From Gammaproteobacteria bacterium (GTDB lineage Bacteria > Pseudomonadota > Gammaproteobacteria > Xanthomonadales > Xanthomonadaceae), in contig JANXUD010000026.1 of assembly GCA_025352045.1 (NCBI GenBank), forward strand, positions 27,974 through 91,973: a DNA stretch of 64,000 bases. Reading direction: 5' to 3'. Position numbers and translations under genes: made by a program. Positions within the stretch are counted from its first letter, which is position 1. The number at the start of each line of letters is the position of its first letter. The notes under the pieces were generated by a model, which saw only the letters and a list, made by a program, of their open reading frames with translations, was not told the DNA's origin and searched no databases. Shown piece by piece: positions 1 to 64,000 of the stretch.

Positions 1-1
1 G

Positions 2-1321
2 TACTGGCTCGCGACCTCGGGCCTGCCGGCGCGCATGACGACGCTGTGGTTGGCGCTGCCGGCGATGGCCACCTTGTGGTGCCTGCTGTGCCTGCAGTCG
101 CGCCTGTCGCCGACGCCGCCCACGCGACTCGCGCAGGCTGTGCTTGCGGCGCTCGCCTTCTCCGGCGCTGCGGCCTGGTCCACCTTCGCGTCGAGCATGG
201 ACGATGGCTTCGTCGCGGCCGGCATCGCGCTGGCGCTGTGCTTCGTCGTCGATGCGCCGGAGCGCCGGGGGTCGACCGCCTGGGCACTGGCCGGCCTGGC
301 GGCCGGCGCCACCGCGGGGCTCAAGCTGAGCGCGGCCATCTACTGCGTCGCACTGGCGGTGGCCGCCCTGCCCGGCGGCGGTCCGCGCGACAAGGCCGCG
401 CGCGTGCTGCCGCTCGCGCTGGGCGGATTGGCGGGATTCACGCTCAGCTATGGCTGGTGGGGCTGGCGCATGGCCGCCGAGTTCGGCAATCCGGTGTTTC
501 CCTACTTCAACCAGTGGTTCCATTCCCGGGCCGCCCTGCCGCTGGATTTCGCCGACGCGCGCTTCCGCCCGCACTCCGTCGGCGATGCGCTGCTGGCGCC
601 CGTGCACCTGCTGCGCAACAGCCGCCTGTTTTCCGAACTCACCCTGCGCGATCCCCGCCTGCTCTGTGCGTTGCTGGCGTTTCCGATCCTGGGCTGGCGC
701 GCGCCAGCGGGCGGCCTGCGCACCCTGGCCGTGTTCGTGGTCGCCGCCTTCGCCTGCTGGATCGCGCAATACGGCATCTACCGTTACGCGATCGTGCTGG
801 AAGTCCTCGGGGCGCTGGGCCTGGTGCTCGCCTTGCAGCGCGTGCCCGGCAAGCACAGCGTCACCGTGGCCCTGGTGCTTGCCTTCGTCCTGGTCTCGGC
901 CGATACCCGCCGCCCGCACTGGGGGCGCGATGCCACCGGGACAGTCGCGGGACTGCGTGCACCATCCCTGGGCAGCGATGCACTGGTGGTGACCGCCAGC
1001 GACGCGCCACTGGCCTATCTCGCGCTGGGACTGCCCGCGCAGGTGCCCCTGGTCGGGCTGGCGAACAATTTCATGCAGCCGGACCGATGCACGGCCTTGC
1101 AGTCGCGCGCCGCGCACCTGCTTGCATCCCATGCAGGGCCGATGTGGTTGCTCTCTGCGGATGCGCCAGCGCCGGCGGACCTGGCCATGCTGCACCGGGC
1201 CTATGGCTTCGATGTCGCTGGTCCCTGCGTGGACTATCCCAATCCACTCGCGGCTGCGCGCCTGTGTCCCTTGCGCCGGGTGGGGCCGGTGCGCACGGAG
1301 TGCACGCCTCAGGCGCGATAG
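2..1321 (+). CDS. Polytopic membrane protein, probable GT-C-type glycosyltransferase (5' end outside window)
   Basis: Frame is open to the window edge upstream of the listed ATG at 35; many hydrophobic helices; adjacent to GtrA and GT2 genes. Confidence 0.7.
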   Translation, partial: YWLATSGLPARMTTLWLALPAMATLWCLLCLQSRLSPTPPTRLAQAVLAALAFSGAAAWSTFASSMDDGFVAAGIALALCFVVDAPERRGSTAWALAGLAAGATAGLKLSAAIYCVALAVAALPGGGPRDKAARVLPLALGGLAGFTLSYGWWGWRMAAEFGNPVFPYFNQWFHSRAALPLDFADARFRPHSVGDALLAPVHLLRNSRLFSELTLRDPRLLCALLAFPILGWRAPAGGLRTLAVFVVAAFACWIAQYGIYRYAIVLEVLGALGLVLALQRVPGKHSVTVALVLAFVLVSADTRRPHWGRDATGTVAGLRAPSLGSDALVVTASDAPLAYLALGLPAQVPLVGLANNFMQPDRCTALQSRAAHLLASHAGPMWLLSADAPAPADLAMLHRAYGFDVAGPCVDYPNPLAAARLCPLRRVGPVRTECTPQAR

Positions 1322-1734
1322 ACGAAGCGCCGCGCGGCCAGGTAATTGAACACCATCGCGCCGAGCGATCCCATCGCCAGCGGCAGCAACTGCGCCGAAC
1401 CCCGGCCCAGCCCGGCACGCACGGCGACGTAGAAGATCGCGAAGTTCAACGCGATGCCGATCGACTGCATTCCGAAATGCCGCAGGTATTCATCGCGCTT
1501 TCGATGCACGCTGTCGCCCGTGCGGAAGACATAGTGCCGGTTCAGCAGCCAGGTGACGCCAGTTGCCGGCAGGAAGGCCAGCGCGCGAGCCGGGAATACC
1601 GGGATGCCGAGCACCTGCGTTGCCAGCAGGAAAAGCAGCGCATCGGTCGCGAAGCCGGCGCAGCCGACGAGGGCGAAGCCGAGCGGTTGCCGAAGGCGCG
1701 GCGCCAGCCCGTTCACCCACGGCGCCCGGCTCAT
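1309..1734 (-). CDS. GtrA family membrane protein
   Basis: 141 aa, four hydrophobic segments, motifs FALVGCAGFATDALLF and LNRHYVF typical of GtrA. Confidence 0.85.
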   Translation of the reverse strand: MSRAPWVNGLAPRLRQPLGFALVGCAGFATDALLFLLATQVLGIPVFPARALAFLPATGVTWLLNRHYVFRTGDSVHRKRDEYLRHFGMQSIGIALNFAIFYVAVRAGLGRGSAQLLPLAMGSLGAMVFNYLAARRFVYRA

Positions 1735-2681
1735 CCCCGGTCCAGCGTACGCAACTCGTGGTTGACCCGCTGCTGGTGCGCGACGCTGTCGAGGATCAGC
1801 CCCACCGCGGCCAGCAGCACCGCGACGATCACCGACGCCGCGGCCAGTACCGCCAGCGGCACGTGGTAGATGTAGCGGTAGCGCACCCAGTCATCGAACA
1901 CCGGCACGCCGGCGGCGAGGCCGAAGGCAAGCATGGCCAGCGATAGCACGCCGAAGAACAGCAGCGGCCGGTAGTAGCGCAGCACCTGCGCGATCACGAA
2001 CAGCACCCGGGCCCCGTCGCGGAAGGTGTTCAATTTCGAACTGCTGCCCGCGGGCCGGTCCCGGTAGGCGATCGGCACCTCGACGATGCGCATGCGCTTG
2101 TCCAGGGCGTGCAGGCTCAGGTCCGTCTCCAGCTCGAAGCCCTCGACCAGCACCGGGTAACCCTTGGCAAAGCGACGGCTGAAGGCGCGATAGCCGCTCA
2201 TGATGTCGGCCAGCTGCGCATGGAACAGGCTGTTGACCAGCGCCCGCACCAGGCCATTGCCGGCGCCATGCCAGGCGCGCTTGTTCTCGGCCGCGTAGTG
2301 GCCGCCGGAAATGCGGTCGCCGACCACCATGTCCGCATCGCCGGCGAGGATGGGCGCGAGCAGGTCGCGGGCACGATCGGCAGGATAGGTCGAGTCGGCA
2401 TCGGACATCAGGTAGGCGTCGGCATCGACCTCGAGGAAGCCTCGCCGGACCGCGTTGCCCTTGCCGGGACGCGACTCGGACAGGACGCCGCCGGCGCAGC
2501 CGAGCGCGGCCAGGGTGCGTCGGGCGAGTTCCCCGGTGCCGTCATTGGAGCGGTTGTCGATCACCCACAGGGCGGCATCCGGCAGGGCCGCGTGGAAGGC
2601 GCGCAAGCTCGCCTCGATCGTCTGCGCCTCGTCGTAGGCGGGCAGCAGGACGGCGATGCGGGGCGGGGTTGGCGGGTCCAT
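1731..2681 (-). CDS. Glycosyltransferase family 2 (polyprenyl-phosphate sugar synthase type) with C-terminal TM helices
   Basis: MDPPTPPRIAVLLPAYDEAQTIEASL; YLMSDADSTYPADRA; overlaps the GtrA gene by 4 nt. Internal ATG chosen over the longer ORF start. Confidence 0.85.
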   Translation of the reverse strand: MDPPTPPRIAVLLPAYDEAQTIEASLRAFHAALPDAALWVIDNRSNDGTGELARRTLAALGCAGGVLSESRPGKGNAVRRGFLEVDADAYLMSDADSTYPADRARDLLAPILAGDADMVVGDRISGGHYAAENKRAWHGAGNGLVRALVNSLFHAQLADIMSGYRAFSRRFAKGYPVLVEGFELETDLSLHALDKRMRIVEVPIAYRDRPAGSSSKLNTFRDGARVLFVIAQVLRYYRPLLFFGVLSLAMLAFGLAAGVPVFDDWVRYRYIYHVPLAVLAAASVIVAVLLAAVGLILDSVAHQQRVNHELRTLDRG

Positions 2682-2865
2682 TGCTGAATGGTACCGAATC
2701 CCGACTTTGGCGGTCGCGCCGGAATCGGGCCGGGCAGGAGTGCAGGCCAGGTCGCGTTTCCATCGGCGCGATGGCGGCGAACCGGGACGCAAGCGCCCGG
2801 CGCCGGTAAACTACGCCGCCAGCGTCCGGCACTCCGGGCGCGGTGTTCAGCAACGGGAGTAGTGC

Positions 2866-3537
2866 GTGCAGGAGTCTGGCAGCAACATGGAAGTGCTGTA
2901 CGCGAAGCGGTTCCCGGAAGCGGAGCTGCGCATGAAGCAGGACGTGTGGCAGGTGCTGTGCACGCGCTTCTTCAGCAAGTTCGTCAAGCCGACCGATACG
3001 GTCGTGGACATCGGCGCGGGCTATTGCGAGTTCATCAACAACATCCACGCGGCCAGGAAGATCGCCGTGGACCTGAACCCCGACGTGCGCCGCTTCGCCG
3101 GCGCCGACGTCGAGGTCATCAACGATTCCTGCACGGCGATGGTGCACCTGGAATCGGGCAGCGCCGACGTGGTGTTCATGAGCAATTTCCTCGAGCACCT
3201 GCCGAACAAGGACCTGGTGCTGCAGACCTTCCGCGAGTCCTTCCGCGTGCTGCGCACTGGCGGGCGCGTGATCATCCTGCAGCCCAACATCCGCTTCGTT
3301 CCCGGCGAGTACTGGGACTTCTTCGACCACCACACGCCGCTGACCGAGCGCAGCCTGGTCGAGGGCCTGCAGCTGGCGGGCTTCACCCCGACCGAGGTCA
3401 TCGCGCGCTTCCTCCCGTACACCACCAAGAGCCGGCTGCCGAAGGCCCCCTGGACGGTGGCGCTGTACCTGGCGATGCCCTTCGTCTGGCCGCTGTTCGG
3501 CAAGCAGTCCCTGGTGGTCGCACGGAAGGACGCTTGA
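2866..3537 (+). CDS. Class I SAM-dependent methyltransferase
   Basis: TVVDIGAGYCEFINNI (motif I), VVFMSNFLEHLPNKDLVLQTFRESFRVLRTGGRVIILQPN. Start may instead be the ATG at 2887. Confidence 0.85.
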   Translation: MQESGSNMEVLYAKRFPEAELRMKQDVWQVLCTRFFSKFVKPTDTVVDIGAGYCEFINNIHAARKIAVDLNPDVRRFAGADVEVINDSCTAMVHLESGSADVVFMSNFLEHLPNKDLVLQTFRESFRVLRTGGRVIILQPNIRFVPGEYWDFFDHHTPLTERSLVEGLQLAGFTPTEVIARFLPYTTKSRLPKAPWTVALYLAMPFVWPLFGKQSLVVARKDA

Positions 3538-3947
3538 TCTCCTACGCGCGCAGCATCGCCGGGCAACAGTTCTTCCGCTTCCTGCTGGCCGGCGGCCTGG
3601 CCGCGGCGGTCAATTTCGGCACCCGCATCGTCCTGAGCCTGTGGCTGGACTACGCGCTTGCGATCACCCTCGCGTATGCGGTGGGCATCTGCACTGCGTT
3701 CCTGCTCAACCGGCGCTTCGTGTTCCAGCAGAGCCTGAACAGCACGCGCACGCAGTTCACCTGGTTCGTGGTGATCAACATCGTCGCCTTCGTGCAGACC
3801 ATCCTGGTCAGCCTCGGGCTGGCGCGCTACCTGTTCCCCGCAATCGGCCTCGTGCACGGCGCCGAGACGATCGCCCACGCGATTGGCATCGCGACGCCGG
3901 TGCTGACCAGCTACCTGGGGCACCGCAAATTCTCGTTCCGACACTGA
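3534..3947 (+). CDS. GtrA family protein
   Basis: FFRFLLAGGLAAAVNFGTR... FLLNRRFVF; TTG start overlapping the upstream TGA (C-TTG-A) inferred. The track ORF 2688..3947 carries an unrelated N-terminal read-through. Confidence 0.8.
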   Translation: MISYARSIAGQQFFRFLLAGGLAAAVNFGTRIVLSLWLDYALAITLAYAVGICTAFLLNRRFVFQQSLNSTRTQFTWFVVINIVAFVQTILVSLGLARYLFPAIGLVHGAETIAHAIGIATPVLTSYLGHRKFSFRH

Positions 3948-3995
3948 GCCGACGGCCGGCCTGCCCGGCCGCTGGAAGAAGCCATATGGCGCCCA

Positions 3996-5474
3996 ATGCC
4001 CATGCACGACACCCCCACTGACCCGCCGCCCGGCACCCTGCCCGCCCCGCCCTTCGCGAAGACCGGGGTCCCGCTGGCCGTGGACCTGGACGGTTCGCTG
4101 CTGAAGAGCGACCTGCTGCTGGAATCCGCGCTGGCGCTGCTCGGGGCCAATCCCTGGCTGCTGTTCCTGTTCCCGGCCTGGCTGCTGCAGGGCAAGGCGG
4201 CGTTGAAACAGCAGATCGCCCGGCGCGTGGACCTCGACATGGCCAGCCTGCCCTGGGACGAGCGCGTGCTCGCCCTGGCCCGCGACGCGGCCGCGTCGCG
4301 GGAGGTGGTGTTGTGCACGGCCTCCGACGCGCGGCTGGCCGAGGCGGCGGCCGCGCACCTGGGTGTCTTCGACGCAGTGCTGGCCAGCGATGGCCGGCGC
4401 AACCTGTCCGGCGACGGCAAGCGCGACCTGCTGGTGGAACGCTACGGCGAGGCGGGCTTCGACTACGTGGGCAACGCGGCGGTGGACCTGCGCGTGTGGC
4501 GGCACGCCCGGCGCGCCATCGTGGTCAATGCGCCGGAATCGCTGGCGCGCGCGGCGGCGCAGGTGTGCACCGTCGAGGCGCACCTGCCGGCGCGGGGCCG
4601 CACGCCCGGAGCCTGGCTGAAGGCACTGCGCCTGCACCAGTGGCTGAAGAACGTCCTGCTGTTCGTGCCGCTGCTGGCGGCACACCGCCTCGCGGAACCA
4701 ACCATCCTGATGGACGGGGTCCTCGGCTTCCTCGCCTTCGGCATCTGCGCATCGTCGGTCTACCTGCTCAACGACCTGCTCGACCTGCAGTCGGATCGCC
4801 ACCATCCGTCCAAGCGGCGTCGACCGTTCGCCTCCGGCGCCCTCCCGCTGGTGCAGGGTGCGCTGCTTTCGCCGATCCTGACCGTGGCCGCCTTCGTGCT
4901 GGCCTACTGGATCTCCCCGCTGTTCGCCGGCGCGCTGGGGATCTATTTCGCACTCACGCTGGCCTACTCGTTCCGTCTCAAGAAGCGCGTGATGGTGGAC
5001 GTGATGGTGCTGGCGGGCCTGTATACGCTGCGCATCATCGCCGGCGCCGTGCTGCTGGGCGCGGCGCCGTCGTTCTGGCTGCTGGCCTTCTCGGTGTTCC
5101 TGTTCCTCAGCCTGGCCATGCTCAAGCGCTACGCCGAGCTGCTGGTCCTGCTCGGCCAGGGCAAGTCGCGCACGGCCGGCCGCGGCTACCGGGTGGACGA
5201 TCTTCCGCTGGTGCAGAACCTCGGCACGGCGAGCGGTTACCAGGCGGTTCTGGTGCTCGCGCTTTACATCAACAGCACGGCCAGCGAGGCGCTGTACCAC
5301 CGGCCGCAGGTGTTGTGGCTGCTGTGCCCCCTGCTCCTGTACTGGATCAGCCGCGCCTGGATGATCGCCCACCGCGGCCTGATGCGCGACGACCCGGTGG
5401 TGTTCGCCGCGACCGACCGCGCCAGCCAGCTGATCGCCGTCGCGAGCGCCGCCGTGGCCCTGGCCGCCCTGTGA
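3996..5474 (+). CDS. HAD-like domain fused to UbiA prenyltransferase (decaprenyl-phosphate phosphoribosyltransferase-like)
   Basis: N-terminal LAVDLDGSLLKSDLL (HAD DxDGT-like); C-terminal YLLNDLLDLQSDRHHPSKRRRPFASG (UbiA/DPPR-synthase NDxxDxxxDRxHPxKRxRP). Confidence 0.88.
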   Translation: MPMHDTPTDPPPGTLPAPPFAKTGVPLAVDLDGSLLKSDLLLESALALLGANPWLLFLFPAWLLQGKAALKQQIARRVDLDMASLPWDERVLALARDAAASREVVLCTASDARLAEAAAAHLGVFDAVLASDGRRNLSGDGKRDLLVERYGEAGFDYVGNAAVDLRVWRHARRAIVVNAPESLARAAAQVCTVEAHLPARGRTPGAWLKALRLHQWLKNVLLFVPLLAAHRLAEPTILMDGVLGFLAFGICASSVYLLNDLLDLQSDRHHPSKRRRPFASGALPLVQGALLSPILTVAAFVLAYWISPLFAGALGIYFALTLAYSFRLKKRVMVDVMVLAGLYTLRIIAGAVLLGAAPSFWLLAFSVFLFLSLAMLKRYAELLVLLGQGKSRTAGRGYRVDDLPLVQNLGTASGYQAVLVLALYINSTASEALYHRPQVLWLLCPLLLYWISRAWMIAHRGLMRDDPVVFAATDRASQLIAVASAAVALAAL

Positions 5475-6793
5475 GCCAGGCAGCGGCTGCCGCGGCGGGG
5501 GCCCGGGTCGAAGCCTGGGGTCGCCTGGATTGCCAGCCCCACGCGATCGTGCCGCTGTACGACCCCGTGCAGGCCGCCCGTGCCGTCCGCCTTGCCCTGC
5601 CCGGCCTTGCCCACGGCATGGGGCGCAGCTACGGCGACCAGGGCCTGAACCCGGGTGGCACCCTGTGGATGACGCGCGGCCTGGACCGTTTCATCGCCTT
5701 CGATCCCGGCACCGGCGAGCTCAGCTGCGAGGCGGGCGTGCTGCTGCGCGACGTCCAGCGCGTGATGCGGCCGCAGGGCTGGAAGCTGCCCGTCACCCCC
5801 GGCACCCAGCTGGTGACCGTCGGCGGCGCCATCGCCAACGACATCCACGGCAAGAACCACCACGTGCGCGGGACCTTCGGCGACCACGTGGCGGGCATCG
5901 AACTGTTGCGCACCGACGGCGAACGGATCGACTGCAGCCGCGAACAGGCGCCGGACTGGTTCGCCGCGACGGTCGGCGGCATGGGCCTCACCGGCCTGGT
6001 AGCCACGGCCCGCCTCCGCCTCGCGCGCACGGCCGGGCCCTGGATGGACGTCGAGACCCTGCCCTTCGCGACGGTGGACGAATTCTTCGCGCTCGCCGAC
6101 GCGTCCGAGCGCGACTGGGAACACACCGTCGCCTGGGTGGATTGCATCGGCCCGCGGCGGGGCCGCGGCATCTTCACCCGCGCGATCGAGGCGGCCGACC
6201 AGTCCGGGGCGGCGCCGGCGCCCCGCCGGCGCGCGATCCCGCTGGTGCCGCCGATGTCGCTGGTGAACGGCCTGAGCCTGCGCGCGTTCAATGCCCTGTA
6301 CTTCGGCCTCAACCGCCAGCGTGCCGGGCGTTCGCGCCAGTTCGTCGATGCCTTCGCCTACCCGCTCGATTCGATCGGCAACTGGAACCGGATGTACGGG
6401 CCGCGCGGCTTCTTCCAGTACCAGTGCGTGCTGCCGCATGCGGCGCGCGGCCAGGTCGAGGCCGTGCTCGGTGAAATCGCACGCGCGGGCTCGGGATCCT
6501 TCCTCGCCGTGCTCAAGACCTTCGGCGCCGCGACGCCGCCCGGCATGCTGAGCTTCCCGATGCACGGCGTGACCCTTGCGCTGGATTTCCCGAACGCAGG
6601 CGACGCGACCACCTCGCTGATGGCGCGGCTGGACGGCATCGTCGGCGCGGCTGGCGGGCGGCTGTACAACGCGAAGGACGCGCGGATGCCGCGCGCGATG
6701 TTCGAGGCCGGCTATCCGCGCCTCGGCGAATTCCTGCCCTACAGGGACCCGGGCATCAGCTCGGCCATGTCGCGGCGACTACTGGGGAACTGA
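5471..6793 (+). CDS. FAD-binding oxidoreductase, DprE1-like (decaprenylphosphoryl-ribose 2'-oxidase family)
   Basis: GTG start overlapping the UbiA stop; GMGRSYGDQGLNPGG, FGDHVAGIELLRTDGE, GFFQYQCVLP, LYNAKDARMPRAMFEAGYPRLGEF align by eye with mycobacterial DprE1. Confidence 0.85.
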   Translation: MSQAAAAAAGARVEAWGRLDCQPHAIVPLYDPVQAARAVRLALPGLAHGMGRSYGDQGLNPGGTLWMTRGLDRFIAFDPGTGELSCEAGVLLRDVQRVMRPQGWKLPVTPGTQLVTVGGAIANDIHGKNHHVRGTFGDHVAGIELLRTDGERIDCSREQAPDWFAATVGGMGLTGLVATARLRLARTAGPWMDVETLPFATVDEFFALADASERDWEHTVAWVDCIGPRRGRGIFTRAIEAADQSGAAPAPRRRAIPLVPPMSLVNGLSLRAFNALYFGLNRQRAGRSRQFVDAFAYPLDSIGNWNRMYGPRGFFQYQCVLPHAARGQVEAVLGEIARAGSGSFLAVLKTFGAATPPGMLSFPMHGVTLALDFPNAGDATTSLMARLDGIVGAAGGRLYNAKDARMPRAMFEAGYPRLGEFLPYRDPGISSAMSRRLLGN

Positions 6794-6794
6794 A

Positions 6795-7559
6795 TTGGAA
6801 GCGCAACGCAAGACCATCCTGATCGTTGGCGCCACCTCCGGCATCGCCGCGCACTGCACGCGGCTGTGGGCCGAGGACCCCGTGCACGATTTCGTCCTGC
6901 TCGGCCGCGATGCCGCGGGCCTGGAACGCAACGCGGCTGACCTGCGCGTGCGCAGCCCGGGCGCGACGGTCCGCATCCGCTTGCTGTCTGCAGCCGACTT
7001 CCTCGATGCAGGCGCGATCACGCGGGCCATCGCCGACGTCGCGACCGCGGCGCCGATCGACATCGCACTGGTCGCGCACGGTTCGCTGCCCGACCAGGGC
7101 GAATGCGAGCGCGACCTGGGTGTCGCGCGCGAGGCGCTGCTGGTGAACGCGGTGTCGCCGGCATTGTTCGCCGAGGCAATCGCCGGCGCGATGGCCGTCG
7201 CCGGCGGCGGCACCCTGGCCGTGCTCGGCTCGGTGGCGGGCGACCGCGGCCGCAAGTCGAACTACGTCTACGGCAGCGCCAAGGGACTGCTCGCGCGCTA
7301 CTGCGAAGGCTTGCAGCACCGCTTCGCCGGCAGCGGCGTGCACGTGGCCTGCATCAAGCCCGGGCCGACGGCGACCGCGATGACCGCGCACCTCGCGGCC
7401 AAGGGCACGCGCCTGGCGCCGGTCGAGGACGTCGCGCGGGCGACGGTCGCGGCGATCGCGCGCCGCGCGCCGGTCGCCTACGTGCCCGGCCAGTGGCGCT
7501 GGATCATGCTGGTCATCCGCCACCTGCCCCGGTTCGTCTTCAACCGGATGGATATCTGA
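6795..7559 (+). CDS. Short-chain dehydrogenase, DprE2-like
   Basis: ILIVGATSGIAAHCTRLW; GSVAGDRGRKSNYVYGSAKGLLARYCEGLQHR (YxxxK); immediately downstream of DprE1-like. Confidence 0.88.
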   Translation: MEAQRKTILIVGATSGIAAHCTRLWAEDPVHDFVLLGRDAAGLERNAADLRVRSPGATVRIRLLSAADFLDAGAITRAIADVATAAPIDIALVAHGSLPDQGECERDLGVAREALLVNAVSPALFAEAIAGAMAVAGGGTLAVLGSVAGDRGRKSNYVYGSAKGLLARYCEGLQHRFAGSGVHVACIKPGPTATAMTAHLAAKGTRLAPVEDVARATVAAIARRAPVAYVPGQWRWIMLVIRHLPRFVFNRMDI

Positions 7560-9517
7560 TGGCTCGCTTTGCCACCTGGTTTCCGCAGGGCAGGACCGGC
7601 GATGCCCCGGTGAGTCCCTGGCTGGCCGGCATGGCCCTGCTCTGCCTGGCTTTCGCGGCCTGGATCGCCATCCGCTATGCCGGGCAACCGCCGCTGGACT
7701 GGTTCTCCTTCCGCCAAACGCAAACGGCGCTGTCGGCCTACTGGGTCGCTTCCACCGGCTTCAAGCTCGCCTACGAAACGCCGGTGGTCGGCCCGCCGTG
7801 GAGCCTTCCCTTCGAGTTTCCGCTGTACCAGTGGATCGTGTCTGCCGCCTCGCGCCTGCTGCATGTCCCGCTCGATGCCACCGGTCGCCTGACCAGTTTT
7901 GCCTTCCTGCTGCTGACCCTGCTGCCGGCGCGCGCGATCACCCGCCTGCTCGACCTGCCGGACCGCGTGTGGTGGCTGTTCGTGGCGCTGCTGTTGTCCA
8001 GCCCGCTTTACCTCTACTGGGGCCGCAGCTTCATGATCGAGACCGCGGCGGTGTTCTTCGCCGTCGCAGCGATCCGGCAGTTCCTGGAGCTGCGCCAGCC
8101 GCAGGCCGGGCCGCGGAACATGGTCCTGTTCATGCTGTGGATGGCGCTGGCCATGCTGCAGAAATCCACTACCGCGCTGCCGGTGCTCGCCGTGCTCGGC
8201 CTGGTGCTGGCCACGGACTGGCTGCGTGCGCTGGCCGCGCGCAAGGGCCTGCCGTGGAACGACGTGGCCAAGTACGCGATGCTGTTCCTGGTGCCGTTCG
8301 CGATCGGAGTCTGGTGGACGGTGTTCACCGACCACGTCCGCGCCGTGCACCCGCTCGGGCAGCCCCTGTCCACCACCGCGCTGCATGCCTGGTTCTGGGG
8401 CACGCTCGAGCAGCGCATGTCCATCGAACTGTATCGCGACGTGCTCTGGCACCGGATGGTCGAGGGCAACCTGGGCGGCGTCCTGGGCGGCCTGGCCATC
8501 GTGGCGGCGTTCGTGCTGCGCGGGCCGCGCCACGCCAAGGCCGCGCTGGCCTGGTCGCTGGTGCTTGGCGTGCTGCCGCTGTTCGTGTTCACCAACCTGC
8601 ACATGGTGCACAGCTACTACCAGACCGGCAACATGATCTTCCTGTTGTATGGGCTGGCGATCGCGCTCGGCGCGCTGCTGGCAGTGGCGCTGCCCGTGCG
8701 CGGCCTCGCCGTGGCGCTGGGCGCGCTGGTCGTCGCCTCGAACCTGTGGTGGTTCATGCGCGATGCCTATCCGACGGTCAGCTACCAGTACGACGCGGGC
8801 AATTCGCGCGACTTCGCCATCGGCGAGTTCCTGCGCCACGAACTGCGCAAGGACGAAGTCTTCGTCGCCTTCGGGAATGACTGGAGCTCGACTTTCGCCT
8901 ACATGTCCGGGCACAAGTCCTACACCGTCCCCGGCTTCGCGCCCGGCTATCCGCGCATCGTCGCCAACCCCGAGCGCTATGTCGGCGACTACAAGCTCGG
9001 CGCCGTCGTTGCCTGCCCGGGCCCGGGCATGGAAACGTCGGAAGACCTGCAGCGCTGGGCCAGCATCGGCCGCAAGTGGCGCGTGGTCGCCGTGAAGGAC
9101 TGCTACGTGGCGGTGCCCGGCGCCGCGGAAGTCGCCGAGCCTTCCGGGCTTGCCGTGGCGGTCTCCCAGTGCGAGGGCAGCCTGGACGTCGCCCAGTTGT
9201 CCGCGCGGGGCGACAGCATCGACGTCGCCGGTTGGACGACCGTGTCGGGCAAGGACGGTCGCCTGCCGGAACGCATCTACGTCAGCGTGCGCACCGGGGC
9301 AGCGCCGACCGTCTATTTCCAGGCGTTCGCGGCCTCGCGCCCCGATGTCAATGCGTTCTTCCACCGCAGTGACGGCGCGTTCATGGGTTTCGCCCGCGGC
9401 ATCCCGGTCGGCGCGCTCAAGGGTCCGGTCGAAATCGGCGTGGCGCGGGTGAATGCCGGCCGCTTCGAGGCCTGCCCGCTGCGCAAGACCCTGAGCATCG
9501 GGGAGAAGGCGCCGTGA
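7559..9517 (+). CDS. Polytopic membrane glycosyltransferase, GT-C/ArnT-like, with C-terminal soluble domain
   Basis: ATGA overlap with the upstream SDR stop; FSFRQTQTALSAYW and repeated TM segments; SDR-DprE1-GT-C context. Confidence 0.75.
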   Translation: MARFATWFPQGRTGDAPVSPWLAGMALLCLAFAAWIAIRYAGQPPLDWFSFRQTQTALSAYWVASTGFKLAYETPVVGPPWSLPFEFPLYQWIVSAASRLLHVPLDATGRLTSFAFLLLTLLPARAITRLLDLPDRVWWLFVALLLSSPLYLYWGRSFMIETAAVFFAVAAIRQFLELRQPQAGPRNMVLFMLWMALAMLQKSTTALPVLAVLGLVLATDWLRALAARKGLPWNDVAKYAMLFLVPFAIGVWWTVFTDHVRAVHPLGQPLSTTALHAWFWGTLEQRMSIELYRDVLWHRMVEGNLGGVLGGLAIVAAFVLRGPRHAKAALAWSLVLGVLPLFVFTNLHMVHSYYQTGNMIFLLYGLAIALGALLAVALPVRGLAVALGALVVASNLWWFMRDAYPTVSYQYDAGNSRDFAIGEFLRHELRKDEVFVAFGNDWSSTFAYMSGHKSYTVPGFAPGYPRIVANPERYVGDYKLGAVVACPGPGMETSEDLQRWASIGRKWRVVAVKDCYVAVPGAAEVAEPSGLAVAVSQCEGSLDVAQLSARGDSIDVAGWTTVSGKDGRLPERIYVSVRTGAAPTVYFQAFAASRPDVNAFFHRSDGAFMGFARGIPVGALKGPVEIGVARVNAGRFEACPLRKTLSIGEKAP

Positions 9518-10452
9518 GCGGCGTGAAGATCGTCCTGCCCGGCGGCGCCGGCCTGGTCGGCCAGAACCTGGTCGCGCGCCTGCTCGACCGCGGCTACACC
9601 GACATCGTCGTGATCGACAAGCATCGCGCCAACGCCGACGTGCTGCGCCGCGTGCACCCCGGCATCACCGTGGTGGACGCCGACCTGGCCGACCCGGGCG
9701 ACTGGGAGCGGCATGTCGCGGGCGCGGCCGTGGTGGTGATGCTGCAGGCGCAGATCGGCGGCAATGACCTGCGCGAGTTCGAGCGCAACAACGTGGAGGC
9801 CACGCGGCGCGTGCTCGACGCGATGCGCGCGCACGGCGTCGCGCGCCTGGTGCACGTCAGTTCTTCCGTGGTCGAGTCCGTCGCCGACGACTTCTACACG
9901 CAGACCAAGGACCGGCAGGAAAAGATGGTGCTCGAAAGCGGCTTTCGCTGCCCGGTGCTGCGCCCGACGCTGATGTTCGGGTGGTTTGATCGCAAGCACC
10001 TGGGCTGGCTGTCGCGCTTCATGAAGAAGTCGCCCGTGTTCCCGATCCCCGGCGACGGCCGCTACATGCGCCAGCCCCTGTTCGCCCGCGACTTCTCCGA
10101 CATCATCATCAGCTGCATCGAAGGCCGGGTGACCGAGGGCGTGTACAACATTTCCGGCCTGGAACGCGTGGATTACATCGACATCATCCGCCAGATCCGC
10201 AAGGCGACGGGGGCGAAGTCCGTGGTCCTGCGCATTCCCTACGGCCTGTTCCACCTGCTGCTGGCGACCTGGGCCCTGTTCGACCGCAACCCGCCCTTCA
10301 CGACCCAGCAGCTGGCGGCGCTGGTGGCCAAGGACGAATTCGAGCTGATCGACTGGCCGGGCATCTTCGGCGTGCAGCCGACGCCTTTCGCGGAGGCCAT
10401 CGACCTGACCTTCAACCACCCCGACTACAGCCGCGTCTTCCTGGAGTTCTGA
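9514..10452 (+). CDS. NAD-dependent epimerase/dehydratase family protein
   Basis: IVLPGGAGLVGQNLVARLL; VHVSSSVVESVADDFYTQTKDRQEKMV. Confidence 0.85.
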   Translation: MSGVKIVLPGGAGLVGQNLVARLLDRGYTDIVVIDKHRANADVLRRVHPGITVVDADLADPGDWERHVAGAAVVVMLQAQIGGNDLREFERNNVEATRRVLDAMRAHGVARLVHVSSSVVESVADDFYTQTKDRQEKMVLESGFRCPVLRPTLMFGWFDRKHLGWLSRFMKKSPVFPIPGDGRYMRQPLFARDFSDIIISCIEGRVTEGVYNISGLERVDYIDIIRQIRKATGAKSVVLRIPYGLFHLLLATWALFDRNPPFTTQQLAALVAKDEFELIDWPGIFGVQPTPFAEAIDLTFNHPDYSRVFLEF

Positions 10453-10454
10453 GC

Positions 10455-11741
10455 ATGGCTGAGCGCATTGCCGTCCTCGGCGCCGGCCCCATGGGCCTGG
10501 CCGTGGCCTTCCAGCTGGCGCGCGACGGGCACGAGCCGGTGGTGTTCGAGGCCGACGACCGCGTTGGCGGCATGACCGCCGCGTTCGATTTCAACGGGCT
10601 CACGATCGAGCGCTACTACCATTTCCATTGCATCTCGGACCGCGACTTCCTGGAGATGCTGGACGCGCTCGGCATCGCCGACCGCATGCGCTGGACCGAG
10701 ACCCGGATGGGCTACTGGTTCCAGGGCCGGCTGCAGGCCTGGGGCAACCCGGTCGCGCTGCTGCGCTTCAAGGGCCTGTCGCTGGTGGCGAAAGTCCGCT
10801 ACGGCCTGCATGCCTTCCTGTGCACGCGGCGCAAGGACTGGCGTCCGCTCGACAAGCTCGAGGCCACCGGCTGGATCCGTCGCTGGGTCGGCGCGGAGGC
10901 CTACGAGGTGCTGTGGCGCAGGCTGTTCGACTACAAGTTCTACGATTTCAAGGACAACCTGTCGGCCGCCTGGATCTGGAGCCGCATCCGCCGGATCGGC
11001 ACCTCGCGCTACAACCTGTTCCGCGAAAAGCTCGGCTACCTCGACGGCGGCTCGGATACGCTGTTGCAGGCCCTGCGCGCCGACATCGAGGCGCATGGCG
11101 GCGAGATCCGCCTGAAGACGCCGGTCACCCGCGTGCGCGTCGAGGACGGCACGGTGCGCGGCGTCGAGACCGGCGCCGGCTTCGAACCCTTTTCCAAGGT
11201 GGTCAGCACCGTGCCCCTGCCCTACGTGGCGCGCCTGGTGCCCGACCTGCCGCCGGACGTGCTCTCCGCCTTCGGCGCGATCCGCAACATCGCGGTGGTG
11301 TGCGTGATCGCCAAGCTGCGGCGACAGGTGACCGAGAACTTCTGGCTCAACACCAACGACCCGGACATGGACATCCCCGGCCTGGTCGAATACACCAACC
11401 TGCGCCCGCTCGACCAGCACATCGTCTACGTGCCCTTCTACATGCCGGGCGAGCACCCGAAGTTCGCCGAGCCCGACCAGGCGTTCCTGGACAAGGTGCG
11501 ACGCTACCTGAAGAAGATCAATCCATCGCTGGTCGATGCCGATTTCATCGACATCCGCGCGAGTCGCTATCGCTTCGCGCAACCGATCTGCCCGCCGGGC
11601 TACCTCGAGACGCTGCCACCGGCGGACCTGCCCATCGCCGGCCTGTGGGCGGCGGACACCTCGCACTACTATCCCGAGGACCGCGGCATTTCCGAGAGCA
11701 TCGGCTTCGGCCGCAAGCTCGCGCGCGATGTGGTCGCCTGA
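10455..11741 (+). CDS. NAD(P)/FAD-dependent oxidoreductase (amine oxidase / UDP-galactopyranose-mutase-like fold)
   Basis: IAVLGAGPMGLAVAFQLARDGHEPVVFEADDRVGG dinucleotide-binding motif; YYPEDRGISESIGFGRKLARDV C-terminal FAD motif. Confidence 0.85.
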   Translation: MAERIAVLGAGPMGLAVAFQLARDGHEPVVFEADDRVGGMTAAFDFNGLTIERYYHFHCISDRDFLEMLDALGIADRMRWTETRMGYWFQGRLQAWGNPVALLRFKGLSLVAKVRYGLHAFLCTRRKDWRPLDKLEATGWIRRWVGAEAYEVLWRRLFDYKFYDFKDNLSAAWIWSRIRRIGTSRYNLFREKLGYLDGGSDTLLQALRADIEAHGGEIRLKTPVTRVRVEDGTVRGVETGAGFEPFSKVVSTVPLPYVARLVPDLPPDVLSAFGAIRNIAVVCVIAKLRRQVTENFWLNTNDPDMDIPGLVEYTNLRPLDQHIVYVPFYMPGEHPKFAEPDQAFLDKVRRYLKKINPSLVDADFIDIRASRYRFAQPICPPGYLETLPPADLPIAGLWAADTSHYYPEDRGISESIGFGRKLARDVVA

Positions 11742-11814
11742 TCGAAACCGACCAGGCACAGTCGCGGGTATGAATCCGTGGCTGGCGCGGACGAGCCGCG
11801 CCAGCGGTGACGGC

Positions 11815-12393
11815 TTACTGGACCGAGATGACCCGGTTGTGGTCGCAGCCGTACAGGGTGCCGGCCTGCAGGAAGTTGACCGTGACGCGATAGTTGCCCG
11901 CCGCGAAGTGGCTCGTGTCCACGTCCTCGGCGAAGCCGGCGTCACCCTTGTCGACGGCCTTCATCGATTCAGTGACGTCGGGACGCGGCGACCAATGGGC
12001 CAGCGGGACGTCCCAACCACTGCTGCGATCCTCGGCGATCAGCCGGAGCGAGGCCGGCACGCCGGTCGCGTGCGAGGCTTCCGACAGGAACCAGCCGGTC
12101 AGCGTGATGGGGCCACGGGTGACGACCAGCGGGTCGGCGCCGAAGGCTTGCTTGCCGACGCTCTCGACGTTGCAGCTGCCGAGGGTCTGCGTGCGCGGCT
12201 CCGACAGCTCGGCCGAGGTCAGGGCACGGGGACCGGCGGCAGGCGCGGGCGCGGGCGGGGCACCGGAGGCTGCGGCGGCCGCATCGGCGGCGGGCGCGCC
12301 GTCCGCCGCCGGGGCGGTGGACGGGGTTTCGGGCTTCGAGCAGGCGCTGGCGAGCAGCGCGAGCGCAGCGAGGATGCTGAGACGCTTCGACAT
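11815..12393 (-). CDS. Putative lipoprotein, Ala/Pro-rich linker, unknown function
   Basis: MSKRLSILAALALLASACSKPETP lipobox; low-complexity AADGAPAADAAAAASGAPPAPAPAAG. Confidence 0.75.
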   Translation of the reverse strand: MSKRLSILAALALLASACSKPETPSTAPAADGAPAADAAAAASGAPPAPAPAAGPRALTSAELSEPRTQTLGSCNVESVGKQAFGADPLVVTRGPITLTGWFLSEASHATGVPASLRLIAEDRSSGWDVPLAHWSPRPDVTESMKAVDKGDAGFAEDVDTSHFAAGNYRVTVNFLQAGTLYGCDHNRVISVQ

Positions 12394-12488
12394 TGGAATT
12401 GACCTTGAGGGACGCGGAATTTGGGCGCGTATGATGCCACGCGCCCGGCGCGGGCAGCAATTTGCCGCAGTCGCGCGATGGACCCGGT

Positions 12489-13445
12489 TCAGCCTGCAGC
12501 GCCGCCCGCGGCCGAGCGTTGCATCCACTCGGCGGTGCGGGCCAGCCCCGTCGCCAGGTCGGTTCGCGGGTTCCAGCCCAGCTCGCGGCGGGCGCGCCCG
12601 TTGTCCAGGATGTTGATGGGCACGTCGATCGCCCGCCCCGGCAGATAGCGCCGGTCCAGCGGTCGACCCAGCAACGCCTCGAGCTGCCCGAGCAGGGCGT
12701 TGAGGGTGGTGCCTTCGCCGGAGCTGATGTTGAATACGCTTTCCGGCCCCTCGTAACGCAACGCCAGGGCGAAGGCCTCGGCCACGTCGCCGATGTAGAT
12801 GAAGTCGCGGGCGACGCTTCCGTCGCCCCAGACCTCGATCGGCAGGCCGGCCAGCGCCCGATGCAGGAACACCCCGACGGCGCCTTGCGCGGTCTCGATC
12901 CGCTGCCGCTCGCCATAGGGATTGGCGACCCGCAGGATCGTCGTGCGAATGCCGTGCAGGCGCTGGTACATCAGCAGGTACTTCTCGATGGCCAGCTTGA
13001 CGATCCCGTAGGACACCTCGGGCTCGGTCGGATGCGCTTCATCCACGGGGACGTACGCCGGCGTCCCGTACACCGTGCCGCCGGAGGAAATGAACACCAT
13101 CCGCCCCACGCGGGCGGCGCGCATCGCGTCGAGCAGGTGCAGGGACGCGACCAGGTTGGTCTGCACGTCGTACACGGGGTCGTCGTTGGACCCCTTCGGC
13201 AGCGTGGTCGAAACGAGATGGAAGACCGCGTCGGCGCCGTCCACGGCCGCCGCGACGTCGTGCATGTTCATCAGGTCGCCGGTGGTCCACTCGACTACCT
13301 CGCCGGGTCCGAACTGGCGGAAGGGCTCGACCCGCGGGCGCTCGAACACGCGGATGGCGTGGCCGTCGCGAAGCAGGCGGTCGACGATCGCCGAACCGAT
13401 GAAGCCGCCACCGCCGAACACCGTGCAACGCATGGGCGTGGTCAT
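12489..13445 (-). CDS. NAD-dependent epimerase/dehydratase (UDP-glucose 4-epimerase-like)
   Basis: MRCTVFGGGGFIGSAIVDRLLRDGH; SYGIVKLAIEKYL. Start set at MTTPMRC; overlaps the upstream gene by 4 nt. Confidence 0.87.
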   Translation of the reverse strand: MTTPMRCTVFGGGGFIGSAIVDRLLRDGHAIRVFERPRVEPFRQFGPGEVVEWTTGDLMNMHDVAAAVDGADAVFHLVSTTLPKGSNDDPVYDVQTNLVASLHLLDAMRAARVGRMVFISSGGTVYGTPAYVPVDEAHPTEPEVSYGIVKLAIEKYLLMYQRLHGIRTTILRVANPYGERQRIETAQGAVGVFLHRALAGLPIEVWGDGSVARDFIYIGDVAEAFALALRYEGPESVFNISSGEGTTLNALLGQLEALLGRPLDRRYLPGRAIDVPINILDNGRARRELGWNPRTDLATGLARTAEWMQRSAAGGAAG

Positions 13446-14647
13446 TTCAGGTCCTTCCTTGCCAGTGCGGACGGCCGGCCCTCGGGGCGGCCGTGGTCGA
13501 AGTAATGCGCCCACGGGTCCACGTTCGCCGCAAGCAGGTCGTCGTGCTGCAGCAGGTAGTGGATCGGGTCGAAGAATGCGTGGCTGGGCTCGAGCCGCTG
13601 CGCCGCATAGGCGGACAGTGTCTTGAACCGGGTCGCTGCGCGCGCCTGCTCGACGCCCTCGCGCGCGAGCACGTCGAGCACGAGGCTGAAGGCTTCCATC
13701 AACCTCGCCGGCGCCATGGGCAGCGGGCCTGCGGCCACGGGTCCGGGATCCGGCAGCAGCAGCAAGGCGCGGATCCGCGCCATGCCATCGCCGGGAATCC
13801 CCGCAATGCGCGCGGTGAAGGATTCGGCGAAGGACGCGAATGCCGCCGCGGCCTGCGCCGACGGCTGGCCAGGCGCGTCGTCGGGCCAGCGCGTGCGCAG
13901 TGCGGCCGTCACGGCGGTCGTGACGTGGGGATCGTGGAAGCGCGCATTGACCATGCGCGCGAGTGCCAGCTCCTCGTCGAGCAGGCCGCGGCACTCGCGC
14001 TCATCGGCGACCTCGTCGGCCAGGCGCGGATCCTCGCCAATCGCTTCCAGCACGCCACGCAGGAGGCCGCTGCGGACGTCGGGTAGCGCGACCGTCTCCA
14101 TGTCCCAGCCGACAAGGTCGCGGAAGCGGTCGGCAAAGCTGACGAAATAGTCGTCGAGCCAAGCCAGCCCGTAGTCGCTGTCCAGGCCGTGCCCGACCAC
14201 CATCTGCGCATGGATCGAATGGGTCCAGTCGCGCAGCGGGCGCACGAACACGAGCTGCGTCGCCTCCGTCGCGACGTCCGACAGGACGCGGCGCAATACC
14301 CGCGCGCTGGCGGGGGCGGCGAAGAAGAACAACTCGCTCGACAGCAGCAGGTTGCGCTCGGGGCCGGAGCGCTCCCCATCCAGCAGCAGCGCGAGCGCGT
14401 GCCGGAGCTGCTCCTCGAGCAGGGACTCGTCGACCGGCTGCAAAAGCAGTTTCGCAAGCGCATCGGCATTGCCTGGCTGCGCGGTGGCGCCGTCGAAGCC
14501 GGCATGGGCTGGGTAGGCGGCGACGCGCAGCCGGCCCGCGGCGGCCAGTTCGGCCATGCGTGCCTGGGCGATGCCCGACGCCGTCCCAGGCAGGGCCGCG
14601 TGCACGAACACACGCCCGAAGACGCGGCGCTTGGGCGCCCGGCTCAC
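13442..14647 (-). CDS. Uncharacterised polysaccharide-locus protein with C-terminal FDPxxYLxxxxD repeat
   Basis: 401 aa, good start and 4-nt overlaps on both sides; C-terminal FDPIHYLLQHDDLLAANVDPWAHYFDHGRPEGRP. Confidence 0.75.
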   Translation of the reverse strand: MSRAPKRRVFGRVFVHAALPGTASGIAQARMAELAAAGRLRVAAYPAHAGFDGATAQPGNADALAKLLLQPVDESLLEEQLRHALALLLDGERSGPERNLLLSSELFFFAAPASARVLRRVLSDVATEATQLVFVRPLRDWTHSIHAQMVVGHGLDSDYGLAWLDDYFVSFADRFRDLVGWDMETVALPDVRSGLLRGVLEAIGEDPRLADEVADERECRGLLDEELALARMVNARFHDPHVTTAVTAALRTRWPDDAPGQPSAQAAAAFASFAESFTARIAGIPGDGMARIRALLLLPDPGPVAAGPLPMAPARLMEAFSLVLDVLAREGVEQARAATRFKTLSAYAAQRLEPSHAFFDPIHYLLQHDDLLAANVDPWAHYFDHGRPEGRPSALARKDLK

Positions 14648-17600
14648 CGGGTCACGCCGCGCACGCGGGTCAGCGCGATGCGCAGGCCCTGGGATTGCGC
14701 GACGAAGGGCAACAGCCGCTCGATCGCGTGCAGCATCGTGCCGTCGTAGGGCAGCGGCTCGCCCGGGTAGTCGACCCAGTCCAGGCCGAGTTCGACCAGC
14801 GGGCGCAGCGCGGACGCGCGTGCCCAGAACATCGTGCCAACGGGAAACTGGAAGTGTTCCGGGAACCCGGACAGCGGCGGCTGCAATCGCGACGCCAGCG
14901 CCTCGGCATCGACCCGGTTCGCGTTCCAGCCGACCACGTTGGGATCATCCGGGAACACCAGGCCCAGGCGCTCGTCGCGCGCCATCGCCGCATGGATGCG
15001 GTCGGCCATCGGCGAGCGTCCGCCAAGCAGGTTCTCGGCCAGGAACTCGTACCAGGCCCGGGCCAGGCCGGCGTCGCCGACATCGAGCGATTTCTTGCTG
15101 TGCATGTGGCCGACCACGTCGTACTGCCCGACCAGCCTCGGTCCGAAGGCGGTGAGCATCGGGCCGATGTCGCGGCCGCGGTTGGGCACGACCTCGAGCG
15201 CGGCGACCTTGCCGCCATAGTCCGCGAGGATCGCCTCGACCTGGCGCGCCGCGGCCCTGCCCGGCACGCTGACGAACAGGTCGGGACGGACGCGGTTGTC
15301 GCCGAGCCGGCGCAGCATGTCGGCGAGCATGTCGGGATAGAAGACATGCACGTGCAGTGCCGAGCGGAGCTTCCCGGGCGGACCCACGGGTTCGCCCCCG
15401 GCTTCAATCACCTCGGTCGTCCATGGCCCCGGCGGCGAGCCGGCACGCAGGAAATCCACCAGCGGGTCGGCGCCGGGTTGGGTCGTGCCGTGCTGCTCGG
15501 CGTAGATCCCGGGGTGGAAGCCGGGCCAGGGCTTGCGCCGGCCGACGCCGGTGGACCAGGCGCGCAGGTAACGCTCGGCGTTGGATTCCGCGGTGGGTTG
15601 GTCGAGCGCGTCCGCGTCGCAGTCGCCCGTGAAGTCCTGGTCCAGCACGTTTGCCTCGAGCAGGCGTGCCGCGTCGCGGCGCCGCGCGGCGACCTCGTCG
15701 CCGGCTTCGGCGGCGATCGCCTCGAGTCGCGCCACGTACCGGTTCATGTCGAAGCGGTCGATCACGACCTGGCGCGCGCGGGCGCCGATCTTGCTCCGCA
15801 GCACGTCGTCACTGGCGAGCGCCGCGACCTTCTCGGCCATGTCGGCACTGTCGAGGTAGTCTGCGACGCAGGTCTCCGCGAGGCCTTCCGAGGCTAGCAC
15901 GTCGGCGATGCCGGTGGTCTTGTCGAAGCACAGCACAGGCAGGCCGTGCGACATGGCGTCGATCGCCACGTTTGGCAGCGGATCCAGGCGCGAGGTGACC
16001 AGCAGCATGTCGGAGGTCTCGTAGGCGGCATCGATGCTGGCGGTTTCGCCCATGATGGTCACGTAGCGCTCCAGGCCCGAGCGGTGCAGCTGGTCGGCCA
16101 GGTACACCGAATAGCCCATGTCGTGCACCGGGTCATAGCCCTTGCCGATCCAGACGAAGCGGCAGCGCGCGCCGATCGCCGACGCGCGGACGCGCGCGGC
16201 GACCTTGACGAACAGGTCCACGCCCTTGCGCTGCTGCACGAAGCCGGCGCCCAGGATGACGATCTGGTCGGCGGGCAGGCCGGACGGCCGCAGTGCCGCA
16301 TGGATGCGGCTGTCCTCGTTCCTGAGCTTTGCCTCGTCCGTCGCTTCCGCGCGCAGCTCGCAACGTCCCTGCGGGAGGATGTCGAACGCCTTCGCTTCCA
16401 GCTCGGGGAATTCGTTGACCGCGTTCTCCAGGGTGATGCCGGTCGAGAACACCGTGCGCTCGGCCCACAGCACGGCCTCCCGGAACGCGTTGCGCGGGCG
16501 CGTGTAGGCCGCGAATTCATGGACCAGCGACACTGTCGGCACGTTCCGGCGCGCAAAGGGCTCCAGCACGATCCGCGACTCGATGCTGTTGGCGATGACG
16601 AAGCGCGCCGGGTAGCGTTCGAGCAGCTGATCGACGACCAGGCTGGCGCGCAGGCGCGCGCCATGCATCTTCATGGGTCCGGCGAGGACGGCGCTTTCCT
16701 GCAGGAACGCCTGTTCCAGCAGGCCTTCGCCAAGCAGCAGGGACACGACGTTGTAGTTGCGCTGCAAGGCCTGCACCAGGTTCAAGCTGAGCACCGGGGC
16801 GCCCGTGCGCGAGGCTTCATGCGAGACGACGACGACGGTGTCGCGATCCGCGTCGAATGGCCTGCCGCCGGCCTGCATCGGCAGCCGCGGCCTCGCGCCC
16901 TGGCGGCCCTCGGCCTGGCCGTGCGAGAGGAAATGCTGGTACGGATCAAGCCCGGCCGCGGCGATGTCCGGGTACTGCATCAGGTAGAACGCCGGATCGA
17001 ACTCCGCATCTTCGGCCGGGACAGTCGCCGGGGCGACCACGGCGGATGCGATTGCAGTCGCTGGCGGCGGCAACGGCAGGCGTCCCTCGTCCCGGCCGGC
17101 CGTGGTGTAGTGCTCGAGCGCGTCCATGCCGCTGGCCGCCACGTCCGGATAACGTTGCAGGTACCAGCCGGCGTCGAAGCTGGCCGTCTCGTCGCTGCCA
17201 CCCTTGCCGGTGATCCATCGGCTGAGTGTCCGCAAGGGACGCGTCACGCGCCAGGAGTGCGAGGCCAGCAATTCGCGCGTCCGATGCTCCGCGGTCGACC
17301 GCGCCAGCGTCATTGCATCCAGTTGCCGTTGCAACGCGGCCGACTGCAAGGAATGCGCGTCGACCTCCTGGTGCAGGTAGGCGACGTGCTTGTTGCCTTC
17401 CTCGATGCGCTGCAGTGCGTCGGCAAGCGCGTCCTCTCGCGCGGCCAGCCGCTCCGCCAGCGCGTTGCTGGAAGCCTGCAGTTCCTCGATAGCCTCCTGG
17501 CGAGCGTCGTTGGCGACCCGAAGCGCGTCATGAGCGGACTGCAGTTCCTCATGCATGGCTCGCTGGTCGATTGCCGCCTGTCGCGCCGCGGCCTCGCGTG

Positions 17601-19236
17601 CCCCGGCGGCGGCAAGGTCGGCTCGGTGGCCGGCTTGCGCCGACTGCAGCTCGTCGCGCAGTCGCGCCAACCCGGCCCGTGCCACGCGCAGCTCTTCTGC
17701 CAGGACCGTTGCGCCTGCATCCCGCGCCGCGAGATCGGATTGCAGACGCCCGGCAAGCGATGTCGCAGCGGCCACCAGGCCTTGCGCTTCTGCCAGGCGG
17801 TGGTCGCGCTCGAGCAGTTGCGCTTCGAGCCGGTCGGCGCGTTCCGCGTGGGTCGACTTCGCCGCGTCGAAGGCCACGCGCTGCGCCTCGAGCGAGGCAG
17901 CCTGCACCTCCAGCGCGCGGGCCAGCCCGGCGGCATGCTGCTGCGCGGCATCCGCCTGGGCGCGAATCCCGGCAAGCTGCTCCTGCGACGCCTGCCAGTG
18001 CGCGTCGCCGGAGCGCAAGGCGCTGGCGACCGCCTCGCCGTGGCTGTCGAGCGCCCGCGCCAGGGACTCGAGCAGTGGCCGAGTTGCGTCCGGCCGGGCG
18101 ACGAGTTCGGCGACTTCCGCGCGCCATTGCATCAGCTGGTGCACCTGCTGGTGGGCGACCGGGCGCAGCTCGTCGCGCTGCGACTCCACGGCCTGGACCA
18201 GGGCCTGCAACAGCGGTCCCGCCTCGCCAACGCGGCTGGCCAGCTGTTCGTCGACCATGCGCCTTCGCTCGCGTTCCTCGATGCTGGTGCTGAGCAGCTG
18301 GTTCGCCGCCAGGACCTCGTGCTCGGCTTTTTCCAGCTGCTGCGCGATTTCGCGGACGCCGGGGTCGTACAGCGACGCGGCGTCGCGAACTTCGGCTGCG
18401 ACGCCGGCGACCGCGTCCCAGCCGCGCACAGGGTCCGCGTCCATGACCGCCGTGTACAGGCGCTCGACCAGGCGGGGCAGCGGGATGCGGGTATTGACGT
18501 CCTTTTCCGAGCGGGCATTGGCGTGCAACAGCGCCGGCCGGAGGAACTCGTCGATCGCCGTGGTCGTCTGCTCTCCCCGCACGGGCCAGTCGATGCCCAG
18601 CGCCAAGCCGATGCGCGCCGTCTCCGCGCGCCAATCGTCCAGCAAGTCGTTGAAGCGGCTGATCACGCGCGGCCGGCCGCGCGAGGAGAGCTCGGCGTCG
18701 AGCACGTGCTGCGTCCACATCAGCAGGCTGCGGCCCACGGCGAGGGCGTCGCGGCGCGCCAGCGAGAAGGCGACCTCGGCAGGATGCCGCACCGGCACGA
18801 TCAGCTTCGGCTGGATCCCTGCCTCCTCGAGCACCTCGATCCACAGGGGCGCCAGGTGGCACAAGCGTGGCTCCTTGAGCACCGACAGCGGGGCGCCGAG
18901 TTCGCGGTCCACGAAGGCGCGCACCTGTTGCCGCGCGATGTCGGTTTCCGGGCGCTGCAGCCAGTCCGCCGGCAGCTCGCGGATGTCGTCCCAGCGGCGG
19001 CCTAGGGCTCCCAGCAGGCCGTCGTTGATCTCGATCGCGCGCAGGCTTTCCCAGTGTCCTTCCGGGTTGCTGTGGTTGGAACCGAGCAGGTCGCTTGGCA
19101 GCGCCCCGCCGAGCAGGTTGAGGACACGCGTGAGGGCGGATGTCCCGCTGCGGTGCATGCCAAGCACCAGGATGCAGGCGCGTGGCGTGGGTGCGCGTGC
19201 CGCAGTGGCCCTGGCGCGGGGCGTTCCGTGGCTCAT
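14644..19236 (-). CDS. Giant multidomain protein: sulfotransferase-like P-loop domain, long coiled coil, GT4-type glycosyltransferase, RgpF-like C-terminal domain
   Basis: MSHGTPRA...CILVLGMHRSGTSALTRVLNLLGG (P-loop); Q/A/E-rich heptads; VVVVSHEASRTGAPVLSLNLV...ILGAGFVQQRKGVDLFV (GT4); LHVHVFYPDMLADML...HMHSKKS (RgpF). 1530 aa from the internal ATG. Confidence 0.85.
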   Translation of the reverse strand: MSHGTPRARATAARAPTPRACILVLGMHRSGTSALTRVLNLLGGALPSDLLGSNHSNPEGHWESLRAIEINDGLLGALGRRWDDIRELPADWLQRPETDIARQQVRAFVDRELGAPLSVLKEPRLCHLAPLWIEVLEEAGIQPKLIVPVRHPAEVAFSLARRDALAVGRSLLMWTQHVLDAELSSRGRPRVISRFNDLLDDWRAETARIGLALGIDWPVRGEQTTTAIDEFLRPALLHANARSEKDVNTRIPLPRLVERLYTAVMDADPVRGWDAVAGVAAEVRDAASLYDPGVREIAQQLEKAEHEVLAANQLLSTSIEERERRRMVDEQLASRVGEAGPLLQALVQAVESQRDELRPVAHQQVHQLMQWRAEVAELVARPDATRPLLESLARALDSHGEAVASALRSGDAHWQASQEQLAGIRAQADAAQQHAAGLARALEVQAASLEAQRVAFDAAKSTHAERADRLEAQLLERDHRLAEAQGLVAAATSLAGRLQSDLAARDAGATVLAEELRVARAGLARLRDELQSAQAGHRADLAAAGAREAAARQAAIDQRAMHEELQSAHDALRVANDARQEAIEELQASSNALAERLAAREDALADALQRIEEGNKHVAYLHQEVDAHSLQSAALQRQLDAMTLARSTAEHRTRELLASHSWRVTRPLRTLSRWITGKGGSDETASFDAGWYLQRYPDVAASGMDALEHYTTAGRDEGRLPLPPPATAIASAVVAPATVPAEDAEFDPAFYLMQYPDIAAAGLDPYQHFLSHGQAEGRQGARPRLPMQAGGRPFDADRDTVVVVSHEASRTGAPVLSLNLVQALQRNYNVVSLLLGEGLLEQAFLQESAVLAGPMKMHGARLRASLVVDQLLERYPARFVIANSIESRIVLEPFARRNVPTVSLVHEFAAYTRPRNAFREAVLWAERTVFSTGITLENAVNEFPELEAKAFDILPQGRCELRAEATDEAKLRNEDSRIHAALRPSGLPADQIVILGAGFVQQRKGVDLFVKVAARVRASAIGARCRFVWIGKGYDPVHDMGYSVYLADQLHRSGLERYVTIMGETASIDAAYETSDMLLVTSRLDPLPNVAIDAMSHGLPVLCFDKTTGIADVLASEGLAETCVADYLDSADMAEKVAALASDDVLRSKIGARARQVVIDRFDMNRYVARLEAIAAEAGDEVAARRRDAARLLEANVLDQDFTGDCDADALDQPTAESNAERYLRAWSTGVGRRKPWPGFHPGIYAEQHGTTQPGADPLVDFLRAGSPPGPWTTEVIEAGGEPVGPPGKLRSALHVHVFYPDMLADMLRRLGDNRVRPDLFVSVPGRAAARQVEAILADYGGKVAALEVVPNRGRDIGPMLTAFGPRLVGQYDVVGHMHSKKSLDVGDAGLARAWYEFLAENLLGGRSPMADRIHAAMARDERLGLVFPDDPNVVGWNANRVDAEALASRLQPPLSGFPEHFQFPVGTMFWARASALRPLVELGLDWVDYPGEPLPYDGTMLHAIERLLPFVAQSQGLRIALTRVRGVTR

Positions 19237-19952
19237 GCGTCCTTGCGCTCCACGGACTGGATCTCGCCGTGCTCCAGCCTGACCACGACGTTGCACAGCT
19301 CGTGGATCATCTCCTCGTTGTGCGAAGCCAGCACCAGGATGCTGGCCTGGTCCACCAGCGCGGTCACGCGCGCCTCGGCTTTCTCGACGAAGGCGGCGTC
19401 GCCGACGCTCAGCCATTCGTCCATGACCAGGATCTCGGCCGGCACGCTGGTGACGATCGAGAAGATCAGGCGCATCACCATGCCGCTGGAATAGGTGCGC
19501 ACCGGGATGTCGAGGAAATCGCCCAGGCCGGAGAACTCGGCGATGGACGGCGTCAGCCTCTGGATGTCGTCGAAGCCCAGGCCGAACATCAGGCCGCAGA
19601 GCAGGATGTTCTCGTTGCCGGTCGCCTCCGGGTCGATGCCCAGCCCGAGGTTGATGAAACTCGAGACCTTGCCCTCGATGCGGATCTGCCCCGCGGTCGG
19701 CTCGTAGATGCCCGCCAGCACGCGCAACAGCGAGGTCTTGCCGGCGCCGTTGTGGCCCATCAGCCCGACGCGGTCGCCGGCCCGGATTTCCAGGCTGATG
19801 CCCTTGAGCGCCTGCACGACAGTGACGTTCTTGCTGGCCGAGGCGATCCGGCCGCCCGTCGCGGACGCCATGATGGCGCCCTTGAAGGAGCGGTTGATGG
19901 TGCCGTAGATCGGCAGGTCGAGGCTGCAGTTGCGGAGGGTGATCGAAGGCAC
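19233..19952 (-). CDS. wzt: ABC transporter ATP-binding protein, polysaccharide export
   Basis: GLMGHNGAGKTSLLRVLAG (Walker A), YSSGMVMRLIFSI (signature), ILVMDEWLSVGD (Walker B). Confidence 0.9.
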   Translation of the reverse strand: MPSITLRNCSLDLPIYGTINRSFKGAIMASATGGRIASASKNVTVVQALKGISLEIRAGDRVGLMGHNGAGKTSLLRVLAGIYEPTAGQIRIEGKVSSFINLGLGIDPEATGNENILLCGLMFGLGFDDIQRLTPSIAEFSGLGDFLDIPVRTYSSGMVMRLIFSIVTSVPAEILVMDEWLSVGDAAFVEKAEARVTALVDQASILVLASHNEEMIHELCNVVVRLEHGEIQSVERKDA

Positions 19953-19956
19953 GGGG

Positions 19957-20778
19957 TCAGACCCAAAAAGCGAGGCGGCGGCGGTAACGCGCGAAGAACG
20001 GCGCGGCCAGGGCGTAGAGGATCAGCAGGACGACGCCGAAGCGCAGGTAGGTCGCGGCCGGCGGGATGCCCTCCACGATCGGGCGGCGCACGACTTCGAG
20101 CAGCATCTGGAGCGGATTGTAGTCGGCGAACCAGGCGCGGTCCTTGAGCTGTTCGGCCTTCCAGAAGATCGGCGTCATGAAGAAGGCCAGCTGCACGATG
20201 CTGGCGATGATCTGCTGCATGTCGCGGTAGCGCGCGCTGAGCGTGCCGAGCAGGAAGGCCGTTGGCAGGGCGGCCAGCATCAGCAGCGCGACGCCGGGGA
20301 TCGCCGCGAGCCAGCTCCACTGCGGCACGATCCGCAGGTAGAACATGAAGGGCACGAAGGCCAGCAGGTTGTGCAGGAAGATCAGCAGGTTCCGCTGCAG
20401 GATGCGCAGGATGTGCACCGTGTAGGGAAGCTTGACCGTGCGCACCAGGTTCTCGGCGGTCACGAAGGCGCCGGCGCCATCGATGATCACGCCCGAGATC
20501 AGGCCCCAGGTGATGATGCCCATCGCCAGGTAGGGGATGAAGTCCCGCGACCCGATGCCCAGCAGGTGGCTGTATAGCGGACCGATGGCCAGGATGAAGA
20601 TGATCATCGTGATGGTGATCCAGAACGGCCCGAGGACGGACCGGCGGTAGCGCTGCCGGATGTCCATGCGCGCGAGCATCATCCAGACCCGGTGCGAGCG
20701 CAGGCCCTCGACGAGGTCGTCCACTGCCAGCCGCCATTGCGGGACGGGCTTCCAGGTGCTTCTGTTCGAACTGTCCAT
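19957..20778 (-). CDS. wzm: ABC transporter permease, polysaccharide export
   Basis: MLARMDIRQRYRRSVLGPFWITITMIIFILAIGPLYSHLLG; adjacent to Wzt. Confidence 0.9.
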   Translation of the reverse strand: MDSSNRSTWKPVPQWRLAVDDLVEGLRSHRVWMMLARMDIRQRYRRSVLGPFWITITMIIFILAIGPLYSHLLGIGSRDFIPYLAMGIITWGLISGVIIDGAGAFVTAENLVRTVKLPYTVHILRILQRNLLIFLHNLLAFVPFMFYLRIVPQWSWLAAIPGVALLMLAALPTAFLLGTLSARYRDMQQIIASIVQLAFFMTPIFWKAEQLKDRAWFADYNPLQMLLEVVRRPIVEGIPPAATYLRFGVVLLILYALAAPFFARYRRRLAFWV

Positions 20779-20817
20779 GCATCTGCCTTTCAGGTGTGGG
20801 TCGCGCCGCGCAGCCGG

Positions 20818-23800
20818 TCAATCGCCGGCATGCACCAGCCCGAATTGGCTGCGCAGGCGCTCGGCATAGCGCGTCGCGCGCGCCCGTGCCGATGCATCCA
20901 GCGAATACTCTTCCGCCGCCAGCGCCTGCATCCCGCGCACTTCCGCGAAATGCGCGCCGGACTCCAGCCTGGCGCCGGCGCTGGCCTCGTGCCGCCGGTG
21001 CAGGTTGCAGGCGCGCGGGTCGAACAGCACGCGGCCCCGCTTGAGCAGGCGCAGGTAGGTCATCCAGTCGCCGGCCACGCGGTGGCGCGCGATCTGCTCG
21101 ATGTCCGCCGACAGCACCGCGAGCAGGGGCTCGCGCCGGAACACCACCGCGCTGGCGTTCGGGATCGTGTTCTTCACCGCCAGGGCCTCGGCGACCTCGC
21201 GCTCGCCCTCGCGGACGTAACGCGAGCGCCAGCGGTCGGTCGAGATCTCGTCGGTCCAGCCGTGGTAGGCGTCCTCGAGCACGCGCCCCGTCCCGTCGAT
21301 CTGCCGCGACTGGCAGTAGCCCAGCACGATACCCGGGTCGTCCAGCATCGCCGGCACCAGGGTCGCCAGGAATTCTGGCGTGGCCAGGTCGTCGGCCTCG
21401 GCGATCCAGACGAACTCGCCGCGCGCCAACTCGACGCCGCGCAGCCACTGCCGGAACACCGAACCGGAATTGCGCGCGTTCACGACGACGGTCGGTTCCG
21501 GCACCAGCGCGGGCCGCAGTTCGCGCAGCCGCGCGAGGCTGTCGTCGCCGGACGCATCGTCGAGCACGATGATCTCGTAGGGCGTGAGCGTCTGCCCGGT
21601 GATCGAGCGCAGGCGCTGCTCGAGGTAGGCGGCATAGTTGTAGTTGGGGACGATGACCGACACGCGCGGCAGGCGCAGCCCGGCCAGGTCGAGCAGGCCG
21701 AAGGCATAGTCGCGGAACCGGAAGTCGCGCTCGACGCGCTGGCGGCCCTCGGCGCCAAGCCGCACGCGCAGCGCGGCGTCACCCAACACGCGCAGCAGGG
21801 CCTCCGCGTAGGCATCGGTATCGAAGGCCGGCACCAGCAAGCCGCCGGATTCCGCCACCAGGTCGGCGCCGCCCCCGGTGTCGGCGAAGGCGACCACGGG
21901 CGTGCCCACCGACAGGCTCTCCAGCAGCACGGAGGGGAACGGATCTTCGCGCGAGCACAGGGCGTAGACGTCGGCACCGGCGTAGAAATCGTCGGTGTCG
22001 AAGTCCATGCCGATGAAATGGAAACGCCCGGCGATGCCGGCTGCCGTGAGCGCATCGAGCGCCCTCGCCTGCAGGTCGAGGTCCAGGTGGCCGACCCAGG
22101 CAAAGTGCAGCGAGGCGTCCTGGGCGCAGGCAAGGACCGCCGACTGCGCCAGCAGGTCCAGGCCCTTGCGCTGGTCGCCGTAGCCGACGGCGAGCACCAC
22201 GCGCGCATCGGCGGGCGCGCCCAGCCGCGCGCGCAGGCGCGCACGGACATCGGTGCGATCGGCATCATCGCGGTGCCGGTTGCGCACGAACAGTCCCTGC
22301 GGCAGCACCCGGACCAGGGCATCCAGCGTGGCCTCGGGCAGGAACCCCGCGAGCCCCTGCTTCACCGCGGGCGCGGCGACCACGATCGAATCCGAACACT
22401 CCGCGAGTGCCTGCAACTCGTCGTCCAGCCCGTAGGCACGCAACAGCCCCGGCAACTCATGGACCAGGGACACCAGGCGGAATCCCGCCGCGCGCAGCGG
22501 CCGCGCGACCCGGCCCGACACCGTCGTGTTCAGCAGGGCCGCGTCGAAACCGCGCTTGCGCAGCGCCCGCGCGCAGTCGGCGACCGCCCCGGCCGAGGCG
22601 TCGGCGAGATCGTGCACCACCGCCTCGTGTTCGAACTGCTCGCGCAGCGGCCCGGGGCCGAGCATCAGTACCTCGACCTCGATGCCGATCGCCTTCAACT
22701 CGCGCAACAGGTGCAGGGCCAGGGATTGCGCGCCATGCGGCTGCGCGTCGTGGCAGGCGAGCACGAGGCGGCGCGGTGCGGCGGCGCCGGTCATCGCCTC
22801 GCGCGTGGCATTGAGGAAGGCATAGCCGTGCCGGCGGTCCGGCTCCAGGTAGGCCCCTTCCGCCCACTCGTTCCAGGCATTGATGAACACCACCGACTCG
22901 CCGGCGACCGGGTGCGCGCGCGCGTCGGCGACGGCGGACGACAGCCACTCGCGATAGGCGCCCGGCGTGGCGTTGGCGAAGGTGTAGCCGCGGCCCGGCT
23001 TGCGCGCCTCGTTGTCCCAACCGGGAAACACGCCGCGGAACATCGGGAAGCCCGGCATGGGCCAGGCGCGCGCGCGCGCCGACACCGCGCCGTAGTCCAC
23101 CACGTAGCCGGCGTAGCCCGGGTTGAGGATGTCGAGCGTGGCATTGATCGAGGGCAGGCCCTCGGCGAGCTTGTGCGGCGGGAATTCCACGGCGGCGTCG
23201 AATCCGCACTCGCTTGGGTCCTGCGCGTCGAACTGCACCATCGCCAGGAAAACCTCGCCGATGCCGGCGGCGCGGCAGGCTTCGCGCCAGCGCAACAAGG
23301 TGCGCGCGCAGTCGGGCAGCAGCGATGGCCGGTAGACCACGACCAGCGGGCGTCCGTCGAGGCGCAGGTAATTGGGCTGGCGCAGGTAGGGAATCAGGTC
23401 GGCGATGAAGGCGTCGTCGCTTCCGTCGCCATGCACCTGGCCCATCAGCACGTCGTCATCGCGGCCGTCCCAGCGCCGGGTCCAGTTCTCGTTCGCCCAG
23501 CACAGGCAGAACGGCAAGTCGACCCCCTCGGCGATGAACCGGTCGAGCGGACCCTCGAGCAGGCGCTGGCCGCCGAACCAGTAGTAGTGGAAACAGAAGG
23601 CGTGCACGCCATGCAGCCGCGCCAGTTCGGCCTGGCGATGCATCACCTCGGCCACGCGCAGGTCGTAGAAGCCCAGCTCGCCCGGCAGGCGGGGCTGGTC
23701 GTGGCCGACGAACTGCGGCAGCGCACGTGACACGTTGGTCCACTCGGTGAAGCCGCGGCCCCACCAGGCGTCGTTCTGCGGGATCGGGTGGAACTGTGGA

Positions 23801-24144
23801 AGGTAAAAGGCGATCGCCTTCGCCGCGAGCGGGCCGGCGGGCGGCTCGGTCGCCTGCAAGGGGACGTAGTCCGGGCCGCCTTCGCTGCCGTAGCGCGAAT
23901 ACAGGCCTTCGGCGAAGCGCACGGCAAGCCTGGCGTCGATGCGTTGCGCTGGCGCCGGATCGCCGCGTCCGTCCGCGCTGAGCGACATCGAACGCCAGCG
24001 CCGGTAGGCGTCGGTCCCCTGCAGCATCGGGGCGAGCAGCCGGAATATCCAGGCCTTGGCGCGCAACCGCGTGTCCCATCCTATCGGCAGGCCGAGGTAG
24101 GTACGACGGAGGGCGCGTCCGAGCGCGTTCCGCAGCGAACTCAT
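20818..24144 (-). CDS. Multidomain protein: WbsX/GH99-like domain, GT4 glycosyltransferase, GT2 glycosyltransferase
   Basis: AIAFYLPQFHPIPQNDAWWGRGFTEWTNVSRA (WbsX); VVLAVGYGDQRKGLDLLAQ (GT4); VSVIVPNYNYAAYLEQRLRSI...IIVLDDASGDDSL (GT2). Confidence 0.88.
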   Translation of the reverse strand: MSSLRNALGRALRRTYLGLPIGWDTRLRAKAWIFRLLAPMLQGTDAYRRWRSMSLSADGRGDPAPAQRIDARLAVRFAEGLYSRYGSEGGPDYVPLQATEPPAGPLAAKAIAFYLPQFHPIPQNDAWWGRGFTEWTNVSRALPQFVGHDQPRLPGELGFYDLRVAEVMHRQAELARLHGVHAFCFHYYWFGGQRLLEGPLDRFIAEGVDLPFCLCWANENWTRRWDGRDDDVLMGQVHGDGSDDAFIADLIPYLRQPNYLRLDGRPLVVVYRPSLLPDCARTLLRWREACRAAGIGEVFLAMVQFDAQDPSECGFDAAVEFPPHKLAEGLPSINATLDILNPGYAGYVVDYGAVSARARAWPMPGFPMFRGVFPGWDNEARKPGRGYTFANATPGAYREWLSSAVADARAHPVAGESVVFINAWNEWAEGAYLEPDRRHGYAFLNATREAMTGAAAPRRLVLACHDAQPHGAQSLALHLLRELKAIGIEVEVLMLGPGPLREQFEHEAVVHDLADASAGAVADCARALRKRGFDAALLNTTVSGRVARPLRAAGFRLVSLVHELPGLLRAYGLDDELQALAECSDSIVVAAPAVKQGLAGFLPEATLDALVRVLPQGLFVRNRHRDDADRTDVRARLRARLGAPADARVVLAVGYGDQRKGLDLLAQSAVLACAQDASLHFAWVGHLDLDLQARALDALTAAGIAGRFHFIGMDFDTDDFYAGADVYALCSREDPFPSVLLESLSVGTPVVAFADTGGGADLVAESGGLLVPAFDTDAYAEALLRVLGDAALRVRLGAEGRQRVERDFRFRDYAFGLLDLAGLRLPRVSVIVPNYNYAAYLEQRLRSITGQTLTPYEIIVLDDASGDDSLARLRELRPALVPEPTVVVNARNSGSVFRQWLRGVELARGEFVWIAEADDLATPEFLATLVPAMLDDPGIVLGYCQSRQIDGTGRVLEDAYHGWTDEISTDRWRSRYVREGEREVAEALAVKNTIPNASAVVFRREPLLAVLSADIEQIARHRVAGDWMTYLRLLKRGRVLFDPRACNLHRRHEASAGARLESGAHFAEVRGMQALAAEEYSLDASARARATRYAERLRSQFGLVHAGD

Positions 24145-24166
24145 CGCTGGCGCCAGGCGTCCAGCG

Positions 24167-25327
24167 TCATGCCAACGCCGCCTCGAGGTCCGCGCGCAGG
24201 TCGGCCACGTCTTCCACACCGACCGAAAACCGCACCAGGCTGTCGTCCACGCCGAGCGCGGCGCGGCGTTCCGGCGGCACCGAGGCATGGGTCATGATCG
24301 CGGGGTGGTTGACCAGGCTCTCGACGCCGCCCAGCGACTCGGCGCAGGTGAACAGCTCGGTGCGCTCCATCACCCGGGTGGCCTTTTCCAGGCCGCCCTT
24401 GAACCAGACGCTGACCATGCCGCCGTATCCGTCCATCTGCTCGGTCGCCAGGGCATGTTGCGGGTGCGACTTCAGGCCCGGGTAGGCCACTTTCTCGACC
24501 GCCGGGTGGGCCTCGAACCACTGCGCCAGCTGGATCGCGTTGTCGCAGTGCGCGCGCATGCGCAGGTGCAGGGTCTTGAGCCCGCGCAGCGCCAGGAAGC
24601 TGTCGAACGGGCCCTGCACGCCACCAACCGAGTTCTGCAGGAAGGTCATCTGCTCGGCCAGCGCGGTGTCGTCGCCAACCACCAGCATGCCGCCGACCAT
24701 GTCGGAGTGGCCGTTGAGGTACTTGGTGGCCGAATGCATCACAAGGTGCGCGCCCAGCTCCAGCGGACGCTGCAGCATCGGCGAACTGAAGGTGTTGTCC
24801 ACCGCCAGCCAGATGCCGCGCTTGCGCGCGAACTCGGCCAGGCGCGGGATGTCGACGATCTTGAGCAGCGGGTTGGTCGGCGTCTCGCACCAGATCATCC
24901 GCGTCTTCGGTGTCACTGCGGCTTCGAGCGCGCCCATGTCGTTGAGGTCGACGAAGCTGAAATCGAGCCCCGCACTGCGCCGGCGCACGCGCTCGAACAG
25001 GCGGTAGGTGCCGCCGTACACGTCGTCCATGCAGACCACGTGGTCGCCGCTGTCGAGCGCGTCGAGCACGGTGGACGTCGCGGCGAGGCCGCTCGCGAAG
25101 GCGTAGCCCTGCGTGCCGCCTTCCAGCCCGGCGACGCAGCGCTCATAGGCGAAGCGCGTGGGGTTGTGGCTGCGCGAATACTCGAAGCCCTGGTGCACGC
25201 CGGGGCTCTTCTGCGCATAGGTGCTGGTCGCGTAGATGGGCGTCATCACCGCGCCCGTGCTGGGGTCGGGGGACTGGCCGGCGTGGATGGCCAGGGTGCC
25301 GAGGCCGTAGTTCTTTTCGTCGGTCAT
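24167..25327 (-). CDS. metB: Cystathionine gamma-synthase / gamma-lyase
   Basis: TLAIHAGQSPDPSTGAVMTPIYATSTY; VMHSATKYLNGHSDMVGG PLP-lysine motif. Confidence 0.92.
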   Translation of the reverse strand: MTDEKNYGLGTLAIHAGQSPDPSTGAVMTPIYATSTYAQKSPGVHQGFEYSRSHNPTRFAYERCVAGLEGGTQGYAFASGLAATSTVLDALDSGDHVVCMDDVYGGTYRLFERVRRRSAGLDFSFVDLNDMGALEAAVTPKTRMIWCETPTNPLLKIVDIPRLAEFARKRGIWLAVDNTFSSPMLQRPLELGAHLVMHSATKYLNGHSDMVGGMLVVGDDTALAEQMTFLQNSVGGVQGPFDSFLALRGLKTLHLRMRAHCDNAIQLAQWFEAHPAVEKVAYPGLKSHPQHALATEQMDGYGGMVSVWFKGGLEKATRVMERTELFTCAESLGGVESLVNHPAIMTHASVPPERRAALGVDDSLVRFSVGVEDVADLRADLEAALA

Positions 25328-25404
25328 GTGGGCTTTCGTTCGATTGTTCGCGTGTTCGCGGCGGGTCGTTGACGGACGGAGGCCTGGTCAAGCCGCTCCC
25401 GCAT

Positions 25405-26775
25405 TCAGGAGGCGCGGCGGCGCAGGTAATTGAGCAGGTCGATGCGGGTGATCAGCCCCAGGAACCTGCCCTGGTCGAGCACGATGGCGACGTGGCCCCG
25501 GTCGAACACCGGCAGCAGCGATTCCATCGGCGCGGTGACTTCGAGCACGTTGAGCTTGCTGACCATCGCCGTGGACACGGGATCGAGGAAGCGCGACTCG
25601 TCGCCGTACACGTGCAGCAGGACATCGGATTCGTCCACGATCCCGACGATGCGATCGTCCTCCATCACCGGCATCTGCGAGACGTCGTACATCTTCATCC
25701 GCTGCCAGGCGACGGTGAGCGCATCATTGGGACCCACGACCACGGTGTCGCGCTCCGCGAAGGGGCGCAGGATCAGGTCGCGCAGGTCGCCGTACTGCGG
25801 GCGCTCCAGGAACCCGTTGTCGAGCATCCAATAGTCGTTGTACATCTTGGACAGGTACTTGTTGCCGGTGTCGCAGACGAACACGACCACCTTCTTCGGC
25901 GTGACCTGCTCCCTGCAATAACGCAGCGCGGCCGCCAGCAGGGTGCCGGTGGACGAGCCGCCGAGCACGCCCTCCTTGGTCAGCAGTTCGCGCGCGGTGA
26001 GGAAGCTGTCCTTGTCGCTGACCGCAAAGGCCTTGGTCACGCGGGTGAAATCGGAGATCGGCGGCAGGAAGTCCTCGCCGATGCCCTCGACCATCCAGCT
26101 GGCGCTCTTGGTGCTGAGCGTGCCCTCGTTGATGTACTGGGTGAGGATCGAGCCGACCGGGTCGGCCAGCACCAGTTCGACATGCGGCGCGACGCGGGCG
26201 AAATAGCGGGACAGCCCGGTCATCGTCCCGGAGGATCCGCAGCCGAACACGATGGCGTCCATGTCGCCGCCCATCTGTTCCCAGATCTCGGGGCCGGTGC
26301 CCTCTTCGTGCGCCTTCGGGTTGTCCGGGTTGCCGAACTGGTTGATGAAGTAGGCACCGGGGAGTTCCTGCGCCAGGCGCTCGGCCATGTCCTGGTAGTA
26401 CTGGGGATGGCCCTTGGCCACGTCCGAACGCGTCAGCACGACCTCGGCGCCCATCGCGCGCAGGTTGAAGATCTTCTCGCGGCTCATCTTGTCGGGCACC
26501 ACCAGCACCAGGCGATAGCCCTTCTGCTGGGCGACCAGGGCCAGGCCGATGCCGGTATTGCCCGCGGTGCCCTCCACCAGGGTGTCGCCCGGCTTGATCC
26601 GGCCGGTTTTCTCGGCCGCCTCGATCATGGACATGCCGATGCGATCCTTGATCGAGCCGCCCGGGTTCATGCACTCGAGCTTCAGGAACAGTTCGCAGAC
26701 GCCCGTGTCGAGGCGCTGGGCCTTGACCATCGGCGTCTGGCCGATCAGTTCCAGGACGCTGTGTTTGACATTCAT
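25405..26775 (-). CDS. Cystathionine beta-synthase with C-terminal CBS domain pair
   Basis: VLELIGQTPMVKAQRL; ECMNPGGSIKDRIGMSMI; GTAGNTGIGLALVAQQKGY; C-terminal CBS motifs. Confidence 0.92.
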   Translation of the reverse strand: MNVKHSVLELIGQTPMVKAQRLDTGVCELFLKLECMNPGGSIKDRIGMSMIEAAEKTGRIKPGDTLVEGTAGNTGIGLALVAQQKGYRLVLVVPDKMSREKIFNLRAMGAEVVLTRSDVAKGHPQYYQDMAERLAQELPGAYFINQFGNPDNPKAHEEGTGPEIWEQMGGDMDAIVFGCGSSGTMTGLSRYFARVAPHVELVLADPVGSILTQYINEGTLSTKSASWMVEGIGEDFLPPISDFTRVTKAFAVSDKDSFLTARELLTKEGVLGGSSTGTLLAAALRYCREQVTPKKVVVFVCDTGNKYLSKMYNDYWMLDNGFLERPQYGDLRDLILRPFAERDTVVVGPNDALTVAWQRMKMYDVSQMPVMEDDRIVGIVDESDVLLHVYGDESRFLDPVSTAMVSKLNVLEVTAPMESLLPVFDRGHVAIVLDQGRFLGLITRIDLLNYLRRRAS

Positions 26776-26935
26776 GGACAGGCGGCCGCGCAGGGCAAGG
26801 GCCCGGACCGGCGATTCTAACCCGAGGCGTTCCAGCCCGCCCCCAAGGGGTGGGCCAGGCAACGGGGCGGGCATTCAGGGAGTTGCGGGTGGCGACGGCC
26901 CGACGAGGACGGGCCGCCGCCACCATCGCGGTGAC

Positions 26936-27154
26936 CTAGTGGTGGTTGGCTTCGTACATGCGAAGCAGGCGGTCCTTCGCGTACAGCTTTTCCCTCTTCA
27001 TGCGCGACAGGGTGTTGTCGTCGAGCGGGAGCACGCCGAGTTCGGCGTCCAGCACCTGCTTGTCGAGTTCGCGATGGCGCTGCAGGAGTTGGCGGAATTC
27101 CGCATCGCCCTTCATCAACGCCTCGAGTTCTTCCTGCGGTTGTGCTTCGAACAT
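26936..27154 (-). CDS. DUF465/YdcH family small protein
   Basis: 72 aa; MFEAQPQEELEALMKGDAEFRQLLQRHRELDKQVLDAE...LKREKLYAKDRL pattern; strong SD AGAAGGAGG upstream on the minus strand. Confidence 0.88.
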   Translation of the reverse strand: MFEAQPQEELEALMKGDAEFRQLLQRHRELDKQVLDAELGVLPLDDNTLSRMKREKLYAKDRLLRMYEANHH

Positions 27155-27422
27155 GTGACCTCCTTCTGAAACGCAAACGCCCCGCGCGGTCAGGCGCAGG
27201 GCGAGCGGGTTTTAGGCAAGGTCAGGTCTCTGGCGCGGCGGCTGTCCCGGCTGGACGCGCGCCCCACCCTGTGGTCGGCGGCGTTCTCCATCGGGACAAC
27301 ATCTGCTCTCATCGGCCTGGCTCTCTTCCACCCCGCCGGCATCGGGCCGAGGGGGCAAGACCGACGCTACTCCGGCTCCGGAAGGGCCGCAAGCGGCACT
27401 GCAAGCCATTGATTCGACTGGT

Positions 27423-28391
27423 TCAGGGAGCCGATATCTCGACACGCCGGTTGCGCGCCCGGCCCGCCGCCGTGGCGTTGTCGGCCACCGGCTTGGCTTC
27501 GCCCTTGCCCACGGCCTGGATCCGCGCCGCGGGCACGCCGGCGGCGACCAGCACGCTGCGCACCGCGTCGGCCCGCTTCTGGGACAGGGCCAGGTTGGCG
27601 GCGTCGGCGCCCTGGCTGTCGGTATGGGCTTCGATGCGGATTCCGGCCTTGCCGTGCAGGGCGTCGGCCAGCAGGATCAGGCTGTCCTCCCCGGCCTGCG
27701 CAAGTTGCGCCCCACCGCTACCGAAGGCGGTTCCGGGCAGGGTGTAGATCGTGCGCCCGCCCACGCGCCGCGAGGGCGGCAGGCCCGGCGTCGCGCCGCC
27801 GAGGGCGGCGCCGGTGGCGAGAGCCGCCTGCTTGCGCGCCAGTTCGGCTTCCCGGGCGCGGGCGTCCGCCACTTTCATGGCCTGGGAGGCCTGGGCCGTC
27901 GCGGCCTCGGTATTGGCCGCGGCCTGGTCGGCGGCGATGCGCTCGGCCTCGGCCTGGCGCTGCGATTCCTCGTCGCGCAGCATCTGTTGGGTGCGCAGGC
28001 GTTCGGCGTCGGCTTGTGCGGCCTGGGCGTCGCGACGGCTCGCCTCGAGCAGGATGGCATCGCGCTCCTGGTCCAACTGCAGGACCTGGGCGCGCAGCGC
28101 ATCCGCCTGCGCGGCGTCGCTGGCGGCCTGCACCCAGGCTTCGGCCAGGTACAGCGCATGCGGGCGGTCGCGCGAGCGCGCGACCTGCAGCGCGGCCAGC
28201 GACTGGCGCGCCTTGTAGCGCTCCAGCGCGGCGCGGTCGGCGGTGCCGGGGTCGGCGTCGAGCGCCGCCAGCACGGCGCCCAGGCGGACGAGATCGGCGT
28301 CGGGCGTGTCGGCCGCCTGTGCAGGCGGCAGCCAGGCCAGGCAGGCCAGCAGCAGGGCGAGCAGGCCAAGACCGCGCAGGGAGCGGCTCAT
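27423..28391 (-). CDS. OmpA family outer-membrane lipoprotein-like protein
   Basis: MSRSLRGLGLLALLLACLAWLPPAQA signal; C-terminal IRIEAHTDSQGADAANLALSQKRADAVRSVLVAAGV...GEAKPVADNATAAGRARNRRVEI (OmpA). Confidence 0.9.
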   Translation of the reverse strand: MSRSLRGLGLLALLLACLAWLPPAQAADTPDADLVRLGAVLAALDADPGTADRAALERYKARQSLAALQVARSRDRPHALYLAEAWVQAASDAAQADALRAQVLQLDQERDAILLEASRRDAQAAQADAERLRTQQMLRDEESQRQAEAERIAADQAAANTEAATAQASQAMKVADARAREAELARKQAALATGAALGGATPGLPPSRRVGGRTIYTLPGTAFGSGGAQLAQAGEDSLILLADALHGKAGIRIEAHTDSQGADAANLALSQKRADAVRSVLVAAGVPAARIQAVGKGEAKPVADNATAAGRARNRRVEISAP

Positions 28392-28774
28392 CGCTGCGAC
28401 CCCGGTAGCACCAGCAATTGCCGGCGCAGGTCCGCGTTGCGCGCGGTCCGGGACTCGACCTCGGCGCGCGCAGCATCGAGCTGCGCCGCGGCCAGGGCGT
28501 GGTCGGCGCCGGCGCGGGCCTCGTCGGCCAGGCGCAGCGCATCCTTGTACTTCTTCCGCGACATCGCGTCCTGCGCCTGGGCATAGCGTGACTGGGCCTC
28601 GGCCAGCGCATCGGCGGCCAGTCCGCGCGGCTGGGCGCGCTGCGCGGCGGCCAGTGCGGCGCCGGCGGCCTGGACCTCGGCATCGGGCGGCGTGGCCGCC
28701 AGCAGGGCCGCGGGAGCCGCCACGAGCAGCAGGCCGGCGAGGAAAAGACCGTATTTGCGTTCGGAAGGTGTCAT
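28388..28774 (-). CDS. DUF4398 domain-containing protein
   Basis: Signal peptide; SRYAQAQDAMSRKKYKDALRLADEARAGADHALA; precedes the OmpA protein with 4-nt overlap. Confidence 0.8.
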   Translation of the reverse strand: MTPSERKYGLFLAGLLLVAAPAALLAATPPDAEVQAAGAALAAAQRAQPRGLAADALAEAQSRYAQAQDAMSRKKYKDALRLADEARAGADHALAAAQLDAARAEVESRTARNADLRRQLLVLPGSQR

Positions 28775-28874
28775 GGTTCTCAGTCACGGCCTGCGGGGAC
28801 TTGGTATTGTCGGCAGGGGTTCGCCCTCCCGCAATGGTCTTGTGGGATGGGCGGGGCAAAAATAAGGACGGCAG

Positions 28875-30002
28875 ATGGATATCGGCTACTTCCTGAAACT
28901 GATGACCGAGAAGAACGCGTCGGACATGTTCCTGACGACGGGCGCGCCGGTCTTCATCAAGGTCGAGGGTCGCCTGTACCCGCTCGGCAACACCGGCCTG
29001 CCCGCGGGCATGGTCAAGAAGATCGCGTACTCGCTGATGGACGAGGGCCAGGTGCCCGTGTTCGAGCGCGACCTCGAGTTCAACATGGCGATCGCCGTGA
29101 AGGACGCCGGGCGCTTCCGCGTGAACTGCTTCAAGCAGCGCGGCGAAGTGGGCATGGTGATCCGCGCGATCAAGTCCGAGATCCCCAGCATCGACCAGCT
29201 CAAGCTGCCGCAGGTGCTCAAGGACATCGTCATGGAGCCGCGCGGCCTGGTGCTGGTGGTCGGCTCGACCGGCTCGGGCAAGTCCACGGCGCTGGCGGCG
29301 ATGATCGACCACCGCAACGCCAACAACACCGGGCACATCCTCACCATCGAGGACCCGATCGAATTCCTGCACAAGCACAAGAAGTCCATCGTCAACCAGC
29401 GCGAGGTCGGCCTGGACACCCACGCCTTCCACAACGCGCTCAAGAACGCGATGCGCGAGGCGCCGGACGTTATCCTGATCGGCGAGATCCTGGACGCGGT
29501 GACCATGGAATCGGCGATCGCCTTCGCCGAGACCGGCCACCTGTGCCTAGCCACGCTGCACTCCAACAACGCCGACCAGACGCTCGACCGCATCCTCAAC
29601 TTCTTCCCCGAGGCCGCGCACAAGAACGTGCTGATGAACCTGTCGCTGAACCTCAAGGCGGTGATCTCCCTGCGCCTGGTGGTCGGCAAGGACGGCAAGC
29701 GCCTGCCGGCCTCCGAAGTGCTGATCAACACGCCGATGATCCGCGACCTGATCCGGCGCGGCGAGGTGCACGAGGTCAAGGACGCGATGGACAAGTCGCT
29801 GCAGGAAGGCATGCACACCTTCGACCAGTCGCTGTTCCGCATGTACAAGGAAGGCAAGATCGAGCTGGAGGAAGCCCTGAAAAAGGCCGATTCCCGCGAT
29901 GGCCTGGCGCTGAAGATCCGCCTGGCCGAAGGCTCCAGCGGCGAACACGATCCCTACGCGGACGTGTTCAGTTCCTCCAACGACGCCTCCGCCGGCTTCT
30001 GA
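28875..30002 (+). CDS. pilU: Type IV pilus retraction ATPase, PilT/PilU family
   Basis: LVLVVGSTGSGKSTALAAMIDHRN (Walker A); ILTIEDPIEFLHKHKKSIVNQREVGLDTHAF; MREAPDVILIGEI. Confidence 0.92.
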   Translation: MDIGYFLKLMTEKNASDMFLTTGAPVFIKVEGRLYPLGNTGLPAGMVKKIAYSLMDEGQVPVFERDLEFNMAIAVKDAGRFRVNCFKQRGEVGMVIRAIKSEIPSIDQLKLPQVLKDIVMEPRGLVLVVGSTGSGKSTALAAMIDHRNANNTGHILTIEDPIEFLHKHKKSIVNQREVGLDTHAFHNALKNAMREAPDVILIGEILDAVTMESAIAFAETGHLCLATLHSNNADQTLDRILNFFPEAAHKNVLMNLSLNLKAVISLRLVVGKDGKRLPASEVLINTPMIRDLIRRGEVHEVKDAMDKSLQEGMHTFDQSLFRMYKEGKIELEEALKKADSRDGLALKIRLAEGSSGEHDPYADVFSSSNDASAGF

Positions 30003-30020
30003 TCCGGCGACCCGCGCGCC

Positions 30021-30680
30021 TCAGGGCGCGTCGGGTTGCGCCTCCGGGCGCGCGAACTCGAACGCCTCCAGCGCAAGGCAGGCCTTCTCGATCCGTTCGA
30101 TGGTCGGGTAGCCGCCAATGTCCACGCCGAAGCGCCGCGCGTTGTAGACCTGGGGGACCAGGCAGCAGTCGGCCATGGTCGGGGTGTCGCCCTCGCAGAA
30201 GGCGCCGGTTGACGGGTCGTCGAGCACCTGTTCGATCGCGCGGAACCCGGCGTTGATCCAGTGCCGGGTCCAGTCCTCGCGCTGGGTCGCATCGGCGCCG
30301 AGGGATTTCTCCAGGTACTGCTGGACCCGCAGGTTGCCCAGCGGGTGGATGTCGGCCGCGACCATCTGCGCGATCGCGCGACAGCGCTGGCGCTCGCGGG
30401 CGGTGGACGGCATCAGCGCCGGATGGTCCGAGAAAGTCTCGTCCAGGTAGTCGATGATCGCCAGCGACTGGCGCATCACGCGCTCGCCATGGACCAGCAC
30501 CGGCACCAGTTCCTGCGGGTTGACGTCATGGAAGGCCGCGGCGTGCTGCTCGCCCCCGTTGTTGACCAGGTGCACCGCCAGGGTCTCGTACTGCAGCCCC
30601 TTGAGGTTGAGCGCGATGCGCACCCGGTAGCAGGCGCTGGAGCGCCAGTAGGAATACAGCTTGAGCGATTCGCTGGACAT
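30021..30680 (-). CDS. maiA: Maleylacetoacetate isomerase (zeta-class GST)
   Basis: LYSYWRSSACYRVRIALNLKGL; PLGNLRVQQYL; operon with fahA/hmgA/hpd. Confidence 0.92.
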   Translation of the reverse strand: MSSESLKLYSYWRSSACYRVRIALNLKGLQYETLAVHLVNNGGEQHAAAFHDVNPQELVPVLVHGERVMRQSLAIIDYLDETFSDHPALMPSTARERQRCRAIAQMVAADIHPLGNLRVQQYLEKSLGADATQREDWTRHWINAGFRAIEQVLDDPSTGAFCEGDTPTMADCCLVPQVYNARRFGVDIGGYPTIERIEKACLALEAFEFARPEAQPDAP

Positions 30681-30779
30681 GGGCGGTCGGGCTCCGGGCG
30701 GGCGACTGGCCCGCCAAGGCTACCGCCAATCCGCCCGTGCCGGGAGGGGCGGCTGCCCCATGCCCGTGCAGGGCATCTG

Positions 30780-31775
30780 TCAGGCAGGCGCGATCCGCTG
30801 TTCGATGGCGCCGAAGATGGACGCACCGGCGGCGTCGAGCATCTCGATGCGCACCGTGTCCCCGTAGGCCATGAAGGGCGTCGACGGCTTGCCATCGCGC
30901 AGGGTTTCGACCGTGCGCAGTTCGGCGAAGCAGGACGCGCCGAGCGAGGTGTCCTCGTTGGCCACGGTGCCGGAGCCGACGATCGTGCCGGCCGACAGCG
31001 GCCGGGTCTTCGCCGCGTGCGCGACCAGCTGGGAGAAATCGAACTGCATGTCCACGCCCGCCTCCGGCGCGCCGAACCAGGCGCCGTTGACGTGGGTCAG
31101 CAGCGGCAGGTGCAGCTTGTTGTCGCGCCAGGCATCGCCCAGTTCGTCGGGCGTGACGAACACCGGGCTGAGCGCGGAGCGTGGCTTGGACTGCAGGAAG
31201 CCGAAGCCCTTGGCCAGCTCGCCGGGAATCAGGTTGCGCAGGCTGACGTCGTTGACCAGGCCGATGAGCTGGATATGGCTGGCGGCCTGCGCCGCCGTCG
31301 GCGCCATGGGCACGTCGTCGGTGACCACGACCACCTCGGCCTCCAGGTCGATGCCAAAGGCCGCGTCGCCGACGCGCACCGGGTCGCGCGGGCCCAGGAA
31401 GCCCGCGCTGGTGGCCTGGTACATCAGCGGGTCGGTGTAGAAACTCTCCGGCACCTCGGCGCCTCGCGCCTTGCGTACCCGCGCGACGTGCGGCAGGTAG
31501 GCGCTGCCGTCCACGAACTCGTAGGCACGCGGCAACGGCGAGGCAAAAGCGGCGAAGTCCACCGCGAACACGGGCTCGCCGTTGATCGTCTCGGCCGGGC
31601 TGATTTCCAGTACCTCGTACACGCTGTTGAGCCGGGGCGCCGTGGTGTCCCAGTCCTCCAGCGCGCGCTGCAGGGTCGGCGCGATGCCGGTGGCCCTGAC
31701 CGCCCGCGACAGGTCGCGCGAGACGACCACCAGGGTGCCGTCGCGGCCGCCTTCCTTCAACGATCCGAGCTTCAT
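30780..31775 (-). CDS. Fumarylacetoacetate hydrolase family protein
   Basis: [67 protein letters not shown]; operon position. Confidence 0.9.
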
Positions 31776-33082
31776 GCGTCCGCCTTGAAATTGTTGCGAA
31801 GGTCCTTCCAGCAATCCTGGTACCCGGACTGCCGATGGGTCGCGGCCATGGCTTGCGCCGTGGGCTCGATCACCCTGCCTGTCTCGAACATGAAGGCCAT
31901 GGTGTCGCGGATCTCGTCGGGACGCGCCAGGTCCGCGGCCGAGGCCTTGTCGAAGGTGGCCGCGTCAGGCCCGTGGCCGCTCATGCAGTTGTGCAGCGAG
32001 GCGCCGCCGGGCACGAAGCCCTCGGCCTTGGCGTCGTACACGCCGGTGACCAGGCCCATGAATTCGCTGGCCACGTTGCGGTGGAACCACGGCGGCCGGA
32101 ACGTGTCCTGGGCCACCAGCCAGCGCGGCGGGAAGATCGCCAGGTCGAGGTTGGCCGTGCCCGGCACGGCGCTGGGCGAGGTGAGCACGGTGAAGATCGA
32201 CGGATCCGGATGGTCGTAGCTGATCGAGCCGATGGTGTTGAAGCGGCGCAGGTCGTACTTGCAGGGCGCGTAGTTGCCATGCCAGCCAACCACGTCCAGC
32301 GGCGAGTGGCCGATCGGCGCACGCCAGAGCCGGCCCTGGAACTTGGCGATCAGGGAAAACTCGCCTTCGACGTCCTCGAAGGCGGCTTCCGGCGTCAGGA
32401 AATCGCGGGAGTTGGCCAGGCCATTGCTGCCGATCGGGCCCAGCTCGGGCAGCCGCAGCAGCTGGCCGAAGTTCTCCAGCACATAGCCACTCGCCTTGCC
32501 GTCGGGCAGCTCGACGCGGAAGCGCACCCCGCGCGGCACCACGCCAATCTCCTGCGGCTCCAACTCGAGCACGCCCAGCTCGGTCGCCACGCGCAGGCGG
32601 CCGTCCTGCGGCAGCAGCAGCATCTCGGCGTCGGCGTTGTAGAAGAACCTGCCGTGCATCGACAGGTTGGCCGCGTACACGTGGATGCCCACGCCGGCCT
32701 GTTCGTCCGGACCGCCGTTGCCGGCCATCGTGTACAGGCCGTCGATGAAATCGGTCGGCGCCGTCGGCATCGGCAGGGCGCTCCAGCGCAGCTGGTTGGG
32801 CGTGGCCGGCTGCTCATCGAACCGGTTGTGGAAACTCACCTCGCCCAACGGCAAGAACTCGCCATGCATGGCCGCGGGGCGGATCCGGTACAGCCAGCTG
32901 CGCCGGTTCTCGTGCCGCGGCGCGGTGAAGGCCGTGCCCGACAACTGCTCTGCGTACAGGCCATGCGGCGCGCGCTGCGGCGAATTGCGGCCGACCGGCA
33001 GGGTGCCGGGCAGCGCCTCGCTCACCACGTGGTTGCCGAAGCCGGGCTGGTAGCGACCGCCGCCATCGATGGGCATGGCCAT
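31772..33082 (-). CDS. hmgA: Homogentisate 1,2-dioxygenase
   Basis: [58 protein letters not shown]. Start chosen at MAMPIDGG. Confidence 0.94.
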
Positions 33083-33086
33083 GGCC

Positions 33087-34184
33087 TCAGAGCACGCCGC
33101 GGCGCATCTGGTCGCGCTCGATGCTCTCGAACAGGGCCTGGAAATTGCCCTCGCCGAAACCCTCGTTGCCCTTGCGCTGGATGATCTCGAAGAAGATCGG
33201 TCCGATGGCATTGGTAGTGAAGATCTGCAACAACTTGCGCTGTTTTGTTTCCAGGTCGGCGTCGATCAGGATCTTGTTCGCGCGCAGGCGCGCCACGTCC
33301 TCGCCATGGTTGGGCACGCGCGCGTCGACCACGTCGAAGTAGGTGTCCGGCGTGTCGAGGAATTCCACGCCCGCCGCGCGCATCGCCTCGATCGTGGCGT
33401 AGATGTCGTCGGTGAAGCAGGCGATGTGCTGGATGCCCTCGCCCTTGTAGGCGTCGAGGTACTCGTTGATCTGCGACTTCGGGTCGTTGGACTCGTTCAG
33501 CGGGATGCGCACCACGCCATCGGGCGCCGTCATCGCCTTGGACACCAGGCCGGTCTTGACGCCCTTGATGTCGAAGTAGCGGATCTCGCGGAAGTTGAAC
33601 AGCCGCTCGTAGTAGTCCGACCACTTCTGCATGTTGCCGAAGAACAGGTTGTGCGTCAGGTGGTCGATGAAGGTCAGGCCGAAGCCGACCGGATTGGGGT
33701 CGGCGCCCGGGATCGGCAGGTAGTCGGCGTCAAACACGCTGCCCTTGTCGCCGTAGCGGTCCACCAGGTACAGCATGCAGTCGCCGATGCCCTTCACCAC
33801 CGGCGCGTCCACGACCTTGCTCGCTTCCTTGTGGGTGATCGCTTCGCCGCCATTGCCCAGCACGCCCTGCAGCACCTGCCCGGACGGCTGCTTGAAGCGG
33901 ATCGCGAAGCCGCAGGCACAGGGACCGTGCGCCGACGCGAAATCGGCCGCGAAGCTGTCCGGATCCTCGTTGACCACGAAGCTGACGCCGCCCTGGCGGT
34001 ACACGGTGATGGCACGCGACTTGTGCCGCAGCACGGCGCTGAAGCCCATGCGCTGGAACAGGGCCTTGAGCGCCTCCCGACTGGCCGCGTCGGGCGCGGC
34101 GAATTCGACGAATTCGAAACCGTCGATGCCCATCGGGTTGTCGAACGTGGTCGGCTGCATGCCGAGATTGGGCTGTGCGCTCAT
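33087..34184 (-). CDS. hpd: 4-hydroxyphenylpyruvate dioxygenase
   Basis: [48 protein letters not shown]-terminal [29 protein letters not shown]. Confidence 0.95.
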
Positions 34185-34244
34185 GGAACTCCTCCTCGAA
34201 GCGACGACGGCTGGCCCTTGCGGGCCGGGACGGACGCCAATATA

Positions 34245-34258
34245 GTTTCATCTGTAAC
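34245..34258. promoter_or_regulatory. Candidate MarR-family operator in the hpd/marR divergent intergenic region
   Basis: GTTTCATCTGTAAC, imperfect dyad (GTTTCA-TC-TGTAAC, 5 of 6 per arm) in a locally AT-rich stretch between divergent starts. Confidence 0.4.
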
Positions 34259-34277
34259 CATTCGCAAGTCCGGGCCA

Positions 34278-34724
34278 ATGAGCAAGCACGCCGCCATCGC
34301 ACACGCCGTCCTGGAGCTGGAGCAGTTCCTGCCCTACCGGCTGTCGGTGCTGTCGAACCGGGTCAGCCAGGAGATTGCCCGGCTCTATGCTGATCGCTTC
34401 GCCCTGAACGTCACCGAATGGCGGCTGCTGGCGGTGCTCGGCCGCTACCCGGACCTGAGCGCGACCGAATTGGCGGAACGCACCGCGATGGACAAGGTCG
34501 CGGTCAGCCGTGCCGTCGCGTCCCTGGTCGCCGAGGGCCGCCTGACCCGCAAGGTGGACGGCCACGACCGCCGGCGGGCGCGGCTGCGGCTGTCGGCGAA
34601 GGGCTACCGCATCTACGACGAAGTGGCGCCGCTGGCCCTGGCCTACGAGCAGAAGCTGCTGTCGTCGCTCGACGCCGCCGAGCGCTCGACGCTCGATGCC
34701 CTTCTCTCGCGCCTGGCGATCTGA
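34278..34724 (+). CDS. MarR family transcriptional regulator
   Basis: LPYRLSVLSNRVSQEIARLYADRFALNVTEWRLLAVLGRYPDLSATELAERTAMDKVAVSRAVASLVAEGRLTRKVDGHDRRRARLRLS winged-helix. Confidence 0.92.
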   Translation: MSKHAAIAHAVLELEQFLPYRLSVLSNRVSQEIARLYADRFALNVTEWRLLAVLGRYPDLSATELAERTAMDKVAVSRAVASLVAEGRLTRKVDGHDRRRARLRLSAKGYRIYDEVAPLALAYEQKLLSSLDAAERSTLDALLSRLAI

Positions 34725-34768
34725 AGGCGTACGCTGGCCATCCATCGCTACCGGCAAGGAAGCCGCCG

Positions 34769-35206
34769 ATGAACGCAGTCCCCGTCCCGCACCGCTCTGT
34801 CCTGGCCAACGTCGTCTACGGCCTGCTCAACCCGATTCCCTTCGGTTGCTTCGTCGCAGCGCTGGTCTTCGACATCCTCTACCTGCGCACCGCGCAGGTG
34901 CTGTGGAACAAGGGCGCGGCCTGGCTGATCGTGTTCGGCCTCCTGGCCGCCGTGATCCCGCGCCTGGTCAACCTCGCGCAGGTCTGGATCACCTCGCGGC
35001 GCATCGCCACTCGCAGCGACAAATTGGATTTCTGGCTGAACCTGTTCGCCGTGGTCGCGGCGATCCTCAATGCCTTCGTGCACAGCCGCGATGCCTACGC
35101 GGTGGTTCCCGCCGGCGCCTGGCTGTCGGCCTTGACGGTCGTCCTGCTGGCCCTCGGCCAGGTCATCCTGTCCGTGCAGCAGTCCGCGGCGGGGAACCGC
35201 CCATGA
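34769..35206 (+). CDS. DUF2231-like four-TM membrane protein
   Basis: NVVYGLLNPIPFGCFVAALVFDILYLRTAQVLWNKGAAWLIVFGLLAAVIPRLVNL; 4-nt overlap with the next gene. Confidence 0.8.
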   Translation: MNAVPVPHRSVLANVVYGLLNPIPFGCFVAALVFDILYLRTAQVLWNKGAAWLIVFGLLAAVIPRLVNLAQVWITSRRIATRSDKLDFWLNLFAVVAAILNAFVHSRDAYAVVPAGAWLSALTVVLLALGQVILSVQQSAAGNRP

Positions 35207-36537
35207 ACGCGCCCTCGACCGCCAACACCCTGCAGCGCCGCGCGCTCGTGCTGGCCATGCTGGCGCTGCTGGGCGGCTGCGCGAAGCAGGCCACGCTGCA
35301 GCCTGCACAGCAGTTGGGCAATGCGCCTCCGCTGCCCGCGGCGCAGGACTTCCTGGTGCCGCCGATGCAGGTCCCGCATTTTTCCGGCTGGCAGGGCGGC
35401 CAACATCCCATCGTCGCGGCTGGACTGAAGATCGAACGGATCGCCAGCGGCCTCAAGCACCCGCGCCAGCTCTACACCCTGCCCAATGGCGACATCCTGG
35501 TGGTGGAATCCAACGGCCCCGGCACCGAGCCGGTGACCACGCCCAAGCAGCTGATCGCGAACAAGGTCAAGGGCCTGTCGGGCAAGGGCGCCAAGGGCGG
35601 CAACCGGATCACCCTGCTGCGCAACACCGGCAAGGCGGGCGGCGAATGGGAGCAGCATGTCTTCATCGCGGACCTGCATTCGCCCTTCGGCGTGCAGTTG
35701 ATCGGCGACACCCTGTACATCGCCAACACCGATGCCATCGTCAGGGTGCCGTACAGCGCGGGCCAAGTGCAGGCCAGCGCGCCCGCGACGGCGTTCACCG
35801 ACCTGCCGGCCACCATCAACCACCACTGGACCAAGGCGCTGGCCGCGAGCCCGGACGGCCGCAAGCTGTATGTCGGCGTCGGCTCGAACAGCAACATCAC
35901 CGAGAACGGCATCGACCAGGAATACCGGCGCGCCAACGTGCTCGAGGTGGACGTGGCCAGCGCGGGCAGCCGCATCTACGCGTCGGGGCTGCGCAATCCG
36001 ACCGGGCTGCAGTTCGAGCCGCACACCGGCCAGTTGTGGGCGATCGTCAACGAGCGCGACGAAATCGGGGCGGACCTGGTGCCCGATTACCTGACCTCGG
36101 TGCTGGCCGGCGGGTTCTACGGATGGCCCTACAGCTATTTCGGCCAGCACGTGGACAGACGCGTGATGCCGCAGCGTCCCGACCTGGTGGCGAAGGCGAT
36201 CAAGCCCGACTTCGCGCTGGGTTCGCATGTCGCGGCGCTGGGCCTGCTGTTCTCGGACGGCAACGCGCTGCCGGCCAGGTACCAGGGCGGCGCCTTCATC
36301 AGCGAACACGGCAGTTGGGACCGCTCGCCCTTGAGCGGCTACCGCGTCACCTTCGTCCGCTTCGTGCAGGGCAAGCCGGTCGGCGTCCCCGAGCCCATCG
36401 TCACCGGGTTCCATTCGGCCGACGAGTCGCAGCTGTATGGCGCACCGGTCGGTTTGGCGCAGGACCATGACGGTGCGTTGCTGGTCGCCGATGACGTCGG
36501 CGATTCGGTGTGGCGGGTGAGCGCGGCTGCGCCCTGA
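35203..36537 (+). CDS. PQQ-dependent sugar (L-sorbosone) dehydrogenase-like lipoprotein
   Basis: MLALLGGCAKQ lipobox; IERIASGLKHPRQLYTLPNGDILVVE; ASGLRNPTGLQFEPHTGQLWAIVNERDEIG; ISEHGSWDRSPLSGYRV. Confidence 0.9.
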   Translation: MNAPSTANTLQRRALVLAMLALLGGCAKQATLQPAQQLGNAPPLPAAQDFLVPPMQVPHFSGWQGGQHPIVAAGLKIERIASGLKHPRQLYTLPNGDILVVESNGPGTEPVTTPKQLIANKVKGLSGKGAKGGNRITLLRNTGKAGGEWEQHVFIADLHSPFGVQLIGDTLYIANTDAIVRVPYSAGQVQASAPATAFTDLPATINHHWTKALAASPDGRKLYVGVGSNSNITENGIDQEYRRANVLEVDVASAGSRIYASGLRNPTGLQFEPHTGQLWAIVNERDEIGADLVPDYLTSVLAGGFYGWPYSYFGQHVDRRVMPQRPDLVAKAIKPDFALGSHVAALGLLFSDGNALPARYQGGAFISEHGSWDRSPLSGYRVTFVRFVQGKPVGVPEPIVTGFHSADESQLYGAPVGLAQDHDGALLVADDVGDSVWRVSAAAP

Positions 36538-36562
36538 GCGGGTGGGCGCGGCAGAAATGACG

Positions 36563-36590
36563 AAGGCCGGGATTCCTCCCGGCCTTCCTT
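36563..36590. terminator. Bidirectional intrinsic terminator-like hairpin
   Basis: AAGGCCGGG-ATTCCT-CCCGGCCTT perfect 9-bp stem between convergent genes, followed by CCTT. Confidence 0.75.
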
Positions 36591-36597
36591 GCTGATC

Positions 36598-36620
36598 GGT
36601 CGGCTCGAGCCGCGCCGACC
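36598..36620. repeat. Hairpin with REP-like core abutting the POT gene stop codon
   Basis: GGTCGGC-TCGAGCCGC-GCCGACC; CGGCTCGAGCCGCG (36601-36614) identical to the REP-like arm at 38295. Confidence 0.5.
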
Positions 36621-38133
36621 TTACTTGACGCCGTGCATCAGCTTCTGGATCAGCGGTGCGACCAGGAATAGCACAACGCCGCCGACCACCAGGATATAGA
36701 AGCCCTGCGTGTAACCGGCGCGCGCCGATTCCACGGTCATGCCGGTCGAGCCGCTGATCATCGCCGCGTAGATTCCCGACAGGTTGTTGCCGATGCCGGT
36801 GGACAGGAACCAGCCGCCCATGCCGAAGCCGACCAGGCGCAGCGGGGCCAGCTTGGTCACCATGGACAGGCCGATCGGCGACAGGCACAGCTCGCCCACG
36901 GACTGGATCACGTAGACCATGAACAGGGTCCAGAACGGGATCTTGCCGTCGGCGGCGACCAGCGAGGACAGCGCGAACCACAGCAGCGCGAAGGCGAAGC
37001 CGTTGAAGATCAGGCCAAGGCCGAACTTGCGCGGGATGGACGGGTTGGACTTGCCGAGCTTCACCCAGATCCAGGCAATGATCGGCGCGAGGACGATGAT
37101 CGCGATCGAGTTCACCGACTGGAACCAGCCGGTCGGGAAGGTCCAGCCGCCGAGGTTGCGGTTGACAATCTCGTCGGCCAGGAAGGTGAAGCTGCTGCCC
37201 GCCTGCTCGAAGAACATCCAGAACAGGATGTTGAAGGTGAAGATGATCAGCATCGCGATCGTCTTGTCGCGCGACACCGCGCCTTTCGCGGATGCCCTCG
37301 ACCAGCAGCAGTGCGCACAGCGCCACGAACATCGGGGTCAGCACCCACCACTGCAAGGTATCGGCCGGAATCGAGAGCAGGAAGTAGATCAGCGGGATCG
37401 CGAGCAGCGCACCAATCAGTACGTACAGCACCTTGCGCTTGCCGGCATCGCCTTCTTCCGGCGGACGCCCGATCCAGCCCAGCTGGGCGCGGCCGAACCA
37501 GAACCAGACCAGGCTGATCAGCATGCCGATGCCGGCGGTGATGAACACGACCTTGTAGGCCGGCGCCGCCACCGTGCCGCCCATCAGGTGGTTGGCCAGC
37601 GCCGCGGTGAGGATCGGCGCGATGAAGGCGCCGAGGTTGATGCCCATGTAGAAGATGGTGAAGCCGGAATCGCGGCGCTCGTCGCCGGTCGAATAGAGCT
37701 TCCCGACCATCGTCGAGATGTTCGGCTTGAACAGGCCGTTGCCGGCGATGATCGTCGCCAGGCCGAAGGTGAAGATCTCCTTGTTCGGCATGGACACCAT
37801 GAACAGGCCGGTCGCCATGATCGCCGCGCCGAGCAGTATCGATCGCTGGTAGCCCAGCACCTTGTCCGCGACGTAGCCGCCGAAGATCGCCGCCGCGTAG
37901 ACCAGGGCCAGGTAGGCGCCGTAGAGCTTGCTGGCGGCTTCCTGGCCGCTTCCTTCGCCGCCGTAGAACTGGGTGACGATGTACAGGGTCAGCGCCCAGC
38001 GGATGCCATAGAACGCGAAGCGCTCCCAGAACTCCGTCATGAACAACATCCACAACGGGCGCGGATGCCCCATCACTTGCTTGAAGTCTGGAAGCTCGTT
38101 CCCGCCCTGGGGCAGGTCCTGGGCACCGGTCAT
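36621..38133 (-). pseudogene. POT/PTR family oligopeptide:H+ symporter interrupted by a frame disruption near 37284 (pseudogene, sequencing indel or +1 shift)
   Basis: N-terminal half (WERFAFYGIRWALTLYIV... GLFKPNISTMVGKLY) and C-terminal half (VSRDKTIAMLIIFTFNILFWMFFEQAGSSFT...) lie in different minus frames; span 1513 nt = 3x504+1. Confidence 0.85.
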
Positions 38134-38294
38134 GCGGCGTCTCCTGTTGATTGATGCGTCGTTGGCAGGTTGGAGGGAATTGCTGGATGCATGGCGCGCG
38201 ACCGGGTCCCGGCGGCGCATGCGGCCGCAAAGGTGTAACCGCTCCCCGCCCCTACGTCAAACCGGCCGGCCGATGTTGCGCCGCAGCATCCGTC

Positions 38295-38348
38295 GTGGGA
38301 GCGGCTCGAGCCGCGATCCGTGAAAGTCGCGGCTCAAGCCGCTCCCAC
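38295..38348. repeat. REP-like inverted repeat (22-bp arms) overlapping the kynA stop codon
   Basis: GTGGGAGCGGCTCGAGCCGCGA - TCCGTGAAAG - TCGCGGCTCAAGCCGCTCCCAC; arms pair at 21/22. Confidence 0.85.
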
Positions 38349-39206
38349 AGGCGGGGCGCCGAGTTCGGTGCGCACGTCCAGCAGCTCGGGGAAAAAGGTC
38401 AGCTCCAGCGCCTGCTTGAGGAAGCCCACGCCCGAACTGCCGCCGGTGCCGCGCCGGAATCCGATGATCCGCTCGACCGTCTTCATGTGCCGGAAGCGCC
38501 ACAGCTGGAAGCTCTGCTCGATGTCGAGCAACTGCTCGGCCATGGCGTAGGCCTCCCAGTGCGTCTCGGTGTCCTCGTAGATGCGCTGGTACACCGGCAC
38601 CAGGCGCGGGTCGCGGGCATGCGGCACGGTCCAGTCGCGCTCCAGGCGGTCGGCGGGAATGGCGTGGCCGTGGCGGCCGAGATAGCGCAGGTATTCGTCG
38701 TACAGGCTGGGCGCCTCGAGCGTGGCGCGCAATTCGGCCTGGCCGGCGGGATCGTGCGCGAATACGGCGACCATGCCGGCGTTCTTGTTGCCAAGCAGGA
38801 ATTCGATCAGGCGGTATTGCAGCGACTGGAAGCCCGACGCGGGCCCGAGCAGGTGCCGGAACTGCAGGTACTCGTTCGGCGTCAGGGTTTCCAGCACGCC
38901 CCATTGCTCGAACAGCTGGCGCTGGATCTGCTTGACCCGCGCGAGGATCTTCTGCGTCGGCGCCAGCTGGTCCTGCTTCAGGTGTTCAATGCCGGCGCGC
39001 AGCTCATGGATGACCAGCTTCATCCACAGCTCGGCGACCTGGTGCTGGACGATGAACAGCAGTTCATCGTGGTGCACGGGCTTGGAAATCGGTTGCTGCG
39101 CGGCGAGCAGCAGGTCCAGGCGCAGGTAGCCGCCGTAGCTGAGGCGGTCGGCGAGGTCGGTGATGACGCCTTGTTCGATCGGCCGCTGGTTGGGGGGCTG
39201 GGTCAT
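38334..39206 (-). CDS. kynA: Tryptophan 2,3-dioxygenase
   Basis: [82 protein letters not shown]. Confidence 0.94.
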
Positions 39207-39332
39207 TCGGGCTCGGCGGCGCAAGGCGGGGGCGGCCAAAGCGTAGCGCATCCCGTGCCGGGCACGCCCGCCGCTTGCACGTCCGGGCACGTGGGGATCG
39301 GGCCGGGCGGCCAAGCTACAATGCGGGTCCGT

Positions 39333-39363
39333 GGCGCCAGCCCCCTTCCCGGGGACCGGCGCC
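39333..39363 (+). promoter_or_regulatory. Predicted 5' UTR hairpin upstream of E1-alpha
   Basis: GGCGCC-AG-CCCC-CTTCCC-GGGG-ACC-GGCGCC, preceded by a TACAAT -10-like box at 39317-39322. Confidence 0.4.
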
Positions 39364-39391
39364 CTGAGCCGCTGGCTGCCTGGGAGGGCCC

Positions 39392-40465
39392 ATGCCGACC
39401 GTTGCAACTTTCGACATCGAATACCTGCAGTACCTGGGCCCGGACGGCAACCTCGTCCGCGACGACCTGCCCGAGTTCGCCGCCGACCGCCGCGTGCTGG
39501 TGGAACTGTTCAAGCAGATGCTGTTCACCCGCGCCTTCGACACCAAGGCGGTGAACCTGCAGCGGACCGGCAAGCTCGGCACCTACGCCAGCTGCCTGGG
39601 CCACGAGGCCACCCACATCGGCATCGGCAGCGCGATGCAGTACGACGACGTGTTCGCGCCCAGCTACCGCGAGTACGGCGCCCAGTTCATGCGTGGCGTG
39701 AAGCCGCGCGAAGTGCTGATGTACTGGGGCGGCGACGAGCGCGGCAACGATTTCTCCGGGCCGCCGCACGATTACTCCTGGTGCGTGCCGATCGGCACCC
39801 AGAACCTCCACGCGGCGGGCGCCGCGCTGGCGTTCAAGCTGCGCGGCGAACCGCGCGTGGCGGTGGCCTGCGTCGGCGACGGCGGCTCGTCCAAGACCGA
39901 CACCTACGCGGCGATCAACTCCGCGGGCGCGTTCACCCTGCCCTTCATCCAGTGCATCATCAACAACCAGTGGGCCATCTCGGTGCCGCGCAAGGCGCAG
40001 ACCGGCGCCAAGACGCTGGCGCAGAAGGGCATCGCCGGCGGGCTGGAGTCGTTGCAGGTGGACGGCAACGACATCATCGCCGTGCGCGGCGCCATGGATT
40101 TCGCGCTCAAGCGCGCGCGCAACGGCCACGGCGGCAGCTGCATCGAGTTCGTCACCTACCGCCTGTCCGACCACACCACCGCCGACGACGCACGCCGCTA
40201 TCGTGGCGAGCAGGAAGTGAAGGAAGGCTGGGAGCGCGAACCCTTCCTGCGCCTGCGCAAGTTCCTCACGACCGAGGGCGTCTGGAACGAGAAGATCGAA
40301 GCCGAGTGGAAGGAGGAGTGCAACCGCCTCTCCGACATCGAGGTCAACGCCTACCTGGAAACCAAGACCCAGCCCGTGGAGGCCATGTTCGACTTCCTCT
40401 ATGGCGACATGCCCCACGACGTCGCCGAACAACGCGCCGACGCCCTGAAATGGGAGGGTCGCTGA
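39392..40465 (+). CDS. 2-oxoacid (pyruvate/branched-chain) dehydrogenase E1 component, alpha subunit
   Basis: [77 protein letters not shown] (ThDP motif). Confidence 0.92.
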
Positions 40466-40466
40466 G

Positions 40467-41447
40467 ATGGCCGCCATCACACTCATCGAAGCGATCACCA
40501 TGGCCCTGGCCTGGGAGCTCAAGCACGACGACACGGTCGTGGTGCTGGGCGAGGACGTGGGCGTCAACGGCGGCGTGTTCCGCGCCACCGCCGGCCTGCA
40601 GGCCACGTTCGGTTCCGACCGGGTGATCGACACGCCGCTCGACGAGACCACCATCGCCGGCCTCACCGTCGGCATGGCCTCGCAGGGCATGAAGCCGGTG
40701 GCCGAGGCGCAGTTCGACGGCTTCATGTATCCGATGGTGGACCACATCATCTGCCACGCCGCGCGCTTCCGTTACCGCACCCGCGGCCGCCTCACCTGCC
40801 CGATGGTCCTGCGCGTGCCCTGGGGCGGCGGCATCCGCGCGCCCGAGCATCACTCCGAGGCGAATGAGGCGATATTTACAAATGTCCCCGGGCTGCGCGT
40901 GGTCATGCCGTCGTCGCCGCAGCGCGCCTATGGCCTGCTGCTGGCGGCGATCCGCGACCCGGACCCGGTGATCTTCTTCGAGCCCAAGCGCATCTACCGC
41001 CAGTACAAGGAGGAAGTCGTCGACGACGGCGAGGCCCTGCCGCTGGACGTGTGCTTCGTGCTGCGCGACGGCAGCGACGTGACCCTGGTGACCTGGGGCT
41101 CGCAGGTGAAGGAAACGCTCGAGGCCGCCGAGGCGCTCGCCAAGGAAGGCATCAGCGCCGAGGTGATCGACATCGCCACGATCAAGCCGCTGGACTTCGA
41201 CACCATCCATGAGTCGGTGAAGAAGACCGGCCGCTGCGTGATCGTGCACGAGGCCGCGCGCACCGCCGGCTTCGGCGCCGAGATCGCCGCGCAACTGGCC
41301 GAGAAGGCGATGTTCGACCTGGTCGCCCCGGTCGAGCGCGTCACCGGTTACGACACCCACATCCCCCTGTTCCGGCTGGAAATGAAGTACCTGCCGAGCG
41401 TGGAAAAGATCCTCGCCGCCGCCAAGCGCACGCTGGCGCACGGCTGA
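40467..41447 (+). CDS. 2-oxoacid dehydrogenase E1 component, beta subunit
   Basis: VVVLGEDVGVNGGVFRATAGLQATFGSDRVIDTPLDETTIAGLTVGMA; GFGAEIAAQLAEKAMFDL. Confidence 0.93.
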   Translation: MAAITLIEAITMALAWELKHDDTVVVLGEDVGVNGGVFRATAGLQATFGSDRVIDTPLDETTIAGLTVGMASQGMKPVAEAQFDGFMYPMVDHIICHAARFRYRTRGRLTCPMVLRVPWGGGIRAPEHHSEANEAIFTNVPGLRVVMPSSPQRAYGLLLAAIRDPDPVIFFEPKRIYRQYKEEVVDDGEALPLDVCFVLRDGSDVTLVTWGSQVKETLEAAEALAKEGISAEVIDIATIKPLDFDTIHESVKKTGRCVIVHEAARTAGFGAEIAAQLAEKAMFDLVAPVERVTGYDTHIPLFRLEMKYLPSVEKILAAAKRTLAHG

Positions 41448-41459
41448 CGACACGGAGCG

Positions 41460-42869
41460 TTGCCCCCAATGAACGACAAGACGACCAAGAAAACCTTTTA
41501 CCTGCCCGACCTCGGCGAAGGCCTGCCGGACGCCGAGATCGTCGAGTGGATGGTCAAGCCAGGCGAGAGCATCAAGCTCGACGAGCCGATGGTGTCCATG
41601 GAGACCGCCAAGGCGGTGGTCGAGCTGCCCTCGCCGTTCTCCGGCAAGGTGCTGCGGGTATCCGGCGGTGCCGGCGACGTGATCACCACCGGCGCCTGGC
41701 TGGTCGAGATGGAACTGGACATGAGCCAGCCGCAGCGCGCCGAAGCCCAGGACACCGGGCATGCGCACGGTGGCGGCCACGCCGCGCCGCCGCCCGAGCA
41801 AACGCCGATCGCGCCCGCAAACGCGGCGCCGGTCGCCAACGTGCCGACCGGCGCGGAAGCGGTCGCGAAGCAGCCCGAGCCCGTCGAAACCAAGTCCGCT
41901 GACGCGGGAACCGTCGTCGGCGCGATGCAGAGCAGCGACGCGGTGCGTAGCGAGACCGCCTCGTCCGTCGGTGGCGCCCGGGCCATGCCCGCCGTGCGCG
42001 CGCTGGCCAAAAAGCTCGGCGTGGACCTGTCGCGCGTGGCGCCCACCGGCGCCGACGGCACCGTGACCATGGCAGACGTCAAGACCGCCGCCAGTGGGAG
42101 CGGCTTCAGCCGCGATCCCGCCCCCCGCGCCACATCCGCGGCGGTAGCCTATGCCCCGCCCGCGACCCGCTCCCCGGCGATGCCGACGCCATCCGCGTCG
42201 CGCAACGAACCCGTGCGAGCCACCGCCGCCCGCGACACCGACGAGCCGATCCGCGGCGTGCGCCGCAACATGGTCCGGGTGATGAGCCAGGCCCATGCCG
42301 AAGTGGTGCCGACCACCCTGATGGACGATGCCGACCTGCACGCCTGGTCGCCGGGCGAGGACATCATGGCGCGCCTGATCCGTGCGCTGGTGCATGCCGC
42401 CGCGGCCGAGCCCGGGCTCAATGCCTGGCTCAACGCCAAGGAAGGCACGCTGCGCCGGCATTCGCGCGTGGACGTGGGCATCGCGGTGGATTCTCCGGAA
42501 GGCCTGTTCGTGCCTGCGCTGCGCAATTGCGACCGGCTCGATCCGCAGGGCGTGCGCGCCGAGCTCAACCGCCTGCGCGACGGCGTCAAGAACCGCAGCC
42601 TGCCTCCAGAGGACCTGACCGGCTACACCATCATGCTGTCGAACTTCGGTGTCTTCGCCGGGAAGTACGCCACGCCGATCGTGGTGCCGCCCTGCGTTTG
42701 CATCCTCGGCGCCGGCCGCCTGCACCACGCCATCGTGCCGGTGCTGGGCGGCATGGAAACGCATCGGATGATGCCGCTGTCGCTGAGCTTCGACCACCGC
42801 GCCGTCACCGGCGGCGAGGCCGCGCGCTTCCTGCGCGTGATGATCGACGACCTGCAGCGCGCACGCTGA
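41460..42869 (+). CDS. 2-oxoacid dehydrogenase E2 (dihydrolipoamide acyltransferase), one lipoyl domain
   Basis: FYLPDLGEGLPDAEIVEWMV...PMVSMETAKAVVELPSPFSG (lipoyl); PAVRALAKKLGVDLSRVAPTGADGTVTMADV (PSBD); LSFDHRAVTGGEAARFL. Confidence 0.92.
   Translation: MPPMNDKTTKKTFYLPDLGEGLPDAEIVEWMVKPGESIKLDEPMVSMETAKAVVELPSPFSGKVLRVSGGAGDVITTGAWLVEMELDMSQPQRAEAQDTGHAHGGGHAAPPPEQTPIAPANAAPVANVPTGAEAVAKQPEPVETKSADAGTVVGAMQSSDAVRSETASSVGGARAMPAVRALAKKLGVDLSRVAPTGADGTVTMADVKTAASGSGFSRDPAPRATSAAVAYAPPATRSPAMPTPSASRNEPVRATAARDTDEPIRGVRRNMVRVMSQAHAEVVPTTLMDDADLHAWSPGEDIMARLIRALVHAAAAEPGLNAWLNAKEGTLRRHSRVDVGIAVDSPEGLFVPALRNCDRLDPQGVRAELNRLRDGVKNRSLPPEDLTGYTIMLSNFGVFAGKYATPIVVPPCVCILGAGRLHHAIVPVLGGMETHRMMPLSLSFDHRAVTGGEAARFLRVMIDDLQRAR
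42094..42119 (+). repeat. REP-like half element embedded in frame in the E2 gene
   Basis: GTGGGAGCGGCTTCAGCCGCGATCCC, near-identical to the REP-like arm at 38295; translated within ...AASGSGFSRDPAP.... Confidence 0.75.
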
Positions 42870-42879
42870 GCAAGCGCCG

Positions 42880-43653
42880 ATGGCGCGGCGACTGGTCGGC
42901 GTCATGATCGACTGCGAGCGGGCCGCCATCGGGCCCGCCGCAGGATTCTGGAGCCAGGCCCTTGGCCTGCCCATCTCCGATCCCGACGAGGGCGGCGATG
43001 GCTGCTACGCCCTGCTCTCGCCGGGACCCGGCGGCCTCCATGTCGAGGTGCAGTCGGTCGAGCATGAGTCGCGCCTGCACCTGGACATCGAGTGCGATGA
43101 CATCGATGCCGAGGCCGATGCCCTGGAGGCCATCGGCGCGACCCGCATCGCCAATCCGCGCCAGCGCTGGTGGGTGATGCAGGCGCCGACCGGCCATCGC
43201 TTCTGCCTGGTGCGCAAGCGCGAGCGCGAAGTCGCAACGCGGCCGCGCCGCAGTAGCCTGCCCCTGCGACACCACAGCGTGCTGATCGCCCTGGTGATCG
43301 ACTGCCCCGGCGAATCGCTCGAACCCGCGCTGCGGTTCTGGAGCCAGGCGCTGGGCCGCGCGATCGCCAGCCGGGACCAGGACGGCGATGGCCGCTATGG
43401 GGAACTCGCCACCGGCCCCGACGAAGTCTTCCTGCTGTTGCAGCGCGTGGACCATGCCGCCCGCGTGCACCTGGACATCCAGGCCGACGATCTCGACGCC
43501 GAAGTCGCGCGCCTGGAAAACCTTGGCGCGACCCGCGAGTCCTTCCTCAAGCGCTGGTGGCTGATGCGCGCGCCCACCGGACACCGCTTCTGCGTCGTGC
43601 GCCAGCAGCCCGCGAAACCCGGCGTGCGGCAAAACACCTGGGGCCGCCGCTGA
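42880..43653 (+). CDS. Tandem-duplicated VOC (glyoxalase-like) domain protein
   Basis: Two parallel halves: FWSQALGLPISDPDEGGDG...RWWVMQAPTGHRFCLVRK and FWSQALGRAIASRDQDGDG...RWWLMRAPTGHRFCVVRQ. Confidence 0.88.
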   Translation: MARRLVGVMIDCERAAIGPAAGFWSQALGLPISDPDEGGDGCYALLSPGPGGLHVEVQSVEHESRLHLDIECDDIDAEADALEAIGATRIANPRQRWWVMQAPTGHRFCLVRKREREVATRPRRSSLPLRHHSVLIALVIDCPGESLEPALRFWSQALGRAIASRDQDGDGRYGELATGPDEVFLLLQRVDHAARVHLDIQADDLDAEVARLENLGATRESFLKRWWLMRAPTGHRFCVVRQQPAKPGVRQNTWGRR

Positions 43654-43665
43654 GCCACGGCGGCG

Positions 43666-44220
43666 CTAGCGGGGTGCCTCCGCCTCGATCCGGTGCAATT
43701 CCGGCCCCATGCGCCGCTCGGCGGCACCGGCGGCTTCGAACAGCAGGTAGCCGAACGCCGCGAAGGCGGCGAGCAACAGCACCGCCGTCGCGGCATGCTT
43801 GGCGCCCATGTAGCGCATCGGCGGCAGGAAGGCGAGCAGCGCCAGGAGCCCGCCGACGATGGTCACCGCGTCGAAGCTCGCGCGTTGCCAGTAGCCACCA
43901 CCCAGGTGCAACCACATGCCGAACTCGTCGAAGGTGAGTGCCAGCCCGACCGCATAGATGGTCGCCACCAGCCGCGACGCGCGTTCCCGCGGACCCGAGA
44001 ACAGCAGCACGCCCCCTGCGATCGACAGCAGGATGATGCCGAAGTTGAGGTGGTGGATATGCGTCCCGCCCAGGAACAGGAACAGGTCGGGAAGCCGCCG
44101 CGTCATGATGAGCAACACAAGGATCCGCGTCGCCAGGAAGGTGGCGACGAAAATCGTGAGCACCCGCCGCGCCAGCCGACGGCGCAGTTCATGCCTCGAG
44201 TGCGGAGCGCGTTCGTCCAA
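43666..44220 (-). CDS. Conserved integral membrane protein, unknown function
   Basis: 184 aa; TM segments; LFLGGTHIHHLNFGIILLSIAGGVLLFSG. Confidence 0.75.
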   Translation of the reverse strand: MDERAPHSRHELRRRLARRVLTIFVATFLATRILVLLIMTRRLPDLFLFLGGTHIHHLNFGIILLSIAGGVLLFSGPRERASRLVATIYAVGLALTFDEFGMWLHLGGGYWQRASFDAVTIVGGLLALLAFLPPMRYMGAKHAATAVLLLAAFAAFGYLLFEAAGAAERRMGPELHRIEAEAPR

Positions 44221-44262
44221 CCGGGGCGGCCGATCAGCGCGGCGCGCTGGCGCGCTGCCGCA

Positions 44263-44712
44263 TCATCGGCGGCAGAAGCCTTCGCCCGCGTGGATGGTCA
44301 GGCACTCGTGCTTGCCGGCCAGCCATTTCATGCCGGTCGCCTTGCCATCGGTGGCGTGGATGGATTCGGTCTTGCCTGCGCGCTCGAACTCGATCGCATC
44401 GCCCGCGCGCTTGCCGGCGAAGAATTTCATGCCGTCCAGGTCGCGGACGGTGATCTGGTAGCCGGTGTCCGACGATTCGATGTCGAGGAAGGTGCCTTCC
44501 GGGCCGGTCCACTTGCCGATCCACGCATCGGTGCCGGTCTTCGCGGCCGGCGTTGCCATGTCCGGGGGCGGCAGGACGGGTGCGGTGCCCGGTGGCGTGG
44601 CGGGCGCGGCGGGCCGGGCCTGCGCGACGGACGGCGCCGCGGGCCCGGCCTGCGGGTGGCAGGCAGCCAGGGTCAAGAGGAAAAGCGCGGCGACGGGGGT
44701 CCGGATACGCAT
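44263..44712 (-). CDS. Putative small lipoprotein
   Basis: MRIRTPVAALFLLTLAACHPQAG lipobox; small beta-rich C-terminal domain. Confidence 0.75.
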   Translation of the reverse strand: MRIRTPVAALFLLTLAACHPQAGPAAPSVAQARPAAPATPPGTAPVLPPPDMATPAAKTGTDAWIGKWTGPEGTFLDIESSDTGYQITVRDLDGMKFFAGKRAGDAIEFERAGKTESIHATDGKATGMKWLAGKHECLTIHAGEGFCRR

Positions 44713-44803
44713 GGGTGTGTCCTTGGGAGCGTGGCAGGAGATCATGGGGACTGTGGCATGAACGCGAGGTGCAGCGACACGGCAGACTGCGCGGTCGGCG
44801 GCC

Positions 44804-45739
44804 TCAATCCGCGGGGGACGCGACGGCAACGATCGGGCGCAGCTGCTCTTCCAGCGCGCGGGTCTGCGTGGTCACGACATCGCCGGTGTGGCGCGTGGAC
44901 TTGCGCTCGACCAGCATCAGGAGGCATTCGCGCTCGGCGACCGGGTTGTGCAGCACGCCCCGGGGCACGACGTGCAGCTCGCCGGGGCCCAGCTCGACCA
45001 CCCCGTCTTCGAATTCCAGCCGGAAGCGGCCCTCGAGGACGAAGAACAGCTCGTCCTCGTCCGCGTGGCGATGCCAGGCCAGCGTGCCCTGCACTTTCGC
45101 GACCTTGATGTAGCTGTCGTCGAGTTCGGCGATCACGCGTGGCGACCACAGTTCGCTGAGCGACCTGGCAATGTCGAGCGGGGACAGCGGCGATCGCGCG
45201 CGAGGCGCGCCGGGTTCGGGCACGAGGCGATCCGGATGCGGCCCTGCAAGCGCCTTCGTCATGAACACACTGTGCGGCGAATCCACGTACTGGGCGAATG
45301 GGCCGCAGGCGGCGAAGCCAAAACGCGCGTACAGCGACCGCGCTGGTGCAAACGCCTGCGCCGAGCCGGTTTCCAGGCTGAGGCGCGCGTAGCCGCGGCG
45401 CGCGGCCACGGCGAGCAGGTGCTCCATCATGCGCTTGGCGACGCCGGTGCCGCGGTGCGCTGGTGCAGTGCGCATGGACTTGATCTCGGCATGCGCCGGG
45501 TCGAGTTCATGCAGGGCGCAGCAGCCAAGCAGCTCGTCGCCGCGCCACGCGGCCCAGAAGTCGATGCCGGGTCCCTGCAGGCCATGCAGGTCCAGCGCAT
45601 GGATATCCTCCGGGGGCGAATGCAACTGCATGTCGTCGAGGTGCTGGCGCAGGAGCGCCTGCACGGCATCCGAGGCCAGACCCCCGTGCCGGATGTCCAC
45701 GTCCTGGCACCGGGGCGTATTCGTCAACGGCTGCATCAC
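44804..45739 (-). CDS. GNAT acetyltransferase-cupin fusion protein
   Basis: IKSMRTAPAHRGTGVAKRMMEHLLAVAARRGYARLSLETG (GNAT) followed in the same frame by WHRHADEDELFFVLEGRFRLEFEDGVVELGPGELHVVPRGVLHNP (cupin). Confidence 0.85.
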   Translation of the reverse strand: MMQPLTNTPRCQDVDIRHGGLASDAVQALLRQHLDDMQLHSPPEDIHALDLHGLQGPGIDFWAAWRGDELLGCCALHELDPAHAEIKSMRTAPAHRGTGVAKRMMEHLLAVAARRGYARLSLETGSAQAFAPARSLYARFGFAACGPFAQYVDSPHSVFMTKALAGPHPDRLVPEPGAPRARSPLSPLDIARSLSELWSPRVIAELDDSYIKVAKVQGTLAWHRHADEDELFFVLEGRFRLEFEDGVVELGPGELHVVPRGVLHNPVAERECLLMLVERKSTRHTGDVVTTQTRALEEQLRPIVAVASPAD

Positions 45740-45981
45740 GCGGTGCTGGCGTCCCAGGCGATGTCGATGCCATCGCTGGCGGCAAGCGCCTTGCGCAGCA
45801 TCGCCACCAGGGCCGGATGGCCGCCGTTGGCCTCGAACATCGCCAGCGTCTGTTCGTCGATGAAGTAGTCGGTGTCGGTGGACGACTCTTCCTCGAGCTG
45901 CGCGACGAGGAAATCCAGTTCGTCCTCGCTGATGAAGCCGATGGTGGCGTCGTCGGCCTTGTTGCGGATGCGGATGGTCAT
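45736..45981 (-). CDS. Conserved hypothetical protein, 81 aa
   Basis: MTIRIRNKADDATIGFISEDELDFLVAQLEEES; ATGA overlap with the downstream GNAT-cupin gene. Confidence 0.7.
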   Translation of the reverse strand: MTIRIRNKADDATIGFISEDELDFLVAQLEEESSTDTDYFIDEQTLAMFEANGGHPALVAMLRKALAASDGIDIAWDASTA

Positions 45982-46086
45982 TCGGAGTCCTGTTGGAGGG
46001 TGCGTGCGTGGTCGCGGGGCACCGGGCCGGGCAGTGGGCCTTCCGTTGCCGGGCAAGCCTACACCCGGCCCGGACCCGACACCATT

Positions 46087-46383
46087 TCAGCGCGTGCCGA
46101 AGCGCCGCGCGCGCAGGAACCAGGCGACCACCAGCACCACCAGGAACACATGGTAGGCAGCCAGCGTCGCGATCACCTGCGGCCAGAGCGACCCGGTGCC
46201 CTGGAAGGGAAGGAAGTAGGCCCAGCGCATGGCGAGCGCGCTGAGCACCAGGGCGATCGCCAGCGCGGTCAGGTCGAAGCGCCGCCGGCCGCGGCCGATC
46301 GCATGCGAACCGGGGTAGTTCCAGAACGCCCAGCCGAGGATGGCGAACCAGGGCGCGAACAGGATCAGTGCGAGGTTGGGCAT
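46087..46383 (-). CDS. Small membrane protein
   Basis: MPNLALILFAPWFAILGWAFWNYPGSHAIGRGRRRFDLTALAIALVL; three hydrophobic segments. Confidence 0.7.
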   Translation of the reverse strand: MPNLALILFAPWFAILGWAFWNYPGSHAIGRGRRRFDLTALAIALVLSALAMRWAYFLPFQGTGSLWPQVIATLAAYHVFLVVLVVAWFLRARRFGTR

Positions 46384-46399
46384 GCGGGCGTTGGCGCGC

Positions 46400-47770
<1,371 letters not shown>

Positions 47771-47867
47771 GGTCGCCGGGGGAACGATGCAGCCCGTAGT
47801 CTAGCGGCTAACCCCGTCGCGGCGGGTCGGGCGTTGGACTGGATGCATCCCTTCCGGAGTCCGCGCC

Positions 47868-48758
47868 ATGTCCCTGCCCCTGCCCTTCCGCGCCGCCGCC
47901 CGCCTGGCGGCCCTGTTGTTCGCCCTCTCGCCACTGGCCGCCTGCGCCAGCGGCGAACACCTGGTGGACGTGAATGTCGTGGACGTGGACCAGGGCGAGT
48001 TCCTGTCGCCGATCGGCTTCCACGGCCGTGACTGGATCGCCGGCCAACCCGGCCACCGCTTCTCCGTCACGTTGAGCAACCGCACCGGCGAGCGGGTACT
48101 GGCCGTGTTGTCGGTGGACGGGGTCAATGCCATCAGCGGCCAGACGGCTGGCGCCTCGCAGGCGGGCTATGTCCTGGATCCCTGGCAGCATGTGGAGATC
48201 CGCGGCTGGCGCAAGAGCTATTCAGAGATCGCCGAGTTCTATTTCACCGACCTGCCCGATTCCTATGCCGCGCGCACTGGGCGCCCCGACAATGTCGGCG
48301 TGATCGGCGTGGCCGCCTTCCGCGAGCGTCGGCCGGAGCCGGTGCCGTATGCACGGCCCGATGTCTACGCACCGCCCTACCCGGCGACCGGGTCGGTGGG
48401 GCCGTCTGCTTCGCCCTACGCGGACGCGGAGCGGCGCGCGGCGAAGGCACAGTCCGGCGCGGCGACCGGTGCCGCGGCCCCGTCGCTGAAGCGACAGCAG
48501 GAGGGCATGGCGGAGGGCGGTCGCGACGAAAATGCCGCCGAGAGCGGCGTGGCCCAGCAACTCGGCACCGGTCACGGCGAACGCCGCTACGATCCGGTCG
48601 CGCAGACTGGATTCGAGCGCGCGGGGTCGCGGCCCAACCAGGTGCTGTCGCTGTTCTATGACTCCTATGATGCGCTGGCGGCGCGCGGCGTCATCGCCGG
48701 CCGCCATTACGCCTCGCAGCCCCAGGCCTTCCCGCTGGGCTTCGTTCCCGATCCCTAG
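47868..48758 (+). CDS. Hypothetical lipoprotein
   Basis: LLFALSPLAACASGEHLV lipobox; VSVDGVNAISGQTAGASQAGYVLDPWQHVEIRGWRKS. Confidence 0.75.
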   Translation: MSLPLPFRAAARLAALLFALSPLAACASGEHLVDVNVVDVDQGEFLSPIGFHGRDWIAGQPGHRFSVTLSNRTGERVLAVLSVDGVNAISGQTAGASQAGYVLDPWQHVEIRGWRKSYSEIAEFYFTDLPDSYAARTGRPDNVGVIGVAAFRERRPEPVPYARPDVYAPPYPATGSVGPSASPYADAERRAAKAQSGAATGAAAPSLKRQQEGMAEGGRDENAAESGVAQQLGTGHGERRYDPVAQTGFERAGSRPNQVLSLFYDSYDALAARGVIAGRHYASQPQAFPLGFVPDP

Positions 48759-48889
48759 TGCTTTCCGCTGGCGCCCTCGATGGCAGTGCCGGCCGACTTC
48801 ATGTCCTTGCCGACGCCGGCGACGGTGTGGCAGGCCGACAGGGCGGCCAGGGACAGCAGGGCAATGGCAAGGACTCGATTGCGACGCAT
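48755..48889 (-). CDS. Entericidin A/B-like small lipoprotein (absent from ORF track)
   Basis: Read manually: MRRNRVLAIALLSLAALSACHTVAGVGKDMKSAGTAIEGASGKH*; CxTxxGxGKDxxxxG entericidin motif. Confidence 0.82.
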   Translation of the reverse strand: MRRNRVLAIALLSLAALSACHTVAGVGKDMKSAGTAIEGASGKH

Positions 48890-48978
48890 TGGGTGGCTCC
48901 GGGCGGGTTCAGCGGCAGTTTAGCTGGCCGTTCAGGAAACTGGCAACGGTCCCACCTTGCTGGCCCCACACAGCAAAA

Positions 48979-49000
48979 GGCCGGGCGCATGCGCCCGGCC
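48979..49000 (-). terminator. Intrinsic terminator downstream of the second entericidin-like gene
   Basis: Perfect palindrome GGCCGGGCGCATGCGCCCGGCC preceded on + by AAAA (UUUU on minus transcript). Confidence 0.8.
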
Positions 49001-49023
49001 TCCTGTCTTTACTGCGTTCGGGC

Positions 49024-49161
49024 TCAGTTCTTGCCCGAGGCTTCCTGCACTTCCGTGCCAGCGGCCTTCACGTCCTTGCCGACGCCAGAAATGGTGTGGC
49101 AGCCGCCAAGGAACGCGGCGGAGCAGCTGAGCAGCAACAGGGTCAGGGTGAAACGCTTCAT
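49024..49161 (-). CDS. Entericidin A/B-like small lipoprotein (absent from ORF track)
   Basis: Read manually: MKRFTLTLLLLSCSAAFLGGCHTISGVGKDVKAAGTEVQEASGKN*; terminator downstream. Confidence 0.82.
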   Translation of the reverse strand: MKRFTLTLLLLSCSAAFLGGCHTISGVGKDVKAAGTEVQEASGKN

Positions 49162-49243
49162 GGGAACCTCCAATGTCAGGGTGTTGGGCGGAGCAGCAGG
49201 ACCTACTCTACCGCCGCAAAACTGAACGCCACCCTGTCAACCG

Positions 49244-50173
49244 TCAATCGCGCATCAGCGTGGACTTGCCAAACAGGCTTTCGACCAGGTCCACGGCCAG
49301 CTGGGCCGTCTTGTTGTGCTCGTCGAAGGCCGGATTCAGCTCGACGATATCGATCGAACCCACCTGGCCCGTGTCGGCGATCATCTCCATGACCAGCTGG
49401 GCCTCGCGGTAGTTGGGGCCGCCGGGCACCGTGGTGCCGACGCCCGGCGCGATCGCCGGGTCGAGGAAGTCGACGTCGAAGCTCACGTGCACGTGGGTAT
49501 TGGCATCCACGCCTTCCAGCGCTTCCTCCATCGCCCGCTTCATGCCGATCTCGTCGATGTAGCGCATGTCGTAGATGTCGAGGCCGTGTTCCTTCACCAG
49601 CTGCTTCTCGCCTGCGTCCACCGAGCGGATCCCGACCTGGCGCAGGTCGGCGGCGCGAAGCGCGGGCGAGGTGCCGCCCAATCGCGTCAGCACTTCCGGG
49701 CCAACGCCGCACAGGCAGGCCACCGGCATGCCGTGCACGTTCCCGGAGGGGGTGACTTCATGCGTGTTGAAATCGGCATGCGCATCCAGCCAGAGCACGC
49801 GCAGCTGCTTGCCGGTGGCATCGCAATGCCTGGCCACGGCGGTGATCGACCCAACGCCCAGGCAATGGTCGCCACCGAGCAGGATTGGCAGCTCGCCGGC
49901 CGCCAGGCTCGCGGTCACCGCCTCCATCACCAGCCGGTTCCAGGCAACCACCTCCTCGAGGTGGCGATAACCGTCCACCGGCGGTTGCCAGGGATTGACC
50001 GGGCCACGCAGGTTGCCGTGGTCGACCACGCGCAGGCCGCGCTCGCGCAGCGCCTCGGCCAGGCCGGCCACGCGCAGCGCCTCCGGGCCCATGGATGCGC
50101 CGCGATGGCCGGCGCCGATGTCGGTCGGGGCCCCAATCAGGGCGATGGTGCGGGTGGTGTCGGCAGGCGCCAT
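49244..50173 (-). CDS. rocF: Arginase
   Basis: LGGDHCLGVGSITAV; VLWLDAHADFNTHEVTPSGNVHGMPVA; VSFDVDFLDPAIAPGVGTTVPGG ureohydrolase motifs. Confidence 0.93.
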   Translation of the reverse strand: MAPADTTRTIALIGAPTDIGAGHRGASMGPEALRVAGLAEALRERGLRVVDHGNLRGPVNPWQPPVDGYRHLEEVVAWNRLVMEAVTASLAAGELPILLGGDHCLGVGSITAVARHCDATGKQLRVLWLDAHADFNTHEVTPSGNVHGMPVACLCGVGPEVLTRLGGTSPALRAADLRQVGIRSVDAGEKQLVKEHGLDIYDMRYIDEIGMKRAMEEALEGVDANTHVHVSFDVDFLDPAIAPGVGTTVPGGPNYREAQLVMEMIADTGQVGSIDIVELNPAFDEHNKTAQLAVDLVESLFGKSTLMRD

Positions 50174-50295
50174 GCGTCGGTCTCCGGGCTGGGCCGCAAG
50201 GGTAGCAGAGGCCACAGCCCTGCCAGCCGGCACCACGAAATGTGTTGAAATGCGCGTGGCATTCTCGCGAATTGCAGGACACCTAGCCTCACGCC

Positions 50296-51078
50296 ATGGA
50301 ATCGCCGAGCAAGCTGCCCCTGTCCGCCGTCGTCATCGCCAAGGACGAAGCGGACCGTATCGGCCGATGCATCGACAGCCTGGTCCCGGTCTGCAGCGAG
50401 GTGCTGGTGCTCGACTCGGGATCACGCGACGACACGGTGCGGATCGCCCGCGACGCGGGCGCCACCGTGGAACACCAACGTTGGCTGGGATTCGCGGCCC
50501 AGAAGAACATGGCCATCAGCCGCAGCCGCCACGAGTGGGTGCTCCTGCTCGACGCCGACGAATGGCTGGCCGAGGGCGCCGCCGAGGCGCTGGCCAAGCT
50601 GTTCCTGCACGACCGCGTCGACAGTTGCGATGCATGGATCCTGCGCCGACGAACGCACTTCCTGGGCACGCCATTGCGCCACGGCGGCTGGGGCCGGGAG
50701 CGCATGGAGCGCCTGTTCCGCCGCCGCTACCGCTACGCGCCGTCGCTGGTGCACGAGCGCCTTGACCTGCGTGGCGCCCGCATCGGCGAGTCGGGTGCGG
50801 GCATCGAACACGACACCGCACGCAATCGCGACGAATACCTGCGGAAACTCGACCGCTACGCCCACCTGTTCGCCGAGCAGCGCCACGCCGAGGGCCGGCG
50901 GGCAGGTCCGCTGTCCCCGGCACTGCACGCCCTGGCCTACGCCCTGAAGAACGCCGTGCTGCGCGGCGGATTCCTCGATGGACCTCGGGCCTGGCAGTAC
51001 CATGCGGCCCATACCCGGTACGTCTGGAACAAGTACCGCTACCTCCACGGGCTGTCTGCTGCATCTGCGCAGCATTGA
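50296..51078 (+). CDS. Glycosyltransferase family 2 (LPS core WaaE/KdtX-like)
   Basis: LSAVVIAKDEADRIGRCIDSL; EVLVLDSGSRDDTVRIARDAGATVEHQRWLGFAAQKNMAI; VLLLDADEWL. Confidence 0.88.
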   Translation: MESPSKLPLSAVVIAKDEADRIGRCIDSLVPVCSEVLVLDSGSRDDTVRIARDAGATVEHQRWLGFAAQKNMAISRSRHEWVLLLDADEWLAEGAAEALAKLFLHDRVDSCDAWILRRRTHFLGTPLRHGGWGRERMERLFRRRYRYAPSLVHERLDLRGARIGESGAGIEHDTARNRDEYLRKLDRYAHLFAEQRHAEGRRAGPLSPALHALAYALKNAVLRGGFLDGPRAWQYHAAHTRYVWNKYRYLHGLSAASAQH

Positions 51079-51087
51079 AAGGGGCTG

Positions 51088-52167
51088 ATGGGCTCGATCC
51101 TGTTCTGGGACGCTGCATGCCAGCGCCCCTACGATTCCCGCACGCGCCATGAACAGGCACTGGGCGGCACCGAGGCCATGGTGTCCCGGGTCGCCGACGC
51201 GCTCGGCGCCCTGGTCGTGCAACACAACCGCAGCGCGCCCAGCGGCCGCTACCTGCCACCCGGACGCGTCGAGGGCGTGGACGCCGTCGTCGTGGTGCGC
51301 GATCCCAGGGCGATCGCGACCGTGCACGCCCTGTACCCCGACGCCCGCCTGTACCTGTGGCTGCACGACCAGGTGCAGCCCTGGTCCACGCGCGGCCGCC
51401 GCCTGGTCGCCGAAGCGCGCGCACTCGCGGCCTCGCGCGCGACGCTCGTGTGCGTGTCGGACACGCAGCGCCTGGGCATCGAGGCCACGCTGCGGCGCAT
51501 TGGTCCGCCCGAGGGCGTCCGCGCGCTGACCATCTACAATGCAGTGGACGACACACTGCAGCCGGATGCCACGCCGGTCGATCCCGACCGCCTGCTGTTC
51601 TTCTCCTCGCCGAACAAGGGCCTGGCCCATGCCCTGGACGCCTTGGCGGCGATCCGCCGGCGCTGGCCGGCGATGCAGCTGGACATCGCCAATCCCGGCT
51701 ACAAGTCCGGCAGGCCGATCCACCAGCCCGGCGTGAACGTGCTCGGCGCGCTCGCCCCCGCGGACCTGCAGGCGCGCGTGCGTGGCGCCCTGTGCACCTT
51801 CTGTCCCAACTTCGCCTTGCCCGAGACCTTTGGCCTGGTGCTGGCCGAATCCCTCGCCGTCGGCACGCCCGTGCTGGCCTACGACTGCGGCGCGGCGATG
51901 GAAGTGGTCGGCGACCCGCGCCAGGTGCTGCCCGTTCCCGCGGGCGCGCGCGGCTATGAACGCATCGCGCGCGTCCTGGGGCCGCGACTTCGGCCGGCGC
52001 TGGCGCCCATGGCAGACCGGTGGGGCTTGTTCGACGCCTGCATCGCCCGGATCGGCGCGTGGCGCGCCGGGGACCGGCCGCGGCCCCGGCTGGATCCGCG
52101 GTTCCGGCTGGCGACGGTCGCGGAGCGATGGCGCACACTGCTGACAGGGGCTGACCGCCCGAATTGA
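51088..52167 (+). CDS. Glycosyltransferase family 4-like
   Basis: LFFSSPNKGLAHALDALAAI; FALPETFGLVLAESLAVGTPVLAYDCGAAMEV. Confidence 0.85.
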   Translation: MGSILFWDAACQRPYDSRTRHEQALGGTEAMVSRVADALGALVVQHNRSAPSGRYLPPGRVEGVDAVVVVRDPRAIATVHALYPDARLYLWLHDQVQPWSTRGRRLVAEARALAASRATLVCVSDTQRLGIEATLRRIGPPEGVRALTIYNAVDDTLQPDATPVDPDRLLFFSSPNKGLAHALDALAAIRRRWPAMQLDIANPGYKSGRPIHQPGVNVLGALAPADLQARVRGALCTFCPNFALPETFGLVLAESLAVGTPVLAYDCGAAMEVVGDPRQVLPVPAGARGYERIARVLGPRLRPALAPMADRWGLFDACIARIGAWRAGDRPRPRLDPRFRLATVAERWRTLLTGADRPN

Positions 52168-52219
52168 ACCCCCTGCCCCGCCGGCGGTCCATGGCATGGC
52201 AACGAACCAAAGGCCTGGC

Positions 52220-52909
52220 ATGCGCATCCTGGTGGCGGAAGACGACGTTTCGATCGCAGAGGCGCTGGTGCACGCCCTGCGCGACGGCGGGCACGTGGTC
52301 GACCACGTGGCCGACGGCAGCCTCGCCGACATGGCCGTGCGCGACGGGACCTACGACGCGGTCGTGCTCGACCTGGGCATGCCGCGCATGGACGGCATCG
52401 AGGTGATCCGGCGCTCGCGCTCGCGCGGCGATGCGGCCGGCATCCTGGTGGTGACCGCGCGCGATGGCATTGTCGACCGCGTGCAGGCGCTGGACGCGGG
52501 CGCCGATGATTTCCTGGTCAAGCCCTTTGCCCTGGCCGAATTCTCCGCCCGGGTCCGCGCCCTCCTGCGCCGCCGGCACGGCGGCACGCGCATGGACATC
52601 GTCGTCGGCCAGCTGCACATGGACGTCGCCGGCCACCAGGCCTGGGTTGGCGAACGCCCGCTGCTGCTGTCGGCGCGCGAATCGGCGCTGCTGGAACTGC
52701 TGGTCGGGCGCGCGGGCCGCCTGGTGACGCGCGCGCAGGCCACCGATGCGCTGTGCGCCTGGGATGCCGCGATCAGCGACAACGGACTGGACATCGCCGT
52801 GCATCGCCTGCGCAGGAAGCTCGAGGGCTCGGGCGCACGCGTCCGCACCGTGCGCGGGCTGGGCTACCTGGTCGAGGAAGTCAGCGACGGAGCCACCGCG
52901 CCGGCATGA
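52220..52909 (+). CDS. OmpR-family response regulator
   Basis: MRILVAEDDVSIAEAL; YDAVVLDLGMPRMDGIEV; winged-helix C-terminus LDIAVHRLRRKLEGSGARVRTVRGLGYLVEE. Confidence 0.93.
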   Translation: MRILVAEDDVSIAEALVHALRDGGHVVDHVADGSLADMAVRDGTYDAVVLDLGMPRMDGIEVIRRSRSRGDAAGILVVTARDGIVDRVQALDAGADDFLVKPFALAEFSARVRALLRRRHGGTRMDIVVGQLHMDVAGHQAWVGERPLLLSARESALLELLVGRAGRLVTRAQATDALCAWDAAISDNGLDIAVHRLRRKLEGSGARVRTVRGLGYLVEEVSDGATAPA

Positions 52910-54291
52910 GTGCCGCTGCGCGACCCAGCCTGCGCAAGCGCCTGCTGGCACTGCTGCTGGTGCCGGTGGTGGCGATCATCGTGGGCGCCTCCTTCGTCGC
53001 CTACAGCGTGGCGCTCGGCTATTCGGACCGGGCCCAGGACCAGGACCTGCGCGAAGACGTGCAGGCGATGGGCAAGATGCTGCAGCGCAGCCTGCGCCCC
53101 GGGGAATCGCTCCCCGACCAGGCCCGGTTCCTGATCCAGTACCAGCCGGACGGGATGAACTTCTACTCCGTCCGCAGCGAGCGCCACGGCGCGGTGTATG
53201 GCCCGTCGCAGCACATCCCGGAGGGGCCGCGCACCGGCACCCTGCAGGCGCCGGCGCTGTACGACACCCGGGTCGAGGGCGTGGCCGTGCGCGCGGCGGC
53301 CGTTGCCATGCCCTCGGTGCGCGATCCGTCCGATCGCGTGCTGCTGACACTCGCCGAGCCGCTGTCGGACCGTCCGGCCCGGGCGCGGCAGATCCTGATG
53401 ATCATCCTGCCGATCCTGGTCGCCGTGGTCGCGTTGTTGCTGGGGGCGATGTGGTGGGCGGTGAGCGTCGGCTTGCGCGTGCTCGATCCGCTGACGCGCC
53501 GACTGGCGAGCCGCGGCGACGAACTGCGGCCGGTGACGGCGCTCGATGTCCCGACCGAGATCCTGCCGCTGTCGCAGACCATCGACGACCTGCTCGCGCG
53601 CCTGCGCGATGGCAAGCAACTGCAGGAGCGCTTCATCGCCGACGCCGCGCACCAGCTGCGTACGCCGCTCGCGGGCCTGTCGCTCAACGTGGAGCGCGCC
53701 ACCAGCGCGACCGGCGCCGTGGCGCGCGATGCGGCGCTGGCCCTGCTTCCGCCGCTGGTGGCGCGGATGAGCCGCAGTTGCTCGCAGTTGTTGACGTTGT
53801 CGCGGGTCGAGGCGGCGGCCACCGCGCCCCCGGCGGCGTTGCCGATAGACCTGGCGCGCCGGCTGCCCGAACACGCGGGCGATGCGTTGCAGCAGGCGGC
53901 GGAGGCCGGCGTCGAGTTCGGCTTCGACGGCCCGCCGGGCCCCTGCGTGGTGACCTGCGACGAACTGGGGCTGCAGGAACTGGTCGCCAACCTGGTGGAC
54001 AACGCCATCACCCACGCCGGCCGCGGCGGCTCCGTCACCCTGGGACTGCGCCGGCCATCGGGTGGGCGCGAGATCGTGCTGTTCGTCGAGGACGACGGCC
54101 CGGGCATCGACGAAGCGCTTTATCCGCGGCTCGGCGATCGTTTTTTCCGTGCGCCTGGCGCCCCGCCGGGCGGCAGCGGACTGGGACTGGCGATCGTGCG
54201 GCGCATCGCCGGGCAGGCGGGGGCGCGCGTACAGTTTTCCCAAGCCGATCCGAAGGGACTGCGGGTCGAGGTGCTGTTCCCCGCGGCCTGA
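52906..54291 (+). CDS. Sensor histidine kinase
   Basis: FIADAAHQLRTPLAGLSLNVERA (H box); NLVDNAITHAG (N box); VEDDGPGID (G1); GGSGLGLAIVRRIAG (G2). Confidence 0.92.
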   Translation: MSAAARPSLRKRLLALLLVPVVAIIVGASFVAYSVALGYSDRAQDQDLREDVQAMGKMLQRSLRPGESLPDQARFLIQYQPDGMNFYSVRSERHGAVYGPSQHIPEGPRTGTLQAPALYDTRVEGVAVRAAAVAMPSVRDPSDRVLLTLAEPLSDRPARARQILMIILPILVAVVALLLGAMWWAVSVGLRVLDPLTRRLASRGDELRPVTALDVPTEILPLSQTIDDLLARLRDGKQLQERFIADAAHQLRTPLAGLSLNVERATSATGAVARDAALALLPPLVARMSRSCSQLLTLSRVEAAATAPPAALPIDLARRLPEHAGDALQQAAEAGVEFGFDGPPGPCVVTCDELGLQELVANLVDNAITHAGRGGSVTLGLRRPSGGREIVLFVEDDGPGIDEALYPRLGDRFFRAPGAPPGGSGLGLAIVRRIAGQAGARVQFSQADPKGLRVEVLFPAA

Positions 54292-54329
54292 GTGGCAAGC
54301 CTGGCGGGACCGCGCGCCACGTTTTCCCG

Positions 54330-55004
54330 CTACGCCAGCGGCTCCACCAGGCGACGGTCGTTGTTGCGCGGATTGCTGACCGCCCGGCCTACCGGGTACC
54401 AGGCAAGCGCCGCCGGCGGGCTCGCCGACAGCGCGATCGCCGCGGCCTGCTCGACGCCGCCATGCAACCAGTCGTGCAGCACGATCGGCGAAAGCATCAG
54501 TGGCGTGCGGTCATGCAACTGTTGCATCGCATCGACGGCGGCGTGGGTGATGATGGAGAAGCTCTGCAGCCAGTCGCCCTCGGGCGTCTTCCAGTTTTCC
54601 CACAGGCCCGCGAACATCAGCACCGGGCTGTCCACGTCGCGGATCAGGTAGGGCTGCTTGAAGCCGTCCTCCAGGCGCCACTCGTAGTAGCCGCTGGCGG
54701 GCACCAGGCAGCGCCGCGCTTTCCAGGCAGCGCGGAACGCGGGTCTTTCCGCGGCGGTCTCGAGCCGCGCATTGATCATGGACGCGCCGATCTTGCTGTC
54801 CCTGGCCCAGGACGGCAGCAGGCCCCAGCGCATTTCGCGCGCCTGCGCGCCGCCGGCTTCGGCCGCAGCCAGCACCCAGCTCGATTGCGTGGGGCAGACA
54901 TTCCAGGATGGCTCCGGATCCGCCGCGGGCAGCTGCAGGTCGAGGCCGCGCGAAAACGCGACCACGTCGGCCCAGGTCATCTCGCGGGTGAAGCGTCCAC
55001 ACAT
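54330..55004 (-). CDS. SRAP domain protein (HMCES/YedK family)
   Basis: MCGRFTREMTWADVV catalytic Cys2; NARLETAAERPAFRAAWKARRCLVPASGYYEW. Confidence 0.93.
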   Translation of the reverse strand: MCGRFTREMTWADVVAFSRGLDLQLPAADPEPSWNVCPTQSSWVLAAAEAGGAQAREMRWGLLPSWARDSKIGASMINARLETAAERPAFRAAWKARRCLVPASGYYEWRLEDGFKQPYLIRDVDSPVLMFAGLWENWKTPEGDWLQSFSIITHAAVDAMQQLHDRTPLMLSPIVLHDWLHGGVEQAAAIALSASPPAALAWYPVGRAVSNPRNNDRRLVEPLA

Positions 55005-55031
55005 GCGTCCAGTGTAATCCTGCGCGGCGGC

Positions 55032-55457
55032 TCAGCCCCGGCGCTGCCTTGCATGGGAGGTCCGGGCCTGCGGGAACTCGCCATCCAGGTAGTACCAGCA
55101 GCCGGCTTCGCGCACGAACCGGCTGATCTCGGTCTGCTGTTGCGCCGGTCCCGAGCCGATGCGGAAGCGGGCGATGAACTCGACCTGCGCCCACTCGCCA
55201 GCCTGGTGGTGGGACTTGAGGTCCAGGCCCAGCCAGCGCGTGCGGATCGAATCGGCAAGGCAGAACTCCGGCGGCCGCGTGGAGGGATGCCAGGTTTCCA
55301 GCAGGTAGTCCTCGAGCATCAGCACGAAGGCGCTGTAGCGCGCACGCATGAGCTGCTGCGCGTTCTCCGCCGCCTCGCCCCGATGGAAGCGGCCACAGCA
55401 CGTCTCGTATGCGCGCAGGTTGCCGCAATGGCATCGGGCAATCGTGACGGGGTTCAC
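55032..55457 (-). CDS. YchJ family protein (UPF0225-like)
   Basis: CHCGNLRAYETCCGRFHRGEAAENAQQLMRARYSAFVL; start uncertain (GTG proposed). Confidence 0.82.
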   Translation of the reverse strand: MNPVTIARCHCGNLRAYETCCGRFHRGEAAENAQQLMRARYSAFVLMLEDYLLETWHPSTRPPEFCLADSIRTRWLGLDLKSHHQAGEWAQVEFIARFRIGSGPAQQQTEISRFVREAGCWYYLDGEFPQARTSHARQRRG

Positions 55458-55584
55458 GGGCACGGGCGGGGGGCTGCGTGTGGGCTGCGTCGAGTCTAAA
55501 CCGAAATCTTCCACGCCAAAGTTGACGCAGCGCCCACTCTGCGCCCGCCCTGCGCCCGCGTCCTGCGCCGCCACGCCGCCACGC

Positions 55585-57447
55585 TCAGGGCGGGAAGTCG
55601 AACACCCTCGTCTCGATCGGGGCGCCGTCGCGTGCGATCCGCACCGCCACCTTGCGTCCACTCTCACGGAATCCGCCAGCGGTCAGGCGCGCGCCCGGTG
55701 ACTCGCGCAGCAGGACGGCATGGCCGGCGAGTCCATGCGCGGACGGCGCGGCGATCGCCTGGTAGTGCAGGTCCGCTGCGCAACTCTCGGGGAACAGCAG
55801 GTTCGCGTCGTGGCCATTGACGGCGGCGGCAAGCAAGGCCAGCTCGTCGGCGCCGCGCAGGCCCGACACCAGGACGACGTCCGGTGCGTGCAGGGTCGCA
55901 CACACGTCCCTGGCCAGCGTGGCGTAGCGCAACGCCTCCGCCGCGGAGCCGCGCGCGGCTGCCGCGCCGGCATCGGGCTGGCGCAGGTCGAGCTGGCCCG
56001 TGCGCAGCGCAACCGCCAACTTGCCGCCGTCTGCCTGCGCTTCCACGCCGGGCGTGACCAGTGCATCGTCGTTGGCGATGGTGCCGACCCCGGTTCCGTC
56101 GGCCACGCTCGCGCCCGCGACGTTGGAGAGGTTAACCGTGAAGGTTTCGTCGGGCTCGGCGACGTTGTCGCCCAGCACCGCCACTTCGAATGGCACCGAC
56201 GTGCGGCCCGCGTCGATGATCCGGCCGGCCTGCCCGCGCGAAGTGAAGTCGCTGCCGGCCGTCGCCGTGCCGCTGGCGGTGGCGATGTCGAAGGTGACCG
56301 GCGTCGGCATCGGGCTGGACAGCTGGACGAGGAAGCGCGCCGTGCTCGTGGTGCCGGACGCACCTTCGGGCAGGGTCACGTCGTTGATGGACAGCGCGGC
56401 GAGGTCATCGTTGACGATGCGGCCAACGGCCTGTGCCCGACTGATCCCGGCACCGGACGCATTGGACAGCGTGACGGCGATGCTTTCATTGTCCTCCACC
56501 TCGGTGTCGCCATTGATCGCCACCGAAAACTGCGCGCTCGATTGTCCGGCCGGGATCACCACGCCCTGGCTGGACTTGGCAACGTAGTCGATGCCAGGCG
56601 TGGCGGTGCCGGTGTCGGTCGCCACGTCGAAGCTGACCGGACCGGCCGCGGTGGGCGCGAGCGTGATCGTGAAGTCGAGCTGCTTGGTGCCGGCGTCGCC
56701 TTCGCTGGTGCTGGCATCGGCGATGGACAGCATCGGCGGCGCCGGCGTGACCAGGCAGGCCGCCGAGCAGCCGTCGCCATCTACCAGGTTGCCGTCGTCG
56801 CATTCCTCCAGGCCCTCGATGACGTGGTTGCCGCAGGTGGCCGCGGGGATGGTGCCGCTGTTGCGCGCATTGTTCTTTGGCGCCGGCAGGCCCTCGATGA
56901 AATCGTTGGCGCAGTTGTCAGTGTCATCGGTGGCGTTGAGCGTGGTCAGGCCGCCGGAGATGTCGAGCCGGCGGATGGCCGCGTGCCCGCTGCGCAAGCC
57001 CGTACTCGCATTGAATGGTGTCCCCACGCCGACGCTGGAGCCGCTGTAGCTGCCCCAGGCAACGCAATCGATCGAGTCCCAGCACACCTTGCCGCCCGCA
57101 GCCAGGATGCTCGCATTGATCTGCAGGTCCGCGGCGAGGCCGAAGAACGCAACGGCCTCTGGCGTGGCCAGCAGGATCTTGTCCTGGCTGGACGAGTTGG
57201 ACACATCGGAGGGAAAGGTGAAGGCGGCGATCGGGTTTCCCGCAGCGTCATAGACGAACACGGAGTGGCCGCCAACCAGGTTCTGTCCTGCTGCATACAT
57301 CTGCAGCACCACGTATTGCGCATTGGGCGCCGCGGCGGTGCCGCGGAAGACCTCGACAACCTTCATCAGGTGGAAGGTGGCCGAGGCCGGCGCGGCCAGG
57401 CCGGCGGCAAGCACAGCGAGCGCCAGTGCAGCAGGGACTTTGCGCAT
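55585..57447 (-). CDS. Secreted protein with DUF4215/Myxococcus cysteine-rich repeat and Calx-beta-like domains
   Basis: Signal peptide; CGNHVIEGLEECDDGNLVDGDGCSAAC; repeated SVSF-type Calx-beta strands: ATDTGTATPGIDYVAKS, ATASGTATAGSDFTSR, TVNLSNVAGASVADGTGVGTIANDD. Confidence 0.85.
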   Translation of the reverse strand: MRKVPAALALAVLAAGLAAPASATFHLMKVVEVFRGTAAAPNAQYVVLQMYAAGQNLVGGHSVFVYDAAGNPIAAFTFPSDVSNSSSQDKILLATPEAVAFFGLAADLQINASILAAGGKVCWDSIDCVAWGSYSGSSVGVGTPFNASTGLRSGHAAIRRLDISGGLTTLNATDDTDNCANDFIEGLPAPKNNARNSGTIPAATCGNHVIEGLEECDDGNLVDGDGCSAACLVTPAPPMLSIADASTSEGDAGTKQLDFTITLAPTAAGPVSFDVATDTGTATPGIDYVAKSSQGVVIPAGQSSAQFSVAINGDTEVEDNESIAVTLSNASGAGISRAQAVGRIVNDDLAALSINDVTLPEGASGTTSTARFLVQLSSPMPTPVTFDIATASGTATAGSDFTSRGQAGRIIDAGRTSVPFEVAVLGDNVAEPDETFTVNLSNVAGASVADGTGVGTIANDDALVTPGVEAQADGGKLAVALRTGQLDLRQPDAGAAAARGSAAEALRYATLARDVCATLHAPDVVLVSGLRGADELALLAAAVNGHDANLLFPESCAADLHYQAIAAPSAHGLAGHAVLLRESPGARLTAGGFRESGRKVAVRIARDGAPIETRVFDFPP

Positions 57448-57507
57448 GACCGGACTCCTGGAGCCGACGCCGTGGCCGAATGCTACACCTGCCGGCGCGG
57501 GCCGGCG

Positions 57508-58401
57508 TTACAGCGCGATGCGCCAGGCCAGGCGCAGCCCGGTGAAGGCGTCGTCGTGTGCCGCAATATCGCCGGGACGGCGCACCGGCAACGGCTCGTG
57601 CAGGAGCTCGGCCGTCAACGTCCCCGCACGGCCGAGTACGCGGCCGACGCCCAGCACCAGGTAGTGCCGGCCGGCATTGGCGGTCAGGCGGGTGCGGTCG
57701 CGGAAACCGAACGTGAGCGCATCCACCTGGACTTCCAGCTCGGTGCGGACCAGGCCCAGGCCCGCATGCCAGCGCCAGGCGCCAACGGCGCGACTGGCGG
57801 CGAACTCGGCGCCGTATACATCCAGTTGCAGGTTGTCCTTCGATGGCGCCTCGCAGCCGTAGGGATTGCGTTGCGGGTCGTCGAGTCCGGCCAGGTCCGC
57901 GGGACAGGTGATGTCGCCGCTGATGCCGCCGCGCTGGCCCCAGGCGCGGCCCGACACGGCCCAGGGACCGTGCGTCCACAGGTCGCGCGACACGGCGGCG
58001 GACAGCAGGCCGACCGCCTTCGCGCCATTGAGCGTGACCGGGGGCGTCCAGCCAAGTTCGCCGACCAGTCCCCAGGGCAGGCCGACGCTGGCGCGCAGGC
58101 GGCCGAACACCGGCGACTTGTTGAGGTCTTCGGTCTTGTCGCCATTAAAGCCGACCGCGCGCTGGTCGGCACTGAGGAAGGGCACCTGGTCGAGTTCGGC
58201 GGTGACGCTCCACTGCCCACGTGCGAGTTGCTGCGTCGTGCCGAAGCCGGTGAAGAAAGTCGCTGCCGCGGCGTGGTTCATCGCCCAGGCTTCGGGACGA
58301 TCGGGGGCAAGGCGTTCGTGGTCGTTGATGACCTGCTGCGCGTGCACGCGCGCGGCCGTCACGCTGAGAAGCAACACCAGCAACCGACTCGATCGGTGCA
58401 C
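57508..58401 (-). CDS. Probable outer-membrane beta-barrel protein
   Basis: Signal MHRSSRLLVLLLSVTAARVHAQ; alternating strand pattern ending in aromatic/hydrophobic ...GLRLAWRIAL. Confidence 0.65.
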   Translation of the reverse strand: MHRSSRLLVLLLSVTAARVHAQQVINDHERLAPDRPEAWAMNHAAAATFFTGFGTTQQLARGQWSVTAELDQVPFLSADQRAVGFNGDKTEDLNKSPVFGRLRASVGLPWGLVGELGWTPPVTLNGAKAVGLLSAAVSRDLWTHGPWAVSGRAWGQRGGISGDITCPADLAGLDDPQRNPYGCEAPSKDNLQLDVYGAEFAASRAVGAWRWHAGLGLVRTELEVQVDALTFGFRDRTRLTANAGRHYLVLGVGRVLGRAGTLTAELLHEPLPVRRPGDIAAHDDAFTGLRLAWRIAL

Positions 58402-58435
58402 GTGGTCCTCGCAGTCCGCGCGTGGCGCGCGGAGG

Positions 58436-58511
58436 TGGTGCCGGCACCCGGATTCGAACTGGGGACCTACCGCTTACAAGGCGGTTGCTCTACCAACTGA
58501 GCTATGCCGGC
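58436..58511 (-). tRNA. tRNA-Thr (anticodon TGT), CCA encoded
   Basis: Minus strand GCCGGCATAGCTCAGTTGGTAGAGCAACCGCCTTGTAAGCGGTAGGTCCCCAGTTCGAATCCGGGTGCCGGCACCA; loop CTTGTAA, 76 nt. Confidence 0.96.
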
Positions 58512-58584
58512 ATGGTGTGGCTGGGCGGGGGAATTCTAGCGCGCGGCGGCCGCTCGCGCTGCGCGCCCGCTGCAGCGGCGGCGC

Positions 58585-59247
58585 TCAGCGGCAGGGCGCC
58601 GCCTGCGCCGTCATGCCGTCGACGCCCAGCCCGGCCAGACCCGCCTTCCAGTCGAAGCCCGGCGCGGCGGCCAGGTCGATCCACCACTGCGCGGCCGGCT
58701 CCATGCGCGGCTCCACGGACGGCGTGAAGCCGAGCGCGGTGATCGCGTCGCGGCGGGCGGTGGCATTGGCCAGCTCCTTGAAGCTTCCCAGCGCGATGCT
58801 GTTTTCCTCGCCGCCGGCGGTGACCACGTAGTAGTCGGTGATGCCGCGCGCGGCCAGCGTGCGGGAAATCTGCAGTGCGTCCGCGTGGCTGGCGGCTGGC
58901 GGCAGGTAGACGCGATAGCCCTTGAGCACGGTGGCGGCGACTTCGCGGAACTGGATGCGCTCCGCGCGCGGCAGCAGCGTGTTCATCGCCTTGCGCACGG
59001 CGCCCGCGTCGTTGAACGGGCCGATGCTGAGGCAGGCGCTGCCGGCGGCGAGCGGCTCGGGGTCGGTGCTCAGCTCGGCCGAGGCGTCCACGGGCGGGCG
59101 CGGACTTTCGCTGAGCAGGACCAGCGAGCCGACGCCGGGGTCGGTGCGCGCCAGTGGCGCGGGCGCGGGATCGACGTGCAGCGCCCACCAGAGGCCGACG
59201 CCGAGGTTCATGCAGGCCAGCAACACCACGAGTACGCGCAGCAGCAT
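58585..59247 (-). CDS. SPOR domain-containing protein
   Basis: N-terminal TM; CLSIGPFNDAGAVRKAMNTLL...GYRVYLPPAASHADALQISRTLAARGITDYYVV. Confidence 0.85.
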   Translation of the reverse strand: MLLRVLVVLLACMNLGVGLWWALHVDPAPAPLARTDPGVGSLVLLSESPRPPVDASAELSTDPEPLAAGSACLSIGPFNDAGAVRKAMNTLLPRAERIQFREVAATVLKGYRVYLPPAASHADALQISRTLAARGITDYYVVTAGGEENSIALGSFKELANATARRDAITALGFTPSVEPRMEPAAQWWIDLAAAPGFDWKAGLAGLGVDGMTAQAAPCR

Positions 59248-59984
59248 CAGCCCGCCCTCGCCCGCGCGTAGGCGGCCAGGCCGTCGAGCACGAGGCTGGG
59301 CGCGGGTTGCAGGCGCGGCAGGTCCAGCGTGAGCAGCGCCTCTGCGTCACCGCCGCCGACCAGCACCACCGGCTCGGCGCCGCAGTGCAGGCGCGCCTGG
59401 CGCACCACGCGTTCGACCAGTCCGCAGGCCGCGTGCGCGGCGCCCGAGGCGATCGCGTCGGCGGTGTTCGCGCCCAGTGCATGGACGTCGCCGACCGCGA
59501 CGTCGAGCGCGGCGAAGCGCTGCGCCAATGACGCGCGCATCTGCGCGGGCATCGGCGCGATCACGCCGCCGAGGTGGCGACCGTCGGTGGCGAGCACATC
59601 GGCGGTGAGCGCGCTGCCCGCGGACACCACGACCCACGGCCCGTCATCGCGCCCGCTCGCCGCGAGCAGGGCGAGGAAGCGGTCCACGCCGAGCGCGTGG
59701 GGATCGTCGTACGCGATCCGGAGACGGCCCTCGCTGGCCTGCGTCAACACGCGCTGCACCTGCAGTCCGCGCGCTACGAGTGACGCGATGAGCGGGTCGG
59801 TCACCGCCGCCGGCGCGACCGAGGCAAGCCAGGCCGTGTCGCCACGCTTGAACTCGAGTTGTCCGTCGACCAGCTGCGCCATCGCCGCGTGCACGACCGC
59901 GCGCACCGGCCCGCGCGCGCCGCCGGCGCCGAGCGGCGCCAGCTTGAGCCGGGTATTGCCGAGGTCCAGCAGCCAGTCGCTCAT
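59247..59984 (-). CDS. coaX: Type III pantothenate kinase
   Basis: MSDWLLDLGNTRLKLA; LGVDRFLALLAA; VVSAGSALTADVLATDGRHLGGVIAPMPAQMRASL. Confidence 0.92.
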   Translation of the reverse strand: MSDWLLDLGNTRLKLAPLGAGGARGPVRAVVHAAMAQLVDGQLEFKRGDTAWLASVAPAAVTDPLIASLVARGLQVQRVLTQASEGRLRIAYDDPHALGVDRFLALLAASGRDDGPWVVVSAGSALTADVLATDGRHLGGVIAPMPAQMRASLAQRFAALDVAVGDVHALGANTADAIASGAAHAACGLVERVVRQARLHCGAEPVVLVGGGDAEALLTLDLPRLQPAPSLVLDGLAAYARARAG

Positions 59985-60811
59985 GCCGGCCGCAGGCGCA
60001 GTTCGCCGCCGTGGAATCGACGTTCGCTGCCGTCCACGCGCAGCCGGAGCGCGCCGGCACCATCGATGCCGAGCACCGTGCCGGTGGCCACGTCGGCGCC
60101 GTCGACGATGCGCACCTCGCGGTCGCGGAACAGGTCGTGGCGATCCCAGCGCGCGACGAAGGGCGCGAAGCCCTCGGCATCGAACTGCGCCAGCGCTTCA
60201 GCGAGGTGCGCGATCACCGTCGCTGCCACGCGCGCGCGCATGAGGTCGTGGCCCAGCGAGGCAAGATCGCACCAGGGCTGGTCGATTGCCGCACCCGCGT
60301 CCGCGGGCATTCGCAGGTTGAGTCCGAGGCCGATCACCGCCGCGCTGTGGGCGCCGTCGCTGCGCAGGTTGACCAGCAGGCCGCCGAGCTTGCGTCCACC
60401 CGCCAGCACATCGTTCGGCCACTTCAGCCCCGCCTCCAGGACGCCCAGCGCATGCAGGGCCTCGACCACGGCGACGCCCGCCGCCAGTGACAAACCGCCC
60501 AGCGCCGCCAGCGGATGCGCGAATTGCCGCGAGAGACTGAGGTAGAGATTGGCGCCAGGGGGCGAGATCCAGGTCCGTCCGCGCCGGCCCTGGCCCGCGG
60601 CCTGGCGGTCGGCGAGGAAGAGCGCGCAGCCCTGCGCCGGCACGGCGGCCGCCAGTGCGTCGGCCTGCGTGGATGCAGTGTCCATCAGGAACTGCAGGCT
60701 GGCGACACGGCTGCGCGCGGCAGTTGACAGCTCGGCAAGGATTGCGTCTCCCTCGTCCAAGGCGGCAGCGGTGACCGTGGCGGCAAGCGTCGCATCGGTC
60801 ACGCTGTTCAT
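59981..60811 (-). CDS. birA: Biotin-[acetyl-CoA-carboxylase] ligase
   Basis: FLMDTASTQADAL; ADRQAAGQGRRGRTWISPPGANLYLSL; LKWPNDVLAGGRKLGGLLVN. No N-terminal HTH. Confidence 0.92.
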   Translation of the reverse strand: MNSVTDATLAATVTAAALDEGDAILAELSTAARSRVASLQFLMDTASTQADALAAAVPAQGCALFLADRQAAGQGRRGRTWISPPGANLYLSLSRQFAHPLAALGGLSLAAGVAVVEALHALGVLEAGLKWPNDVLAGGRKLGGLLVNLRSDGAHSAAVIGLGLNLRMPADAGAAIDQPWCDLASLGHDLMRARVAATVIAHLAEALAQFDAEGFAPFVARWDRHDLFRDREVRIVDGADVATGTVLGIDGAGALRLRVDGSERRFHGGELRLRPA

Positions 60812-61458
60812 CGCCGCGCCATCCGCGCACGCAGCCGCGCGAACACGCGCACGCGTTCGAAGCGCGACTCGGTGCCGGCGCGCAGGCGCGTGATGTTGCT
60901 GCGATGCGTGAACACCAGGAACACCGCGCAGATCACGGCATAGCCAAGCCGCAGGCGGTCATCGCCGGCGAACAGGGCCTGCGGCACCAGGCTCAGCCCG
61001 GCGAGCATCGTCGCCAGGCCGACATAGCCGCCCAGCACCAGGGCCAGCGCCCACGCCAGGAAGGTCGGCAGCAGGCAGTGCGGCCAGAGCAGAACGAGTC
61101 CGCCGACCAGCGTCGCCGCGCCCTTGCCGCCGCGGAAGCCATGGAAGACCGGCCAGACATGTCCGAGCGTCGCCGCGAAGGCGCAGGCGTAAGGCCACGT
61201 CGCCGAAAGACCCTCAGGCGACAGCCCGTCCGGCGTGAAACGCAGCCCAAGCCAAGCCGCCAGGGCGCCCTTGCCGATGTCGATGGCCACCGTGCCCAGG
61301 GCGAACCAGGGCCCCTGCGTGCGCAGGGCATTGGTGCCGCCGGCATTGCCGCTGCCCGCGCTGCGGATATCCACGCCGCGCAGCCGGCCGATCAGCAGAC
61401 TGCCGGACAGCGAGCCCAGCAGGTAGGCAGTCAACAACAGGAGGGCGGCGATCAGCAC
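60808..61458 (-). CDS. plsY: Glycerol-3-phosphate acyltransferase PlsY
   Basis: YLLGSLSGSLLIGRLRGVDIRSAGSGNAGGTNALRT; FHGFRGGKGAAT. GTG start inferred. Confidence 0.93.
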   Translation of the reverse strand: MLIAALLLLTAYLLGSLSGSLLIGRLRGVDIRSAGSGNAGGTNALRTQGPWFALGTVAIDIGKGALAAWLGLRFTPDGLSPEGLSATWPYACAFAATLGHVWPVFHGFRGGKGAATLVGGLVLLWPHCLLPTFLAWALALVLGGYVGLATMLAGLSLVPQALFAGDDRLRLGYAVICAVFLVFTHRSNITRLRAGTESRFERVRVFARLRARMARR

Positions 61459-61468
61459 CGCGGCATTA

Positions 61469-63295
61469 TCAGGTATTTGCCGGCGTCCACGGCTGCAGCG
61501 ATGCGACCAGCGCACCCGGTCCCGCATGCGCGCCCACGGCCGGACCGGTCTCGACCAGCCAGCCCTGCACGCAGTCGAGTTCGGCCTGCAGCGTGGCCAG
61601 CAGCGCCTCGCCGTCGCCGCGGGCATCGCAATGGCCGACGATGATGCGCCAGCGCGTCGCCCGGTCCACGCGCCGCGCCACGTAGCGCCCGAACTTCGCG
61701 GGCACGTCTTTCTTCCCGATCAGGCCGCCCGCCAGGCTCAGCTTGCCCTTCGGCGTCACCTTCGCGACCGGCGTCAGGCCCAGGCCCTGCACCAGGGGCT
61801 TGCCCCAGGCCGGCACGCGTCCGCCGCGCACGGCCATGGTCAGGTCGCGGGTCATGGCCCAGGTCAGGGTCCGGGCGCGCATGGGCTCGAGCATGGCCAG
61901 GATGTCGGCCGCGGCCAGGCCGCGCTGCGCAGCCTCGGCAGCGGCGATTGCCAGCAGGGCAAGGCCGCCGGCCGCGTTGGCCGAGTCGAACACGTGCGTG
62001 CGCTCGGGATGCCCGCGCTGTGCCGCGGTTTCCGCCGACTGGATGGTGCCCGACACCGCGCGCGACACGCCCAGGTAGACCAGCGACGGATGGTGCGAGA
62101 GCAGGAATTCGAACTGCCGCCGGAAATCACCCGGCGAGGGCTGGCTGGTGCGCGGCAGCACGACTTCCTCGCGCAGCTTGCGGTAGAACTCCTGCGGCGT
62201 GAGGCTGATCTTGTCCAGGTAGTCCTGGTCGCCGAAGTTCAGGCGCAGCGGCACCACGTGGATGTTGAGCGACTCGACCAGGCCTTCGGGCAGGTCGGCC
62301 GAGCTGTCGGTGATGATCGCCACCGATCCGGCGCCCGCCGCGGTGCGCGCCTGGGCGCGCATGTCGTCGGCCTTGGTCGATTCGACGCGGCCGAAGCGCG
62401 CTGCCAGGTTGAACAGGGCCTGCGGGTCGGCCACGTGCGCGTGCAGGCGCACCCGCGACTGCGAGCCGGCGATCACCACGCAGGACGCGCCCAGTTCGCC
62501 CACCGCGGCGCGCAGCCCGGCGCGATCCAGGCCGCCGCCGAGCAGCAGGCACTCGCTGCACCAGCGGTGCTCGGGATCGGCGTCGAGGATTTCCTCGTGC
62601 ACTTCCGCCGCCTCGAGATCGGCGAGCTCCTCCTCGATCGGGCCATGGGCATCGGTGCGGCCGCTGTCCATGTACTCGTCGATGCCCTCCAGCAGGTCGA
62701 CGAAGCCCTGCGCGCCTGCGTCCACGACGCCGGCACGCTGCAGCACGGCCAGTTGGCGCGTCGTATCGGCCAGCGCGCGGCGCGCCTGCGCCAGCGCGGG
62801 CGCGAACCAGCGCCGCAGGTCACGCACGCCGGCCGCGCCGTCGAGCTTGTCGGCGAAGGCGCTGATCACGCTGAGGATGGTGCCCTCGCGCGGTTCGGAC
62901 AGGGCCTGGCGCGCGGACAGCGAGCCGGCGCGCACGGCGTCGGCCAGCACGCCCGGCTCGATCGCGATCCGGTCGCCCAGGCGCTCGGCCACGCCGGTAA
63001 AGAATTGGGCCAGGATCGCGCCCGAGTTCCCGCGCGCTCCGTCGATCGCGTCCTCGCCCACCTGGCGCATCAGCTCGCCTGCCCCGGCCGTCCGCCGGCT
63101 CAGGGCGCCGGTCAGGACGCTGCCCAGGGTGAAGGCCAGGTTGCTGCCGGTGTCGCCATCAGGCACCGGGAAGACATTGATCTTGTTGAGGACGTCGCGG
63201 TCGGCAATCACCCGCCGGGCGCCGGCAATCAGGGCGCGACGGAGCGCGGGACCGCGTATGCGCGGGGGTCGGCGGTCCAGGGCAACGGCATTCAT
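61469..63295 (-). CDS. DAK2 domain fused to DegV family protein (FakA-FakB-like)
   Basis: INVFPVPDGDTGSNLAFTLGSVL (DAK2); VAIITDSSADLPEGLVESLNIHVVPLRLNFGDQDYLD (DegV). Confidence 0.9.
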   Translation of the reverse strand: MNAVALDRRPPRIRGPALRRALIAGARRVIADRDVLNKINVFPVPDGDTGSNLAFTLGSVLTGALSRRTAGAGELMRQVGEDAIDGARGNSGAILAQFFTGVAERLGDRIAIEPGVLADAVRAGSLSARQALSEPREGTILSVISAFADKLDGAAGVRDLRRWFAPALAQARRALADTTRQLAVLQRAGVVDAGAQGFVDLLEGIDEYMDSGRTDAHGPIEEELADLEAAEVHEEILDADPEHRWCSECLLLGGGLDRAGLRAAVGELGASCVVIAGSQSRVRLHAHVADPQALFNLAARFGRVESTKADDMRAQARTAAGAGSVAIITDSSADLPEGLVESLNIHVVPLRLNFGDQDYLDKISLTPQEFYRKLREEVVLPRTSQPSPGDFRRQFEFLLSHHPSLVYLGVSRAVSGTIQSAETAAQRGHPERTHVFDSANAAGGLALLAIAAAEAAQRGLAAADILAMLEPMRARTLTWAMTRDLTMAVRGGRVPAWGKPLVQGLGLTPVAKVTPKGKLSLAGGLIGKKDVPAKFGRYVARRVDRATRWRIIVGHCDARGDGEALLATLQAELDCVQGWLVETGPAVGAHAGPGALVASLQPWTPANT

Positions 63296-63430
63296 CCGCC
63301 CGGAGTCTGCCCGATGCGACCGGGCGGGGCCATGCTGCACCGCAGCACGCCAGGCTTGGTACACTCCCGGGTGCAACCTTTTGCCCACCCAGGGCATCAG
63401 ACCGAGCAACCCGTCCCATTGAGTGCGCCG

Positions 63431-63667
63431 ATGCCCCGTTTCCTGCTGGCCATCAGTCTGTTTCTGCTCGCTTCAGTCGCGTTGGCCGGTGTACCGGCTT
63501 CTGCGGACGGACAGCCCGAGGCCACGGCCAAGACCGGCAAGGTCGCCACCGTCGTCGCCACGCAAGACAGCGAAGCCGGGACGCCGCATCCCGCCGTGGT
63601 GCCGATCCGCAGCGCCACGCCGCACCTGCCGCGCTGGCATTCCCTGTTGCCCGGGATGATCCGCTAG
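63431..63667 (+). CDS. Small exported hypothetical protein
   Basis: MPRFLLAISLFLLASVALAGVPASADG signal peptide; divergent from the DAK2-DegV gene. Confidence 0.6.
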   Translation: MPRFLLAISLFLLASVALAGVPASADGQPEATAKTGKVATVVATQDSEAGTPHPAVVPIRSATPHLPRWHSLLPGMIR

Positions 63668-64000
63668 AACACTGGCGGGAAGTGGACGGTGAAGCGCGCG
63701 CCACCCAGCTCGCTGGACGCGTCCACCTTGAGCTCGCCGCGGTAGGCCCGCGCGATGTCCTGCGCGATGGACAGTCCGATGCCATGGCCCTGCACCCGCT
63801 CGTCGCCACGCACGCCGCGCTGCAGCAGGCGCTCGACGTCCTCCGGCGCGATGCCCGGGCCGTCGTCTTCCACCGAGATGAAGACACCGGGGCGGCTGTT
63901 GCCACCCGCGGCAGGTTCGGCCTTGACCGTCAGCAGGACGCGCTGGCGGCCCCACTTGAAGGCGTTCTCGAGCAGGTTGCCGAGCAGTTCCTGCAGGTCG
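63664..64000 (-). CDS. Sensor histidine kinase, C-terminal ATPase domain (5' end beyond window)
   Basis: LQELLGNLLENAFKWGR; VFISVEDDGPGIAPEDVERLLQRG; GHGIGLSIAQDIARAYRGEL. Confidence 0.9.
   Translation of the reverse strand, partial: DLQELLGNLLENAFKWGRQRVLLTVKAEPAAGGNSRPGVFISVEDDGPGIAPEDVERLLQRGVRGDERVQGHGIGLSIAQDIARAYRGELKVDASSELGGARFTVHFPPVF

Follow-up and report, generated by a model that had tools for sequence, protein, structure and literature searches.

The three-component pentofuranose glycosylation system described by Kelly et al. (2024; PMC11127046) includes a UbiA phosphoribosyltransferase with a phosphatase, a MATE-family flippase and a GT-C transferase. Its Citrobacter ORF15 was shown biochemically to make undecaprenyl-phosphate-ribofuranose (undP-Ribf) from PRPP, and mutation of the NDxxDxxxD or HAD motifs of ORF15 kills or cripples the enzyme. 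The same study reported ORF12 to be closest to ArnT and found homologues of DprE1 and DprE2 wherever the glycan holds arabinofuranose (Araf). The genes considered here had earlier been listed in LPS loci of Xoo and Xac under generic names and without a functional reading (Patil et al., 2007; PMC2238763).

We analyzed a window of 64,000 nucleotides from a gammaproteobacterium of the Xanthomonadaceae and consider it likely that the genes at 2887-11741 represent an extended system of the kind described by Kelly et al. A preliminary description had placed five genes (GtrA, HAD-UbiA, DprE1-like, DprE2-like, and GT-C) at 3534-9517. All five are present on one strand, overlapping or nearly so, and their content and position stand, but the true extent is larger, the five being the middle part of an eight-gene probable operon in the order methyltransferase, GtrA, HAD-UbiA, DprE1, DprE2, GT-C, NAD-epimerase, and flavin "amine oxidase" (AmOx) (Table 1). 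The GtrA gene has a TTG start codon and a 4-nt overlap with the preceding methyltransferase gene, and is followed by a 48-nt gap to HAD-UbiA; HAD-UbiA overlaps the DprE1-like gene by 4 nt, a 1-nt gap separates the DprE1- and DprE2-like genes, and the latter overlaps the GT-C gene by 1 nt. A promoter and terminator scan gave no signal above chance. The operon sits in an etfA-metB LPS (O-antigen) locus, with etfB/etfA (contig C122:21316-23074) ending 4.9 kb upstream of the window, a metB-type gene at the other border and LPS genes between them. A second set of GT2, GtrA, and GT-C genes occupies 1-2681 (GT2 at 1731-2681).

Table 1. Features of the probable operon and the adjoining LPS locus (positions within the window).
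Feature	Position	Strand	Evidence
Class I methyltransferase, first gene of probable operon	2887..3537 (alternative start 2866)	+	PF08241 2e-10
GtrA-family 4-TM protein, candidate flippase for lipid-linked sugar	3534..3947	+	PF04138 1.3e-18
ORF15-like fusion of an N-terminal HAD phosphatase and a C-terminal UbiA-type polyprenyl-phosphate phosphoribosyltransferase	3996..5474	+	PRK08238 (NCBIfam) 657 bits (cut-off 351); 8j8j (PDB, UbiA half) 1e-27
DprE1-like FAD 2'-oxidase	5471..6793	+	PDB DprE1 6e-70; NF053785 344 bits (equivalog cut-off 500)
DprE2-like SDR 2'-keto reductase	6795..7559	+	NF053786 154 bits (equivalog cut-off 250); PRK07102 239 bits
GT-C glycosyltransferase, C-terminal beta-rich domain (about 520-652)	7559..9517	+	AlphaFold model + Foldseek
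Extended-SDR NAD-dependent epimerase/dehydratase, obligate AmOx neighbor	9514..10452	+	PF01370 5e-21
FAD oxidoreductase, amine oxidase/phytoene desaturase fold, last operon gene	10455..11741	+	PRK07233 565 bits
RgpF-type (rhamnan-synthesis)/GT4 multidomain glycosyltransferase, likely O-antigen backbone	14644..19158	-	PF05045 4e-44
Wzt, O-antigen ABC exporter with Wzm	19233-19952	-	NF050108 / NF050109 pair: 261 / 229 bits
Wzm, O-antigen ABC exporter with Wzt	19957-20778	-	NF050108 / NF050109 pair: 261 / 229 bits
WbsX/GT4/GT2 multidomain O-antigen glycosyltransferase	20818..24144	-	PF14307 9e-125
metB-type cystathionine gamma-synthase/lyase, one etfA-metB border	24167..25327	-	PRK07811 513 bits

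The HAD-UbiA fusion supplies both the phosphoribosyltransferase and the phosphatase of the Kelly et al. system, with the NDxxDxxxD motif and the HAD aspartate in place. The UbiA sequence highlighted in the preliminary description, NDLLDLQSDRHHPSKRRRP, was located at residues 259-277; N259, D260, D263, and D267 correspond to N247/D248/D251/D255 of ORF15. In the HAD domain D30/D32, T108, K142, and D164 are present, the HAD motif equals the ORF15 D18 site, and all essential residues of the fusion are retained. HAD-UbiA scored above the cut-off in 53 of the 299 genomes of the order, and the cassette is common there rather than unique to one genome. A search of phages returned a single distant UbiA-type match, in an unannotated 6.6-kb record.

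Homologues of DprE1 and DprE2, which mark the Araf version of such systems, are both present with active-site residues, and the two occur jointly in 47 of 55 HAD-UbiA loci. The DprE1-like protein matches the M. tuberculosis and M. smegmatis DprE1 structures at about 1e-70 and retains Y60, H132, K134, Q334, Q336, and K418; the DprE2-like protein has the motifs GATSGI, GSVAG, and YGSAK. As both score below their equivalog cut-offs, they would be classed as homologues and not as equivalogs by the curated standard. The position of Cys387 is occupied by Ala, and of the 105 DprE1 homologues examined only one differs, having Thr; because of the Ala such bacteria are predicted to be insensitive to covalent benzothiazinones.

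The gene content, with GtrA as a candidate exporter and a GT-C protein, bears out the suggestion of a self-contained lipid-linked pentofuranose donor pathway, located in an LPS locus. In the pathway we propose, HAD-UbiA would convert PRPP via undP-Ribf-5-P to undP-Ribf, by the biochemistry shown for Citrobacter ORF15 only, and the DprE1-like oxidase and DprE2-like reductase would then invert C2 to yield undP-D-Araf. The epimerase and flavin oxidoreductase, and perhaps the methyltransferase, may act in the same pathway, as their linkage suggests, probably altering the sugar or the lipid carrier before export. GtrA would move the lipid-linked sugar over the inner membrane; to our knowledge, flippase activity is unproven for GtrA proteins in general. 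The GT-C protein would transfer the sugar in the periplasm. Judging from the place of its gene, the sugar would most likely form a side branch of the rhamnan-type O-antigen that the neighboring RgpF/WbsX enzymes synthesize and Wzm/Wzt export. The cassette thus very probably builds Araf or a close relative on a membrane lipid for a cell-surface glycan; the sugar, the acceptor, and the GT-C specificity we infer.

Several other readings of the cassette were weighed. That it was mis-read and encodes a quinone- or haem-type prenyltransferase carries almost no weight with us, as only membership of the UbiA superfamily speaks for it: the UbiA half matches three decaprenyl-phosphate phosphoribosyltransferase models at 125-154 bits and quinone/haem models at only 23-30 bits, and these scores and the residues above rule out a quinone-type enzyme. 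In the tree HAD-UbiA groups with M. tuberculosis DPPRS, away from the genome's own quinone/haem homologues on their very long separate branches (a split weakly supported, as are most branches), so that the protein stands apart from the quinone-pathway enzymes that the preliminary description had named as a possible objection. The GT-C protein has no sequence match in Pfam, NCBIfam, or PDB, and its assignment comes from an AlphaFold model (pTM 0.71) for which the best Foldseek match is ArnT with undecaprenyl phosphate (9e-9), followed by others that include PglB, AftD, and AftA; in the alignment an acidic residue, D47, follows TM1. AftA, earlier named as the counterpart, ranked 16th, and we reject it as the nearest one since ArnT ranks first. 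The GT-C family is not diagnostic for pentofuranose and does not fix the donor, because a distant homologue outside the class (genome G304) adjoins a GT2 gene and SDRs in a genome that lacks HAD-UbiA, which weakens the GT-C as a pentofuranose marker. That homologue, and the GT2, GtrA, and GT-C set next to the operon, would fit a scheme in which a hexose donor from the neighboring GT2 feeds the GT-C at 7559-9517 and the pentofuranose donor serves another transferase. We regard this as unlikely, as the gene overlaps both dprE2 and the epimerase gene within the operon, the GT2 set owns a separate GT-C-like gene, and all seven genomes of the order with this GT-C also carry HAD-UbiA (vs. 53/299 overall); in four of them the GT-C sits elsewhere in the genome. 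A type IV pilin as the acceptor of the same donor pathway seems to us improbable too: Pseudomonas paraeruginosa makes pilus D-Araf by a related gene set, and pilin genes are present in this genome, but the operon lies within the etfA-metB locus near wzm/wzt and the rhamnan enzymes, and no polytopic TfpW-like gene was seen next to pilA (C28).

The rival that we weigh most seriously, while holding it only tentatively, is that the exported sugar is other than plain D-Araf, with the epimerase and flavin oxidoreductase (with or without the methyltransferase) converting undP-Araf to a different furanose, for which the linked GtrA subfamily would be suited. Against the plain Araf scheme counts the fact that it has no role for either enzyme. 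In the wide set of 55 HAD-UbiA loci (22 with AmOx and 33 without), the epimerase occurs in 22/22 vs. 0/33, the linked GtrA subfamily in 22/22 vs. 1/33, and the methyltransferase only alongside AmOx (6/22 vs. 0/33, p=0.003); at the order level the methyltransferase is found in 13 of 44 HAD-UbiA loci. Loci without the pair use a different GtrA subfamily or an LPG_synthase_TM protein, and the GtrA of the operon is one of only two in its genome. On the tree the epimerase changes together with AmOx in 7/7 independent pairs and GtrA does so in 6/7. The pair is confined in this set to loci with DprE1/E2, and 35 of 36 genomes with an AmOx homologue at ≥47% identity carry HAD-UbiA; locus L068, however, has the pair without DprE1/E2, and in genome G254 no HAD-UbiA lies near the pair. 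The epimerase motifs GGAGLVG, S116-S118, and Y128xxxK132 are invariant or nearly so across 16 homologues. Linkage gives no chemistry, though, and the two enzymes might instead produce a second sugar or act on the lipid: the AmOx model (pTM 0.89) is nearest phytoene desaturase (5mog), an isoprenoid enzyme. A literature search on the epimerase/oxidase pair found no report. Loci with both enzymes probably make something beyond plain undP-Araf, and because the conserved unit adds them (and here a methyltransferase), the end product may differ from plain Araf. It is conceivable, though we would not yet count on it, that epimerase, flavin oxidoreductase, and GtrA constitute a separate tailoring module, found widely among proteobacteria, which converts undP-D-Araf to an undescribed lipid-linked furanose or modifies the lipid carrier. 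If so, the surface of many Xanthomonas, Stenotrophomonas, Lysobacter, Burkholderia, and Pseudomonas strains bears a sugar other than Ribf, Xylf, and Araf.

The extended pentofuranose system proposed here corrects the reading of a gene set in LPS loci whose members continue to go by the names UbiA prenyltransferase, oxidoreductase, and protoporphyrinogen oxidase, and connects this set with a defined sugar pathway. The strict co-occurrence of epimerase and AmOx points to a particular step of sugar modification, one that can be tested, in opportunistic and plant-associated bacteria. The cassette is a further case of a known type of gene set and neither a surprising mycobacterial import nor an unexpected find in gammaproteobacteria, because the route and the Xanthomonas gene lists were already published (PMC11127046; PMC2238763).

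Compared with described systems, the pilin D-Araf island of P. paraeruginosa (PSPA7_6245-6251) and rhizobial noeCHOP likewise have proteobacterial DprE-type arabinosyl donor genes, but their acceptor is pilin or Nod factor, their phosphatase is separate, and the accounts consulted describe no epimerase/AmOx pair. The mycobacterial DPA pathway (Rv3806c, Rv3807c, DprE1, DprE2, Rv3789, AftA) shares homologous UbiA, DprE1, and DprE2 proteins, a GtrA protein, and a GT-C; here a fused HAD domain provides the phosphatase, an undecaprenyl carrier is expected instead of decaprenyl, DprE1 has Ala at C387, the GT-C is nearest ArnT, and there is no arabinogalactan. The etfA-metB loci of X. oryzae BXO8 and X. 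citri 306 (PMC2238763) hold a prenyltransferase, oxidoreductase, SDR, methyltransferase, epimerase, 'protoporphyrinogen oxidase', GtrA, and membrane proteins, whereas in our locus the gene order differs, with GtrA and the methyltransferase first, the GT-C is different, and no LPG_synthase_TM gene adjoins HAD-UbiA (ORF17 there is probably one). With the Citrobacter youngae O1/O2 system (ORF12-15, GT136; PMC11127046) the operon shares a HAD-UbiA fusion for undP-Ribf, a lipid-linked donor, an epimerization step, and a GT-C that acts in the periplasm and ends in a beta domain, in an LPS O-antigen setting. No MATE-family flippase is among the called operon genes; like mycobacteria and hexose Gtr systems, the operon has a GtrA protein (PF04138) where Citrobacter has its MATE exporter. 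In place of the SDR epimerase ORF13 it has DprE1/E2, and the epimerase, flavin oxidoreductase, and methyltransferase are extras here.

The five genes from GtrA to GT-C (3534-9517) were confirmed at the positions and with the family-level identities of the preliminary description. Because the successive intergenic distances from the methyltransferase to the end of AmOx, a flavin oxidoreductase, are -4, +48, -4, +1, -1, -4 and +2 nt, the natural unit is a probable eight-gene operon (2887-11741), in which a promoter and terminator scan gave no signal that stands out. A second extracytoplasmic glycosylation set occupies window 1-2681, and its GtrA and that of the operon are the only two in the source genome.

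Coordinates of the features (window positions unless prefixed; L, relatives' loci)
Feature	Position	Remark
GT-C-like membrane protein, second set	within 1-2681	start upstream of window
GtrA, second set	1309-1734 (-)	
AglJ/DPM1-like GT2, second set	1731-2681 (-)	
Methyltransferase	from 2887	
GtrA	3534-3947	
HAD-UbiA	3996-5474	
DprE1-like	5471-6793	
DprE2-like	6795-7559	
GT-C	7559-9517	
Epimerase	9514-10452	
AmOx	10455-11741	
etfB, etfA	C122:21316-23074	same contig, upstream of window
LPG_synthase_TM (PF03706)	L132:8929-9912; L140:13489-14475	adjoins HAD-UbiA; Xanthomonas and Pseudomonas loci
GT-C homologues, lone genes	L105:8946-10514; L106:9030-10583; L107:9181-10734	non-LPS site; HAD-UbiA elsewhere in all three genomes
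Distant UbiA phosphoribosyltransferase-like protein	MT837543.1:5051-5734	6.6-kb unannotated 'Bacteriophage sp.' record, human faeces

The proposal that these genes form a lipid-linked pentofuranose donor pathway is largely upheld, although the system belongs to a known kind and is common. The Citrobacter HAD-UbiA fusion ORF15 converts PRPP to farnesyl-P-Ribf, with N247, D248, D251 and D255 as important residues in its UbiA portion and D18 in its HAD portion, and DprE1/E2 homologues accompany Araf-bearing glycans (Kelly et al., 2024, PMC11127046). The window HAD-UbiA (PRK08238, 657 bits) retains N259, D260, D263 and D267, invariant in an alignment of 24 homologues, as well as HAD residues D30, D32, T108, K142 and D164. 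In a weakly supported tree the genome's quinone- and haem-type homologues separate from the group of the window protein and M. tuberculosis DPPRS.

The DprE1-like protein keeps Y60, H132, K134, Q334, Q336 and K418 (M. tuberculosis numbering), and SDR motifs are present in the DprE2-like protein; as both score below the curated equivalog cut-offs, we treat them as homologues. Since Cys387 of M. tuberculosis DprE1 is replaced in all 105 homologues examined (the window's and those of loci L034-L187), by Ala in the window protein and 103 of the 104 others and by Thr in one, insensitivity to covalent benzothiazinones would be expected.

The GT-C matched no sequence family. Its AlphaFold model (pTM 0.71, eight homologues) is nearest to ArnT with bound undecaprenyl phosphate, then ALG12, PglB, AglB and AftD, with AftA lower; the acid after TM1 is D47 (Glu in one homologue), preceding an F51-R52-Q53-x-Q55-T56-A57 motif. 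Homologues occur in 7 of 299 genomes of the order, all with HAD-UbiA, which lies away from the GT-C in four. One homologue outside the class adjoins a GT2 and SDRs in a genome without HAD-UbiA, so membership of this GT-C family is not enough to identify the donor. That donor genes are constant and GT-C variable between loci is as expected of acceptor-specific transferases.

Among 55 named HAD-UbiA loci whose flanks are complete (the best-matching ones, found by similarity), DprE1 was present in 48 and DprE2 in 47; 22 of the loci have epimerase together with AmOx, and the other 33 have neither. All 22 AmOx loci have DprE1/E2 and the operon's GtrA subfamily, the latter found in 1/33 loci lacking AmOx. 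Fisher tests on these loci ignore kinship, which is corrected only in the independent-pair test on the HAD-UbiA tree: epimerase changes with AmOx in 7/7 AmOx-differing pairs (sign test p=0.016) and GtrA in 6/6 informative pairs (p=0.03). Among the 299 genomes, 36 encode an AmOx homologue with at least 47% identity, and HAD-UbiA is present in 35 of these. Exceptions are L068, with the pair but no DprE1/E2, and genome G254, where epimerase, AmOx and methyltransferase lie away from any HAD-UbiA and a UbiA-only protein carries NDxxDxxxD. Of the loci without the pair, L151 has another GtrA subfamily and L140 instead an LPG_synthase_TM protein, a candidate alternative export component; L132 has both this protein and the pair.

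The extended-SDR active site of the epimerase is intact, and AmOx, for which a good model was obtained (pTM 0.89), is an FAD enzyme nearest to phytoene desaturase and protoporphyrinogen oxidase; the pair may act on a lipid-linked sugar or a lipid. Copies from seven genomes (mostly f12) share 75-80% identity with the window's AmOx and the remaining ones 47-52%, unlike the neighbouring epimerase (52-57% throughout); AmOx is therefore of two types, which suggests exchange of the gene.

The window (C122:27974-91973; 3.0-Mb genome) continues downstream of the operon with RgpF/GT4 and WbsX multidomain transferases, Wzt, Wzm and a metB-type gene; the region is the etfA-metB LPS locus familiar from Xanthomonas. 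For the Xoo BXO8 and Xac 306 loci, Patil et al. (2007, PMC2238763) listed a prenyltransferase (481 aa), oxidoreductase (433), SDR (242), methyltransferase (223), epimerase (312), 'protoporphyrinogen oxidase' (430), GtrA (136) and membrane proteins, the same genes as here but generically named. The operon is a further example of an already known and common kind of system.
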